From Plasmopara viticola (taxonomy: Eukaryota; Oomycota; Peronosporomycetes; Peronosporales; Peronosporaceae), in assembly GCA_001695595.3 (NCBI GenBank), contig MBPM02000072.1, forward strand, positions 62,001 to 126,000: a stretch of 64,000 bases of DNA, in the 5' to 3' direction. Shown here in pieces: positions 1 through 64,000 of this stretch; position 1 is the stretch's first letter, and each line of letters begins with the position of its first letter. The notes under the pieces were generated by a model. The model searched no databases, was not told the DNA's origin, and worked only from the letters and a program-made list of their open reading frames with translations. The position numbers were made by a program, and so were the translations under genes.

Positions 1-38
1 GATGTACTTAACACCAATGAGGTTTACTCATCTCTTCA

Positions 39-120
39 ATTAGTGTGCCCGAGTGGTCTAAGGAGGAAGACTCAAGTTCTACTGTGTTTGCACTCGTGGG
101 TTCAAATCCCACCGCTGACA
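39..120 (+). tRNA. tRNA-Leu(CAA)-like unit A1
   Basis: The acceptor is ATTAGTG against CGCTGAC, with one A-C mismatch and a T-G wobble. The anticodon loop CTCAAGT reads CAA and its stem GAAGA/TCTAC has one mismatch. The T stem GTGGG/CCCAC is perfect. A T5 run at 130-134 fits a Pol III terminator. It is a near-functional or recently dead copy. Confidence 0.6.
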
Positions 121-415
121 TGTCCACACTTTTTCAAACAAACTAATTTTGTCAGCGACGAAAGCCCGTGTCCCAATCATTTATTTCATTCTATGTGCAC
201 TCTATTGCCGCATCTTTGTAGAAGTGAATCTCTCCAAAGAACTCGCCATGGATCACACTCGCCAGTCTTCATAGTCAGCATCTATTCGCTAGCTGGACAG
301 CAGACCCAAATAAAATGAAGCAATGCAAATGTGAGTACAGCGATTCTCTTCTACTTAAAGTGTATGCTGCTCGTAGAATTGCATCTGAAACTGATGAGGA
401 TTACCCGTCCACATT

Positions 416-497
416 GTCAGTGTGCCCGAGTGGTCTAAGGGGGTAGACTCAAGTTCTACTGTGTTCGCACTCGTGAATTCAAATCCCACCGCTGACA
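416..497 (+). tRNA. tRNA-Leu(CAA)-like unit A2
   Basis: The acceptor GTCAGTG/CGCTGAC pairs 7 of 7 (one wobble). The D stem CCC/GGG and anticodon stem GTAGA/TCTAC are perfect and the anticodon is CAA. The T stem GTGAA/CCCAC has two mismatches. A T5 run lies at 507-511. This is among the best-preserved units. Confidence 0.65.
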
Positions 498-781
498 TGT
501 CAACACTTTTTGGAGAAGCGAATTTTGTCAGTGACGAAAGGCCGTGTTGCAAATCGTCGTCCTCACTCTTTAAGCACTCGATTGCCACTTCTTTGTGAAA
601 GTGAATCCTATCACACAAATTTGCCATCGTCTGTCTTCGTACACAGCATCTATTCATTAGCGGGACAGCAATACCAAGAAAAAAGGCAATGTGGTTGCTA
701 GTAAAGCAATGCCTGTCTGCTAAAAGTGTATGTTACTTGTAATGATGTACTTAACACCAATAAGGTTTACTCATATCTTCA

Positions 782-863
782 ATTAGTGTGCCCGAGTGGT
801 CTAAGGAGGAAGACTCAAGTTCTACTGTGTTTGCACTCGTGGGTTCAAATCCCACCGCTGACA
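782..863 (+). tRNA. tRNA-Leu(CAA)-like unit A3
   Basis: It repeats unit A1 almost base for base 743 bp further on: same ATTAGTG acceptor, CAA loop and perfect T stem. It is the first half of the second copy of the dimer. Confidence 0.6.
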
Positions 864-1158
864 TGTCCACACTTTTTCAAACAAACTGATTTTGTCAGCG
901 ACGAAAGCCCGTGTCCCAATCATTTATTTCATTCTATGTGCACTCTATTGCCGCATCTTTGTAGAAGTGAATCTCTCCAAAGAACTCGCCATGGATCACA
1001 CTCGCCAGTCTTCATAGTCAGCATCTATTCGCTAGCTGGACAGCAGACCCTGATAAAATGAAGCAATGCAAATGTGAGTACAGCGATTCTCTTCTACTTA
1101 AAGTGTATGCTGCTCGTAGAATTGCATCTGAAACTGATGAGGATTACCCGTCCACATT

Positions 1159-1240
1159 GTCAGTGTGCCCGAGTGGTCTAAGGGGGTAGACTCAAGTTCT
1201 ACTGTGTTCGCACTCGTGAATTCAAATCCCACCGCTGACA
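1159..1240 (+). tRNA. tRNA-Leu(CAA)-like unit A4
   Basis: It repeats unit A2 743 bp further on: full acceptor, CAA anticodon with a perfect stem, and the same two T-stem mismatches. The shared defects show duplication after the damage. Confidence 0.65.
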
Positions 1241-1523
1241 TGTCAACACTTTTTGGAGAAGCGAATTTCGTTAGTGAGGAAAGGCCGTGTTGCAAATCGT
1301 CGTCCTCACTCTTTAGCACTCGATTGCCACTTCTTTGTGAAAGTGAATCTTATCACACAAATTTGCCATCGTCTGTCTTCGTACACAGCGTCTATTCATT
1401 AGCGGGACAGCAATACTGAGAAAAAAGGCAATGTGGTTGCTAGTAAAGCAATGCTTGTCTGCTAAAAGTGTACGTTACTTTTAATGATCTACTTAACACC
1501 AATAAGGTTTATTCATCTCTTCA

Positions 1524-1605
1524 ATTAGTGTGCCCGAGTGGTCTAAGTCGGTAGACTCGAGTTCTATTGTGCTCGCACTCCTAAATTCAGATCCCTCTGC
1601 AGACA
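1524..1605 (+). pseudogene. tRNA-Leu-like unit A5, degenerate
   Basis: The anticodon loop has drifted to CTCGAGT (CGA). The 3' acceptor reads TGCAGAC and the T stem no longer pairs. The 5' half still follows the repeat consensus. Confidence 0.6.
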
Positions 1606-1896
1606 TGTCCACACTTTTTTAAGAAGCGAATTTCGTCAGTGACGAGAGGCCGTGTTGCAAATCGTTGTCTGCAGTCTTTGTGCACTCGATTGCTGCATTT
1701 TTGTAAAAGTAAATCTTTTCAAAAGCAATTGCCAGGGATCACAAACGCTAGTCTTCGTACACAGCATCGATTCATTAGCCGCACATTAAAACCGAGACGA
1801 AAGGCAATGTGGTTGCGAGAAAAGCAATGCTTGTCTGCTTGATGGTTATAACTTGCAATGATTAACTTAAAACTGCCTAAGTTTACTCATTCACTA

Positions 1897-1978
1897 ATTG
1901 GCGTGCCCGAGTGGCCTATGTGGGTAGACTTTAGTGCTCTTGTGCTCGCACTCGTGAGGACAAATCCCACCGCTGACA
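1897..1978 (+). pseudogene. tRNA-Leu-like unit A6, degenerate
   Basis: The acceptor is ATTGGCG against CGCTGAC. The loop is CTTTAGT, so the CAA anticodon is lost. The D arm reads GAGTGGCCTATG. Confidence 0.6.
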
Positions 1979-2273
1979 CGTTGACCCTTTTGATTAAACG
2001 AAATTTGTCAATGGCGAAAGCTCGTGATGCAAATCGTTGTCTTCATTCTTTTTGCACTCAATTGCCGCATCTTTGTAAGAGAGAATCTTTCCACAAAAAT
2101 TCGCCATGGATCACACTCGCCAGTCTTCGTACATAACATCTATCTATTAGCAGTGCAGCAGAATATATTAGAAAGAGGCAATGCAATTGCGAGAAATCGA
2201 TGCTTTTCTGCTTAAAGTGTATGTTACTTGAAAGGTTGTATCGAAAATTGCCTAGATTCAGTCATTATACACA

Positions 2274-2355
2274 GTCAGTGTGCCCGAGTGGTCTAAGTCG
2301 GTAGATTCAAATTCTTTTGTGCTCGCATTCGTGGATTTAAATCCCACCGCTGACA
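2274..2355 (+). tRNA. tRNA-Leu(CAA)-like unit A7
   Basis: The acceptor GTCAGTG/CGCTGAC pairs fully. The loop TTCAAAT reads CAA, with a weakened anticodon stem GTAGA/TCTTT. The T stem GTGGA/CCCAC has one mismatch. It opens the first copy of the trimer. Confidence 0.55.
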
Positions 2356-2648
2356 TGACGACACTATTTGAAAAAGCGAATTTCGTCAGTGACGAAAGGC
2401 CGTGTTGAAAATCGTTGTCTGCATTCTTTGTGCACTCGATTGCCGCACCTTTGTAATATTGAATCTTTCCACAAGATATTGCCATGGATCATAGTCACCA
2501 GTCTTCGTACACAGCATCTATTCCTTAGCGGGACAGCAAAACCGTGAAAAAGGCAATGAAATTGCGAGTAAATCAATGCATGTCTGCTTTAAATGAATGT
2601 TACTTGTAACGATCTACTTAGAACTGCTAAACTTTACGTTTCTCACTA

Positions 2649-2730
2649 ATAAGCGTGCTCGAGTAGCCTAAGTGGGTAGACTCAAGCTCTAGTGTGTCCG
2701 CACTCGTGAGGACAAAACCCACCACTGAGA
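2649..2730 (+). pseudogene. tRNA-Leu(CAA)-like unit A8, degenerate
   Basis: The acceptor is ATAAGCG against CACTGAG. The loop CTCAAGC keeps CAA and the A box is changed to GCTCGAGTAGCC. It is the middle unit of the trimer and shares these changes with A11. Confidence 0.6.
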
Positions 2731-3026
2731 AGTCGACCCTTTTGAAGAAACGAAATTTGCCAATGACGAAAGTTCGTGACGCAAATCGTTGTCTTCATTT
2801 GTTTTGCACTCGATTGATGCATCTTTGTTAGTTTGCGTCTTTCCACAAGAATTCGCCATGAATCACACTCGCCAGTCTTTGTATTCAGCATCTTTTTATT
2901 AGCAACACAGCAGAACCAATAAGAAATAGGCAATGCGTTTGCAAGAAAAGCGATGCTCTTCTGCGTAAATTGTATTTTGCTTGTAAAGTTATATCATAAT
3001 CTGCCTAGGTTCAGTCATCTTACACA

Positions 3027-3107
3027 GTCGGTGTGCCCGAGTGGTCTTCGTCGGTAGACTCACCTTTATTGTGCTCGTACTCAAGGATTTAAATCCCCCC
3101 GATGACA
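3027..3107 (+). pseudogene. tRNA-Leu-like unit A9, degenerate
   Basis: The acceptor is GTCGGTG against CGATGAC. The loop CTCACCT gives CAC in place of CAA, with one base lost. It is the third unit of the trimer and is closest to A12. Confidence 0.6.
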
Positions 3108-3404
3108 GGTCGACACTTTTTGAAGCAGCGAAAGTCGTCCTTAACGAAAGGCCGTGTCGCAAATCGTCGTCTTCATCATTTGTGCACTCGATTGCCGCAT
3201 TTTTGTTAGAGTGAATCTTTCCATAAGAATTCGCCATGGATCACACTCGCCAGTCTTCGTACACAACATCTACTCAATAGCAGGACAGCATAATCAAATA
3301 GAAACAGGCAATGCGGTTGCGAGAAAAGCGATGCTCTTCTGCTTAAAGTTTATGTTGCTTGAAATCTTGTATCGAATACTGCCTAGGTTCAGTCACCTTA
3401 CACA

Positions 3405-3486
3405 GTCGCTGTGCCCGAGTGGTCTAAGTCGGAAGACTCAAATTCTTTTGTGCTCGCACTTGTGGGGTCAAATCCCACCGCTGACA
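3405..3486 (+). tRNA. tRNA-Leu(CAA)-like unit A10
   Basis: The acceptor is GTCGCTG against CGCTGAC with one C-C mismatch. The loop CTCAAAT reads CAA and the T stem GTGGG/CCCAC is perfect. It opens the second trimer copy. Confidence 0.5.
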
Positions 3487-3774
3487 TTACGAAGCTATTT
3501 GAAGAATCGAATTTCGTCAGTGACGTAAGGCCGTGTTGCAAATCGTTGTCTGCATTCTTTGTGCACTCGATTGCCGCACCTTTGTAATATTGAATCTTTC
3601 CTATTGCCATGGATCATAGTCACCAGTCTTCGTACACAGCATCTATTCCTTAGCGGGACAGCAAAACCGTGAAAAAAGGCAATGAAATTGCGAGTAAATC
3701 AATGCTTGTCTGCTTAAAATGAATGTCACTTGTAATGATCTACTTAGAACTGCTAAACTTTACGTTTCTCACTA

Positions 3775-3856
3775 ATAAGCGTGCTCGAGTAGCCTAAGTG
3801 GGTAGACTCAAGCTCTAGTGTGTTCGCACTCGTGAGGACAAATCCCACCGCTGAGA
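3775..3856 (+). pseudogene. tRNA-Leu(CAA)-like unit A11, degenerate
   Basis: It shares the ATAAGCG acceptor, the GCTCGAGTAGCC A-box change and the CTCAAGC loop with A8, 1126 bp upstream. The acceptor end CGCTGAG does not pair with it. Confidence 0.6.
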
Positions 3857-4152
3857 AGTCGACCCGTTTGAAGAAACGAAATTTGTCAATGACGAAAGTC
3901 CGTGACGCAAATCGTTGTCTTCATTTGTTTTGCACTCGATTGATGCATCTTTGTTAGGGTGCGTCTTTCCACAAGAATTCGCCATGAATCACACTCGCCA
4001 GTCTTTGTACTCAACGTCTTTTTATTAGCAGGACAGCAGAACCAATAAGAAATAGGCAATGCGTTTGCGAGAAAAGCGATGCTCTTCTGCGTAAATTGTA
4101 TTTTGCTTGTAAAGTTATATCGAGATCTGCCTAGGTTCAGTCATCTTACACA

Positions 4153-4233
4153 GTCGGTGTGCCCGAGTGGTCTTAGTCGGTAGACTCAACTTTATTGTGC
4201 TCGTACTCAAGGATTCAAATCCCACCGATGACA
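4153..4233 (+). pseudogene. tRNA-Leu(CAA)-like unit A12, degenerate
   Basis: It shares the GTCGGTG/CGATGAC acceptor with A9, 1126 bp upstream, but keeps the CAA anticodon in CTCAACT. The T stem is weak. Confidence 0.6.
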
Positions 4234-4529
4234 GCTCGACACTTTTTCAAGCAGCGAATTTCGTCTGAAACGAAAGGCCGGTTCGCAAAATGTCGTCTTC
4301 ATTCTTTGTGCACTCGATTGCCGCATCTTTGTGAAAGTGAATCTTTCCACAAGAATTCGCCATGGACCACACTCGCCAGTCTTCGTACACAGCATCTACT
4401 CAATAGCAGGACAACAGAATGAAATAGAATGAGGCAATACGGTTGCGAGAAAGCGATGCTCTTCTGCTTAAAGTTTATGTTACTTGTAAAGTTATATCGA
4501 AAATTACCTTGGTTTAGTCAACTTACACA

Positions 4530-4611
4530 GTCAGGGTGCTCGGGTAGTCTAAGTCGATAGACTCAAGTTCTATTGTGCTCGCACTCGTGGATTACAGTAC
4601 CGCAGCTGACA
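4530..4611 (+). tRNA. tRNA-Leu(CAA)-like unit A13 with compensated anticodon stem
   Basis: The anticodon stem is ATAGA/TCTAT: both members of the outer pair changed (G-C to A-T), so pairing is kept. The anticodon is CAA. The acceptor is GTCAGGG against AGCTGAC and the T stem is broken, so function is doubtful. Confidence 0.5.
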
Positions 4612-4909
4612 TGTTCACACTTTTTGAAGAAGCGAATGTCGTCAATGACACAAGGCTGTGTCGCAAATTGTCATCTTCATTTTTTGTGCACTCGATTGCC
4701 GCATCTTTGTTTGAGTAAATCTTTCCACAAGAACTTGTCATGGATCACACTCGTCAGTCTTCGCACACAGAATCTATTCATTAGTGGGGCAGAAAAAGAA
4801 AGAAGAAAGAAGCAATGTGGCTGCTAGTAAAGCAATGTTCTTCAATTTAATGTGCATGTCGCTCAAAAAATTCTACTTTTAACTTGGTGAGGTTTAGTCA
4901 TCTCACGAA

Positions 4910-4991
4910 GTTAGTGTGCTCGAGTGGTCTTAGGGAAAAGACTTAAGTTCTACTGTGTTCGCACTCGTGGGTTCGAAATTCACCGCTGACA
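4910..4991 (+). pseudogene. tRNA-Leu-like unit A14 with TAA anticodon
   Basis: The acceptor GTTAGTG/CGCTGAC pairs with wobbles. The loop CTTAAGT gives TAA, still a leucine anticodon. The T stem GTGGG/TTCAC pairs only with G-T wobbles. The anticodon stem is broken. Confidence 0.55.
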
Positions 4992-5262
4992 TGTCGACTC
5001 TTTTCGAAGGAGTGAAGTTCGTCAATGACGAAAGTCCGTACTGCAAATCCATTCGATTGACATTTAATATGAAAATTGCCATCAGATTTTCCCATACATC
5101 ACACTCGTTAATCTTCGTACACAGTTTCTACTCTTTAGGGGGATAAAAAAATCAAGTAGAAAGAGGCAATGTGGTTGCGAGCAAAGCGATGCTCTTTTGT
5201 TCGAAGTGTATGCTTCTTGTAATGTTGTACTTGAAATTGCTAAGGTTTAGTCATCTCACAAA

Positions 5263-5344
5263 AGTAGCGTGCCCTATTGGTCAAATTAAGTAAACTCAAG
5301 TTCTCCTTTGTTCGCACACGTGGATTCAAATGACACCGCTGACA
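5263..5344 (+). pseudogene. tRNA-Leu(CAA)-like unit A15, degenerate
   Basis: The acceptor AGTAGCG does not match CGCTGAC well, and the A box is CCCTATTGGTC. CAA is kept in CTCAAGT. Confidence 0.55.
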
Positions 5345-5609
5345 TCTCGACTCATTTTAAAAATGAAAGCCCGTGTTGCAAATCGTTGTCTTTTTTCTTT
5401 AAGCTCTCGATTGCCACTTTTTAATGGAAATAAATCTTATCACAAGAATTATAAATGGACCATACTTTTAAATCTTCGTACACACATCTCTCCATTAACG
5501 AGACAGCAGAATCAAATAAGTAGTTGCGAGTAAAGCGATGCTTTTCTGCTTAAAGAGTTATTTCTTGTAGCCTTGTATTGAAAATGCTGGAGTTAGGTCA
5601 GTTTACATA

Positions 5610-5688
5610 GTCAGCGTGCACAAGTGATCTGAAGAGGTAGCCTTAAGTTCTTCTGTCGTACTCGTTTCTTTAAATTCCATCGCTGATA
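5610..5688 (+). pseudogene. tRNA-Leu-like unit A16, degenerate
   Basis: The acceptor GTCAGCG/CGCTGAT pairs 7 of 7 with a wobble. The loop CTTAAGT gives TAA. The D arm, variable arm and T stem are damaged and the unit is three bases short. Confidence 0.55.
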
Positions 5689-5984
5689 TGTCGACTCTTT
5701 TTAAAGGAGCGAATTTCATCAGAGACAAAAGCTTATGTTGCAAGTCGTTGTCTTCATTCTTGAAGCACTCCATTAACACTTTTTTGTGAAAGTGTACCTA
5801 CGACACAAATTTGCCATGGACCATACTCGTCAGTATTCGGACACAGCATCGATTCATTAGCGGGTCAGCAAAAAAAAATCGAAAGAGGCTATGAGGTTGC
5901 GAGCAAAGCGATGCTCTTTTGTTCAAAGTGTATGTTTATTGTAATGTTGTACTTGTAATTGCTAAGGTTTAGTCATCTCACAAA

Positions 5985-6061
5985 GTTGCCGTGCCCGATT
6001 AACTAAGTATACTCAAGCTCTCCTTTGTTCACGCTCATGGACTTAAATCCCACCGCTGACA
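5985..6061 (+). pseudogene. tRNA-Leu-like unit A17, D-arm deletion
   Basis: The unit is 77 nt long with several bases missing from the D arm after CCCGATT. CAA is kept in CTCAAGC. The acceptor is GTTGCCG against CGCTGAC. Confidence 0.55.
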
Positions 6062-6346
6062 TGTCGACTCTTTTCAAAGAAGCGAGTTTCGTCCGTGATG
6101 AAAGCCCATGTTGCAAACCGTTGTCTTCATTCCTCAAGCAATCAATTGTTTCTTTTTTGTGAACGTAGATCTTACCATAAGGATTTGCCATGGATCAAAC
6201 TCGCCAGTCTTCTCTTCATCAGCGAGAGAGTGGAACCAAATTGGAAAAGGCAAAGTGGTTTCGAATTAAGCGATGCTCTTCTGCTAAAGGTGTATGTGGC
6301 TTGTACAGTTGTACTGAAAACCGCTGAGATTTAGTCCTCTTACATA

Positions 6347-6428
6347 GTCAAAGTGCCCGGGTCGTCGAAGTAGAGAGATTTAACTTCTACTCTGTTCGCA
6401 CTGGTGGGTTCAAATTCCGCTGCTGACA
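6347..6428 (+). pseudogene. tRNA-Leu-like unit A18, degenerate
   Basis: The acceptor is GTCAAAG against TGCTGAC. The loop TTTAACT gives TAA. The T loop GTTCAAAT is kept but the 3' T strand is TCCGC. Confidence 0.55.
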
Positions 6429-6705
6429 TGTCGACTCTTTTAAACGAGCAAATATTATCAGGTACAAAAGCCCGATTTGGTTATCGTTATCTTCATTTTT
6501 TGAGCACTCCATTGCGACTTCTTTTTAATGTTACCACAAGTATTTGCCATGCATCACTCGTCAGTATTCGTTCACAGCCTTTATTCATTAGCGGGACAGC
6601 AGAAACAAATAGAAAGAGGCATTGCGATCTTAAGTTAAGCGATGCTCTTCTGCTAATAGTAAAAATTGCTTTTGGAACTGTTTTAAATATGAGTCGTCTC
6701 ACATA

Positions 6706-6787
6706 GTCAGTGTGCCCCAGTGGTATAAAGGGAAAGATTCGTATTCTTCTGTGTTCGCACTCGTGGGTTCAAATCCCACTGCTGACT
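6706..6787 (+). pseudogene. tRNA-Leu-like unit A19, anticodon changed to CGT
   Basis: The acceptor GTCAGTG/TGCTGAC pairs fully with wobbles and the T arm GTGGG/CCCAC is perfect. The loop TTCGTAT gives CGT, the A box reads CCCCAGTGG, and the discriminator base is T. Confidence 0.55.
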
Positions 6788-7055
6788 TGTCGGCTCTTTT
6801 TGAAGGAGCGATTTATCTCAGTGACAAAGGCCCATGTTTAACTTTATTCTCTTACTTCTTTAAGCACTCAATATCCACTTATTTGTGAAAGTGAATATCA
6901 CCAAAAGAATCCGCCATGGATCTATTCATTAGCGGGATAGAACAATCAAAATGAAAAGGCAATGTGGTTACGAACAAAGCGATGCTCTTTTACCTCAAGT
7001 GTACGTTGCTTGCAATTTTTTACCGAAAACCGCCGAAGTTCAGTCATCTCACATA

Positions 7056-7072
7056 GTCAGAGTGCCCGAGTT
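7056..7072 (+). pseudogene. Truncated tRNA-Leu moiety at the end of array A
   Basis: Only GTCAGAG plus TGCCCGAG survive before unrelated sequence begins. The array therefore ends inside a unit, marking a deletion or insertion breakpoint. Confidence 0.6.
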
Positions 7073-7139
7073 TAAGTAGTTTGTATTACTGAATACGACT
7101 TGAATCCTACGTCAAATAACAATATACTACATGGCTACA

Positions 7140-7930
7140 AACTTATTCGAGGAGGTCCTTTAATCGTTTGAGGTGAGGAACACTTTGATTGGCCGGATAA
7201 AAGAAACGAGTTGGAGCCATAAGCTTCCACCGTTATCAGTATTGCTGCTGTTTTTACAGATGACCACTTAACCGTGATTGTTGATCTGCATAGCAAAGTA
7301 GCGGCTTCATGTACAATCCAAGAAGGTTTGAAGCCTTGTCCGTAGTGACGGGAGGCGTAGTCGGTGTCGCATCTCCCGGTCTGATACAGAAGCACCGACT
7401 AGCGCTTCCTCCATATTCGAGTTCGGCTTCGAGCCCTGGCGACGACCCTCCAATAAAAAAACTGAAGCGGAGAATGAGCGGAGGCTCAGTCCTCAGATGC
7501 GCTGACTTTTGACGGTCCCTCGACCATAGGTTCTTCGACCGCAATGACTAAATCGAGAGTCGGACTCAGGAGGCCCGTCACCGTTTCGGGCCCTGGCGAT
7601 GACCGTCTAGTCTTCAACCTTATACCAGTCGTCTTGTGGGGGAGTCCATGGGAAGGCACTGGTCACTGGTTGGGACCATAGTGGCTGGCTTGGGCTTGGT
7701 CTCATTGACTTGCATACTTGTAGAAAAATTGGAAAATGAGGACACGAGGTCAGAGGCACAAAGTCGCGTGTCACATTTCTTTACCCTCCAAGATCGATCA
7801 TCCTGCAATTTATAATTTGACCTATCAGACTTTATTCCTGTCTGAGAAGACCATTCTGAAACTTGATATCTGTGAAAAAAAAATTCATTTCCATTATCAC
7901 AGGTAAACCGAGATTTTGGCACACCAGGGA
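7140..7930. other. Unrecognised GC-richer stretch before the LINE remnant
   Basis: Short open frames occur on both strands (for example a 67-codon plus frame at 7309-7512 and a 96-codon minus frame at 7254-7544). None shows a domain I recognise. Base composition resembles the LINE remnant that follows, so it may be its 5' part; that is a guess. Confidence 0.3.
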
Positions 7931-8026
7931 TAGGTTTGGAGCCGAGTCAGATGGCGGGAAATTGGCTGGAGTCGGAGTAAAGGCAGAACTAGGGACAGCT
8001 ACCGGAAGCGCACAACAAAATGCGAT

Positions 8027-9280
8027 TTGTTGTACTCACCGGTGGACGACTCTGAAATAACTTTGTTCTTTAAACATTTTCCAATGAATCGTTTTGAATA
8101 CATTGCGACGCACATAGTCCTTGGCGACTTAAACATAGTTCACGCAGACTCCGATTTCCAGTTTAATTTTCGCCGCCTGTGTTGCCAGCTCAACAATATA
8201 GCGGTGTAGTTTGTGCATGGCAGCAGAGCCCCACCGTAGCTACCGCCAGCACACCGCAACAACACTCAAGCTTCGGTGTCTCGCTGACTTTTTGGATGCT
8301 GAGGGTACATGGCCAGTTGCTGATTCGTTTGCGCGCGGCCCGCATCGACTACCGGCTCACGTCAGCACAAACATACCAGCAGCACCAGTGGCTCCGACAC
8401 CACGAAGCCACACAAGTCTTCGAGCGACTACTCGATATGTGCATCAATGTGCTGCTACCGCTTCCAGGCGTGGCCTAGTTGTGTTCCACTGCGCCATACG
8501 CTAGTGTGCTCGTGGATGCACGCGTATGTGTTGTGCCTTTGGTGCCACGATCCCAGTCGCTCCTGCTTGTGTGAAAGACTATAACGTTCACGAAGCCACA
8601 ATCAATTCAGCTGCACGATGGACATGCCACAACAACCGACATCAAGGGATTCGTGAACCAGTCGAAGAATCTACGCCATTTGTTGCTTCTGTAGACGAAA
8701 ACCTGCACTTCCGACGCGCCTTCCGTCTGCTGCCAATGCGTTCACGATTCTCGATCCTACGCGAGGCGCATCCCGATATCAACTACTGCGTGCGCACAAG
8801 TGCAACGCAGCGGATATAGAGGGGCATCTGTTTTTCAATTGTGTCTACCAGCCGAGCATTGGCTAGTCCTAATTTAAGACTGGTCACCTTTCTTCGTCAC
8901 CAGCTCGACATCGCCCTTGGTCGCACACCAGCCTTACATATACCTGGCACGACCATGCCGCCATAGGTCGTGACATGTGGCAGATCACACCTTGCATCAC
9001 ACTCCACTTGCTATGGACAGTACGCAATGACGGTTTGTTCCGCCAGCGTGAGCCTTTGCCTCTGGTGTCTGCGCTCCGGGTCGCATACATTTCGTTAAGC
9101 GCGCATGTGCGTGCGTGCAATTGTAGGGTGTTCGATTAAGAGCAGAAAGGCTCGCTCCAGTCTGTGCTGACCTCGCTTCGATGCTCTCGCTGGATGGGTG
9201 ACTTATGCACACCAACAAATCTCATTGTGGATGTACACAGGAGCACTGACGACCATCAATCGATTGACGGGGCTAATAAA
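8027..9280 (+). mobile_element. Decayed LINE (non-LTR) retrotransposon remnant
   Basis: At 8027-8160 the plus frame carries YSPVDDSE followed by ATHIVLGDLNI, which resembles the conserved GDxN segment of LINE apurinic endonucleases. At 8780-8870, across a frameshift, a cysteine/histidine cluster (C-x4-C-x6-H-x4-C) lies before frames ending in WTVRNDGLFRQ and AYISLSAHV at about 9010-9110. That matches the zinc-knuckle C-terminus typical of LINE ORF2 proteins. The reverse transcriptase core is missing and stops and frameshifts are frequent, so the copy is dead. Plus-strand sequence at about 9228-9265 resembles 16477-16505. Confidence 0.55.
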
Positions 9281-9469
9281 TTTAGTGCTCGTTCTTTCTT
9301 GCCAATGTATGCTTAGGTTAAAGCTATACTTATCCGTGTCAAAGACAAAAAACTCCTTATCCCTAATTTTCACAGCTGAGCTATTTTGACCAGAAGGACG
9401 TCTAAAGATGTCTTGTTAGCCAGTCGAATCCGAGCTGGTTGTCTCCGTTGCTCTCTTTGAAAGAATATG

Positions 9470-10930
9470 ACCCAGCTTATTTTGGCTGGCCGCGGTGGTT
9501 TATCGACGCGGGAGGACTATCGACGCGCAGAAGTCTACCAAGACTCAAAACGAATTCGTAAACTGAACAATTTGCTTCTACTGATCTTCATGCAATAGCT
9601 GTCAGGCTGTCGAAAGAAAATTTATATAGTGTGTTTCAACCTTACCTCCCATGTAGATATAAGTATTCATTTATTAAGCACACCAACTTCTCTGGTGCGC
9701 TGTTTTGTTCAGAAGGCGTAGCTGCAATTATAGACTTCTCGGATCTCTCAAGCGAGACCAAGAAGATCGACTTTAACAAATCCTTAAAAGCCGGCATGTG
9801 TGCATGCTTGTGCGGCTAAAGCAGCGCATGTTTATTTGCTCGACAAAGCTATAGTTCATTAAGACTGAAGCGGAGTCAGCGATCTAGAAAGATTTCATGA
9901 TATCGAGGAGTTGCCTATTTATGACATTCCGAAAGAGTTTTCAGACCTTTCAAAGGATATAGTGGCCATCGCTGTTAAGTATACGCGATGAAGTTGCGTG
10001 TGAGGCGTGCTCATTTTAGAACCACTTATAGAATCGTGGCGCCCTAGTAATTGGGTTCGTCAACCCCATCAATCTGTAAACATTCGTACTTTCCATGCTA
10101 GCGGGAAAGAAAGCTGGCATAATTCAAAACTCACTTAGAGAAAAGCTGAAATATATATATGCTCTTCCATGTGTTCCCACGCAGGAAGAGTGGTCTTAAA
10201 GGTGAGCCCAGCTTTTGGTCGGACAAGCATGTGTAAGCGCTCACGCACCTGATTGTGAGTGATCACGGCCACTTTTATTAGACATATCAGCCTTTTCGGT
10301 ATAAAAAAATTGTCACTTGCCGGCCTAAAGCCCCTTGAGTCCAATGGTAGGCGGGCTACCAAAGCTTGTGCTGCCTGTGCAAACTTTGCTGGTAGAGTTC
10401 AACCATCGTGATGCGTTCTTGTTGCTTAGTCGCAGGGAGCGCTGTAAATGCAGCGACGTCCTTAAGCCTATAAATACATTAATGTGCGTCAGAGCGATGA
10501 ACAATTCATTCCGGTACTTTTAAGAGGATGTTGGTGGATAATGAACCTATTGTAGGCATGAATTTAATTATAAAATCAGGCAGCACCTTACACAGAAGAG
10601 GCGTGCAGGAAGGGTTGCGATCTTCAAGATATAGCTCTAAGAGATAAAAGTGTGCAATAGAATGCAGATTTAGAAAGTGTTTATTTAATGAAGTGTCATC
10701 ATCCTACTTATAATTGGACTCGGGATGCTTAACCGGTAAAAATACCGGTGTGGTGGGTATTGAATAAACTCATCCGCACGATAGTCCAACGTTTGCACGC
10801 TTCTGTGTGGCAGGATCGACAGCCATGTGTTGTGATAATAAATGTCAAGTATTGGAACGGTAGATTTTGGTAAGAGATCTTAGGCGCATCATCTATTGTT
10901 ACAGCAATTCAGCTTAGTACTGCAAGTAAT
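9470..10930. other. No clear gene; possible decayed frame at 9680-9990
   Basis: Two plus frames joined by a frameshift near 9810 read in a protein-like way (with SDLSSETKKIDF and then FHDIEELPIYDI) before stopping at about 9990. I do not recognise the family. The rest up to the CDKAL1-type gene shows nothing I can support. Confidence 0.3.
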
Positions 10931-12823
10931 TCACTTGCGCGTGAGCAAACGAGCTGCAACGAAAGATGCCGACGCCATCAGGGTGGCAAATGCCAGAAGG
11001 GTTACCTTGTCTGCATTCAATCCGCTTAACCTTGCTGCCAGATCAACCCTCAACAACAACCCGTCCTCCTCCTTGTTTCGCAGAACTTCCTTGGCCTTGT
11101 CTTCCAAAGTTGTACCACACGTTTCGTTGTGACGTTTCCCAACATTACCACACGAGCACTTTAATTCGCTACCACCACAGCTTTCTTCATCTCCATAGTA
11201 GTCTACGTGGTCATGAGCGCGACGATTGCCGTTGGTAGGACTAATCGCCGCCTTTGCCTTGAATATTAGCCTGGATCGTTTTGCAGCTGACGAATCTACT
11301 CTATTACAAATCTGTTCGCGAACAGCAGCAGCTGCTTCAGTAGCGGGTTGAGACCGTGAGTAAACTTTGCCTACGACGTGAAAACGCGCAGCAGTGAGGA
11401 CGCAGACCTCCGCTGTGCACCCGATAAGAGAGTCGTCACGGGCGAGAAGTACTTTAGTATAATTCTTAGTGTGTGCAACTGTGTACTTTTTGTCGTCTGA
11501 GACCTCCGTGTTGACCCAAACTTTATGCATCGTGCCCACTAGATGTGTGTACGGCTCGAACGTCTCAAACAACTTCGTAAGCTTTCGACTGCGAGTCTTG
11601 ACTACTTGCGTAGGGACTCGTTTCATCTTTGCTGCCGATGTACCTGGGCGGGGATAAAACTGAGAAATGTTCATTATATGAAAACGGTACTTCTCAACAA
11701 GCTTCATCGTCATGTCAAAATGGTTCTCCATTTCTGTTGGAAAGCCACAGATAATATCGGTAGCAAGCGTAAGATCTGGCACTTTGGCGAGTAACTCATC
11801 AGCCACACGACAAAAATCGGCCGTGGTATACTCCCGATTCATCGCCAACAACACATCATCACTGCCAGACTGGACAGGCACATGAAGAAAGGAATAGACT
11901 CGGTCGTGGTTGAGCACTTCAGCAATCGCATCTAAATGATTCAAAATGTACGGAGGATTTGTCATGCCCACACGGAGCATGACGCCATCTGGCACAACTT
12001 GCAGCAATTTACACAAAAGCGTCGGCAGATCGGTGCCAATATCAATGCCATAAGCTCCCGTATCCTCACTGGACAACCAGATCTCGGTCACGCCTTCACT
12101 TATTACCGCTTGCGCTCTTGAAACGATCGTTTCAGGCGTATAACTTCCCAATTTACCGCGCGCATGACGCGTCTTGCAGTACGTACAAGCTCCTAGACAG
12201 CCTGTGCTGAGTGGGATAATCTCCACCATAGGATTCTTGCGAATTTTTGGTAAATCCAACTCTGGGAGGCGATTTTTTGACAAAAGACGAACAGTGTGGC
12301 CTTTTAACGTCTCCTCTACGACTTCAACGACTCGATCTACCTGCTGAATGCCTACGATACTAACCTCCTCAAGGCCTTTAAGGTGGCGGTCAGCTTGCGG
12401 CACACAGCCAGCCACGACCACAAATTTGTTTTGCTTGCGGCCCTTAGCAGCCAAGTGCATGAATGCAGCCTGAGATGGGTCCTTGACTGTGCAGCTGTTG
12501 AGCAGCCAAAGCTGTGCTGTGTCTGGATCCTGCGTAAAGCGGTAGCCATAACTGGCCAGTACGCCCTGCATATATTCAGAATCGCTCACGTTGTGCGAGC
12601 AGCCGTACGTCTTAATCCAAATAAGCTGCGTACCGGGCACATCGATCTTCATGTTTTCCAAGTCGGAGCCACTCGAGTCGCTGCTACTTGTGCTGCTACT
12701 GAACGTTGACGACTTGACAGGTTCTTGAAAGCATGGCTTAGGTGCCACCATTGGTGTGCGCACAGAGCTCAAACTCGCACGATCTAACTCCTCCTCACCG
12801 AACATGTCCTCAATGTCGTCCAT
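10931..12823 (-). CDS. CDKAL1: CDKAL1-type threonylcarbamoyladenosine tRNA methylthiotransferase
   Basis: Single-exon protein of 630 residues. The family converts t6A37 to ms2t6A37 in tRNAs reading ANN codons, using radical SAM chemistry and two 4Fe-4S clusters. The N-terminal MTTase domain starts near residue 66 with IKTYGCSHNVSDSEYM, and its cluster cysteines are C75, C111 and C140. The radical SAM motif is C209-x3-C213-x2-C216 within STGCLGACTYCKTRHARG. GFPTEMENHF and the NISQFYPRPGT segment follow. A TRAM-like region covers roughly 425-485. A low-complexity, Cys-containing linker follows, and a hydrophobic segment at about 607-627 would anchor the protein, as in animal CDKAL1. The N-terminal 55 residues are acidic and serine-rich. 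The ATG at 12821-12823 is the first in frame. Family assignment is firm; location at the ER is inferred from the tail. Confidence 0.95.
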   Translation of the reverse strand: MDDIEDMFGEEELDRASLSSVRTPMVAPKPCFQEPVKSSTFSSSTSSSDSSGSDLENMKIDVPGTQLIWIKTYGCSHNVSDSEYMQGVLASYGYRFTQDPDTAQLWLLNSCTVKDPSQAAFMHLAAKGRKQNKFVVVAGCVPQADRHLKGLEEVSIVGIQQVDRVVEVVEETLKGHTVRLLSKNRLPELDLPKIRKNPMVEIIPLSTGCLGACTYCKTRHARGKLGSYTPETIVSRAQAVISEGVTEIWLSSEDTGAYGIDIGTDLPTLLCKLLQVVPDGVMLRVGMTNPPYILNHLDAIAEVLNHDRVYSFLHVPVQSGSDDVLLAMNREYTTADFCRVADELLAKVPDLTLATDIICGFPTEMENHFDMTMKLVEKYRFHIMNISQFYPRPGTSAAKMKRVPTQVVKTRSRKLTKLFETFEPYTHLVGTMHKVWVNTEVSDDKKYTVAHTKNYTKVLLARDDSLIGCTAEVCVLTAARFHVVGKVYSRSQPATEAAAAVREQICNRVDSSAAKRSRLIFKAKAAISPTNGNRRAHDHVDYYGDEESCGGSELKCSCGNVGKRHNETCGTTLEDKAKEVLRNKEEDGLLLRVDLAARLSGLNADKVTLLAFATLMASASFVAARLLTRK

Positions 12824-13790
12824 ATTTATGTTGTATTAAGTGGTTGTGATGCGCCCAGCTGTGAAACATTATAGAAAATTAATGCCACCTGCCAAATTTA
12901 AAAAAGCAGCATTTTGGGTTCGCGCGTCGCCCGCTTGACTTTTCCTTCATTAAAGTTGCTACGTTTTCAAGGGCATGACCCCGTCGTTCCGATTTAACAG
13001 TCCCAAACTGGCCATGAAATAGAGAGTCGGTCCAGTATTTGGATAGTGATGCGAACAGTGCAACATTCTGGTCTTCGAATACAATATGTTCTTGTTAATC
13101 CCTATGTGATTGACGCGTTGTTGTATGAAAATGTGGCAAAAATTCTCTCGGCTTTTTTTCAATATTACCTCAAGGTAAATGCGCAACTTGCTGCAATTGT
13201 TAAACGCTCGTGTCACAGAGACGGAGTGGTGTTTGAGAATTTTGAAGTGAGCTGAATGCTTTATAATGTGTTGATACACTAACGTGGATCTATTGACCTA
13301 AGTTGTCTAGATTAACAGCTTTACTGATAGCTAAATCAATTAATCAGGTCGGCTTCGTATGCGAGAAATTTAGTTGAGTAGCTCGTAAGTTGCGTATTTC
13401 TAAGACACCATTGGAGGTTGTCCTCAGCATTCCTTATATAATTCTAGCGCCATATATAGTGCATCAGCTAGCGCCTAAGGCAGAAGCGATACTGTAGCTT
13501 AAAAAACGACGAGTATTCGATGATTGATTCTCAAAATGATTCAATATAGGCTTAAGATGCTGGGCACTATCGAACAAAATACGATTCAAAGTTAATAGTT
13601 GTTGTCGACCTCTAGACCAGCTCTGATGGGGTGCGTGCCACCCTTGTTGGTCATTCGTCCTGTTCGGAATAGCATCAGAAGCGTTCAGTCTCGCAATTTA
13701 TTACATAAGATACAAGCTGATGTTAGCATTAAAAGCTATCTTAGATAGCAAGAAACACTGTTGTGCTACCTTTGTAATACTTGCTAATAT
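12824..13790. other. Upstream region of the CDKAL1-type gene; no gene seen
   Basis: The sequence is AT-rich with only short open frames. It must include the promoter of the minus-strand gene ending at 12823, but I see no site I can name. Confidence 0.4.
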
Positions 13791-13897
13791 GCTGAAGGGC
13801 TTGTAGCGACCGACGCACTACAAGCCCTTTAGCAAGGAGCAGCAGAAGCCGCTTTATCAGGTATTGAACCTGATAAAGCGGCTTCTGCTGCTCCTTG
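13791..13897. repeat. Two adjacent hairpins, one with perfect 30-bp arms
   Basis: The first hairpin has 16-nt arms at 13791-13806 and 13818-13833 with one mismatch and an 11-nt loop. The second has perfect 30-nt arms at 13833-13862 and 13868-13897 around the loop attga. Both share base 13833. Perfect arms in otherwise decayed DNA point to recent formation or to selection. Confidence 0.9.
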
Positions 13898-14259
13898 ATA
13901 CGATACGTAAGCTGATCCTTATTTTATTTTTCACGCCGTGCTAATACTGCAGGCGGTGTCGCTGCAGCAATTGGTAACGCAGCACAAGCTTCTAATCTTG
14001 CTCACCGTATCATGCCACTTTATCGATTTGCTCGGTGATAGTGCCTTTATTCAAGACGATATGCTTCTTTCGTATACTCCATCCTCCGGGTTCATTGTTA
14101 AAAAAATTGTCCCCGTAATGCCAATACTATGCTCGCGAAGTCGCGGAGAATCAGTAAAATTCTGGCGGTATGTGAATTTTGCCATTGTCTTCACAGACGG
14201 ACCGTCTTTTTTACATGCAGGTGTAACACAGTCGCAGAGGAATTGTAGGTTACTTGTCG

Positions 14260-14570
14260 AATGATGTTTAGGTGGCGCACCGGGCAAATTTGGTGAAGGA
14301 GGTGTGTTAATTGCTTGAAGCAAATTAAAAAATGACAAAAAAGAGCTCTCCCGGATTCTTGTCTGTTTACAGCCTAAATCGTGGCTCTCAGTCATCTACT
14401 ACTAAAACCCTAAAGGCTATTATTATTCTATACGATATCTGGATTAATTCGCGCCCTAAATATTCTATTGATAATAAGATCGCTTGACTCCTAATGATTA
14501 TTGGACATTAGGACCTTTCTTCTGGTCTAAAATAATGTAATCGCTTATTCCCATGGATTTATGTGTGTTG
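14260..14570. repeat. Dispersed repeat, copy 1 (related to 38290-38600)
   Basis: It shares several blocks with 38290-38600, such as TACAGCCTAA, GGTGAAG, GACCTTTCTTCT and CACCTATTCC-like ends, in the same orientation and order. The antisense frames of both begin with a similar (L)TDSHxLGC stretch. It may be an LTR or leader of a retroelement; the class is unknown. Confidence 0.45.
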
Positions 14571-14641
14571 CCTAAACATCAGCACCCTTTAATAGCAATT
14601 TAAAAGCAGCACGCACTCAACTTTATCAAAAACAGTTGACA

Positions 14642-14719
14642 TGTCTGCGGCTTTGAGCCCACGAGCACAAACAGAGATGAACTACAGTCTACTCACTTAC
14701 ACTACTCGGGCACGCTATT
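14642..14719 (-). pseudogene. tRNA-Leu-like unit B1
   Basis: It keeps GTGCCCGAGTAG and a 3' end CGCAGAC. The anticodon stem and T stem are disrupted. A T5 run follows the 3' end on the minus strand. Confidence 0.5.
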
Positions 14720-15000
14720 ATGTGAGATAACTAAACCTCAGTATCAATCTGAACAAAATTACAAGCACCATACACTTTAAGCAGAAAAGCATCGCTTTAC
14801 TCGCAACCTCAATGCCTCTTTCTGTTAAGGTCTGCTGTTCTGCTAATTGCACGAAAACTGACGAGTGTGATCCTAGGCAAATTTCGAGATAATATACACT
14901 CTCATAAGAAGTGGCAATTGAGTGCTTGAATAATGAAGACAAACATTTGCAACACGGGCTTTTGTCACTGACGAAACTCGCTCCTTTAAAAGGGTTGACA

Positions 15001-15080
15001 TGTCAGCGGTGGGATTTCAACCCACGAGTGCGAATAATAAGACTTGAGTCTACCCCCTTGGATCACTCGGGCACTCTGAC
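15001..15080 (-). pseudogene. tRNA-Leu(CAA)-like unit B2
   Basis: It reads GTCAGAG at the 5' end and CGCTGAC at the 3' end, with loop CTCAAGT (CAA) and a perfect T stem GTGGG/CCCAC. The T loop is TTGAAAT and the 3' anticodon strand is damaged. Confidence 0.55.
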
Positions 15081-15389
15081 TATGTAAATTGACTAACCCT
15101 CAGCAGTTCTGAGTTCAATTTAACGAGCAATATCCACTTTGAGCAGAAGAGCGTCGCTTTACTTGCAACTACATTGCCTCTTTCGATTTGGTTTTGCTGC
15201 CACAATAATGGATAGATACTGTGTAGTAAGACTGACGAGTGTTATCCATGGCAGCTTCTCGTGATAAGATTCACTTTCACAAAAAAGGGCAACCGAGTGC
15301 TCATAGAATGAAGACAACACAAGATTTTGTCGCTGTTTGCAACACAAGATTTTGTCGCTGTTTGAATCTGCTCTTCAATAGAGTCCACA

Positions 15390-15471
15390 TGTCAGCGGTG
15401 GGATTGAACCCACGAGTGCGCAGACAGTAAAACATGAGTAATCCCTCTTTAGACTATATGGGCACACTGAC
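15390..15471 (-). pseudogene. tRNA-Leu-like unit B3
   Basis: The acceptor GTCAGTG/CGCTGAC is intact. The anticodon region reads TACTCATGTTT, so CAA is lost. The T loop has lost a base. Between B2 and B3 a 25-bp segment is tandemly doubled (15316-15364). Confidence 0.5.
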
Positions 15472-15756
15472 TATTTGAAATGACTAAACCTCAGAAGTTT
15501 TTACAAGCGACATACACTTCTAAGCATAAGAGCATCGCTTTAATTGCAGCCGCATTGCTTCTTTCTATTTAGGTCTGCTGTCCTGCTGATGCATAGATGT
15601 TGTGTACGAAGACTGACCGATGTGATCCATAGTGAAATACTTTGAAAATATTAAGTTCGTCGGCGATTGGCAGAGGAGGGTTTAGGGGTTGGGGACAGAG
15701 ATTTGACACACGGGTATTCGTGGTGACTAAATTCGCTATTTTAAATAGCGTTGACA

Positions 15757-15825
15757 TGTCAGCGGTGGTTTCTGAACCCACGAGTGCAAACTCAGTAGAA
15801 CTTGGCTCTACCCCTTTAGACCACC
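15757..15825 (-). pseudogene. tRNA-Leu-like unit B4, 5' truncated
   Basis: The 3' acceptor CGCTGAC and a readable anticodon arm GTAGAGCCAAGTTCTAC remain. The 5' end is replaced by unrelated sequence at about 15826. Confidence 0.5.
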
Positions 15826-15829
15826 GTTA

Positions 15830-18800
15830 CCGTGTTGTTGCTTGGTCTAGCATTATTTATGCGGCTGTGATGGCTTCGTCGTTTTGGTCGCGTAGCTTAC
15901 GTTTCAGGGCCTGTAGCTGGCACTGCATTAATCATTTCAATTCCTTCCAGACCGTTCCTGTGCTCGACGCAGCCTGAATTATTACAAGTACCTGCTGGGC
16001 TTTTCCGCGGATGGCATACAACGTCGAAGTACCCGAAAAGATATTTTGAGAAGCACCAGCATCCGTATCCGTGGAGCTGATACCCCGAGTACAAGGCCAT
16101 TATGTGCGCCAGGTCGTCACCAGCACCCTTGGGCTCAAAGTACTCGAAGAAATCGCGCAATGCGTTGTAGAAGGCTTTCGGCGACAAAGCATAGTGAAGT
16201 CGGTTCTGCCACGGCTGAGATCGGTGTACACGTGCCCGTCTCGGGGGTGGATTCGCCAGGTACTGACGACACCAAACTGGCTGAGCTAACTCATTCAGAC
16301 ACTATGGCCCAGGTGAACAAGCAAGCGTGGCTGCGACTAATCGATGCTGGGGTTGAGCGGCGTGTTCAAGATACCGAGGACTATGTGCGTCGCATTGTCC
16401 TCAAAGCGGTTCACCGGAAGATGATTGAAGAACACAGCTTTTTCATGGCCGTCTACCGGCGAGTTCACATTGTGGTGTACACGGGAGCACTGCCGACTAC
16501 CAATCGTATGACCAATCAGCGGGCCGGGACAGTCAGTCCGCGAAGCTCCTCGGCCGTATCGAGACCTGAAAATTCGGATCGGAGCACAGTGAGCACCCTC
16601 TGATTGGCATGTCGTCTGTGCGGCACTGATTGCACCAGGATCACCGATAAGTGCCTGAAACAGGCTTGAAAATTAAACTTAAAGATGTCAAGATGGTGGC
16701 AATCACGGAGTCTCGTCTCCTAGATGCAAGAGAGACTGTCCTTCTCGAGCAAGCACTCGATGAGAAATTGTCCGTTTTTTCTGTTCCCGTTGGTATTGAT
16801 GGTCAGCAAATTGACTTCTTGCCACAAGACCTCGAGCACGTCCACGCGCGGGACCACCTTAGCACCTTAGTTCGAGCATTTCGGTCACAAGCATAGGCTG
16901 AGTGTTAACTTGGTGCAGCTTGAGCACATCTGCGTTCTCTGGAAAGTAATGGCCGCAGTCACGAAGGTACTTAAGGTCTTCGAGTATATCTCTTTCCCAC
17001 TGGACTTATTCTCAGATCGTGAAGCAGTGTGTTTCGATCTTGGAGTGAAGCAGGACCAACATCGTAAGGGGTGAAGTAGACGTCGATTGTGCACTGAAGA
17101 CCAGGACACCGACCACCCGGTCAGACGCTGGAGCCAGTAGTCCTTTTCAAAGATCTGGGGCGCTGTGTACATCAACATCAACTCAAATAGGAACAGCACC
17201 CTGGTCCCACGCACGATGCTTGGTGTGTCCGAATTATTCCACCACTGGGCAACCCATCGAAATCCAACCATCTAGCGTCTTGGGTACCTTGGTGCCGTTA
17301 AAATTGGCCCGTTTGCGAGCAAACATGTTGGTGTCGGTGCGGTTGGTCACGCTCAAGATGCATTTTATTATGTGAAGCTAGCCCGGCTCGGTGACGCTGG
17401 GCCGGCTCGGTGACGCTGGGGCCCGACTCACGAATTTACGTAAGACCGCAACGTTAAACGCACTGAGAGCCTTGACGAACCCCATGTACGTCAGCGTGTC
17501 GGGGTTGTTCGTCGTACAGAGCGACTTGCGGAGGCCACCAACCATGGCGTCGTCAGCGGCTAAGCAATCTAAAGGCAGCTGGACATCAGCCATCTTTTCA
17601 GCAGCCTCAATCTCGCTGAAGATCTCTTGGATCGGAGTCGGCTCTCTACTTTTGACCACGTGACTGGCTTCCTTGCCGGCAGTCATTTTACGCGGCGCCT
17701 GCAACTTGCGTGGCACAATTAGGAAGCGCGATATCTTGACGTCAGCAAGCGTCGTTGGACAGCAGTCGAACTCGACCTCGACAATGCTGAACACGTCAAA
17801 GTAGTTGCTCGTCATGACGCCGACGAGAGATTAAGGACGAAGTCTGATTAGCGGTATTGTGTGCGACCAGCTCGTATTTGCGTGACGCATCTTCCAAGAA
17901 CATGCGAACAATGCTTCATTTCTAATACAACGTATGTCGTTTAATCAACGTTCGATCTATGCACTCGACCTCGCTTGAGATACTGTTCCATCCTTTGCTA
18001 CCAGCCAAAGCATAAAAGATATGTACGCGCCGCAGCCATTGTATGCTGCCGTGGTACGCCGTAGAAAACGTCGCTTGAACGATCAATTCATGTCCCTCCT
18101 GCATCTCTAATTGGTGATCCAGCGCTTAGCAAAACTTCCCCCTGAAATGCAGGCTCCCAAGTCGTGTCGTAAACAAGCAGCCCGAGATCGTCTCGGTCGC
18201 TCCTTCGCCCACCCGCTGTCGACACTCGACACATCAATGAAGAGGCGGTCGGCATGTATGTTGAACCTGTCAAATCGGTATCTGCCCCCGTAGATCTTTA
18301 CTCTTTGACCAGCGAGGCGCTGACAGGTTTTCTTCGCCTTCACCTTGACGTGGATGTTGCCATAGGGAGCTTTAACCAGCTAATCTAGTCGCTGCGGGTC
18401 AAAATGCTGTTGACGGCAAGGTCGATAATGTCCTTGAGCAGGAAAAGCAAGAATGGCTTGGTATTTAAGCGCTGGAAGGTGATCTCAGTCATGATGACCA
18501 TCGCATAGCGTGCACGAGGAAGGGCGTATGGACAAGCTCGGTCAATCAAGATCGCAAGTTGGCTCCAGTGTTTTCGTCTTCATACAAAGCAAAAAAATCT
18601 CAGTGTTCATCGTAAGTCTAGTCATCCCGACACGCGGCGGGAAGGGTGCCAAAACGTTGTCATCGCGGACATTCGTGAAACGTTGTAGCAGGGCACGAAG
18701 CGTCGGCGTGCGTGTGGATGTGTTGGTAGTCGGACGCGTGCGGACTGCCGCGGATGGCTGGGGAGTATGTTGGCGCGTGTCGTTATCGGTCTGCACATCT

Positions 18801-19185
18801 TCCACAGAATCTTGCGTGGCAGGTTGCTGGTGCGTAGATGTGTAACGCAGCTGCGTGACCATGCCATCACTTGATAATTGCAAGTCTTGCACCGCGGACC
18901 CAAAATTATCGTCCTAGTCCGTGCATGGAAGCTTGGATAAAAACCATTGTTGGTTACGGAGCCAGCCAAACCGTCGCTTGGTAGTGCTGTGAGACCTTCC
19001 ATAGGCGATGGATCGGCGGAACATGTTCAGGGGGATGGTCGTGAAGTCACCTCACATAACAAGCAATCAACTTGCGTGGTCACTGCTCGCTACGGCAACC
19101 ATGGAGGGAGAGGCTTGCGTGGGTGCTTGAGTGCTTTGGTCCTTCGAAATTTGACTTGGTCAAGCTGATCGACGGGACAAATCAA
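15830..19185. other. Unidentified stretch with broken coding frames, mostly minus
   Basis: Protein-like frames are spread over both strands without a complete gene. On the minus strand: 96 codons at 15897-16187, 145 codons at 17378-17815 (containing IEVEFD-like and PTPIQEIFSEIEAAEK text), and overlapping frames at 17922-18343 and 18542-19002. On the plus strand: 185 codons at 16046-16603, whose end resembles a piece of the LINE remnant near 9.25 kb, and 81 codons at 16651-16896. Frame changes and stops separate minus-strand pieces that read on from one another, which suggests a decayed multi-kilobase gene or element. I do not recognise it. A 19-bp tandem doubling lies at about 17383-17420. 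Confidence 0.4.
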
Positions 19186-19190
19186 GAAGT

Positions 19191-19271
19191 GTCATTGTGC
19201 TCGAGTGGTCTAAGGGGATGGACTCAAACTCTACTTCATTGCACTTGTGTATACAAATCCCACAGCTGACA
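19191..19271 (+). pseudogene. tRNA-Leu(CAA)-like unit C1
   Basis: It reads GTCATTG at the 5' end and AGCTGAC at the 3' end, with loop CTCAAAC (CAA). The variable and T arms are damaged. Confidence 0.5.
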
Positions 19272-19406
19272 TGTTGACTCCTTTTCAAATAGCAGATTCT
19301 GCCTTTGGCAATTTCGCAACAATCGAGTTCATAAATAATGAGAACCAAGATTTGCTACAAAGGATTTCGTCACTGACTTAATGTACTCCTTCAAATAGCG
19401 TTGACA

Positions 19407-19477
19407 TGTCAGTAGTGAAATTTGATCCACGAGAGCTAACACAGTAGAACTTTTTTAAGACCACTCGGCACACTGAC
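19407..19477 (-). pseudogene. tRNA-Leu-like unit C2, deleted
   Basis: The unit is 71 nt long. The 5' end GTCAGTG and GAGTGGTCT are kept, but part of the anticodon arm is gone and the T stem is broken. Confidence 0.5.
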
Positions 19478-19594
19478 TGTGTTAGATGCTTGAACTTCGG
19501 CACCGTTAAATGTAACTTTACAAGCAACATACACTCTAAGCAGAAGAGCAACGCTCTACTCGCAATTTATTGCCTCTATCTGTTTGAGCCTACG

Positions 19595-19674
19595 TGTCAG
19601 TAGTATGATATCACCCAATCGTGGAATATAGTAAAACTTGATTCATCCTCCTTACACCACTCAGGCTTACTGAC
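19595..19674 (-). pseudogene. tRNA-Leu-like unit C3
   Basis: It is heavily diverged, recognisable from GAGTGGTGTAAGGAGG and a loop containing TCAAGT on the minus strand. Confidence 0.45.
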
Positions 19675-19956
19675 CGCTGAGATTATTAAACCTCGGCACT
19701 TCAAATGATAGATAACGAAAAGCACAAACTTTTGACAAAAAAGAGCAACGTTAATCGCAACCCCATTGGACCCTCTCTTCGAGATTGCTGTCTCGCTAAT
19801 GGATGGCTGCAGCGTACGGAGACTTACTAATGTGAACCATCGCAAATTTATATGGTGAGGTTTACCTTTACAAAGAAGCGGCAATCGAATGAGGACAAAT
19901 ACCATTACACCGGCTTTCGTCACTAACAAAGTTTGCTATTACAAAAGGAGTCGACA

Positions 19957-20038
19957 TTTCAGCAGTGGGATTTGAACCCACGAGTGCGAACACAGTATAT
20001 CTTGTGTCTACCCATTTAGACCACTCGAGCACACTGAC
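19957..20038 (-). pseudogene. tRNA-Leu(CAA)-like unit C4
   Basis: It is the best-kept unit of array C: 5' GTCAGTG, CTCGAGTGGTCTAA, loop CACAAGA (CAA in position) and a perfect T arm GTGGG/CCCAC. The 3' acceptor TGCTGAA fails at its end. Confidence 0.55.
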
Positions 20039-20313
20039 AATGTTATATGCTTGAATCTTAGCATCTGTTAGCTTAAATTTTCAAAAACAGCATACACTTT
20101 AATAAGCAAAGATATCGCTTGACTTGCAACACATTTCCTCTCCTTTTGTGAATCTGCTGTCTGAGTAATGTACAGATGCTGGGTACATTAACGGACAAGT
20201 ACGGTCCATGGAACCAACGGAGTAAGATATATCTTCTCAGTGGGGTGACAATCGAGTGCTAAGAGAATGAGGACATACATTCGCACTTTTCGCTTATAAA
20301 AATGGAGTCGACA

Positions 20314-20395
20314 CGTCGGCAGTGGGGTCTAAATTCATGGAGGTGAGCACAATAGAGCTCAAAGTTACCCACTTAGTCCACTAAAGTACGTTGAC
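20314..20395 (-). pseudogene. tRNA-Leu-like unit C5
   Basis: It is strongly diverged. The ends read GTCAACG and TGCCGAC, and the A box and T arm are barely recognisable. The retroelement-free flank after it leads into the sideroflexin relic. Confidence 0.45.
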
Positions 20396-20557
20396 TATGT
20401 GAGATACCACACCTATGTTTCTCTCGAAACAGATGTCACAGGCGTCATGCATCCAAAGCATTGGAAACAGCGCCTAGCTCGCAACCACATTGATCAATTA
20501 ATGCTTTCCTTGCATCCAATCAATTTAGCAAGTTCATCACCCGAATAGTCACAGTCT

Positions 20558-20830
20558 ATGTCCTCCGAACTTATAAGCCTCGACGTGTCTCATTGGAAGC
20601 AAAGAACGTATTCGGGTCGTTCCAAGATTTCTTTGGTACTACCAATCTACTCAGTGTGCTAGCCAGCGACGCCGAGCAGAACGTCGTCGAGTTTATCATT
20701 AAGGGATACAAAAGATATTAGAAATGCTGAGACGAATAACTCATCCGTCGCAGATCTTTCCCTCCAGAAATAGACAAGGAGAATTTATTAGCTGGTCGCA
20801 TGACCTTTCGAGTACGATCAGCGTGGTTTG
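20558..20830 (+). pseudogene. Sideroflexin relic (5' part)
   Basis: The ATG at 20558 opens a frame (MSSELISLDVSHWKQ) that matches the start of the intact sideroflexin at 24521 (MPSNLVNLDAPRWDQ). A one-base loss after codon 23 shifts the frame, and stops follow near 20718. The matching DNA includes GTGCTAGCCAGCGACGCCGAG and AGCTGGTCGCATG and ends near 20830, covering only about the first 90 codons. Similarity continues upstream of the ATG (CCTTGCATCCAATCAAT), so this is a genomic duplication and not a retrocopy. Confidence 0.85.
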
Positions 20831-20839
20831 CTCGATAAC

Positions 20840-21287
20840 TTGACACTTATTTTTTGCAGAAAAAGTGCATCGTTTGTGTAGGCCTTTTTGAGAGAGACCA
20901 CGTGTCTCAAAATAGTTTACGTAATAAATTAGCTAGTACTTTGGCATTTCGTTTATCTTACTTGTGACTCTCGGATAGTTGAATAAGTGGGTACTCGAAT
21001 GCTTTGCTCACTTGCTATTTAGCAATCGTACCTCTCGTGTAAGCTTTTTGAAGTCTTGCTCGTTAGAGCTAAGCTATTTGGTGCAAGCTGACCAAAAGCT
21101 GCTTGGTACTCTTGTCAATCGTTTTATGGACTACAATGATGAATAGGGTCATCGACCACCCGCTTGACCTCGGTCTAATAGCATTTAAGATTACCAGAGT
21201 AATGATTGACCTATGGCGATACAAGCTAGTTTCCCGCTAGAAGGATCTATCTTCACAATAATAATGGCTCATATGCACCCTCTTGAT
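20840..21287. other. AT-rich stretch, no gene seen
   Basis: Only short frames occur. It links the sideroflexin relic to the short LINE copy and ends in a TA-rich microsatellite. Confidence 0.4.
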
Positions 21288-21300
21288 ATATATATATATT

Positions 21301-21626
21301 GTATTGTATTGTATTACGTTATCGCGTTGCCAAGTTATGCACGTGCTAGGCTCTATGGCTAGTCCACGGCATAGAGTGGTGTCCGCATACGTCGGGTCTC
21401 GTTCGGCGGGCAGTGCAGCTAGCACCGAGGCCGTGAGGGTCTTCCATTATTTTGTGTAGTTCTGACTTGGTAAGAGCCCAGGTGGCGCCCTGGTGCTGGA
21501 GACCGTCGCGTCGAGGGTGAGACTCGTTAGAGACCTGCAGATGCCCGAGAGCACCTGCCCGAAGCGCGCGAGCATTTAGCCCCCGCGCTCGGAAGGAGGG
21601 CGTCACCCCAACCTCTTCCGAAAAAA
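21301..21626 (-). mobile_element. Short, internally deleted LINE copy (minus)
   Basis: It carries both ends of the LINE found at 23193-24347. The 5' block (GTGACGCCCTCCTTCC, GGGCAGGTGCTCTCGGGC) sits at 21490-21620 and the 3' block (AACTTGGCAACGCGATAACG) at 21315-21335, ending in a GTATT microsatellite. About 800 bp of the internal sequence present in the other copy is missing, at two deletion joints. Flanking 13-mers at 21288-21300 and 21628-21640 differ at one base and may be a target duplication, but they are TA-rich. Confidence 0.75.
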
Positions 21627-21639
21627 TATATGTATATAT

Positions 21640-22400
21640 TAAGTTTTCGAAAGACACCTGATGAGTATAGTCATTGCCAAAATTGAAAACACAAGCTTGG
21701 GTGCTTGTAATGAGGTTTATGTAGGAGCGGATCTCATAATTGATCTATTAAAATATGAGTTTTAACTCTGCGCACACGAATTATCAAGCAAACGCCTGGT
21801 AGCGACTGTTGGTCAATCTTGTACCCACGCGATTAGTCTTTCAACTTGGAACGCTGCAAAGCTCTTAGATTGAAATGAAGTAACTGTTTGCACCTGCCAG
21901 ATGAAAAATTTGCACTTATTGAAATACATGCTGTTTTCTGTTAGCCTGAGACGGTAGCTGTAATTTCAGCCCTCATGCTGCCAATGAGCTGGCACGCGTC
22001 ACGCCGCTTGAGCTCTTCGAGCTAAATCTAGCTCTGGAGCTAATAAATACAGGCGTAGGAAGCCTTGGTAACAGTGCCTGATGTAGGGTGAAAGTCGATT
22101 AACTTTAAAGCATTCACCTTCGCTTGTCTTTGCAGTGGAGATGATTTTGCTGCCTTGTAAGCGGCCACGGGGCCCTGTCGGACTTTCAGAGAGTAAACGC
22201 CATTTTGGCTGGGTTCACGCTACGATTTAAAATTCATTTGAAGGAGTGAAGTGGCCAAGCTAATAATTTGCTCAAGTACAGTGCTAGGTTGCGGGTCTCC
22301 CAAAGCGTTTGTTGGATCTATCAAAATAAGAACACCAAGTGGTTATGTTTGCTGGCACTATTATGCGCTTAGTAGAGTGAAGGGAAGCCTTGAGCAGGCT
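21640..22400. other. No recognisable gene
   Basis: Decayed sequence between the LINE copy and a gypsy integrase fragment. Short frames only. Confidence 0.35.
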
Positions 22401-22439
22401 ACTACTCTTGCTTAGCCAAATGATGCAAAGCCGCTCAGC

Positions 22440-22860
22440 GTAGTTTTTCGATATGCCGTCGACTGCACGTTTTTACAACCAGACATGGGTAAGTTTCCCA
22501 GTCCAGGCCACGCAGCTTCAAGCTGCCAGACTTGGAACACGGGCCATAAAAGACGCCTGATTATGTTTCGTGCGCAGTTTTTGCGCCTTGAGCCATCTGT
22601 GGTGCATTCAGACCATGCATGGAAAAAGGTGTTGGTGTGTAGCCAAAGCAAGATGGTGCATTTGGCGCCTTTTTGGGCAATTATAACCGATAAACAAGCA
22701 ACAAAGCTGTTTTATATACTGTACTTTTATCATGATTTCCCTGACAAAATGATGTTTGATCGGGACTCGCGGCTTACTGCTACATTTTGGTAAGCGCTGT
22801 TCCAGCTATGGGGGGCCTGCTTGCTGACCCCCCATCAGACCATACAGTTTCTGTCGCTTA
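22440..22860 (+). mobile_element. Ty3/gypsy integrase fragment
   Basis: The plus frame reads SQSKMVHLAPF, then ITDKQATKLFYILYF, then DKMMFDRDSRLTATFW, a stop, and TPHQT. This follows the order of the integrase catalytic core (the first Asp is missing; the DRDSRFT block and the HPQT block are kept). A stop and frame breaks show it is dead. Confidence 0.75.
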
Positions 22861-23192
22861 AAATTCTCGGTGGCGCTCCTTGTGGAGCCCTTTGCTCCTT
22901 TGTGTATTGTTCCATGGCCGCAATAAAATTCACAGTCATTGTCGGACTAAGACAAATTGAACTTGTTCCTGCGTAGCCTAAATACCATTCGCAGCATGGC
23001 CTCGTCACAATCTGCTTCTGCATCTCGCGAGCCATACTACAAAACGACATCTTTGTGAGAGCCACTATCTCCATGGAACGTTTAGGTTTCGTTGGACGCC
23101 GTCTCGGGAGGAGTTGCAGTGGTTGTACTACCGATTGGGTCAAGAACTCAGTGGTAGGTTGATTTTTTATTTTTGAAATCTTGACAGACTTA

Positions 23193-24347
23193 TTTTCGGA
23201 AAAGGTTAAGGTGACGCCCTCCTTCCAAGCGCGGGGGCTAAATGCTCGCGCGCTTCGGGCAGGTGCTCTCGGGCATCTGCAGGTCTCTAACGAGTCTCAC
23301 CCTCGACGCGACGGTCTCCAGCACCAGGCCAAACCCCCTTCCACGCCCTTAACCGCGCCAACCGCATCCGGATTGGCTCCTTTAATGTAAATTCTCTAGG
23401 TTCGAAGCGCAAGAAGCACGAAACACTCTCCGAAGATCTCCGGCGCTACCGCGTCGATGTCCTTGGCCTCCGAGAAACCAAGATCTACGATAGAGGTGAG
23501 CACCGCATTGATGACTTCCTTCTAACTCTGAAAAAAAAAAACGAAGCCAAGACCGAAGTCACCGAAATCCGCCGCCACTGCAACCCGTCGGGCGCCACTC
23601 GACACGCCAGAGCCCGAGAAGAAACCTGGCGCCACACTAAGAAGCTCGGAACACTCCTCGGCGATATTGAAGATTTACCCCGACGCAAGTCCCTGGCCAC
23701 CCTCGCGCTCCACCGCCTCTGGTCCGTCTGGCTCCGCCCCACGCTCATCTCACCCAAGACCCGCATTCGACTGTACAACACCTACGTTCTACCGATTCTG
23801 CTGTACAAGTGCGCCACCTGGGCTCTTACCAAGTCAGAGCTCCACGGCTTCGAGAGTTTCCATCGCCGCCAGCTTCGCTACGCTCTTGGCTATCGCTACT
23901 CCCGACACGTTTCGAATGCAAGACTCTACGACCTCTGTGATGAGCGGCCGCTGAGACTACGACTGACACAAGCTCGCTGGCGCCTGTTTGGCCATGTACT
24001 TCGCCGCAAGTCCGACATTCCAGCTAACCTCCAGATGCGTGCCTACTTCTTCTCCACCGCAGCAAAATGGCGCGGACGTCCCCGCACCACGCTCCCCTCA
24101 ACACTCGACCACGACCTTGTTCCCGTGGCTCCGGCTTTCGACTCCGGATAGCACAAGACCTCGAAGTGGTACGTACCCTTGCACAAGACCGAAAAAAATG
24201 GAAGACCCTCACGACCTCGGTGCTGGATGCACTGCCCGCCGAACGAGACTCGACGTATGCGGACACCACTCTATGGCGTGGACTAGCCAGACTGAGCCTA
24301 GCACGTGCATAACTTGGCAACGCGATAACGTAATACATTACATTACA
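23193..24347 (+). mobile_element. Internally deleted LINE with 12-bp target duplication
   Basis: The element is bounded by TTGACAGACTTA at 23181-23192 and 24348-24359, a perfect 12-bp target-site duplication. It ends in CATTACATTACA. One frame stays open from 23291 to the stop at 24149-24151. It begins with endonuclease-like GSFNVNSLG and VDVLGLRETKI, then jumps (near 23525) to the C-terminal part of a LINE ORF2, with NTYVLPILLYKCATWAL and RWRLFGHVLRR. The whole reverse transcriptase core is absent, yet the join keeps the frame. It cannot be autonomous. Confidence 0.85.
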
Positions 24348-24500
24348 TTGACAGACTTAAGGGACACACGTATATAAAGTATAGATTTTATTACATACTG
24401 GAGTTCAAATAGTGCCTACGGTACGGCTCATGTACACGTCTTAGCAGAGTCGCCCCTGCTGTCCTTGCATCCAATCAATGCAGCAAGTATCAATACAATT

Positions 24501-24513
24501 GCATTCACCGTTT
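24501..24513 (+). promoter_or_regulatory. Oomycete initiator-like element of sideroflexin
   Basis: GCATTCACCGTTT resembles the oomycete initiator (GCTCATTYNNCAWTTT) and sits 8 bases before the ATG at 24521, the usual close spacing. It is a match by eye only. Confidence 0.4.
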
Positions 24514-24520
24514 GAAAACC

Positions 24521-25498
24521 ATGCCTTCTAATCTTGTAAACCTAGACGCGCCTCGCTGGGACCAAAGCACGTACTTGGGGCGTGCCAAACATTTCTTTGC
24601 TACAACCAACCCACTTAATGTGCTAGCCAGCGATGCCGAGCTGGATGCCGCCAAGCTGTTGGTTGAGGAGTACAAGGCTGGTCTACACCCTAATTTGGGC
24701 GAAGAAGAGATTTGGAGCGCGAAGCAACTCGTTGACAGCGCTTTCCACCCAGACACAGGAGAGAAAAACTTTCTGGCTGGTCGCATGGCCTTTCAAGTGC
24801 CGGGTAACATGATTATCACGGGTTGTATGATGACATTTTATCGCTCCACTCCTGCCGTTATCTTTTGGCAATTTATGAACCAAACTTTTAACTCTATCGT
24901 CAACTACACAAACCGAAACGCAAGTACGGGTGTGAGTCAGAACCAGTTGTTGCAGGCTTACGCAGCAGCTAGCACAGCCTCGGTAGCTACGGCTTTAGGG
25001 CTCAACAAATGGGTAGCTAAGCATCCAAAGCTCAGCAACGGCATTGTCGGTCGTCTTGTACCATTTGTGGCTGTGGCTGCCGCTAACTGCGTCAACATTC
25101 CGCTCATGCGTCAAGTTGAGCTCCTCGACGGTATCGAAGTGGAGACGGATGACGGAGAGAAAATTGGCAAGAGCAAGCGCGCGGCTGCTGAGGCTGTAAC
25201 CCAAGTTGTACCTTCACGCATCCTTATGGCTGCACCTGGCATGTTTTTTCCGTCTGTCATCATGAACAAGCTGGAAGAGCGCCCTTTTTTTCGCAACAAC
25301 AAGGCAGTGAACGCCCTTACCATGATTGGGCTCACGGGGATGTGTCTGAGCGTCTCGACTCCTCTCTGCTGTGCTCTGTTTCCGCAACGCAGCTCGTTGG
25401 CTGTGTCGGCGCTCGAGCCCGAATTGCAAGAGGTTGTCTGTCGGCGTACATTTAAGAAAGACCCGGTGACGCATGTTTTTTATAACAAGGGTCTTTAA
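24521..25498 (+). CDS. Sideroflexin (mitochondrial amino-acid transporter family)
   Basis: Single-exon protein of 325 residues, the usual length of the family. Sideroflexins sit in the mitochondrial inner membrane; SFXN1 carries serine for one-carbon metabolism. The start matches the family (NLDAPRWDQSTYLGRAKHF), and the signature HPDTGEK is at residues 76-82, followed by GRMAFQVPGNM. Several hydrophobic segments follow (about 96-125, 146-166, 175-200, 230-255, 265-290). The ATG at 24521 is chosen because the preceding in-frame codons are TTG-AAA-ACC, and the relic at 20558 also starts at this point. It is convergent with UFM1, 145 bp away. The substrate cannot be read from sequence. Confidence 0.95.
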   Translation: MPSNLVNLDAPRWDQSTYLGRAKHFFATTNPLNVLASDAELDAAKLLVEEYKAGLHPNLGEEEIWSAKQLVDSAFHPDTGEKNFLAGRMAFQVPGNMIITGCMMTFYRSTPAVIFWQFMNQTFNSIVNYTNRNASTGVSQNQLLQAYAAASTASVATALGLNKWVAKHPKLSNGIVGRLVPFVAVAAANCVNIPLMRQVELLDGIEVETDDGEKIGKSKRAAAEAVTQVVPSRILMAAPGMFFPSVIMNKLEERPFFRNNKAVNALTMIGLTGMCLSVSTPLCCALFPQRSSLAVSALEPELQEVVCRRTFKKDPVTHVFYNKGL

Positions 25499-25643
25499 TT
25501 GGAAAACCCATTGAATTTAAAATTGTGCTCTGTATCACGATGTATCGTGTGCAAAATACACTATATGCACCGGTATCTCAATATGATCGCCGTGTTCACA
25601 TTAAAAGCATCAATTTTAGGAAATTGTTCTGCTTGTGATGCCT

Positions 25644-26184
<541 letters not shown>

Positions 26185-26499
26185 CGGAATAACAGCAGAG
26201 CGTCAGACAAACGAAATAAAAGGCAAGCGCAAAATAAAAGGAGCTTATATTACAATTCACAAGTACTGTCGTATGGCATAATGCGAAACTTGTGTGCGGC
26301 ACAAGAAAAACCGCTAGCACCAAAGCCAGAGATCGAGTCTGCGCGCACGTAGGTCCCCGTCTGCTTGCTCTTTCCGATCGTTTCGGTGCAGGTGGCGGTT
26401 TTGCGCTCGCGATGAAGTGTGATCGTTTTCGATGGGCATAAGGTTGATACTGGACAACAGGGTTTTCAGATTGGCCCGTTATGATAGTTATCGTGGCAT

Positions 26500-26860
26500 T
26501 CTACATGACGGCCATCATGGCCAAGTCATGACTTACGTGGCTGACTTGATGAACGACAATCAGCACGTGCTCACTTATGCTGATGACTACGACTTAATGT
26601 GCAATTGGTACGAGTACTAGGCGTGGACTTTGGCATTCGATTAAAGGGCAAGACTGGTTTCATATAGATCCTGGAAGTGCATTATTTACAGCCAGCGATT
26701 AAATTCGCTGGCTGTAACAAATGTGGCGTCGTGCGGTTTACAAGAATCAGTTGTTTTAAAACCGCACGCTCTTTCGTGTTCGGTGTTATTGAGTGCCCCA
26801 GATTCAACCGGCCGTGGCGCTTGATATCCAAGTCAATCGTGCACTCTTACCACGCCCCCA
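26500..26860 (+). pseudogene. Serine carboxypeptidase (S10) relic, C-terminal part
   Basis: The plus frame reads YVADLMNDNQHVLTYADDYD then LMCNWYEY, stop, AWTLAFD, matching YVASLLNDGVRVLIYAGDAD and LVSNWYGNQAWTLALE of the gene at 39880. A later piece (PQIQPAVALDI at about 26793-26830) matches the region after the catalytic histidine. Stops, a frameshift and hairpin-forming inserts lie between. It is dead. Confidence 0.75.
26686..26717. repeat. Hairpin with perfect 13-bp arms
   Basis: Arms at 26686-26698 and 26705-26717 flank the loop ttaaat, inside the carboxypeptidase relic. A second inverted repeat (GTGCGGTTT at 26731-26739, AAACCGCAC at 26759-26767) follows within 15 bp. Confidence 0.85.
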
Positions 26861-27660
26861 CAAGCTTCGAATCGACAGCCAAATGTCACGAACATTCGAA
26901 AATCCAAACACTTGGACACGTTTAAAGTGTTATAGCACTTGGTGGGATCGTTTGTTCTACTACTTGATATGCGGTTGTCATAAATTGCGAACAATAATGA
27001 TACGAGCAGATTTTCGTGCTGAATTCAATTCCGTGCTAATTGAATCGACGCCTGAGTAATTTCGTTTTCGATTGCATAGTGACGTGTAGCGTGTTCTGTA
27101 ATGCGCCACCACAGAGGACATAGTGTCCCCCGTAATTCTCGCCGATTATGTAAAAGTCGCAAATTGTCAGCTTGGGATGCTTATTAAACAAAAATAGTGA
27201 AAAATGTTCGTTTGCATCCCGTTTGTCGCCTTGCGAACAGCTTTTGTCATTAGCTACACGACATTGTTCTCGTTCTTTTACGTATACAAATTAAACTGTT
27301 TAGATAGAAAAAGCAGCACGTGGCACAGTTTGTCCACTTAGTCGGAAGACTTTGTGGAAACGTTCCTTTCCGAATGTTTTTAGTCCATAGACCGTGTTTA
27401 TTTTTCACCAAAGGACTCTGTTTTTATCGTTATTGGCTAGATATAGCTTATCCGTATTGATAGGTCATCATAATTATCTTCGCTAAAAGCGAATTTTTAT
27501 TCGAGCTGTTAAATAGTATCAGTACATTTCAATGGTCTTTGTTCGCATGCTTTTCAGCCCTATTAAGGTCTATGTATACATTAAGCATTCCGTTATGCAC
27601 CTCCTGAACAGGCGCAGCTTTAGGTTTGGTGTACGTATGCATCGTATGCTTTCGCGTGTA
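26860..27660. other. No gene seen
   Basis: AT-rich sequence with short frames only; nothing recognisable on either strand. Confidence 0.4.
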
Positions 27661-27673
27661 GGATACTAAACAA

Positions 27674-28270
27674 TTAACCTGTAACTGAACAATAATCATT
27701 TGCTAGCAAAGAATAGGTGCCAATCCCTTTCAGCGATTTAACGCTTGTAGATGCCGATTGGGTGTCATACGCCAAAAATCCATTGAAGAAGCCTACTCCA
27801 GTTGTAATAGTCCTAGTCACAGCTACCCGAGATGCGACTTGATTTGCGTAGGACAACTCCCTTGCTGTTTTTCCGGCCGCCTCAGGTACAGCATATTAGC
27901 TTTAAAAGCTAAAGCAGTCATTGTGATAAGCTTTGTTAGGTCAGCCAAAATTCGACTTGTGCCTGAGAGCACATGGAGGTTAGCAGTAGTAATCATGAAG
28001 CCGTTTGTAATTTTCAGAGTAGCAGATTAAGTTGATGTTAAAATGTCCGTGGCTACATTCTCGATGATTGTTTCAGATGCAAGCAAAGCAATGCTAGTAG
28101 CGGTTTAAGGTACATCAAGCGTTAGTACCTTTGATGCTTGTAAAGTGGTAATGTTAGTAAAAGCTACCGATCGGTGTCAGATTCGCGACAACAACATATC
28201 GCTACAATCTGTTGTTCCATCCATATCAAAATTTGTAGGAAGAAGTGATCCCGCCTATCGATACAGGATT
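27674..28270 (-). pseudogene. Decayed Thr/Ala/Ser-rich frame, unknown
   Basis: From about 28160 down to 27880 one minus frame reads through about 95 codons with only two stops. Its text is regular and repetitive in style, with TATSIALLASETIIENVATD and KLITMTALAFKANM. A related frame continues at 27856-27674. Such Thr/Ala/Ser-rich, beta-helix-like text occurs in tail-spike-type and surface proteins, but I cannot name the family. There is no start or end. Confidence 0.4.
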
Positions 28271-28299
28271 GTGTTTTTGCATGTAAGGTTATGAGCTTT

Positions 28300-30530
28300 A
28301 TTGACGGTTTTTGCATTCAAAGTCGCTAAGGTCGTTTAAATGAATAACTCGCTTGTCGAGGCTGTTGCCATCCCTTAATATCCTGCGGCAGTATCGGATA
28401 GTGCGATACATAAGCTGGAATTTGATGTATTTTCGAATGTCCGTGTCGTAGAAGAAGTACCGAGAAGCTAGTTTATTGGCCTCTGTGGTCTTTTTTTCTC
28501 TCAACAAGAGCAAGAATTTTCCTGCACATGACATACCCGGAGGGTTACTTATTAAGTGAAGTGATCAATGTATCGACGACAGACAAACTATTTCAGCTTA
28601 AGTCTTCAGCGCCACTAATATCACCATTGGCACCAGAAACAAGAGCAACTGGAATGCCACTTATATATGTCAATCTATCAAAATGTAGCGAATTGTCCCG
28701 CACACTCTCCATATTGCATGTAGCTAGGATCCATGGTTTTTATTGCATGTGTAGGCAGGATATGTAACGCGCGTCGACGTGCCTCTCTCTGATTGGCTTA
28801 TATTCGCCATATTTAGCCAATCACAAGCCATCTTTTGAATAAGTGGTCGGGAGGTTTTCGCCTTCCGCCGATAATGAAATAGAGTTGAATTTGCTGCCTT
28901 CGAGCAACGTGTAAGCCAGTAATGGGCTTTGGGCCCGTTACAAAAAAGATTTGCTTACATATAAAGCTCGAGCGTAGTCATATATCAAGAAGCTGATAGA
29001 ATGCTAGTTGTCAATATATCGAAATACTAGTTGAAAGATGATCACATTTTTTACTGAAGCTATGTAGTCCTCCGGATAATTATGACTATTCCAGATATCG
29101 GTTCTTCTCCCGAAAAATTGTGAAAGAGCTTAAATTGAATTTTTTTTACCGATATCAAATATCTGCTCATAATAAATGTACTTGGCCCCCCATTTGGTGG
29201 TATAACGATTTGTTGCATGTTCATTTCAAACATTTTCCTCACGTTTTCACTCACTATACGATATTACATGGCAAATTTTAAGTAAGTTTATTCCCATTGG
29301 ATGGATTCACCACATTCTTTGTTCCTGACATATTTTGAACACGGACATTCTGGCCAAATGAGCTCAGACTTATTTAACCTGTGATCATATCATTGATGAC
29401 TATGCCAACGAAAATCTATTTTAAAAAACTGTTCTATCATGCTTATACACGAAAAGGCTCTTGAGACTGATTTAATCTAGTCACCCTATCCACTATAAAT
29501 ATAGTCTTTCAAGACTATAGTGGATAGAATGATAAGATAGAATGCAGACCATGTAGCTAATTTAAGAGCTTATTTCAACGTGTTTTTGGTAAATGTTTTC
29601 GAAAACTTTGAATACACTTAATACTTGGTAGCGCAGCATAATTTATCATTATACTAAGGCTACTGAGAGAAGTAGAGGAATGTTGTAAATGGATTCCAGG
29701 ACAGCTCCGATACAACATTTGCCGACTTATTGCTAGTGACGCTAAATACTTTTAAGAAATAATCTCTTAGTTATATTGATCTACATCGCATATCATGGCC
29801 TCGATAGTTAAGCTCAATATAACTCGCCTCACTTGGGACGGCTCAGTTCTCACAGAAAACATTTTCCTTGTTAAGCGGCTGATCTCAACGCTGTAGCTTG
29901 CGCAGTTGAGTATATCACGATGTAAAGGTCCAGGAATTACACTGACGTTGCTTAATTAAGTAATATTGAGCTCAGGATCAATGTCTCTATTTCTGCTAAA
30001 TCTTCTGCTGTGTCTATTATTTCATTTTACCTGTTTATACTCGTATGCTGTATTTAGTCAAAAAATCTGATTTCCAATATACACACCCAATAGAGAAAAG
30101 AAACGTGCTTTCAGTGCTACTAAACTTTAACCCCTTACCGGCTACACTTGACCTGCTATTGCACCGATAAAACAAAATTAATCGCAGCGACGCTACTTCA
30201 TCATCAGTAGTGCTGTCTTTGAATAGTGACAAGTCTAACGATTGTGTGTATTCACCTATCCCTGCAACTGTTGCTCAAGCTAATTTAACAGCATATTTTC
30301 TTTTATCATCCGGGTTCGAGCTGTGGCAGTCGTTGGAATGTTTAATAAGACTGGGTGTGTTTCAAGTGGTGTCCTAGTTGCTTTAGATCGTTACGCCATA
30401 TAAATATATCACTTTAAAAATGTATATTTAGTGGTTCCGTTCATGCGAATGTGCGATTACACAGTTTCGAATTGAAAAAAAGGTCCGGATGGCTTATAAT
30501 TATTGGGAGTCAAGAGACCTTACTAGTTAA
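28300..30530. other. AT-rich stretch without a recognisable gene
   Basis: Only short frames occur. A broken inverted repeat at 29486-29527 (17-bp arms with a 6-nt insertion in the left arm) is the only structure I noted. Confidence 0.4.
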
Positions 30531-31094
30531 AAGTAGTCCAGAATGTGTGAAAGCCAGATGAAGTAATGAAGAATGAGAGGCTTTGAGATGGTGGGAGTAG
30601 GTTACTAAAACTTTCAGTTAGGCTGAAGCAAGCCAAGAATCCTTAAGAGCTGTCCATTTGGTATCGCTTCTTAAGTTGCTTTAAGCAAACAACAATTCCA
30701 CTCCTTCACCCGCTTCGCTCTCCTTGCCGCCCAAGTCTCGTCCGACAATCGACCGTCAAAGAATTTTTATATGCGACTGTGTTTGAAAGTAGTACTCTAT
30801 GTGTCAAATTCAAAAGTTTGAGGCAAAAGTGCTCTCGATCACATTGTGAGAAGAGAGTCATTCTGTGATTACTGGTACGTGTCATATAGTAGTAAGAATT
30901 AAAATACAAATAGTAGTCTTTTCAACACGAACGATACGTCCAGCAATTTAGAAAACGATACCTGCATCGGGGAATAAAGGTATAATATCTGTATAAAACT
31001 TGACCAATTCTTTCAATATAAGCTTTAATGTCAACAAGTATTTGGTCAATAGGTGTGATTACACGCAAGTGTCATAAATGTCTGAAGCTGGTCT

Positions 31095-31451
31095 GTGGCT
31101 AAGAGGCTTTGCCTTTTAGGTAATCCATGTGTCGCTGCTAGGAACAAGAAGAACAAATTTCAGACGAGTGACTTTCTTGCTTTTGTGAATCTACATGCAC
31201 TGCTACTAAAATTTTCGTCCGGCTTCTTCGAAAGAAGAAATGAACGACTCGTGAGCCCACAATCCCGTTCTGTTTTTTACCAAGTCGTAAAAAAAGAGCT
31301 TCACAAGGTCCGAAAAGACTTGTGGCTGACAATGACGAAACAGCTCAAGCTTGCCTTACCAATGCGAAACAAAATTTCGATTTATAAGGATCCAGGAGCC
31401 AGAAAGTTAGTGCACGACATTATTCGAAACCTAAAGCGCCGTATTTATTAG
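31095..31451 (+). pseudogene. Leader-region frame of gypsy element A
   Basis: A 118-codon frame between the LTR and gag. Its end (VTMTKQLKLALPMRNK-like) resembles the minus frame at 37978-37772 in element B (VTTVKQLELVWPMQN), so it belongs to the retrotransposon family and is not a host gene. The function is unknown. Confidence 0.5.
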
Positions 31452-31699
31452 ATCGAAGACCTTTTGTAAGGTTTATTTGACCACCAAAATCATTTTCACA
31501 CAAGCGTAGACAAACATTGATGAGTGTCCTATTTATTCTTAAAGATTTATAAAGGTCTAATTGATTATGCATTGAGCGCTAAGAAGGCTAGCAGTAAATA
31601 GACCTTACGGCTAAGCGCCAATCTGTAAGCCCAAAAACTTTTCACCAGAGCCAAATTAGCGCTACGTTGACAATAAAACTTAACGACCAACTTCGCGCA

Positions 31700-32340
31700 C
31701 AAGAACATGAGTACCGACTTCCCAAAATGCCGTAATTGCCGATGGCCAAGCGATTTCAACTGCTCGAGCCATTTGATTTTTTTCTGCAGCGACAGGACTA
31801 TGCACATGCGCTGTATCTCACACCGAAAGAACCGCAATATCAAGCGCAGACGCAAGCTCGAATGCAAATCCGAATGCAACACGCCAGTGAGCGCTACAAA
31901 CTCCCTGTCGCATCCAGAGGTGAGCAGAAAACGAAAGATCATCCTCTTTTAAAAAAAAGTTTGGCGAAGATTCTGATTCGAGTATCGTAGCGAAGGAACC
32001 GTGCTAAACCAATAAGCGCCACTTGATAACAACAGAGACGTCAGACTTTGTGACGCTTGTCTAAAGTACTTTGGGCAAATTCTACGAAATCGGTTCTGTG
32101 CCTTTATAGCCGAGTGCGAGCGCAAAAATGTGCACAAGCCACGAGCACTGTTCAAAACTTGACTGCACGCACGCTTGAGGCCGAAAATTGCTAGGACTTT
32201 GAAAGGTTTATTATTGAAAAAAAGGCTCTTTTTCAGGATGAATACCGGGGAGAGACCGCAAAAAAGATCAACGAGGAGTCTTCTAGTAGTCTCCAGTAGG
32301 CCATACATGCTTTGGTTTCTGATGTCGAGACTCATTGTGC
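31700..32340 (+). pseudogene. Gag remnant of gypsy element A
   Basis: It reads QARMQIRMQHASERYK, VASRGEQKTKD and, after breaks, GETAKKINEESSSSLQ. The same text in the same order occurs in element B (minus, 37590-36780) and near 57.4-58.1 kb. Stops and frameshifts are present. Confidence 0.65.
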
Positions 32341-32373
32341 GAATAAGTCTCGACATTAGAAACCAAAGCATGT
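32305..32373. repeat. Hairpin with 28-bp arms inside the gag remnant
   Basis: Arms at 32305-32332 and 32346-32373 have one mismatch around a 13-nt loop. The right arm duplicates gag sequence in inverted form, so it arose within the element. Confidence 0.9.
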
Positions 32374-35300
32374 TGGAAAGAGGAAAGGAGAGACGTTGAC
32401 TGGACTTATTTGGATATATGCAACATTTATGGCATTGTCGACCACATATCGCCGCATTGTACCGCTTTTTAACGTGAAAAAACGAATCGTTGTATCAGAG
32501 GTGCACTATATGCTACCCTCGAAGATAGAGCTCAAGCTTCGGATAGCTTTGGTCAAGAGTGATCCATTACCGTCCTCATTGACGATAGATATAGTCCTAA
32601 CGGTGTATTAGAAGACCAGATGAAGCGATTTGAGCTCAAAGTGTCCAAGGGTGAGATGATATAAGTCAACCTTGGTTTTGACCAGGTTGTTGAACGTTCT
32701 CAACATCCCGTGCATATAAATATAGAACTACGTGCTTTTCATCTAACTTCCAAAATACTTTATGTCATGCCAGCTTCTAGAATATAAGACGGGATTGTGT
32801 TACGGTGTGGCTGTGTGAACAAACTCTAGATACCATGTGGACTACAGGGCGCCTGACTCCTTACATCAACACGGAGCACTCAACAAAACCCGCAGATAAA
32901 GTCTGGCCAAATGTCGACTGGACAGCACAAACCTCATATAAATTAGAAACGCAAGATCGGGACATACTATCGGCACTAAGGCCACCATAGCCTTCAAAAA
33001 TTTTCGCAGCCGTTTTTTTTCTCCGGTTCGTGCGAATGTTGCGTCACGACAAGGGCGACTAAGCTATCAATCTGCATGTTTTCAAGAAGGCTGAGTACCT
33101 CGAGGATTAAGAATGGTAACCGTCAAAGGATAATATGGTGTACGAAGCACTATGCAAGTATGTGGATATACATTTTTCGCTGAGAGCTTTCTAGCAAGAC
33201 GCCTTAAGTACGAAAAGAAAGTGAGCAAAACGTTTTCCTCGAACTGGGTACCAAGCCTTTATCCGTTAAACAATGGCGCCAGATTTCTGAATAGCGCAAG
33301 ACACTCAAAAAGTGTGTCGATGAGATAGTTTAAGTGTGACATGTTCCACCAATCACGTCTGCCTTCTCGGCACTTACGTTTTTTGTTAAGAAACCTGTGA
33401 GTCGGCGCATTTTGCATAAGTATCGCATGCTTAATCCAGCGATAACTTTTCCGGCGGCAGTTATGATGCACCACAACCTTCTACGCGGACTTATTTTGGG
33501 TTCTCGCCACTTTTCGTGCATGAACCTACCTAGGGGTTACTATCAGATTAAATCGATTAGATCGAATATTTTCTTTGCCGCTTTCTCGACCCCACACAGT
33601 CTATCTGGTTGTCTTCTCATTCTAACCAGGCTTAGCTAAAGCCCGGATTCGCTCAACTGGCTTTTACAGAAAGTATTTAAGATTTTAAAATGGTGATGGG
33701 AAATTATATCAACGACTTCTACGTGTTTACGGCGCCATAAACCATTGCACGGCTTTAGACCGTGTACTTGGGCGGCGAGAAGGACAACAACTTTACAATA
33801 ACTTGTCAAGGTGTTAGTTCTACGGTTAAAGAAGTTTGTCGGACGAAAAGCCGCCCAAGATCCCGACAAGATTGAGTTCATCGGAGAATAGCCCGTATCA
33901 GAGAAACAATACAAACGAAGTCAAGCGTCTCTTAACGCCACTAGTACTTAGTGAACTTTCGGACTCATCGAAACCATTTGGTATCCGAATGGGCGCCTCA
34001 AAAACCGCGATCAGGGAGGCTTGCTTCAAGAAGAGCGGGGGTTGAAGAATCCTATCACTTTTACCGTTCAAAGCTTGCCGAGCTGACTACCCTGTTCAAG
34101 AGCAATTTTTTTCTTGCAATCATTCATGCGCTTAAAGTAGGGCTTGTGTTTCGCTTCCATCAACCGATGACGGTTGAAACAGAATGGAACGTATTGAGAT
34201 GTTTCTGATCCCGAAGACTACAAAGCGCAGAGTGGCTCGCTGGTTCAATTGGCTTGCAAAATACTAGCCTTTGTTTGAGGAACTTCCGTCAAAATTAACC
34301 GTGTTGCTGATACATTATTTCGTTGTTCGATATTCGAAATCAAAACTACTCAGATAAGCTTGCAAGCACAACTGGAAGCGGCTAAGAATTGCAAGATTGT
34401 GGCGACAATCAGACAAACAAGATTACAGTAGCTCAATCCACAGCAATAATGTATTCGTGACATTAAGACCGAGAGAGCTGAATAAAGGAGAGGGTGTACC
34501 AAACCAATTATCGTAGGATGGTATCTCGAACTTTCAAACAGGCGTAGATGAAAGTCCACGACCGTATGTCTCCGACGACAAAGATCTGCAGAATCGCGTA
34601 ATCTATAAAGACGGCGATGCCGCTTAGGATTTTATCAGACCCAATCGGCATGCGCCAAAATAAATAGAATCTGAAATGACGAAGTACGTTTTGCGTGATG
34701 TCGTCACTAATAAAATGTGTCAGGATAGCAAGGTTGGGAAGACTAAATTACAAAGTAAACGTCAACTGCTGAATGTGCGAGAAGGCAAATAGGTCGACAA
34801 TTTTAAAAACTTCATCATGCGTCTACCCTAGGCCAAAAATAATTAAAACCGCCATGATGATTGTTGATCCCTTTGTTAAAAAGGCTGTGGTCATCGCTAG
34901 GAAAACAACAGGCAACACTGCAGAATTTGCAGAGATTATGGTAATTGTGTCTTCGCAACCCAATCTGACCTCGGCTTTTAGGCCATAAACGGATAAACGA
35001 GCGGAAAGAACAACCCGTTCTCTTCAATACTACGTTTGCGGTGACGTCAACTCTGCACAGAACGCTTGGAAGGACTTTCTGCATTCAGTTGGCATAGCCT
35101 ATTGTCGACACGCAGATTGTACGATTAAAATGTCACCGCTCTAAGCCGGACAAGGATACATTTCTTTGATACTGGATGATATGGCATCCTTCTCGAGTTT
35201 GATAAGCTAATAAAATCAGCTTGGGGCTTTCAGCTTTGTCGAGATACTTTACTCAAGGTTGAGCAGGATCGGATGAGCGAAGCACAAAATTGCATAAAGT

Positions 35301-36229
35301 ACGATCACAACAATAGTAGTCTTGTCCTAGACTCCCAGGTTGACAATATGACGCTTTTGGACGACAAAAATTCGAAAGCCCGTCATTATGTTTCGTACGG
35401 TCAACAAACTCGCGCCGAACACATCAACTTATTCTCGATCAAAAATAGATTGACGGTGAATCCAGTGCTTCACTTTATATTGTTGAAGCCGTATCGCAAG
35501 GACCTCGAGCGTCGAGAATAGGTGAATACGATTATGCTGGCTAATGCACCGAGTGACGGCTCATTGAGGTCGTCATTGGACACTGGCACCGTAAAGGAAA
35601 TCTTTAGCACAAAATTTGGTGGCAGGGATACCAAGAAGGAAGCTATTTATCGCCCGTGGAGACTTAAAGGCAAATTACCGGACCCATCGACCTCTAATGG
35701 GAGCTTTTAAAGATGAACTCTATCGTTCGAAATAAGCAATTTTTGTAAAGGGCGTCGTGTGACGCAACTGTCCTGACCGGCAATTTCACCAGTTACGGCC
35801 ATTATATCGCATAAGTTTTAAAACACAACGCTATTCATAGAAATATTTAATTTTATAGTCTCGGGTCAAGGAGCAAGAATCCATAATCATGGTAGTCAAG
35901 TAATCGTATTGATTGAAAAAATTCCAGGATGCGCAACAATCCAGTTGGAGTATATCAGAATTATCGTTAGAATAACAGCAATAGATGGCTAAGAGCCATC
36001 AGCTAGATTGAAGCAATACACGGATCTGTTAGAGCTCTCTATTTTGACTTACTGTTCCATTTCCTCTCAGTAACTAGCCCTCCTTCCTTCGCAAAAGCAG
36101 TCCACTCGCCGTCCAGGACTTGATCAGCAACCAACCTTCAAAGAAGCGTTTTTGCAACTGTGTTACAGTAAAGCAGTAAGTAGCATGTATATACTATTGA
36201 AAACAGCGCTCGGAACAATGCTTTATCCG

Positions 36230-36780
36230 GCAGAAGTAACACGACCAGTAGTTATCTGTTGCAAAAATCGCTAAGTAAAAGCTCCCACCAAGTGTAGTAC
36301 ATCTGAAAGCAACCCCTTTAAAACATCATGAACCTGATTGACGCCATTTCACAAAAATGTGAGAAGCAGCCACAAGACCAGGCCCTTTGAAGATACAACG
36401 AGTTGGGTTAAAGGACTAATTCAAGTCATTTTCTAGACGTAGCAGGAGTAGCTGTATCTTTTGTGAAGGCAAGAACTCAAAAGTCAGATCGATCCCTGGA
36501 AGGATCAAAAAGAAGTTGATTTTCACGACCAATTTTGGCGACTATCACCCCACCACCGGAAGCCGACGTACAAAATAGACAGATAGCGTGCAAATAAGGG
36601 TATTTATCAAAGATGGAGCTCGGAGCCGAATAAAGATTTTAGGCAGCATCAGAATGGAAAAAATTAGCATTGTTTGCTTACCATACTGAGAGTTGTAATT
36701 ACTATGAGCGCAAAAATAGTTCCAACAAATACATTTTTGTCCACCATACTGACATTTGTCTCACCAAACTTGGCTAACTA
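36230..36780. other. Linker between gypsy elements A and B
   Basis: No recognisable gene; probably residual retroelement sequence between two inverted copies. Confidence 0.35.
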
Positions 36781-37990
36781 CAATTTGTTTTCCCGAGTGA
36801 TGGGCAGACTTGAAGTTGAAAGTCAATTTAATGGCCCTCTGAAGACCACACGGAGACTGGTTGGTCTATTTCGCGGTCTCTTTCTGGAGATCATTTGAAA
36901 AAGAGTCGTTTTCCAATATCACACTGTTCAAAGTTTTAGACATTTTAGGCCTCAAGCGTGAATGCAGTCGATTTTTGAATGATGCTCGTGGCTTGTGCAC
37001 ATTTTTGCGCTCGCACTCAGCTGTAAAGGCACAACATCGTTTTCGTAGAATTTGCCTAAAGTACTTTAGACAAGCGTCACAAAGTCTGACGTCTCTGTTG
37101 TCATCAAGTGGTGCTTATTGATGTGATACAGTTCCTCAACGGCGATACATAAAACGATATTTTTGCCGAACCTTTGTCTAAAAAGAGGAGGATCTTTCGT
37201 TTTCTGCTCACCTCTGGATGCGACAAAAAATTTGTAGCCCTCACTAATGTGTTGCAATTGGGCTTGCATTCGAGCTTGCATCTGCGCTTGATACTGCTGT
37301 GGTTGCTGTGTGAGATATAGCACAGGTTGCTGCATGAACAATGTGTCTTGTCCTGTCGCTGCTGAAAAAGCTAAAACGGCTCGAGCAATTAAATCCTCTT
37401 GGTCATAAACACTTAAGTTACCTTGAGGTGTCGGCGTTCGTGAACTTGAGCGCGACGTTAAACATGAAGTTTTATCGTCGTATATGGCCCTGTTGACAAG
37501 GTTTTGGGTTCACAGATCGGCGGTTAGGCGTACGGCCTCTTGTTGAGCCAGACTTGTTAGCGCTCATTGTAAAATCCACCAGATCTTAACAAAGCTATAG
37601 GAAAAACTAGGAAATTTATCGAAGTTTGTTTTATAATTATGGTTTGTGTAAATGATAATTGTTGTCTAATATACCTTTCAAGAGGTCTTTAGTTTGTTGA
37701 AGACGGCGGTTTAGGTTTTAAATAATGTCGTGCACTAAGTTTCTGGCACCTGAATTCTCTTTATCCGATATTTAGTTTTGCATTGGCCAGACAAGCTCGA
37801 GCTGTTTTACTGTTGTCACCGACAAGTCTTTGCAAAGCCTATCGAGCTCTCTGTTACGGCTCGCTATACCGCAGTAATGTTCGTAAAAAAAATTTGTACG
37901 CTCACAAGTTTTTCGCTTTCCCGTACAACGAAGCCGAACGAAATAACCTAGTAGTAAGAATGGGTGTAGAACAAGCAAAGCCGAGTGGGT
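36780..37990 (-). mobile_element. Ty3/gypsy element B (gag and leader only), minus
   Basis: On the minus strand the leader frame (37978-37772) precedes gag (about 37590-36780). The gag text includes PQQYQAQMQARMQAQLQH, VASRGEQKTKDPPLF, HLMTTETSDFVTLV and, near its end, NDLQKETAK, a stop, then LQRAIKLTFNFKSAH. It lies inverted relative to element A. No pol region is present, so the copy is truncated. Confidence 0.7.
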
Positions 37991-37999
37991 AACAATCGT

Positions 38000-38285
38000 G
38001 AAGCTATATATTGTGTTTCTAGCAGCGATGTGGAGCTCATCAAAAGGCGAAAGCAGTTAGCCGAAAGCCAACTGAAGGAGTCAGATATTTTTACCTTACT
38101 ACCGGGTAACGAAAGCTGTCAGGCAGCGAACGTTAAGTATGACTACCCTTTTAATTGAATTCTTCCTGCTATGTGACCCGTGACCAGAAATTACAGGATA
38201 AATTTCTTCTTAGTATGTGACTAAGAGCACCGTTGCCTTAAATTCTTGAAGTTGATACGTTATGTGCTACTATGCAATACAGGCG
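38000..38285. other. No gene seen
   Basis: A decayed stretch between gypsy element B and a dispersed repeat; only short frames. Confidence 0.3.
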
Positions 38286-38289
38286 CGGG

Positions 38290-38600
38290 TAAATATTTCT
38301 TGAAGGTCGGATGATGTCCGAGGCTTGGACGGTAAGCAGGGCGAAGTCGGTGAAGAAGAAGTGTTGTTTAATTTAAGCAAAATTGAATATTGATAACTAA
38401 TGGAAAGCTCACAAATTTTTGTCTCCCTACAGCCTAATTGGTGGCTGTCAGTCAACACTGCTACGATTCGAAGGGTTTAGTTTTAAACATCCTGAATTAT
38501 TTGTAACTAATAAGGTCTCTTGCCTCCCGACTAGAAGAAAGGATGGACCTTTCTTCTAGTCGAAACTGTACGATCACCTATTCCTATGGATAGTAATAAT
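38290..38600. repeat. Dispersed repeat, copy 2 (related to 14260-14570)
   Basis: It shares ordered blocks with 14260-14570. It contains a hairpin with perfect 15-bp arms at 38528-38542 and 38548-38562 around atgga, which the other copy lacks in that form. Confidence 0.5.
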
Positions 38601-39879
38601 ATATATATGGAAATTGGGGATAACGCAGTCATATGGCGCAATGGCCGTTGCCGGCTAACGTGTCAGTAACGACGCTTACGTCACATCGACTGTATCCACC
38701 ATTCGTTCATCTCGTAAATTCTCAGCTGTTATCGTTATGACTCTTACAAAAAATTAATCCAATTACAATTATTCTTAGTGGTTTTACCAAAATTTCAATT
38801 CAGCACTACGGTTGACCTCACTAACACTTACAAGTTAATTGTATGTTTGGGTTGTCGCTCGATTTACGATGGTGGGGTGATAAGGCCGACTTCAAAAGCA
38901 CTTTTAATAAAGACATCCACCTCGTATTATGTACAACACTTCCTCAAGCAAGCTTAATATCCATCTAATATCCAAACACGACATTGGAGCTCGGAAAGAG
39001 CTATGTGGACTTGAGCAACTTGTAATCGGTATGTGTAATTTAAGGTAAAGCATACACATCTGGAAAACATCATGCACAAACCAGAGCTCGACATATAAAA
39101 AACTATATAGAGAAGATAGCTGCGTCTTGTTGACACTATCGCAAAGACAATTGGATGAAATAGCTGAACAGCACGCGACAGCATCAGATTAAAAACAAAG
39201 ATCGTACAAGTGCAAATAATCAAAGGAGATTTAATTGTAAATGCAATATTACTGCATCAATTCGCAACGCATCGTCCATCAGCAAAGCATCAACCGATCG
39301 CTTCAAAGTGAGTATACAACATTACTGAAGCTGAAGTAAAAAAGGGAGCATTTCGGTTAGTCGATCGAACATTAATTTTTTTACGCTAATTCCAAGGCCG
39401 GATAGATTAATTAATATCTTGACAACTAACATCAAATAATGTGGTACGTCCTTATCTATTAGACGCGAGACATCAGCAATAAAAACACGATTAGTTAGAA
39501 TTACATCTGATTTTGCTGACAAGCTATTAGTGGCAAATATCTTAGCCACTTTGCTCGTGGATGGTGGAGAAGTGGTCTTGGGAAATGTCGAAGTGCTGAA
39601 AAACTCAATACGAGCAATATATCGGCGATTAGAAATCGACGTCAATGAAGTCGCCTCGGATGCCAATATTTGGGTGCTCGCGAATGGTCTGATCATAACT
39701 CTACTTGACGCCAGATGAACCCCAAACTCAGTGGGGTCGTATTTTGAGTACGGATACGATTGATCATTTGTTGGTGTGGATTACATCATAGCCGCTTGGC
39801 CTTTTTCACGACATGACAAATAAGCACTGCTTGTCTCAAATTATTCATTGAAGACGGACCACAATCACTCGACAGTATC
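38600..39879. other. Upstream region of the carboxypeptidase gene; no clear gene
   Basis: Frames at 39322-39696 (minus, 124 codons) and 39530-39718 (plus, 62 codons) overlap antisense. Neither has a recognisable domain and I do not call them genes. Confidence 0.35.
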
Positions 39880-41370
39880 ATGAAGTCCGAGACGACCCCA
39901 TTGCAACTGCGCTCAACTTCGCTGCAATATAATTTGCACATCTGGCGGCGCGAGGAATTGCACAAACGAGACATTAAACGCGGCGGCGCTTTCATCCTTG
40001 CGCTATGTGCTGTCAGCCTCATAATCATGAACTTGGCTCAACATCTCGACGACGGAGAGAGCGACACAGCGGAAGAACAAGTTCACATTCACGCTGCAAC
40101 ACAGGCCAAGCCAGAAAATACAATGATGGTCGAAAATAAAGTTTTTTGTGGACTTACCACCCAAGACTCTGGATACATCAAGCTCAACAAAGTCGACGAT
40201 CACTACTTCTATTGGTACTTTGAGTCGCGTAGCCACCCAGCCACCGACCCGCTTGTGCTATGGCTTACAGGAGGCCCTGGATGCTCTAGCATGATGGCGC
40301 TACTCACGGAGAACGGACCCTGTCACGTGCTTCCTGATCTGTCAACACAACTCAATCCGTACTCGTGGACGAATGAAAGCAATGTTGTGTGGTTGGACCA
40401 GCTTACGACAGTCGGCTCAACGAACGGCGACAAACGGGATGCCAACAATAGTGCAGAATATGTGGGAGAAAATATTTACTTTTTTTTGCGAGGATTTCTT
40501 GAAAAGCACCCAGAGCTAGTGAATCGCGACGTATACATTACTGGTGAGGGCTATGGAGGGCACTATGTTCCCGTGGCGGCGTACTTTCTGTGGCAAAAAA
40601 ATAAAGTTTCCAACTTTATTAATTTAAAAGGCATTGCTATTGGCAATGGCCTTGTTCAAGCTGCGATTCAAATGCCTCACTACATCGATATGGCCATTCA
40701 CAATGCGTACAACATTTCGCTAGTAGACAAGGCTCAGTTAAACGCGGTCAAGGCGGCTATGCCTAGTTGTACTTCCTTATTACAGCAGTGTCCTCAAAAC
40801 AAGACTTCGTGTGGTGTGGGCGAGGCTTTTTGCATGGAAAAGCTGTTTGACCCGATGCTTAAGGCTAATCGTAACCCGTACGACATTCGTTTGCCTTGCG
40901 AAAATGACGGTAACAACACTGAGTGCTACGACTTGTCGTATATTTTCAAATATCTTAATTTGGCTAACGTGCGCGAAGTTCTTGGAGTGGACGTTAGAGC
41001 GTGGCAGGCGTGTAAATCAGAGAAATACGATACGTTTGACCCCGCTAAGCCATCCGACTTTTACGTGGCTAGTTTATTAAATGACGGCGTACGCGTACTT
41101 ATATACGCTGGCGATGCTGATCTCGTGTCCAACTGGTATGGAAATCAAGCTTGGACTCTTGCGCTGGAGTGGAAAGGCAAAGACGGCTTCAACGATGCAA
41201 AAGAGACCGCTTTTATCACAACAAATGGGACGAACGCTGGCGTCTTGCAATCGTTTAATAACCAGCTCACGTTTTTGCGCGTATTAAACTCTGGTCATAT
41301 GGTGCCCAAGGACCAGCCAGCAGTTGCACTTGACATGCTCAATAGGTTTCTCAATGGTGGCAACTTTTAG
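39880..41370 (+). CDS. Serine carboxypeptidase-like (S10) protein lacking the catalytic serine
   Basis: Single-exon protein of 496 residues with a signal anchor at about 35-56 (GGAFILALCAVSLIIMNLA), so probably a type II membrane or secretory-pathway protein. S10 fold markers are clear: FYWYFESRSHP, WLTGGPGCSS (128-137), NGPCHV, the Asp-containing YAGDADLVSNWYG (409-421) and the histidine in SGHMVPKDQP (H473). The nucleophile motif, normally GESYxGxY, reads GEGYGGHY: codon 224 (40549-40551) is GGC, glycine. The substrate-binding VGFSY-type segment is also replaced, by TTVGSTNGD at 177-185. The frame is intact over its full length with no stops, so this looks like a pseudoenzyme or a gene recently released from selection. 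N-glycosylation-type NxS/T sites are present (for example NNT at 345-347). Confidence 0.93.
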   Translation: MKSETTPLQLRSTSLQYNLHIWRREELHKRDIKRGGAFILALCAVSLIIMNLAQHLDDGESDTAEEQVHIHAATQAKPENTMMVENKVFCGLTTQDSGYIKLNKVDDHYFYWYFESRSHPATDPLVLWLTGGPGCSSMMALLTENGPCHVLPDLSTQLNPYSWTNESNVVWLDQLTTVGSTNGDKRDANNSAEYVGENIYFFLRGFLEKHPELVNRDVYITGEGYGGHYVPVAAYFLWQKNKVSNFINLKGIAIGNGLVQAAIQMPHYIDMAIHNAYNISLVDKAQLNAVKAAMPSCTSLLQQCPQNKTSCGVGEAFCMEKLFDPMLKANRNPYDIRLPCENDGNNTECYDLSYIFKYLNLANVREVLGVDVRAWQACKSEKYDTFDPAKPSDFYVASLLNDGVRVLIYAGDADLVSNWYGNQAWTLALEWKGKDGFNDAKETAFITTNGTNAGVLQSFNNQLTFLRVLNSGHMVPKDQPAVALDMLNRFLNGGNF

Positions 41371-43107
41371 AAGCTGAAAAAATTATGTGTTAGAAGTAAA
41401 ACTTATTACTCATACTCATATAAATGATTAACAGTAAATGTAGTACGGCAAACGCACAATTGCAGAAATACTATTTCACTGACAATGAATGACAATACCG
41501 CAAAGTGTCATCGGATCAATCAGCGCATGAGTAAGCCTTTAGGCTTTGACTTGTGGGGCATGTGGCGTCACGAGCTCTATATTGTCCACCGTCACGATGG
41601 AGGTCGGTCTCAACATTTACAAATACAATGTACAAGTATTGATTGTGTCACCCATCGACTTTGGAGCCGAGCCATACAACGAATTTTGCAATGAGAATAC
41701 GACAACTTTTTTTTAAGAACACATTGAATTAATGTGACAGGCGTTGATTTCTGAATTTGAGAGAGGCTGCTTGGCTGTTGAAGTAGGAAGAAAACACAGT
41801 CATGACTTTCTATGCTTAAACAGTAATTATTGATACATTCTATTTTATTCCGGCGGCAGGCTGTATTGGTAATCGCCGATAATGGGTCGGATGCAAAAAT
41901 AACAAATCACTAATCATCACAACTAATTAAATGCTTTAGGCAGCCAGAAGGCTCCATAGCACCATACTTTTTGCAAAGACGCGTCAAGTGGGTACAAATT
42001 TAATGTTATTTGCGCTTGCGATGAAAGCAATTGATATCTTAGACCGGCTGGTGTCATAAGTGCTACCATCGTCGCTCCTAAGAAACGTACATCCGCGCTT
42101 GGAATTCTTCGCTACCAAGAATTATGGACAAGTGCATTCCTTCTATTTGCAAGTTTACTGCGTCACATCACTATTGTAAAGCACTCACTTCATTCGTAGC
42201 AATATCTTTTTGTGCTACGGGTGCATTGGGCAATATTTTTTTTAATTGAGACGCTCTCGCTTCGGATAGGGCCCGATGAGTTTTTTAAGAGACCAGTCAC
42301 CTTAAAGGCAATTTTCTTTCGATATCAATTATCTGTGAACTTAAATTGCCTGATCACACAGACAAAATTCGGTATGAAAATAAGGAACCAACCCCAGACC
42401 TTTCTTTTAAACGTCTTCTCATGCTTCGGTATTACGCTATCAATTCGAATAAGCTGATTGGCATCCTTGCTGCTTTAGCCTCTTATAAGTTGCTTTAAAA
42501 AGAAAGGCGGTATATTTATCTTTAAGCTGTCAGTACAATCGGCACGTGTGGCTTTCCTTTCACTGTGCATAACCCTTACAAGTGGCTACTGTACACATTT
42601 ACCGTACCAGGGTCCATCCGCAATCTTCTCCAGCACTTTCAGCACAAAAATTATTCAACGCATCGGACATGTTTTGGTGGCATACTTAAAAATTGGTACC
42701 TATTTATTTAGGATGTGTAAACGTTTTGTGTCTGCGCCGGAGCAAGAAGCATAGAAGCAAGGGTGTTTGCATTGAAGCATTCTAATTTCTGATTGAATTT
42801 TGTAGCGCTAGTGCCGGTAGGTTCTGGCTCACTGTTTGTAGCAATCATTTGGTCATAGACACTCCCATATGCGGCGACATCATTTCTTTGTATTGTAGAA
42901 ATTGGTGTGGCACTAACACTGCCCGCTGGAAAGAGTTATGTAAAAAAAAATCCGCTTAATCGTCTTCGATGTTGTCACCAAGGTGTGGGAGATCGCCTAC
43001 CTCTATGTAATTAAACGACGACGACATGAAAGAAGATGGCGATTTTGGAGCAATAACTAAAAATTTTCACAATGATGGTGACGAGAAGAAAGATTGTCGT
43101 TTCTTTT
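41371..43107. other. Downstream AT-rich stretch, no gene
   Basis: Short frames only (69 codons at 41485-41694, 81 at 42212-42457) with no recognisable domain. Confidence 0.4.
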
Positions 43108-45471
43108 GAGAGCCGGTATCAACATCCCCGCCTAGGTATTGCCACTCCCTCCCCCAGGTATAAGCCACAAATTCTCTTGAATAAGCGCCACACCCATCGT
43201 AAAATTGAAGTCGCATACCATACCCATACCCTGCTTAAATCTCAAAAAAGAACATAGTTCATGTTTTACGAGAATAATACAAGACGATATAAACAAATTA
43301 AGGAGCCACCTCATTGGACCCCACTGCACGTACCCCGTTGCGACGATAGGCAAGTGCGTTTATTGTGACCCTCCTCGTTACATGATCCACATTTTTGTCT
43401 TGTTCATCATGTTTTATCCGAAACAAGTACTTAGACGCCGAGAGATCTCTAGTTGTGCTTGAAGACCCTTGGGGACGTCCTCGTCTACGGGAATTTTCCG
43501 GATCCTGTACAGCTGTACCCGTGTTGGCAGTAAGACCAGGTAAGGTCTCCTGGAGGAGTCGTTGTTGATGCCCTGGCAAGTCCTCGTAACGTTCCTGCAG
43601 ATCTGCAATAATACTGCCAAAATCCCGACTTTCCGCACCAAGCAACCCAGGTGTTACGAACTGGTGCAACCACCAGTGATGGTGAAAGTGGTAGATCCGC
43701 AAATTATCTTTTGCATCAATAACTTCCCAAATTGTATGCGCGCACGGTGAACCCGTCGTACTTGTGAAAGCGCTCGTACATCGCTCATGAATGTTCATTG
43801 ATACGGCTTGTTGGTACTCTTCGAAAGCCTTAATAAATCGAATTAGTGTACAGGTACAGATGGCCTACTGACAAAAAAACCTTACTTACTTGGGCAAGTG
43901 CATAATGAGATATTTCCTATTGAAATTAGTCCAGCAACAGGCCCCACTGGTGTGGGTGAGAGTGTGCGAATGATCGTAAGCAACTTTCTGACTGATTGTT
44001 TGCCGATGCTGTTGACTTGACAATACTAGTCTATCGTAGACCATTGCCAAGTCACCAGTGGAAACGGCAATCCGCTTTTTTGGAATTGCATGTCCTTTTT
44101 CGATTTGCGATGTTGCTGCATGACCGAAATGTTTTATATGTTTCGTCCAGGCTAAATCAAACTTTTTTTGGGAGAAGTTCACGATGCCTCCAAATATGCA
44201 TAACCACCACGCCTTTTGTCATTTTTCAAAATCGACCACTTAGAGTGAAATCTTTTTCGGTTGCACAACGGTACACTGCACACCAATTTTCGTAAAACTT
44301 CTTCCAAGCCTCATCTGTAGCAAAATGCTTTTTAACATTTGCTAGCACGTTTTTGTCGATGTGCCAGATGCAAAGTAAGTTTGTTGTTCTGGGAAAAATT
44401 TCGGCCATCAAGGCTAACTTTCGATCGGTAACGATTGTTATAGGCCCAGTGATTCTCTCCCTAAAATCATTTACCATTTGCTTCAGTGCCCAAATTTGAT
44501 CTACCTCTCTTTCGCGCCGTAGAAATACGTAATATAGAGAGAGCGACTGATTAGTGCATGTCACGCTCATCACATGTAATAATGGCATTCGGAACCTAGA
44601 AATATTTCATAATAAGTCGCGTGATTAATAGTTGCTCCCAAATATTCGATATCTACCTGTTGGTTTTGTAGATGGAGTCCATCAGAAGAACAGCACCAGC
44701 CAAAAAATCTCGTTGCACCGTGACGCTTGTTTTCGGAGCAATAAAAAGTCGGGTAAGCTGCCCTTCAGCACTGCGGTCTAATTTGTATTAAACATTGTCT
44801 TCCTTCAATGTATCTAGAAGCGCTGCAATGGAAGTTCACCCCAGCAGAATCTGCGCACGGTCACACTTTTTCAAGCTCTATATGTCTTGGTTTGTGGCTA
44901 GAAAGCCTGGGTCGGCCACTCTCATAGTGCTCATAATTAGTCGAGGAGGAGTACCTCCCTTACTAAGAGTAACATTTGCTGCTTTTGCTCCATAGTCATC
45001 TGTCTTGCCTGTGAAACGCTGCCAACTCTTTCGTGACGTCGTGGCTGTGATTTGCGTCGATCAAGGTTGCATTACAACTCTGCGCTGACCACGGACACTT
45101 GAGAGGACGTGGAGAAGTTTTTCGAGTACTCGAACCCTATCTTCTGTATTCGCCGCCATGAGCACATGCAAGCCACACCTTGCGGGTGTTTCCGTGCTTG
45201 TCATTCTTAGTCCTTTCCTTTTTTGTCGAATAACCTTCCGTTTGTACATTAATTTCAGTGCTTCATCAAGGGTTTCGTAAGTCTGCGTGGTGGATGAGGC
45301 CAATGGCATGTTGACGTATGTGTAGAGAGGGTTCGGGGTGATGTATGGTATGCGAATTCAATTTTGCGACGGGTGGGATTTTACGACGGGTGTGGCGCTT
45401 ATTCAAGAGAACTTAAGGCTTATACCTGGAGGGGGGTGATACCGAGGGGGGGGTTGTCGATACCGGCTCCC
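43108..45471 (-). mobile_element. MULE DNA transposon with long terminal inverted repeats
   Basis: Terminal inverted repeats at 43108-43223 and 45343-45471 share GAGCCGGTATC at the outer end and AGGTATAAGCC, TTCTCTTGAATAAGCGCCAC and CGCATACCATAC inward. Flanking 9-mers GTTTCTTTT (43099-43107) and TTTCCTTTT (45472-45480) differ at two positions and may be an aged target duplication of the 9-bp length usual for MULEs. The transposase lies inside on the minus strand. Confidence 0.85.
43298..45309 (-). pseudogene. MULE transposase, decayed
   Basis: Start at 45309 with an intact first 82 codons. After a stop, the text carries a zinc-type NHSHD and, after three in-frame stops, DRSAEGQLTRLFIAP and MDSIYKTNR. 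A 61-nt intron (44656-44596, GTAGAT to CTAG) joins this to FRMPLLHVMSVTCTNQ, giving the classic MULE core. That core continues as ITIVTDRKLALMAEIFPRTT and LLCIWHIDKNVLANV (44588-44226). Further frames to 43298 hold the C-terminal part (STGDLAMVYDRLVL, then a 166-codon frame). Frameshifts and stops make it non-functional. Confidence 0.85.
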
Positions 45472-47730
45472 TTTCCTTTTTATATATATAAGAAATACGC
45501 TTTGACTTGGTGCACCTTGTTTTTCTAAAAGAACGAGATTTTTTTTTCATATAGCGAAATTAAATCTTTGCCCTACAATTACTGGTGTTTATGGTTAAAA
45601 CACCACTTAAGCGATATGGTGATACAAATCGTGTGACATGTTCCAATCAGCGCATTTCTGTCGCACTCTCTTCTAGCGCGACAAATGAGTCTCTTAGCAT
45701 ACAGTACAATGGCTGTTTTGGTTGAATTCACTTCTCGCTACAGGACCATGAATTTTGGTGAATACAAGTAGTTAGACTCCTTCGTACTTTTATTCTCTAC
45801 TTCCTATGAATTTTGTTAGACAATTGTGGCCAACCGCCTCTCACAGACATTGTAAGCATCCTGGTGATTGCTACGTGCGATATATTGTGTCAAGTTATTA
45901 TACTAGACCAGATCGCTCATCCATCTGATCATACATCACTTATTTAGCTGGTAAATCATAGCTGATCTAATACGTGAGCATACTACGTCGTCGCAATTAC
46001 AAAAGTGTAATGAATTTTGTTTATCTAAAAATCGCAGCTGGTCCAATACATGGGGGCTCGACAATGATCTAGTGTGTTTGGGTAGTTGTGTGGCTGATCA
46101 TGTCATGCTATGCAATCGTGCTTCCGTCGTCTTTGATGTATAGGTGGTCGAATTTGTGACGTATTAATGACAAAACACAAATTTGATTTATAACTTGACT
46201 GATACGCGCTGATCCTTCGAATTTGACCGCTTACTGCAGCGACTACACTCATACATTTTTGTAATAACACATAATATTTAAGTGGCTATTTATCAATTTA
46301 TCTTTTCCTACTTATTAAATAAGCTGTTGTTTTTGTAAGCCGTTCGTCTTTAAAAGTCCACCCGATCGGCTGTTGGTACTCACTGAAAGCTTCACGACAA
46401 TCTTTCCCATATGCACTTGGAATCTCACTAACTCTTATTCGTTATCTCATGATGTGTTGTCATCTAGTCCCTTTAAATTTTAGTTTAAAGGCCCTATAGG
46501 AAAAAATTCCTCTCAGCCTTGATTTTAAATGGGACTTATGCTGAGTGCACTGCTCTCGGCCTTGGACAACACGACGACTTTTGATTACTCCGATAAGATC
46601 ATCAAATTTTACAGCACGCATATTGAAAAGCTAAGAAATTTGTCTTCAAGCTAGATCGTAAGCTGACGAACATTGCTGCGGTCGCATGCGTTTTTGTCGC
46701 CTTCGGCCAGCAGTGCTATGATGTAGTGAACCAGCTTATTGAAGTTCTACGGACAGACGTGATAATGTGACGACGTACTTTAAGAGAGCTCGCAGATCTA
46801 GTGCTGCGGCTTAAAGGTGCTCATAATGGATTTGCGCCGATCTCCGCAAGTAGCGAAAGCGAAGACTGAATTGATGGCGAAGCGGGAGAGTAAAGAAATG
46901 TCCCTTTCAGCAGCTACAGGTCGTACGTGACGTCATTATGATATTTTGAAATAAGGCGCGGGTCATGAAGGTTGAACTGTCAGCATTAACACAAGAAAAG
47001 GCGCGCTGCTAGACTCTTTGACGGATGCACGCGGCTCTATGCATTTTTAATGCTGTATGGTGCTTCATTTTAATATTAAATAATTTGTTAGTGGACTATG
47101 CTTGATCAACATGGTTGTACCATGCACCATCGCGATCAGAATCGGCGAGATGTTAAATCGATATGTACGTGCTGAGCCTTGGTTTCTCTTATCTTCGAGA
47201 TAAACCCTGTATCGGCAAAAAATCGACCCACACTTGAATTCCAAGCTTTACAAAACGATTGGGGGACTTTAAATGACTGCTAAGCAGATAAGACAATATT
47301 GTGACGTCAGCGTTCCAATATCATCGAGATACGTGTCACTCGAAGAGACCACGATCATACAGTGCCTGATTTGCAAGCGAGGTTTTGATCAAATCGTCTC
47401 GCCAGTATTGCCTTGTTAATGTCCTCCATAATGGACAAATCGTCCACTGTTTCGAGTTTTAATTTGTCGTTTTGATTTAAGCGCACAAAACATTCGGCTA
47501 CCGGGCTATGTCGCCAACCAGATCGTCTGATCGAATCGTTTATAAAGTTTAATTATGTGGTGTAACTGCCGTCAACGGCAGCTTTGCGTGTAACGCCTTT
47601 TACGCAATATGATGAAAGTATTTCCAAAATACATATGCATTAGTACTGTTTATAAAAATCGGCGATTATACAGTACCCAACCCGAAGTAAGTTCATGTTT
47701 CCTATAATCATTGCGAACCAAAAATTTTAT
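45472..47730. other. AT-rich stretch, no gene called
   Basis: One plus stretch near 46640-46760 reads in a protein-like way (KLTNIAAVACVFVAFGQQ) but has no start, end or recognisable domain. The rest holds nothing I can support. Confidence 0.35.
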
Positions 47731-47739
47731 TGGCTGAAA

Positions 47740-47990
47740 GTTGTCAAAGATATGTAAAAAGCCAGATGAAGTAAGGAACAATGATATGGTAGCAGTAGAT
47801 GGCCGAGAGCCAAGTTTGGCTGTAGCAAGAAAGGAACTTATAAGAACCTTCCATTTAATATCACTTCTCAACTTGCTTTAAGCAACAATTACTCCTTTAC
47901 CTTCTCTGTATTCGCCCCGCTCGCACATCAGCCTCGTCCTCCGACCGACTTTTATCAGCTTCTCCACCACTGAGTTACATGATGTTCCTT
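47740..47990 (+). mobile_element. Solo-LTR-like gypsy fragment
   Basis: It shares GCCAGATGAAGTAA, an AGATGGC(C/T)GAGAGCCA block and ACTT(G)CTTTAAGCAA with the LTR-like sequences at 30530-30800 and 35960-36170. No coding part of the element lies next to it. Confidence 0.6.
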
Positions 47991-50900
47991 TAAGTCTGCC
48001 GACGTTTGCCCGCAGCGGCTACCATCCCTTCTTCTTCACTTACGTTTCACTAAGCCCTTAGCCATTCTGTCTTAACTCCGATCTCATAGTTAATCTTTGT
48101 GCCGGTGATCCTACCAGCGTCCAGCTCAAAATTGATGCTAATTCTACTTCTGTCATCATCCCTCCGGATAGTCGTCATCTTTAAGAATAATCTCCCAAGA
48201 GAGCCTGGAATTCTTTGGACTTCATGTTGCTGGACATCCCTGTAGCATCAATGAAAATTGCTATAAATTTGTTTGTAGCGCGGCCGAAGAAGCGTATAGA
48301 ATAATCTCATTTGGTGATAGTGACACAAGAAAAAATATATAGTCAAGTTTCGGGTGCTATTATGCTTGTAGTTGAAACAAATGTCGAGCATTTTGTCTAT
48401 ACATCGCTTCTAATGAAGCATAGTTAGCCTAGTCGTGTTAAATTTGATTTTATTGCTCTCCTTCCTGAGCACTTCGCGATAATCACCCTTGACGAATAAA
48501 TGACCATTGTTATTTTTAGCCAGAAGATTTAATTTTAGGAGCCGTTCGTGTAAATCTGCATTATTCACAGCTATTTCGATCAAGTACATAAATCTCACTC
48601 TCACAATCTTTCACTCAGATAGTTCTAGTTAGATTTACGGCATAAACGCCTCCGCGATTGACTCGAGCTGATCTAACATAATTAACTACTATATAATTCG
48701 TAGAAACTGACGGCTGGTAAGACCGCAAGAATCGAATGAAGCACATTTTCCCCATAAGCCGATTGACGCAAGATGAAGACAACATTCTTTCACGAAGAGA
48801 ACATCGCCGCGAACTTTCCCAGAATTCTGTCGTTGCTGCTTGCGTTTATAAAAAACAGTGACCTGTCTGCCAAGTCACCCCTGAAATTTAAGTGACCAAA
48901 TCATCTAAGCCAGAATTAAGTGACATCAACATCGTGATGGATTGTGTGAGCAGACTCGTGAGACAAAATTTACATACGAGCCAAGATTTCTGTTTACGCA
49001 CATTTTAGCAAAGCTCATTTGCCGTGAGAGCCACCGGCAAAAATGATTAAATGCAACCTTGACATCAGCGCCGTCGAGACCACTTTTTCGTACGTGTCTC
49101 TTAATGATGTGTCTTTTACTGACTTAAATATCTTTCCTTGCGTAGCTTCCAGAAGAACGCTGCGTCGATCACTTTGTCCTTATTAACTTTACCATAGGCA
49201 TTGAGGCTGCAAGTAAGCGATTATGTCATCCGTAGTGTACGCAAGAATGACAGGCGAAAAGAGTTCTTATATTCTTTAATGAGTCTACATCAAAGCGCAC
49301 TATCTGGCTTATGGCATCCCAGAAGATTAAATTTTGTGAATCAGTGCCTTAAGGGCACTATCAGTCGTAAAATTCCGTATACTTTCATTAGTCGACTTTC
49401 TTTTTGCACGGCAAATCCAACGTCTCAGATATCACCAGGTCGTTGTCGATAGATAAAGCTTTAGCTGAACCGAGCGATTCTCAGGACCATCATTATCGAA
49501 TATATCATTCAGCCCGGATGGATCTTCATCGGCGGCAACCATGTGCCATAACAGAGCGTTTTGATTAATCTTGAGGGATCGAAACTTGACAATTTATACA
49601 TTTATTTTTTGTCCGATATTTGAACTTGATCATCTGCTCTAAAGCAATCAAATTAGTCTCATTTCGAATTCCCGTGTTCACTGCCGAGTTTTTTTGGATG
49701 ACTAAGCACATGAAGCATACTATCAAACACCAGCAGCGTAACGAACAAGCTTGTCAGTGATGCAGCCGCATTTGATAGTGAATTTTATTTGCGGGCACAT
49801 TTTTGATGTGCGTGCAAACGGACAGACCTATTGATACAATTCGAGCCTCCAATATTGGCAATTTAGTAGTTGCTGGACCGATGTGCAGCGTATCATGGAC
49901 CTCATAAAATTTTTGGTGTTTCAATCCCTGATCTTTAGATATGGTATGGCCATCTTGGTATACGGCAGATCGGCTTCGAAGTAAAGGCCGATGTTGTCGC
50001 TTGTCTAACCGCACGTCAAAATATAACTCAAAGGAATTAAGCTCCTCCCTGCTTGATAATTTAGGACAGCGATGCGTACGTCATCTCGAGCATACGCTGT
50101 GCGGATTACGACTGAAGTCACTGTGGGAACAGAAGTTACTTTAAGAAATTGAGCGGCACAATTAAAAAGTGTTGCCAATCGTTACGATCTTTGGCGCAGC
50201 CCTCAACTGCATCAATCTTCATACGCTTCGCGATACTTCCCTCCGGAAGACCCCGTTACTTCGTCTTTGATCTCCAACTTGGTTCAACAAAGAACTCAAT
50301 GTTCTGCAGCATTAAATCATAGCGATTCATATACCGTTGACCACCTTCTTCTAAGTTCTCTTTTTTACTAAGTCGTTCCCCAGTAGTACATATATTACAT
50401 GTCGACCCATTCAAATCATTACGATTTTTCCAGCAACGTCGTTTGTTGCAAAAAAACTTGCAAATTTGTTTTTCCTTCTGGTGGTTAGAGTATACTGATT
50501 CACAACACAAGGCGAAAAAAAGTATGTGTGTTAAATGTCGTCTTAATTTTGGGCGTGACTATTGCTTCTGTATGCTTACATCAAATTTAAAGATAAGATG
50601 TAAAAGGTAAGAGTAGACATTATAAGTAAACTTTTACAATTAAGACTATAAATCAGCTGGTATTAAGTATGGTTTTAAAGTAATAATATGAATGAAACGG
50701 TATTACTTTGTCCTCACGACATTTTGTTGTAGAAGTTATTAATGTGTAGCTTTTTTTTCGGCAATGGTTCGGTAGTAATTGGTCGTCATAAGAGACTGCG
50801 CCGCTCGCATACTCAAGAAAATGGTCGTTATGTTCTTTTTGCTCGATGTCGTACGTAGACGATAATTCACCACAGGTTAGCAACGGTAGCGGCAGTAAAG

Positions 50901-53900
50901 GAGTGAAATCTCTTTTCTGTGACGGTAGCTCGCCGACTGGTATTGATGGAACAGCAACAGTTCCGATCGAGTAGATGAAAGTGGCGACCGCAAATGGAAG
51001 TGCTTGATGCCGAGGACCTTATCGAGTCATAGCAGTATATGGTGACGAAAAGGCATGGAACCAAGCGCTACAAGAATCGATCGTGCACCGTAAATTGAGC
51101 CTACAGAAGTCTTTGCTCCTGATGCCCGTCACAGTCACGTGAGACACACATGTTTAGAGATACAGTCCACGCTGCTTACCTATTCCGGCACATTAATATA
51201 CTTAAGAACTGAAATCGTTAAGAATGATAATCAACTCATGCTTTCAGGATCACTTGATGCTAAGACCGCCGATAAGGGTAAAATGCAGTTTTAACAAAGA
51301 CAAAGGTCTTGGCAAAGCTGGCGATCAGTAATGATTACCACCTCCTTTTTTAACTGCTCATCAATGGCTTAGGCATTAGACCTTACAACAACGAAGATAA
51401 CACGCGTTTGTTAAGCATTAGATACCCATAATTTTTAACGGTGAAACTCACAATGGTCCAAAAAGAATCGTAGCAATGAAAGAAAATCACATGCCATTTT
51501 GATAGAAAAGTGTCACAGCATTCGATCCAACTCACACTTAGATAAAACTAATGAAACTGAAATTTCTCGCCTATGACAAACGTTGTAGATGCTTACAAGC
51601 ATTTAAGTCGCGGGATCAATTTGCTGCAAAAGAGTATCGACATTGAGTTGAAGAGGCTCTCTATAATTTACTGCATTCGATCCATATATTTTCGCGTAGA
51701 AGCCGTTTTCTTCAAGAAAGCCCACAACACTCTTGACACGAAAATGCCATTAGCAATTTGCAATATCTTTTTCTACTTCAAAGCATATTACAAAGAGGTG
51801 AGTTGTGGCTATCACATTTGGTAAAAGGGAAAAATTAGAAAAATGGTGCGATGGAGGCAGATATGTAATAACCAACGGGTTAAATAGCAGAAAGATTTAC
51901 ATAGACCGCTGCATGATATTCAGGCGCAACGATGTCCGCAATTGCTGCACTCATGACACCAGCCGTCCTGATCGATAACAGCGCAAATCTTTAAGCTTTG
52001 CTATAATCTAACATTGCTAAGTATAAGAAAGCACCTAAAACCATGATCAATTTGTCTCAGAGCGAGATAGGGAGCAAAAGAGCCGTCTGTTCGTGTTAAG
52101 TAAATGACGGAGATTGGAGTTCTCCACGCACTAGCTGGCTGGGGACTAAAAAAGGTTAAATACACATAATATTTGAACTGACCGCTTCAATACACAAGTT
52201 ATCGATACAAGACACTATTTTTGTGACTAACCTTACGTCCATGGACGTCTGACGCCTGGCTTAAAACTGTTGCAAGAATAAAGTTGCAGATGGATTCAAC
52301 AGAGGCGAAAAGACTTGAATTACTATGTAGCCATTTTAAAATTAATCGTACAAGGATAAAAACTGTCTTGTACCTCAAATTTTAAAACGAAACAAGGTGT
52401 AAAGCAATAGTTAGTCATGTCAGCCGTATCATGCGGAATCGCACCACAGTCAATTGGTAGCCCTTGTCGGTACAGTGTGTCAAAGTACTTATTAGGAAAT
52501 CGTAATATAGATGAGCAATACACTCAAATTACCTCGGGCATAGTGATATATATGATGGGGCTCATAAAGCCGAAGCAGCTTTGGCTAAAATGAAGCCCAC
52601 AATTGCATCAAGTCGGCATGTGATGATGTGCTTCTGGTGTGGATTGCTAGGAGTCGAAGATCTGTTCTTCATGTCCTCCTCTATCTCACTAAGTCGCGTC
52701 CATTTCCGAACCTTTTTAAACGTATAGTGCTAAATTTTCTCTTTCTTACTTTGAACTCTTTATACTTTCTGCGAGTCGATTATCGCGCACTCTCCCTGAT
52801 GTAATGTATGTCACATATGTCGTGGGCCATTTCGCAAGTTTGAGCTTTATGTACGTATACCGGTATGCATAATGAAGTATTTAAAGAGAAATACAGCCCC
52901 TGCCTTATTGGGTCGACAAAATTGCGTAGGATTGGAGCTCATAATTGACTTTAAATTGACTTGTATTGCTCACTTCGATTTTTTTGCGTCAGGAAATTAG
53001 AGCGGTCGTTCACATAATATTGCACCTCTTTCTTCACGCCACTCTTGTGGATGGTGCTTATCGACACAATAACATTTTGTACGCCTGCGTGGGTTGGCAA
53101 AGTCAGTCTTTCTTGGAGGTTTGCAAGCAAATTGCATTTGCTGCGTAACAGCTTAAACGCTATGCGATTTATGAGCTGAACCAGCAGAGGTCAGAAATTT
53201 ATACCGTGAGTGGTCGACAGGTTTTAGGGTGAAATTAGCATCCAAGGACTGTTTATTCTACAAGCAAACTCGTATGGTTTGATGAAACCATTTTAGAGCT
53301 ATAAAAAATTGGCGATCGTAAAATTTAGCGCTCCGCCAACGACTGCAGTCAATTCAAAGCCGCATAAGCCCTCTCAACCCGCGATGTGTTGTTGCATCTA
53401 TAATGTAGTCCCTGTGCATTCAAGCATCGATGAACGTTTTTGATACAAAAACCATGTTGTTTACAAGTAGTGTATCACATGTGCCGGGGTCGCATTTTGC
53501 AATACGCTAAGTCGCATCTCGTAGATGTCTTCACATTTGCCTGGCTACTAGGACGGCTTTAGCCGTCTCTTGGGTACAAATAGACCTAATAATGAGATTT
53601 TTTTGGAATTTGATAGCATGAAGTACATTTATTTTAGACAGGAACGAGTATATCTCGATCCTGAGCATGCTATGGCTCGGAAACACAAAGTATGGATCGA
53701 TCGGTGGGGCAAGGACGCGTCACAAGGTTTTAAGGACGAGTACTTCTATCTCTGTTGCGTGTATGCCTACTAAAAGAATTTTACTGGGCAGCTACACACC
53801 CAAAATGGAGGAAGGTTCCTAAGGCTGATTATGACGTCGAATTTCAAACCTTTTTTAGCCGATAACATACTGCCGATAAAAGCGCTGGCTGCCGAAAACG

Positions 53901-54335
53901 CTATTTATAATGTCATTAAAACAACTCTACAGGTTGCATAGTTGCCCAGTAGAGTAAATAGTTACAGTAGTCGGCCACCAAGTGCAGATTCCAATGAATC
54001 CTAAAGTAATAAGCATAACAAGGGTAAAAAACGAAGAACGGCTAATGGCAAGTTGCATAGCCTCACAAAAATAAAACAAAAACACAAGACTTAAGGTGTC
54101 ACAATTAATCCCGTAATATATGGAGAGCTTCCATTTGCTGGAATAATTGGCAATTGTAGCGGTCCTTCTATCACGGCAGATTCACTTTAATCAAAGGTGC
54201 TGTCAGAGGTATTAGATTGACCAGGCCACGAAGAAAACATTATAACTGATATATTGGCTGATCGAAAAGTCTTAAATATCTCAAAATCTGAGCTTTTATG
54301 CAGATGTATGCCCACTTATAATTATAGAGTCGTAT
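47991..54335. other. Long AT-rich region without a recognisable gene
   Basis: Frames never exceed about 86 codons. The minus frame at 49754-50014 and the plus frame at 53570-53773 read somewhat like protein but carry no domain I know. This is most likely decayed retroelement DNA. Confidence 0.4.
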
Positions 54336-54360
54336 TCCCTATAAGACGAGGGAGTCGACA

Positions 54361-54442
54361 TATCAGCGGTGGGATTTGAATTCACGAGTGCGAATACAGT
54401 AAAACTTGTGAATAATTTCGTAGGCCACTCGAGCACACAGAC
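54361..54442 (-). pseudogene. tRNA-Leu-like unit D1
   Basis: The 5' end GTCTGTG pairs poorly with CGCTGAT. The T loop TTCAAAT is kept, but one T-stem pair is lost and CAA is lost from the anticodon loop. Confidence 0.5.
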
Positions 54443-54707
54443 CATGTAAGAAACCTAAACCTCAGCACCTTAGATACAACTTTGCAAGCATCATGCAAAT
54501 TTTAATGTAAAGCATATCGGTTTTTGCAATCACATTTCCTTTTTTTATTTGGGTCTGCTGTCCCGCTAATGAAAGGATACTGTGTACTACCGAGTGTGAC
54601 TTATATTAGTTTATTGGTGACAGTCGATTATAAAGAGAGTAGAAACGAAAATCTGTACGCGGGCTTTCGTCACTGACAAAATATCGCTACTTCAAATACA
54701 ATCGACA

Positions 54708-54788
54708 TTTGAGCCGTAAGATTTGAACTCACGAGTGCAAAAATAGAAGATCTTGAATCTACCCTTTCGAGCAATCGAGCACACTGGA
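54708..54788 (-). pseudogene. tRNA-Leu(CAA)-like unit D2
   Basis: The loop TTCAAGA reads CAA in position. The acceptor and T stems are damaged. Confidence 0.5.
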
Positions 54789-55093
54789 TATGTAAGATGA
54801 CTAAACTTCAGCACCTAAAATTCAACTTTACCAAGAACATACGATTTAAGCAGAAGAGCATCGCTTTACTCGTAAACCGCGTTGTCTCTCTTTTTATGAA
54901 ACTGCTGTCCTGCCAAAACGACAATGCGTGCGAAGACTGACAAGTTTGATCCATGGCAAAATATTGTGGTAACATTCACATCTGCAAAGCTATCGCAATC
55001 GAGTGCGTAGACAATGAAGGCAGAGTTTGGATACACGGGCTACTGTCTGTGTCTTTATTTGCTATTAGTTTGCTTTTACACATAGAGACGACA

Positions 55094-55175
55094 TGTAAGT
55101 GGTGGGATTTGAACCCACGAGTGTGAACACAATAGAAATTGAATCTACCCTCTTAGACAACACGGGTACACTGAC
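55094..55175 (-). pseudogene. tRNA-Leu(CAA)-like unit D3
   Basis: It is the best-kept unit here: 5' GTCAGTG, CAA in loop TTCAATT, and a perfect T arm GTGGG/CCCAC. The 3' acceptor is CACTTAC and the A box GTACCCGTGTTG is mutated. Confidence 0.55.
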
Positions 55176-55427
55176 TATTGAGGTGAACAAACCTCAGTAG
55201 TTTTTCAGTACAACTTTGCAAACAACATACACTTAAAGAGAAATCGCTTCACTCGTACTTACATTGCCTATTTTTACATCACTCTGTTGCCTCACTAGCG
55301 AATAGGCAGTGTATGCAAAGACCGACGAGTCTGATCCATGGCAAATTATTGTGGTAACATTTACTGCTAAATTTTGATACACGGGCTTTGTCCGTGACTA
55401 ACGTTGCTCCTTCAAATAAAGTCGACA

Positions 55428-55508
55428 TGTGTGCGGTAAGGTTCAAACACACGAGTGCAAATACAGGAGAGCTGGAGTCTACCTTCCAAACCAGACAAGC
55501 ACACTGAC
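55428..55508 (-). pseudogene. tRNA-Leu-like unit D4
   Basis: The 5' GTCAGTG is kept. The anticodon loop CTCCAGC and the T stem have drifted. Confidence 0.5.
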
Positions 55509-55787
55509 TACGTGAGAACGTAATTCAGTACAACTTTACAATCAACATACACTTTAAGCACCATCGTTTCACTCGCAGCCACATTGCCTCTTTCTATTCA
55601 ATACTATCGTCCCGCTAATCGATAGAGGATGAACACGAAGCCTGACGAGTTCGATTCATGGCGAATGGTTGTGGTAAAATTTTATTTCGCAAAGCAATCG
55701 CAATTTAGTGCGTAGAAAATGAAGGCAGAATTTCGATACACGGGCTTTTGCCAGTGTTTAAATTTTCTATCTCAAATAAAGTCGAAA

Positions 55788-55869
55788 TGTCAGTGATGGG
55801 ATTTGAACCTACGAGTGCGAAGACAGGAGTGCATGATTCTGCCCCCCTTGACCACTCGGACCCACTGGA
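55788..55869 (-). pseudogene. tRNA-Leu-like unit D5
   Basis: It ends the array. GAGTGGTCAAGGGGGG and a T loop TTCAAAT are recognisable, but the anticodon arm no longer carries CAA. Confidence 0.5.
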
Positions 55870-55870
55870 G

Positions 55871-57090
55871 GCTAGTAAGCTTGCTAATTCATGCATATGA
55901 TAGTAAATTTTGTGCTTGTTTCGCTGATAGCCAGGAAACCGTGCGCGCTGGAAAAATTATATTCTGCCCTTAGCTGTTTCTCCCTTGGTTCCGGGACACA
56001 CTACGTTGGTTTCGCGAGTGAGCTCTAAGCTTTTAGTCCGACCAAAAAGGTAAGAGAGCACAACTTTGACAGGCGCTATATAAAGACAAGCTCTCATTCC
56101 AATAAGCTCACTTTTCGCTTCAGGGCACACTTTGTAGACAAACGTCGGTTTGCATACTGAGGCATTTTGAATAAATATCGAAACTTTGATCAAGCCTATT
56201 ATTCGATTGCGGCAGCAACTCTTCAACGAAAAAAGTAATGTAAGCCTCCAAACTGCAATTTATCTCACTCTTAGATACGTTTAAGACCGATTAAAGGAGC
56301 ACCTTCACAGGAAGATCTTAAATTTCCCTGCATCCCATATCTTTGTAAGGTGCTGCGTTAATCCTTCCCAACAATTGCCGCTCATGGCCGCTTCCTTAGC
56401 CGTACAATCAAGAAGAAAAGATTTTGGCTACTCTTCCCTTCAAAAGGGTATAAGCTTTGAGGTTTACCCCGAAGTAAGCGCTACCAGAGCATTTGCTGCT
56501 TAGGATCTTGAGCTTAATTTTGCTTTTAAAGCTAGGATGCCGTGACGTTATCCAGCGGGAGGATTGCAAGTGCAGCCTCCTACTCAAGCTCAAAGATATG
56601 TCAGCAAGTCTTTGGTCCAGCGCATACAGCGCGCCTTATAGAATCAGGATGCTGATCCAATCCATCTTGGAATATTTATGAGAATTCAATTAAATTGTTT
56701 ACTCACGTAAACTTCCGATAACCTAGCGACTACTTTTATGTGTAATGAAGTCACACAGCACCTTGGGCAGAGGACGCATGCAATAAAATGCACGATCTTC
56801 CGGTCGGTGTTTAGTGCAATAAAATGTATTCGAAAACTAATCTAATTTAAACAGTATTGCGTGATCTAATATTTGCTGCTAAGGGACCTTAAGCCACGAG
56901 TTCATCTCGGAGCTCAAAACTTAGCTCCCAACAAGTAAGTATGGCCCTAACATTATCATAAGAAAGGGATAACCAGCACCACGGGTGCATGACATGGCTT
57001 TGTCTTTAGAGCACTATCACCTAAAAAGTCTAATATGTAACGAGAAGATATAGTATCTGCAGATTCTCGTGCACGGTTTGCCGGAGACTG
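55871..57090. other. Decayed, possibly retroelement sequence
   Basis: A minus frame at 55957-56226 resembles the antisense of the pre-reverse-transcriptase part of gypsy element A (near 33350-33480). No complete gene is visible. Confidence 0.35.
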
Positions 57091-57099
57091 GTGAATACC

Positions 57100-58510
57100 C
57101 AAATTCAACTTGCATCATCTCAACCTTGGTCATTTGGATCTCAAGTCGCTTTTCTAAGCTATAAATACACTATTAAGACTGCATACGCTGATGATAACGA
57201 CAGCGACGGATCCCTCTCTATAATGTCTTTTTCTAAGCTTGACCTTCTATTTAAGGATGGCAAAATGCGCGCCCCTAATGTAACGATTTCCTTATTTACG
57301 CTTAAAAAGCGATACATCGAGGGGATATGTAAGGGACGGCGCCACATTTGTTTTATGTCTTTAATGAAGTGGTCCTTTTTTTCTTCCTCTTTTCACAATG
57401 GAATGATTCTGGGTCGTAATATTTCTTCACGATAGATCAAATCCGCAGGTACATTCTTAAGCGACTTGGTCGATACAAGGGGTCGAGCATTGGGCAAACC
57501 CAAAATCGAATGGAAACTTAATGACCGCTTCGGAAGTCCTCGGACTGTCTTCCTTGATCTTTTTCGCCGTCTCTTCTCGTAAATCATTCTGAAAAATTGT
57601 TCGTTTAATTCGCTGATCTCCAGCTAAATTAAAATAATAAGCCCTCAAGTACTTTTGAATAGTTTACAATCGTTCGATGTAAAATCCATCCTCTAACATT
57701 TTACTCGACCTGAAGCATGTACGCACTGTTAAGTGGCATATATTGGTGGTACTGTTCTACTGCAAATATTCGGGATTCAATGCCTTCGTCATACCTTCCT
57801 TTATGAACAGGATGATCGTTCTTCTACTGCTTGCCTCTTGATTCCAGAATGCTCGTTATCCTGCTGCATTTAAATGTGCATTTGAGTTTTCATGTGGGCT
57901 CGGATTTGCTATTGTTGCTGAGTGTGACACATCACTAGTTGTTTGTTGGACAGTGTGTCTTGTTCTGCCGACGCCGAAAGCATTTAATTAGTTGGGTGGT
58001 AGAATACGTTCGGCGAATAACACTTACCGTATCTTGTGGAATCTATGCTCGTGTTCTCGAGCGCTATGTCGGTAGCAAAGCTTTATTGTCGTCGAAAGCG
58101 TTTGTTCTGTAGGGCACCTTGCCGATCTTCTCAACACCATTTATACAAGGCCATTTCAATCATTCTGTGCTAGATGGGCTGCACCTCAAAGGTATTATTA
58201 ATGTAGCATTTAGTTCCCTCCGTTGGTCCAACTATCTACGCTCCACAGCAGATACGATTGCTTGCCATAGCTTGGATGTGGTGTCTCGGTCGGACGCAAT
58301 GGTCTTCGGCATGGCATAGTTCTCTATATACTTTTAGTGATGACCTTTGCCATCTCTAAAGTATCGTCCGTTGTTTCGTAGCGCTGAAATTATATTTTTT
58401 TGTTAAACGATCAACAATTACCATGACGGTATTAAGACCACTTTTGGTCTCCGGTAGATACACGATTGAGTCCATGTTGACCTGTAAACATCCAGAGATC
58501 GAAATAGACC
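57100..58510 (-). mobile_element. Chimeric gypsy fragment: integrase joined upstream of gag
   Basis: On the minus strand, 58490-58130 encodes an integrase-core piece (LPETKSGLNTVMVIVDRLTK, then a CHAEDHCVRPRH-type read-through of the second block in a shifted frame). From about 58110 to 57150 it runs into gag text (CHTQQQQQIRAHMKTQM; then FQNDLREETAKKIKEDSPRT at about 57590). In a normal element gag precedes integrase, so two elements were joined by deletion or recombination near 58110-58130. Confidence 0.65.
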
Positions 58511-58519
58511 TGGAAGTTC

Positions 58520-59317
58520 AGTTTGCAATACTTGGCACACCACCAGATTGGTTTGTAAATTTTAGGTGGCCTGTTGATACAGAATTGCGTTTCTCACAGA
58601 AGCCGTAGTGATAATAGATGAACAAAAGTAGCACTAGCATCATATAAGGTGATTCAATCACATTTTGCAGTTTGACCCATTCACAACAGGACTGTCAATT
58701 ACGTAGTACTGTTGAGCGCCCACAAAAACCTATACTTGCTTTTCTGCAATATAGAAATTCAAGAGCACAAATTACGAAGTTATTCGTTAAAGTTAACGAC
58801 TGAGAATTACAATGTAGCTCAGTAATCGTTATGCATTGTGTGCAGCCATGTCAGGAGAGGGATGCTAACGGGCCTTTGTCGCTCTATCAATCGATCATTT
58901 CTGATCAATTATTAAACAATCCGAATTCACGCAGCATTTTAAGCAGTGTGCAAGCATCAAGTATAAGCAGACGACGATTTATTGTTTAAAAGCAAAGAAT
59001 TCACAAAGCGAGGTAGTAGCTGACAGTAGAGATATTTTGTCAGTTTTGCAACAAGAAAAAATGCAGCTTTGCGCGACAAAGGCCGACCTCGATTTGTTAT
59101 GCAGAGAAAATACTCTCTTGACTCCGCAATTTGCACGAACTAGCGAGGTGGTCACATCACTGAACCTTCTTCCTCCACGAAACATTTCATACATATATCC
59201 CAGCATTCATGTATATCTTGGCATAAAGAGGACTGGCGGTGCTTAGCAATTTGGGACAATCACGTTTAGTGGAAATCCAATGTCTTTGTTAAAGACTAGG
59301 CCACTTCTGGCGACCGA
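58520..59317. other. No gene called; possible coding remnant at 58990-59245 (+)
   Basis: A plus frame ending at 59244 reads AKNSQSEVVADSRDILSVLQ and on through LLPPRNISYIYP. It looks like coiled-coil text but has no confirmed start or domain. It could be a 3' exon of a lost gene or a chance frame. Confidence 0.3.
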
Positions 59318-59647
59318 CTATTTAATCTCATCATTATCTTTGTGGTGCTGATTGTGCTTAGCCAAAATTCGGCAGTTTTCAATGTTTCGCAGCTTCTCGC
59401 GCAAGTCTTCGGGCGTGTAGCGGCCGTTCAGAGTACGATACTTTTTTAGCTTAATGACACCGACCAGCTCGCGTAGTACGTAGCGACCGCGCTTGATAGC
59501 CTTCTTGATCGCTAAGGGATCCGCCATATTGCGATTTTGGAAGAATTCGGCCTTGGTTTTGTCGCGCACGTGACTTAAGCCTAATGGGTAGTCACGCCCT
59601 ACAAGCAAAAAGCGCTTGTACAGGTCACGCACCTTTGAGTCGATCAT
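59318..59647 (-). CDS. LYR-motif protein, LYRM5/ETFRF1 type
   Basis: Protein of 109 residues starting at the ATG 59645-59647; the upstream in-frame extension starts at TTG and is rejected. The N-terminus (VRDLYKRFLLVGRDYPLG) has the LYR-type signature Leu-Tyr-Lys/Arg and the GRxYP block typical of LYRM5. It is followed by charged text with DPLAIKKAIKRGRYVLREL and a YRTLNGRYTP end. LYR proteins are small mitochondrial matrix factors that bind acyl-carrier protein; LYRM5 regulates electron-transferring flavoprotein. It is divergent from the gene at 59722 with only 74 bp between starts, so the promoter is probably shared. The subfamily is likely but not certain. Confidence 0.85.
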   Translation of the reverse strand: MIDSKVRDLYKRFLLVGRDYPLGLSHVRDKTKAEFFQNRNMADPLAIKKAIKRGRYVLRELVGVIKLKKYRTLNGRYTPEDLREKLRNIENCRILAKHNQHHKDNDEIK

Positions 59648-59721
59648 GACTGCAGAATAAATTTGACCAACCAATCAAATTACATGCTTACAACCTCACT
59701 CATAAATAAGAGTGCGAAAGT
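59648..59721. promoter_or_regulatory. 74-bp shared upstream region of two divergent genes
   Basis: It is the whole space between the start codons of the LYR protein (minus) and the 256-residue protein (plus), so both promoters and 5' leaders must fit in it or overlap the neighbouring genes. No consensus site stands out. Confidence 0.6.
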
Positions 59722-60492
59722 ATGGGCTCCGTTACGACCGAGGCGGATCGCCCGACTGTGCCCGATATGGACCGCGGATCTGTACCGGATGCGGCCACAG
59801 CGCTGCTTACCGTCAAAATTGGGGACGTCTCGCGCACATCCCGCAAGCATCTGACAGTTACGAATTTTGGCTTTTTGATGTCTGAAGGCCTGGACGTGTT
59901 TCGTGCTAAGGTGGACTCGTGCACGAACAAAGCGCTGGAGAATGTCCATGGTAATCTCTATGTTCGAGAGGACATGGCGCTCTACATGCGACCGGGAGCT
60001 CATTCAAAACAGGCAGAACTGGTGGAGATAACGTATAGCAACTTTGAGAGTCGCGTGGCTAGGAGCTATAAAAATTACCTCAAGCGCAAGACGGATGAAC
60101 CGTTTCAATGCGAGGTATATGTGTACGTCAAGAAAATTGAGCCTTTACGACGTCGGCGGCTTAAGGATATAATAGAGAGCACGCATGCAACGATTTTGCA
60201 TGGAGACATCACACAGAGTCAACGGGTGGATTCTGGCGGTGAGCTGTCTGGAGCTTTAAAGCGAAAGCACTCTATTGGCTCTGACGTGGACGAGCGTCTC
60301 CCGGAGGTTGCATTGTACCGCACAGTGCGAATGGTTGTGAACGGAGTCATTGTTCCTGTGCAGATTAACGTGCAAGACCTGCTTGCGTGCACTGGATCAT
60401 TTCAGCAGCAGACGACCTATGGCCCTGGCACCAGCATAGTAGCTCATGAAAGTGACGAGGCAGGTGCAGAAGCAAGCAGCTTCAATGAGTGA
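59722..60492 (+). CDS. Conserved-looking hypothetical protein, 256 aa
   Basis: An intact frame without a domain I can name. Residues about 28-150 look like a folded basic domain: LLTVKIGDVSRTSRKHL, then NVHGNLYVREDMALYMRP, YSNFESRVARSYKNYLKRK and CEVYVYVKKIEPLRRRRLK. A low-complexity linker around 160-195 includes a KRKH patch that could be a nuclear signal. A second block follows (YRTVRMVVNGVIVPVQINVQ), and the tail is acidic. No signal peptide or membrane segment is seen. It lies between two conserved genes and uses codons like them, so I take it as real. Function unknown. Confidence 0.8.
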   Translation: MGSVTTEADRPTVPDMDRGSVPDAATALLTVKIGDVSRTSRKHLTVTNFGFLMSEGLDVFRAKVDSCTNKALENVHGNLYVREDMALYMRPGAHSKQAELVEITYSNFESRVARSYKNYLKRKTDEPFQCEVYVYVKKIEPLRRRRLKDIIESTHATILHGDITQSQRVDSGGELSGALKRKHSIGSDVDERLPEVALYRTVRMVVNGVIVPVQINVQDLLACTGSFQQQTTYGPGTSIVAHESDEAGAEASSFNE

Positions 60493-60982
60493 TATAACTT
60501 TTGAATCTCGTGGGGTTTTATGTGTTGTAAGAGGAAGGAACAACAAAGTGAAGACAAGTGATACGCGATACAGCCGGCATCATTCTATCGTATATATTAG
60601 GCGGGTGTCGCCCTAGCGCTTGCTTTTCTACAAATGTACTACTTACTACTGCTGCTACTTCGCCGATACTGTTCGCTTGTAATCTTTTCTCTTGTGCTTG
60701 TACTCGCGCAACTTCCTTAATGGGCCTTCCCCACTTTAGTCAAGCGCTACACTTCATCTTCATCGTCTGCACAATTTTGCACTTCATATGACAAACGGGA
60801 GGTGCGGGCGTGCGCGCGGGCCAGTCGTGGCAATCAAAATCATTCCATGCAGCTAATATACAATCTTCTGGGTATCTCACAATCCAAAACTCCAAAATGC
60901 AAAATCAAAAAGCAAAAATGGCAGCGGGTTGAGCGTTCCAAATGACACGGTGCACGACATCGGGTTCGCAAGTCAACCCACC
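60493..60982. other. Intergenic space between convergent genes
   Basis: 490 bp shared by the 3' ends of the 256-residue gene and the CCCH gene. Nothing else is seen. Confidence 0.5.
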
Positions 60983-63655
60983 TTAATATTCTGGCGGTGG
61001 CAAAACCGACGCATCAAAACTGCTCCAAGACGATCCAGAATCCCGTCGCGGGGGTGGACGCCCACCAGACGCCGGGCGTTTTTCTTCCATGCTTTTCATG
61101 TAGCGAAACTGGCCTGAAGTTGGCATGTATGGGTTTTGCTGTTGTTGAGCAATGTCATACTGCTGATGTTGGTACCCACCAGATCCGCGTGACGGAAGGT
61201 GCATCTGAAGCTGGTGTTGAGGCACAAAACTTTGCTGTGGCGGAGCCAGTGGAAGCTGTGGCGGGTACGCGTTATGTGGCGGCTGCGCGATCGCTGGCGG
61301 CTGGTGGTGTTGATGATACTGCTGCTGGTACTGATGTTGCAGCTGCAGTTGCTTTTCTATTGAAGGTGGGGGTGGTAAAGGCGATGTCGGATACTCGCCG
61401 CCGTATCCAGAAGTGCCAGCAGCTGCAGCAACCATGTGTGCGGTATTGCTCTCCACCGTGCGTAAGTCGCTTTGTCCGTGTGCAAACCTGCACTCGTCCT
61501 TTGAGTAGTTGCAATTGCCCTTTAGGAAGTAATAACAGAGTTCAGTCTTATAACTCTGCAGTCTTGGAGTTGTCGCTTGCAAAATCGGTTGGGCGCCAGA
61601 GCTGCCGCTACCTGCACCACTATCACGCAGATCCCGCAGGTCATTGACACCGTGCGCCATCGGGCAATCGCGACGCGATTTAGTGCACGTGCCAGCCTCG
61701 TATGCTTGACAAAGCCGAGTCTTAAAATTCTGTCCACTCTTGTTGCTAACGCCCGTATTGCTTGGACCGCTGGGACGCACCAAATCACCTTCCCCGTGGG
61801 CAAAGGAGCATGTACGTCGCGTCTTGTTGCATTTACCCTGCATGTAGTACATGCAGATCTCCGTCTTCCAGTTATTTGATGTGCCCGGTGGTCCGCTCGG
61901 TCCGCTTTGACTGCCACTGCGGTGCAAATTTGTCTTGTTGTGCCCTATCATAGCCGAACGAGACGGTGAAAGCGATGTCATCGAGGCCATTCCGCTACTG
62001 CTTTCAGCTTTACCTCCAAGTCTGACCATTGGATTAAAGCTTGGATGCGTATGTAAAATGTGGTCAATAGCCGCAGATTCTTGCCCATTAAAGCGGCGCA
62101 AGATTGTTTCCAGCTCTCCGACTGAAATGCCGTCAAAAAGCTCTGACAGTATAGAAATTTGTTCGGGTGACACCGTTGAAAATCTTTCACCTTCACTTTG
62201 GCTTGTCTCTTTTCGCCCGTCTCCAGGTTCGAATCTTCCCGAGTCCATACTCGAGCTAGTCAAATGCTCAGCAAACGGTGGAGTAACTAGTGACAGCGAT
62301 TCCATGTTGCCCTTAAACTCAGAAAGAAAAGGTGGCACTTTTTCTTCACTTAACGTGCTTCCAGCAAAAGATCGAGCATGCTTAGGTGTAATTTGAGGTG
62401 AGTCAAGTAGTGACGAAGGCAAAAATTGGCCCATTAGTGTGTTGCGAAGAGTCTGTGTACTTGACGACGGTGACGGAGGCTCTTCATCATCACCATTATG
62501 ACCGCCCTCACCTCTGGACGGAAAAAAATTAAATGTCATAAGACTCGAGCCCGTCGAAGCTTGACCTGATGGACCCGTTCCACTGGAACCGCTGGTGGGG
62601 CCAGCCATAGGTTTGTTCGGCGAACTCCACAGGTTGTCATGTTGTTCCTTTAGAGACGGCGAGTGTGGAGAGCGGGCACCACTTGATCCCGTGTCATCTC
62701 CGCTACGGCTACGTCGCAATTCTTTTATTTTATTTTGGGCGTCAAGAAGCGCCAGTCGTTCGTCCACAAGCTCGCGCTTGAGTTTGGTCGACAAAGAGCT
62801 GTAGAGCGCCACGCGCTGCCTGGCCAGTCTTTGCTCGTCCCGCAATTCGTCCACAACTTGTTGCAGCTCGTGGACTTCCAGCCGCGACGTTTGCAGCTCG
62901 CGCAAGATGCGGTGCATGTCGTTGCTAAGCTCACTTCCGTCGCTAGGCTCCTTCCCGTGCAGCTGCTCGCTGGCTATTGCACCAGTGGCCCCGCCTTTCT
63001 CCATCTAAAGAGACATAGCCAGTGTTCAAAGAGAGCAGATCACGATAGTCAGTCATGAGAAAGCAAGAGCAGAAAACGCTGGCATCAGCGCCAGTCGCGT
63101 TAATTGAGTAATGGCTAACTTGATGATGGTCCACCATTGGTAATAGCCAAGACTGGCTCAGAAAGTTCGGCGAACGCTAATACATGTAAAAGGTAGCTTA
63201 CCCAAGCAGCTTTGCCCGTTTCGACGCCGTACTCGCGCCCAATGTCCGATACAACCTGAACACAACAATCGTCACACCAAGCACAACAAGTTTGCAAATA
63301 CAAATAAATCGTCAGTGATTTGAGTCACAACTGAGTCACTTTGAAATCTAGAAAAAGGGTCGCAAGGAAAGCACCCGGCACCGGATGCAGTACACTGGGC
63401 ATTTCGCCTTTCGTTTTTCAATCCATGCAATGTGTGCATGCTTTGTTAACGTCAACGCACCTGAGCAAGAGATGAATGGAAGGCCTGGCTAATTTCTGAG
63501 GCTACGCGACCGAGCAATTCGCCCGTTTCAGGTGGTGCCGTCTGCCGTTCGATGGAAACAAGCGTCGCTGCTGCAGCGGATTCTCCTTCAGACACAGAGT
63601 CGGCAGGTGCCGGTTCATATTGTGGTTCAGCTGGCAAGTCTGCTGCAGTTGTCAT
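60983..63655 (-). CDS. CCCH zinc-finger protein with CUE-like domain (three exons)
   Basis: Exons on the minus strand: 63655-63461 (65 codons), 63255-63202 (18 codons) and 63004-60983 (673 codons), 756 residues in all. Introns of 205 nt (GTGCGT to TCAG) and 197 nt (GTAAGC to TTAG) both keep phase. Exon 3 starts with an ATG, so a shorter form is possible. Numbered within exon 3: a coiled coil at about 28-100; Ser/Gly/Pro-rich text; a CUE-like helix bundle at 280-320 (ILSELFDGISVGELETILRR); then three C-x7-C-x6-C-x3-H fingers at 384-403 (CMYYMQGKC...), 432-451 and 490-509. The tail is Gln/His/Pro-rich. Such proteins bind RNA, usually AU-rich or pre-mRNA targets; the CUE part suggests ubiquitin binding. 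Both roles are family inference. Confidence 0.9.
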
Positions 63656-64000
63656 GTCGAACGTTGGTGTTAGTGACGTACTTGACTGCCTGAAGTGACC
63701 AGGTTGCTGGCGGACGAGTTTTGCCTAAGCGCTGCTGGCTGCGCGGGCCGGGCCTGGCAGATGCAGCGACGGTAAGGAATCAAGTGACTTATGAGTGAGA
63801 AGAGGAAGCCACTTGGGTCAGGACACGACGACGACGGACGTTCGCGTTTTTGCTCGAGGCTCTAAGTCCTGGGCGGAGTAGTGTTAGCAGGTGGCTCTTC
63901 TGCTTTTTCCGAGATGCGCGTCGGTTGAGCGAAACGGGACAAGGCTGGCTGGTAGAGGGCGAGCAGCACGAAAAGAGAGTGTGTCACTCGGTAAATCCGG
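63656..64000. promoter_or_regulatory. Upstream region of the CCCH gene
   Basis: GC-richer sequence before the minus-strand start at 63655. It should hold the promoter and 5' leader; no site can be named. Confidence 0.4.

Follow-up and report, generated by a model that had tools for sequence, protein, structure and literature searches.

The decayed right edge of a tRNA-Leu(CAA) gene array in Plasmopara viticola and the tRNA-gene-specific retrotransposon junction at its end

The window analyzed here is a stretch of 64,000 nucleotides of the Plasmopara viticola genome, taken from contig MBPM02000072.1 (C72:62001-126000). It contains the right-hand edge only of a long tRNA-Leu(CAA) gene array, followed by retrotransposon remnants, a host gene and further decayed array units. 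The features are listed below in window coordinates; retrotransposon identities are relative to a reference copy, E1, located at C72:17825-25640.

1..1523, plus strand: last two A/B pairs of the homogeneous array core, matching the core consensus of their own type at 95-99%
1524..7056, plus strand: decayed edge of 15 dead units, diverged to the same degree in the tRNA part and in the spacer
7057..7072, plus strand: tRNA stub that reads as nucleotides 1-16 and makes up the left side of the target site of the retrotransposon
7073..9263, minus strand: retrotransposon copy, decayed, rearranged and truncated, main pieces 67-81% identical to E1
10934-12835: host gene, radical SAM/UPF0004, 3.9 kb from the array
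14627..15824, minus strand: decayed tRNA-Leu units, inverted
15828..19189, minus strand: second decayed retrotransposon copy, 5' part, pieces 79%, 71% and 70% identical to E1
19190..19272, plus strand: tRNA-Leu-derived sequence that follows directly on the 5' end of the retrotransposon and makes up the right side of its target site
19320..20382, minus strand: decayed tRNA-Leu units, inverted
54354..55867, minus strand: five decayed tRNA-Leu units, inverted, 34 kb further on

A first-pass annotation had described a tRNA-Leu(CAA) gene amplified into a tandem array at 1-7072, and this amplification was borne out. The period of about 370 bp was recovered by TRF (period 378, 73% matches over 20-5049), although the twenty full units reported proved to be 19 tRNA-derived units and a stub of about 16 nt. 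The CAA triplet occupies positions 34-36 in 12 of the 19 units, as the annotation had said for most of them, and its T-run is present in all 19 as at least three T within 30 nt, a run so short that it is common by chance. An 82-nt tRNA-Leu in each unit was too generous a description: ARAGORN accepted four of the 19 as tRNA-Leu(CAA), and additionally called the unit at 6705 as “Thr CGT”. Rfam returned weak tRNA matches and, below the cut-off, also miRNA-like, tmRNA and plastid matches.

The array does not begin at window position 1 but continues upstream to the end of the contig, where C72:3-234 matches the spacer of a B unit at 100%. From the contig end to window position 7072 it spans 69 kb, including one insertion of about 7.8 kb. 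A DNA search with a window unit missed the core units, probably because common words were skipped, and we therefore relied on exact patterns. The core alternates between two types of tRNA-Leu(CAA) unit, A and B, with 740 bp per A/B pair, regular to the contig end. ARAGORN made 147 calls for the 148 units of C72:1-62000, every one of them Leu CAA; box A is identical in 144 of these units, box B in 145 and the T5 run in 143. Genome-wide, we counted 97 exact A tRNAs and 111 exact B tRNAs, and the complete list of exact A tRNAs is restricted to C25, C72 and C349. With a single tRNA gene repeated many times head to tail in nearly identical form, this is a tandem tRNA gene array of the oomycete kind.

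Contigs C25 and C72 both end within the array and C349 begins within it, so that the contigs do not give its true length. These same breaks could point to a mis-assembly or a collapse of few copies, an artefact that we regard as highly improbable: the edge units carry many private differences, the contig runs on into the host gene, and the published assembly was built from PacBio reads at about 185x, as described in PMC6660063.

We compared the tRNA part with the spacer, which the first-pass annotation had called nearly as conserved as the tRNA. Between edge units this is accurate: identity is 72.7% in the tRNA and 72.5% in the spacer (difference 0.002, 95% CI -0.049 to 0.048), and the companion comparison of edge units with core A gave 82.0% versus 73.6% (CI of the difference 0.034 to 0.131). 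The core behaves otherwise, as A and B units have 79 of 84 tRNA positions in common versus 184 of 279 spacer positions (Fisher p=5e-8). Stem pairing follows the same division. All 23 pairs are kept in 57 of the 148 core units, so that cloverleaf-forming copies are present there, with 22 pairs in 12 units, 21 in 71 and fewer in eight; the B-type units, about half of the array, are very uniform despite two mismatches in their stems. Within the window, none of the 19 units keeps all 23 pairs. The four core units at its left end (tRNA parts at 39-120, 416-497, 782-863 and 1159-1240) each have two to three broken pairs, and the edge units retain 17.0 pairs where 16.9 are expected under random mutation. 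At about 1500, the core gives way to the edge in an abrupt step, without a smooth gradient. The tRNA copies of the window thus bear no sign of selection, and this is why tRNA and spacer are equally conserved there.

The equal divergence at the window edge, together with the head-to-tail tandem arrangement at about 370 bp, is what a satellite proper would show, that is, a unit retained for its function at a centromere, boundary or subtelomere with only an incidental resemblance to a tRNA. Satellites do exist in oomycetes (PMC7290008), and two of them were considered from their description in that source. We nevertheless judge such a satellite very unlikely. The tRNA is far more conserved than the spacer between core A and B, a comparison by which we reject the satellite or centromere interpretation for the core, and equal constraint on spacer and gene part does not extend throughout the array. 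The intact stem pairs of the core and the restriction of exact A-type tRNAs to three contigs also argue against it. The fetched parts of C72, C25, C92 and C112 yielded no telomere repeat, and the host gene lies close by. Instead of a constrained satellite, we see an array of tRNA genes whose edge is dead.

The array ends at 7072 in a retrotransposon junction, a feature that the first-pass annotation had missed. There the tRNA stub adjoins the 3' end of the first retrotransposon copy; the last one or two letters of the stub may be element sequence. The second copy ends exactly at a tRNA start, and the tRNA-Leu-derived sequence beyond it received no tRNA call from ARAGORN. The same retrotransposon family also interrupts the intact array core. 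Its ORF2 combines an apurinic-type endonuclease (PF03372; Exo_endo_phos, 6.9e-6) with a reverse transcriptase (RVT_1, 4.8e-33) and the element lacks terminal repeats, which makes it an APE-type non-LTR element (LINE). Human LINE-1 ORF2p is among its nearest solved relatives (3.8e-46), and we provisionally label it as L1 group, Tx1 being the alternative. Relatives of ORF2, retrieved as proteins without flanks, occur in Globisporangium, Plasmopara, Peronospora, Lagenidium and Aphanomyces.

Using a pattern wholly inside the 3' end of the element, we located 18 3' ends, all of which lie at tRNA nucleotides 14-16, within box A, preceded by the first 14-16 nt of a Leu- or Ser-type tRNA. Of 18 copies located by the 5' end, 17 have a complete tRNA gene beyond it, representing six species (Leu CAA, CAG and TAG; Ser GCT, AGA and CGA); the exception, on C90, has no tRNA beyond the element. 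The element is antisense to the tRNA. The target-site duplication measures 14-16 nt and starts at about tRNA nucleotide 1, and it is because this duplication rebuilds the gene that a complete copy stands beyond the element. Several insertions with common flanks may go back to a single event and have been multiplied together with the array.

Relatives of the retrotransposon occupy the same position in Lys, Met, Ala, Thr and Arg genes, in 13 of 14 copies examined. All six relatives from known tRNA arrays end there (five Lys, one Met), as do seven of eight from other contigs (Ala, three Thr, Arg, Lys and one gene uncalled by ARAGORN); for a relative on C37, no junction lay within the 581 bp fetched. 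A rebuilt tRNA gene was present at one of three places tried among the relatives. Four junctions (Ala, Arg and two in Ser-CGA) depart from the nearby complete gene in the one or two nucleotides that immediately precede the element, and comparison with such genes fixes the junction to nucleotides 14-16 only, within two bases. A fixed position in a multicopy gene, recurring at these 3' and 5' ends and in the relatives, marks the lineage as site-specific.

Alternatively, the retrotransposon might not target tRNA genes at all and may have been carried along as the array was amplified, as the near-identical array flanks of several copies (C203, C211 and C288) could suggest. This has very little probability in our view, given that the same junction is found in six Leu and Ser tRNA species, each with its own flank, and in the relatives' Lys, Met, Ala, Thr and Arg genes, again each with its own flank, and that the duplicated nucleotides agree with the tRNA at each site. 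We conclude that the window very probably shows the decaying right edge of a tRNA-Leu(CAA) array, ended at 7072 by the insertion of a tRNA-gene-specific non-LTR retrotransposon.

How such an edge may arise can be outlined. The uniformity of the core most likely reflects unequal exchange between repeats, as suggested by at least five A-spacer units that start with B-type tRNA sequence and by a three-unit duplication within the decayed edge (2274/2649/3027 versus 3405/3775/4153). The core tRNA parts are presumably under selection, and edge units would escape both processes and decay. The abruptness of the step at about 1500 and the uniformity of the B-type units despite their stem mismatches weigh against this outline. 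As for the insertion, the endonuclease would act within the Pol III box A, nicking the sense strand of the tRNA gene at nucleotides 14-16; cleavage directly after the conserved A14 would be compatible with all of the observed junctions. Reverse transcription could then be primed from the 3' end so released, which would account for the antisense orientation of the element. Cutting of the other strand at about nucleotide 1 would yield the 14-16 nt duplication and hence the complete tRNA gene beyond the element.

The array itself is ordinary for an oomycete, and the retrotransposon lineage is the part of interest. Very large tRNA arrays have been described before in oomycetes such as Phytophthora infestans, whose genomes can hold thousands of arrayed tRNA genes without clear reason, with many families on one chromosome and the variants of single-unit arrays often clustered near one edge (PMC9584435). 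The P. viticola array resembles these in its long head-to-tail organization and differs in its Leu(CAA) A/B pair and quantified dead edge, as well as in the retrotransposons at its edge and in its core; section 9 of that source makes no mention of retrotransposon junctions.

Other elements share single traits with the lineage. The NeSL-related non-LTR elements NeSL-1_TV (Pro), LIN15_SM (Arg) and LIN25_SM (Glu) are also specific for tRNA genes, but the NeSL clade is described as having a restriction-like endonuclease, whereas the P. viticola lineage has an apurinic-type one and enters box A of several tRNA isotypes (PMC4640811). Dewa and Dada-tL likewise target tRNA-Leu repeats, and part of box A serves as the target site of some Perkinsus Dada elements; however, Dewa, from zebrafish, is reported in the tRNA-Leu spacer, and Dada-tL is a DDE DNA transposon inside tRNA-Leu with 6-7 bp duplications (PMC3706591). 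Dictyostelium TRE5 and TRE3 are L1-type and targeted to tRNA genes, yet are reported to insert at a distance, 40-54 bp upstream or 40-150 bp downstream, rather than at a fixed intragenic place (PMC5911963). Utopia, in oomycete U2 snRNA genes, is similarly a site-specific non-LTR element kept in a multicopy small-RNA gene, but it has a different target and a restriction-like endonuclease, and the disrupted U2 genes are described as lacking their 5' 38 bp (PMC4640811). Among the open-licence papers searched, we found no description of box-A-specific LINEs.

We tentatively propose, as a possibility short of an even chance, that an oomycete LINE lineage lands on the Pol III box A across most isotypes, and that its stagger from nick to first base rebuilds each gene. 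A lineage that occupies a single place in box A and restores each gene on entry would be for tRNA genes what the R1 and R2 elements are for ribosomal DNA, and it may also be a source of natural endonucleases with specificity for tRNA box A. If the proposal is true, gene-sparing parasitism, combined with exchange within the arrays, would turn the tRNA arrays of oomycetes into a lasting habitat for the lineage and may help to explain their large size, providing a testable link between array size, homogenization and parasitic elements.

The first-pass annotation had placed a tandem tRNA-Leu(CAA) array at positions 1–7072 of the window. The array is real, but it does not start there: the window corresponds to C72:62001-126000, and the array reaches back to the end of that contig (C72), where C72:3-234 already consists of B-unit spacer, and runs to window 7072, broken by a single insertion of about 7.8 kb. 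In its uniform core, mostly upstream of the window, two units alternate, A of 363 nt and B of 377 nt, and ARAGORN returned 147 calls for the 148 units on C72:1-62000, every one a tRNA-Leu(CAA). The exact B-type tRNA carries two stem mismatches, and its 111 copies genome-wide outnumber the 97 exact A-type copies (complete list: 25 on contig C25, 53 on C72, 19 on contig C349). Since C25 ends and C72 starts inside the array, in identical orientation, and C349 carries it from close to its first base up to about 13.7 kb, the three arrays may be one large array divided by the assembly. On C25, decayed inverted units (829176-846092, minus strand), with a further retrotransposon copy at about 836.58-843.5 kb, lie head-to-head with an intact array (846379-866454, plus strand). 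Such a repeat is ordinary for an oomycete; giant tRNA arrays are recorded from this group in passages of PMC9584435.

Between A and B, 79 of 84 tRNA positions are equal vs 184 of 279 spacer positions (Fisher p = 5e-8; an alternative alignment gives 95.1% and 70.1%), and the tRNA part therefore appears to have been kept while the spacer drifted. All 23 stem pairs are formed in 57 of the 148 core units and 21 pairs in 71, of which 68 show the B-type state, with the same mismatches at 1:81 and 10:26 (numbered on the 82-nt gene). Relative to their own consensus, core A-type units differ by 1.7% in the spacer and 0.6% in the tRNA; the B-type values, 0.31% and 0.25%, are barely apart, so they do not demonstrate present selection on the B tRNA. 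At the edge of the array (15 decayed units, window 1524-7056; 105 pairs), pairwise identity is 72.7% in the tRNA and 72.5% in the spacer (difference 0.002, CI -0.049 to 0.048), and the 17.0 stem pairs observed equal the 16.9 obtained under random mutation. Against core A, edge identity is 82.0% in the tRNA and 73.6% in the spacer, as would be expected if the core tRNA were slow to change and the edge free to do so. The four units ahead of window 1500 have two to three broken stem pairs each. The last unit (window 6706-6787) belongs to the edge and derives from tRNA-Leu, its discriminator base being T; ARAGORN nevertheless reads it as tRNA-Thr (CGT), and it has the top Rfam score among array units, 36.4 bits.

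Edge units starting at 2274, 2649, and 3027 match those at 3405, 3775, and 4153 at 95, 96, and 89%, a duplication of three units. In at least five units of the A-spacer class, the tRNA starts out as B-type; it is B-type throughout in three of these and mixed in two. Unequal exchange would give such a pattern, and we infer that exchange keeps the core uniform.

The array breaks off within a tRNA at window 7072, directly joined to other sequence that also opens the core insertion at C72:17825, at the identical tRNA position. This insertion, our reference element E1 (C72:17825-25640), spans 7816 bp antisense to the tRNA and has no terminal repeats. Its ORF2 is an open 1382-aa frame carrying endonuclease and RT domains, and its ORF1 region is spread over two frames. 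The window holds two decayed copies of the element:

Window 7073-9263: 3' part of a decayed copy, rearranged
Window 15828-19189: 5' part of a decayed copy, its end exactly at a tRNA start

At window 15824/15828, an inverted decayed unit, whose tRNA match begins near nucleotide 15, faces the old element's middle (E1 position ~4097), which could reflect an inversion that broke close to the target site. A 634-aa open frame at window 10934-12835 (minus strand), 3.9 kb from the array, carries UPF0004 and radical SAM domains (Pfam); we take it to be CDKAL1/MiaB-like, and it is probably a tRNA-modifying enzyme gene.

A 3'-end pattern lying wholly within the element, with no target bases needed, gave 18 matches, and a Leu- or Ser-type tRNA start stood directly before the element in 18/18, a few with one altered base (e.g., C211:62023, C299, window 7072). 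Four additional copies, recovered by a pattern that demanded target bases and hence left out of the specificity evidence, have the same junction. At the other end, 17 of 18 matches to a 5'-end pattern were followed by a complete tRNA gene (ARAGORN), the sole exception being C90:221950-221974 (plus strand). A further two decayed copies, not part of this set (window 19190 and C25), retain the junction, with no tRNA accepted by ARAGORN.

tRNA genes rebuilt after E1-family 5' ends (ARAGORN)
Leu: TAG 6, CAG 3, CAA 1
Ser: AGA 3, GCT 2, CGA 2

The C-terminus of E1 ORF2 matched 129 places, at identities from 100% down to 39%. Six relatives chosen from contigs with known tRNA arrays all end at the E1-type place (five in tRNA-Lys, one in tRNA-Met), one with an altered base in its stub, the first tRNA nucleotides left at the element's 3' end. 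Eight more were chosen from other contigs, blind to their flanks, and seven end likewise: three in Thr (AGT twice, TGT once) and one each in Ala (AGC), Arg (ACG), Lys, and a gene uncalled by ARAGORN; one Thr and one Lys target, known from the stub alone, were assigned because the stub is identical to a tRNA start found at another site. The eighth, on C37, where one tRNA hit lay about 180 kb off, showed no tRNA junction within the 581 bp examined. The Met-family element has the same 5' letters as E1 and adjoins a rebuilt tRNA-Met; at two other places tried, no 5' junction was found. A small hairpin can form in each of four 3' ends (three families, without a control), and a role for it there is a guess. 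Separately, a tRNA-Met-derived array copy (L084 1665-1738, on C27) has anticodon CAA and is called tRNA-Leu by ARAGORN, and a 44% relative of the retrotransposon lies close to tRNA-Leu(CAA) units on a small contig (C349:15187-16059, minus strand).

By letters alone, the stub extends to nucleotide 16 (window 7057-7072 at the array end). Four junctions, two in Ser-CGA and one each in Ala and Arg, have stubs whose final one or two letters disagree with those of the complete gene on the spot or close by, and this places the cut between nucleotides 14 and 16. We suggest a cut directly after A14, which would suit every junction seen and make all element 3' ends start with GTT in tRNA sense, as judged against nearby genes that may differ from the original target.

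Target-primed reverse transcription fits these junctions. The tRNA-sense strand would be nicked first, at nucleotides 14-16, where reverse transcription would be primed, and a second cut would be made farther upstream, near nucleotide 1. With nucleotides 1 to 14-16 duplicated in this way, the tRNA gene past the element is left whole, its internal promoter retained. The same mode is stated for TRE5-A in the review PMC5911963.

Earlier papers record other non-LTR elements specific to tRNA genes, namely NeSL-related elements (PMC4640811), and also describe Dewa, Dada-tL, and TRE (PMC3706591, PMC5911963, PMC5006619). In the open-licence literature searched, we found no APE-type element fixed inside box A across many isotypes. 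The junction that ends the array points to a retrotransposon lineage that merits attention.
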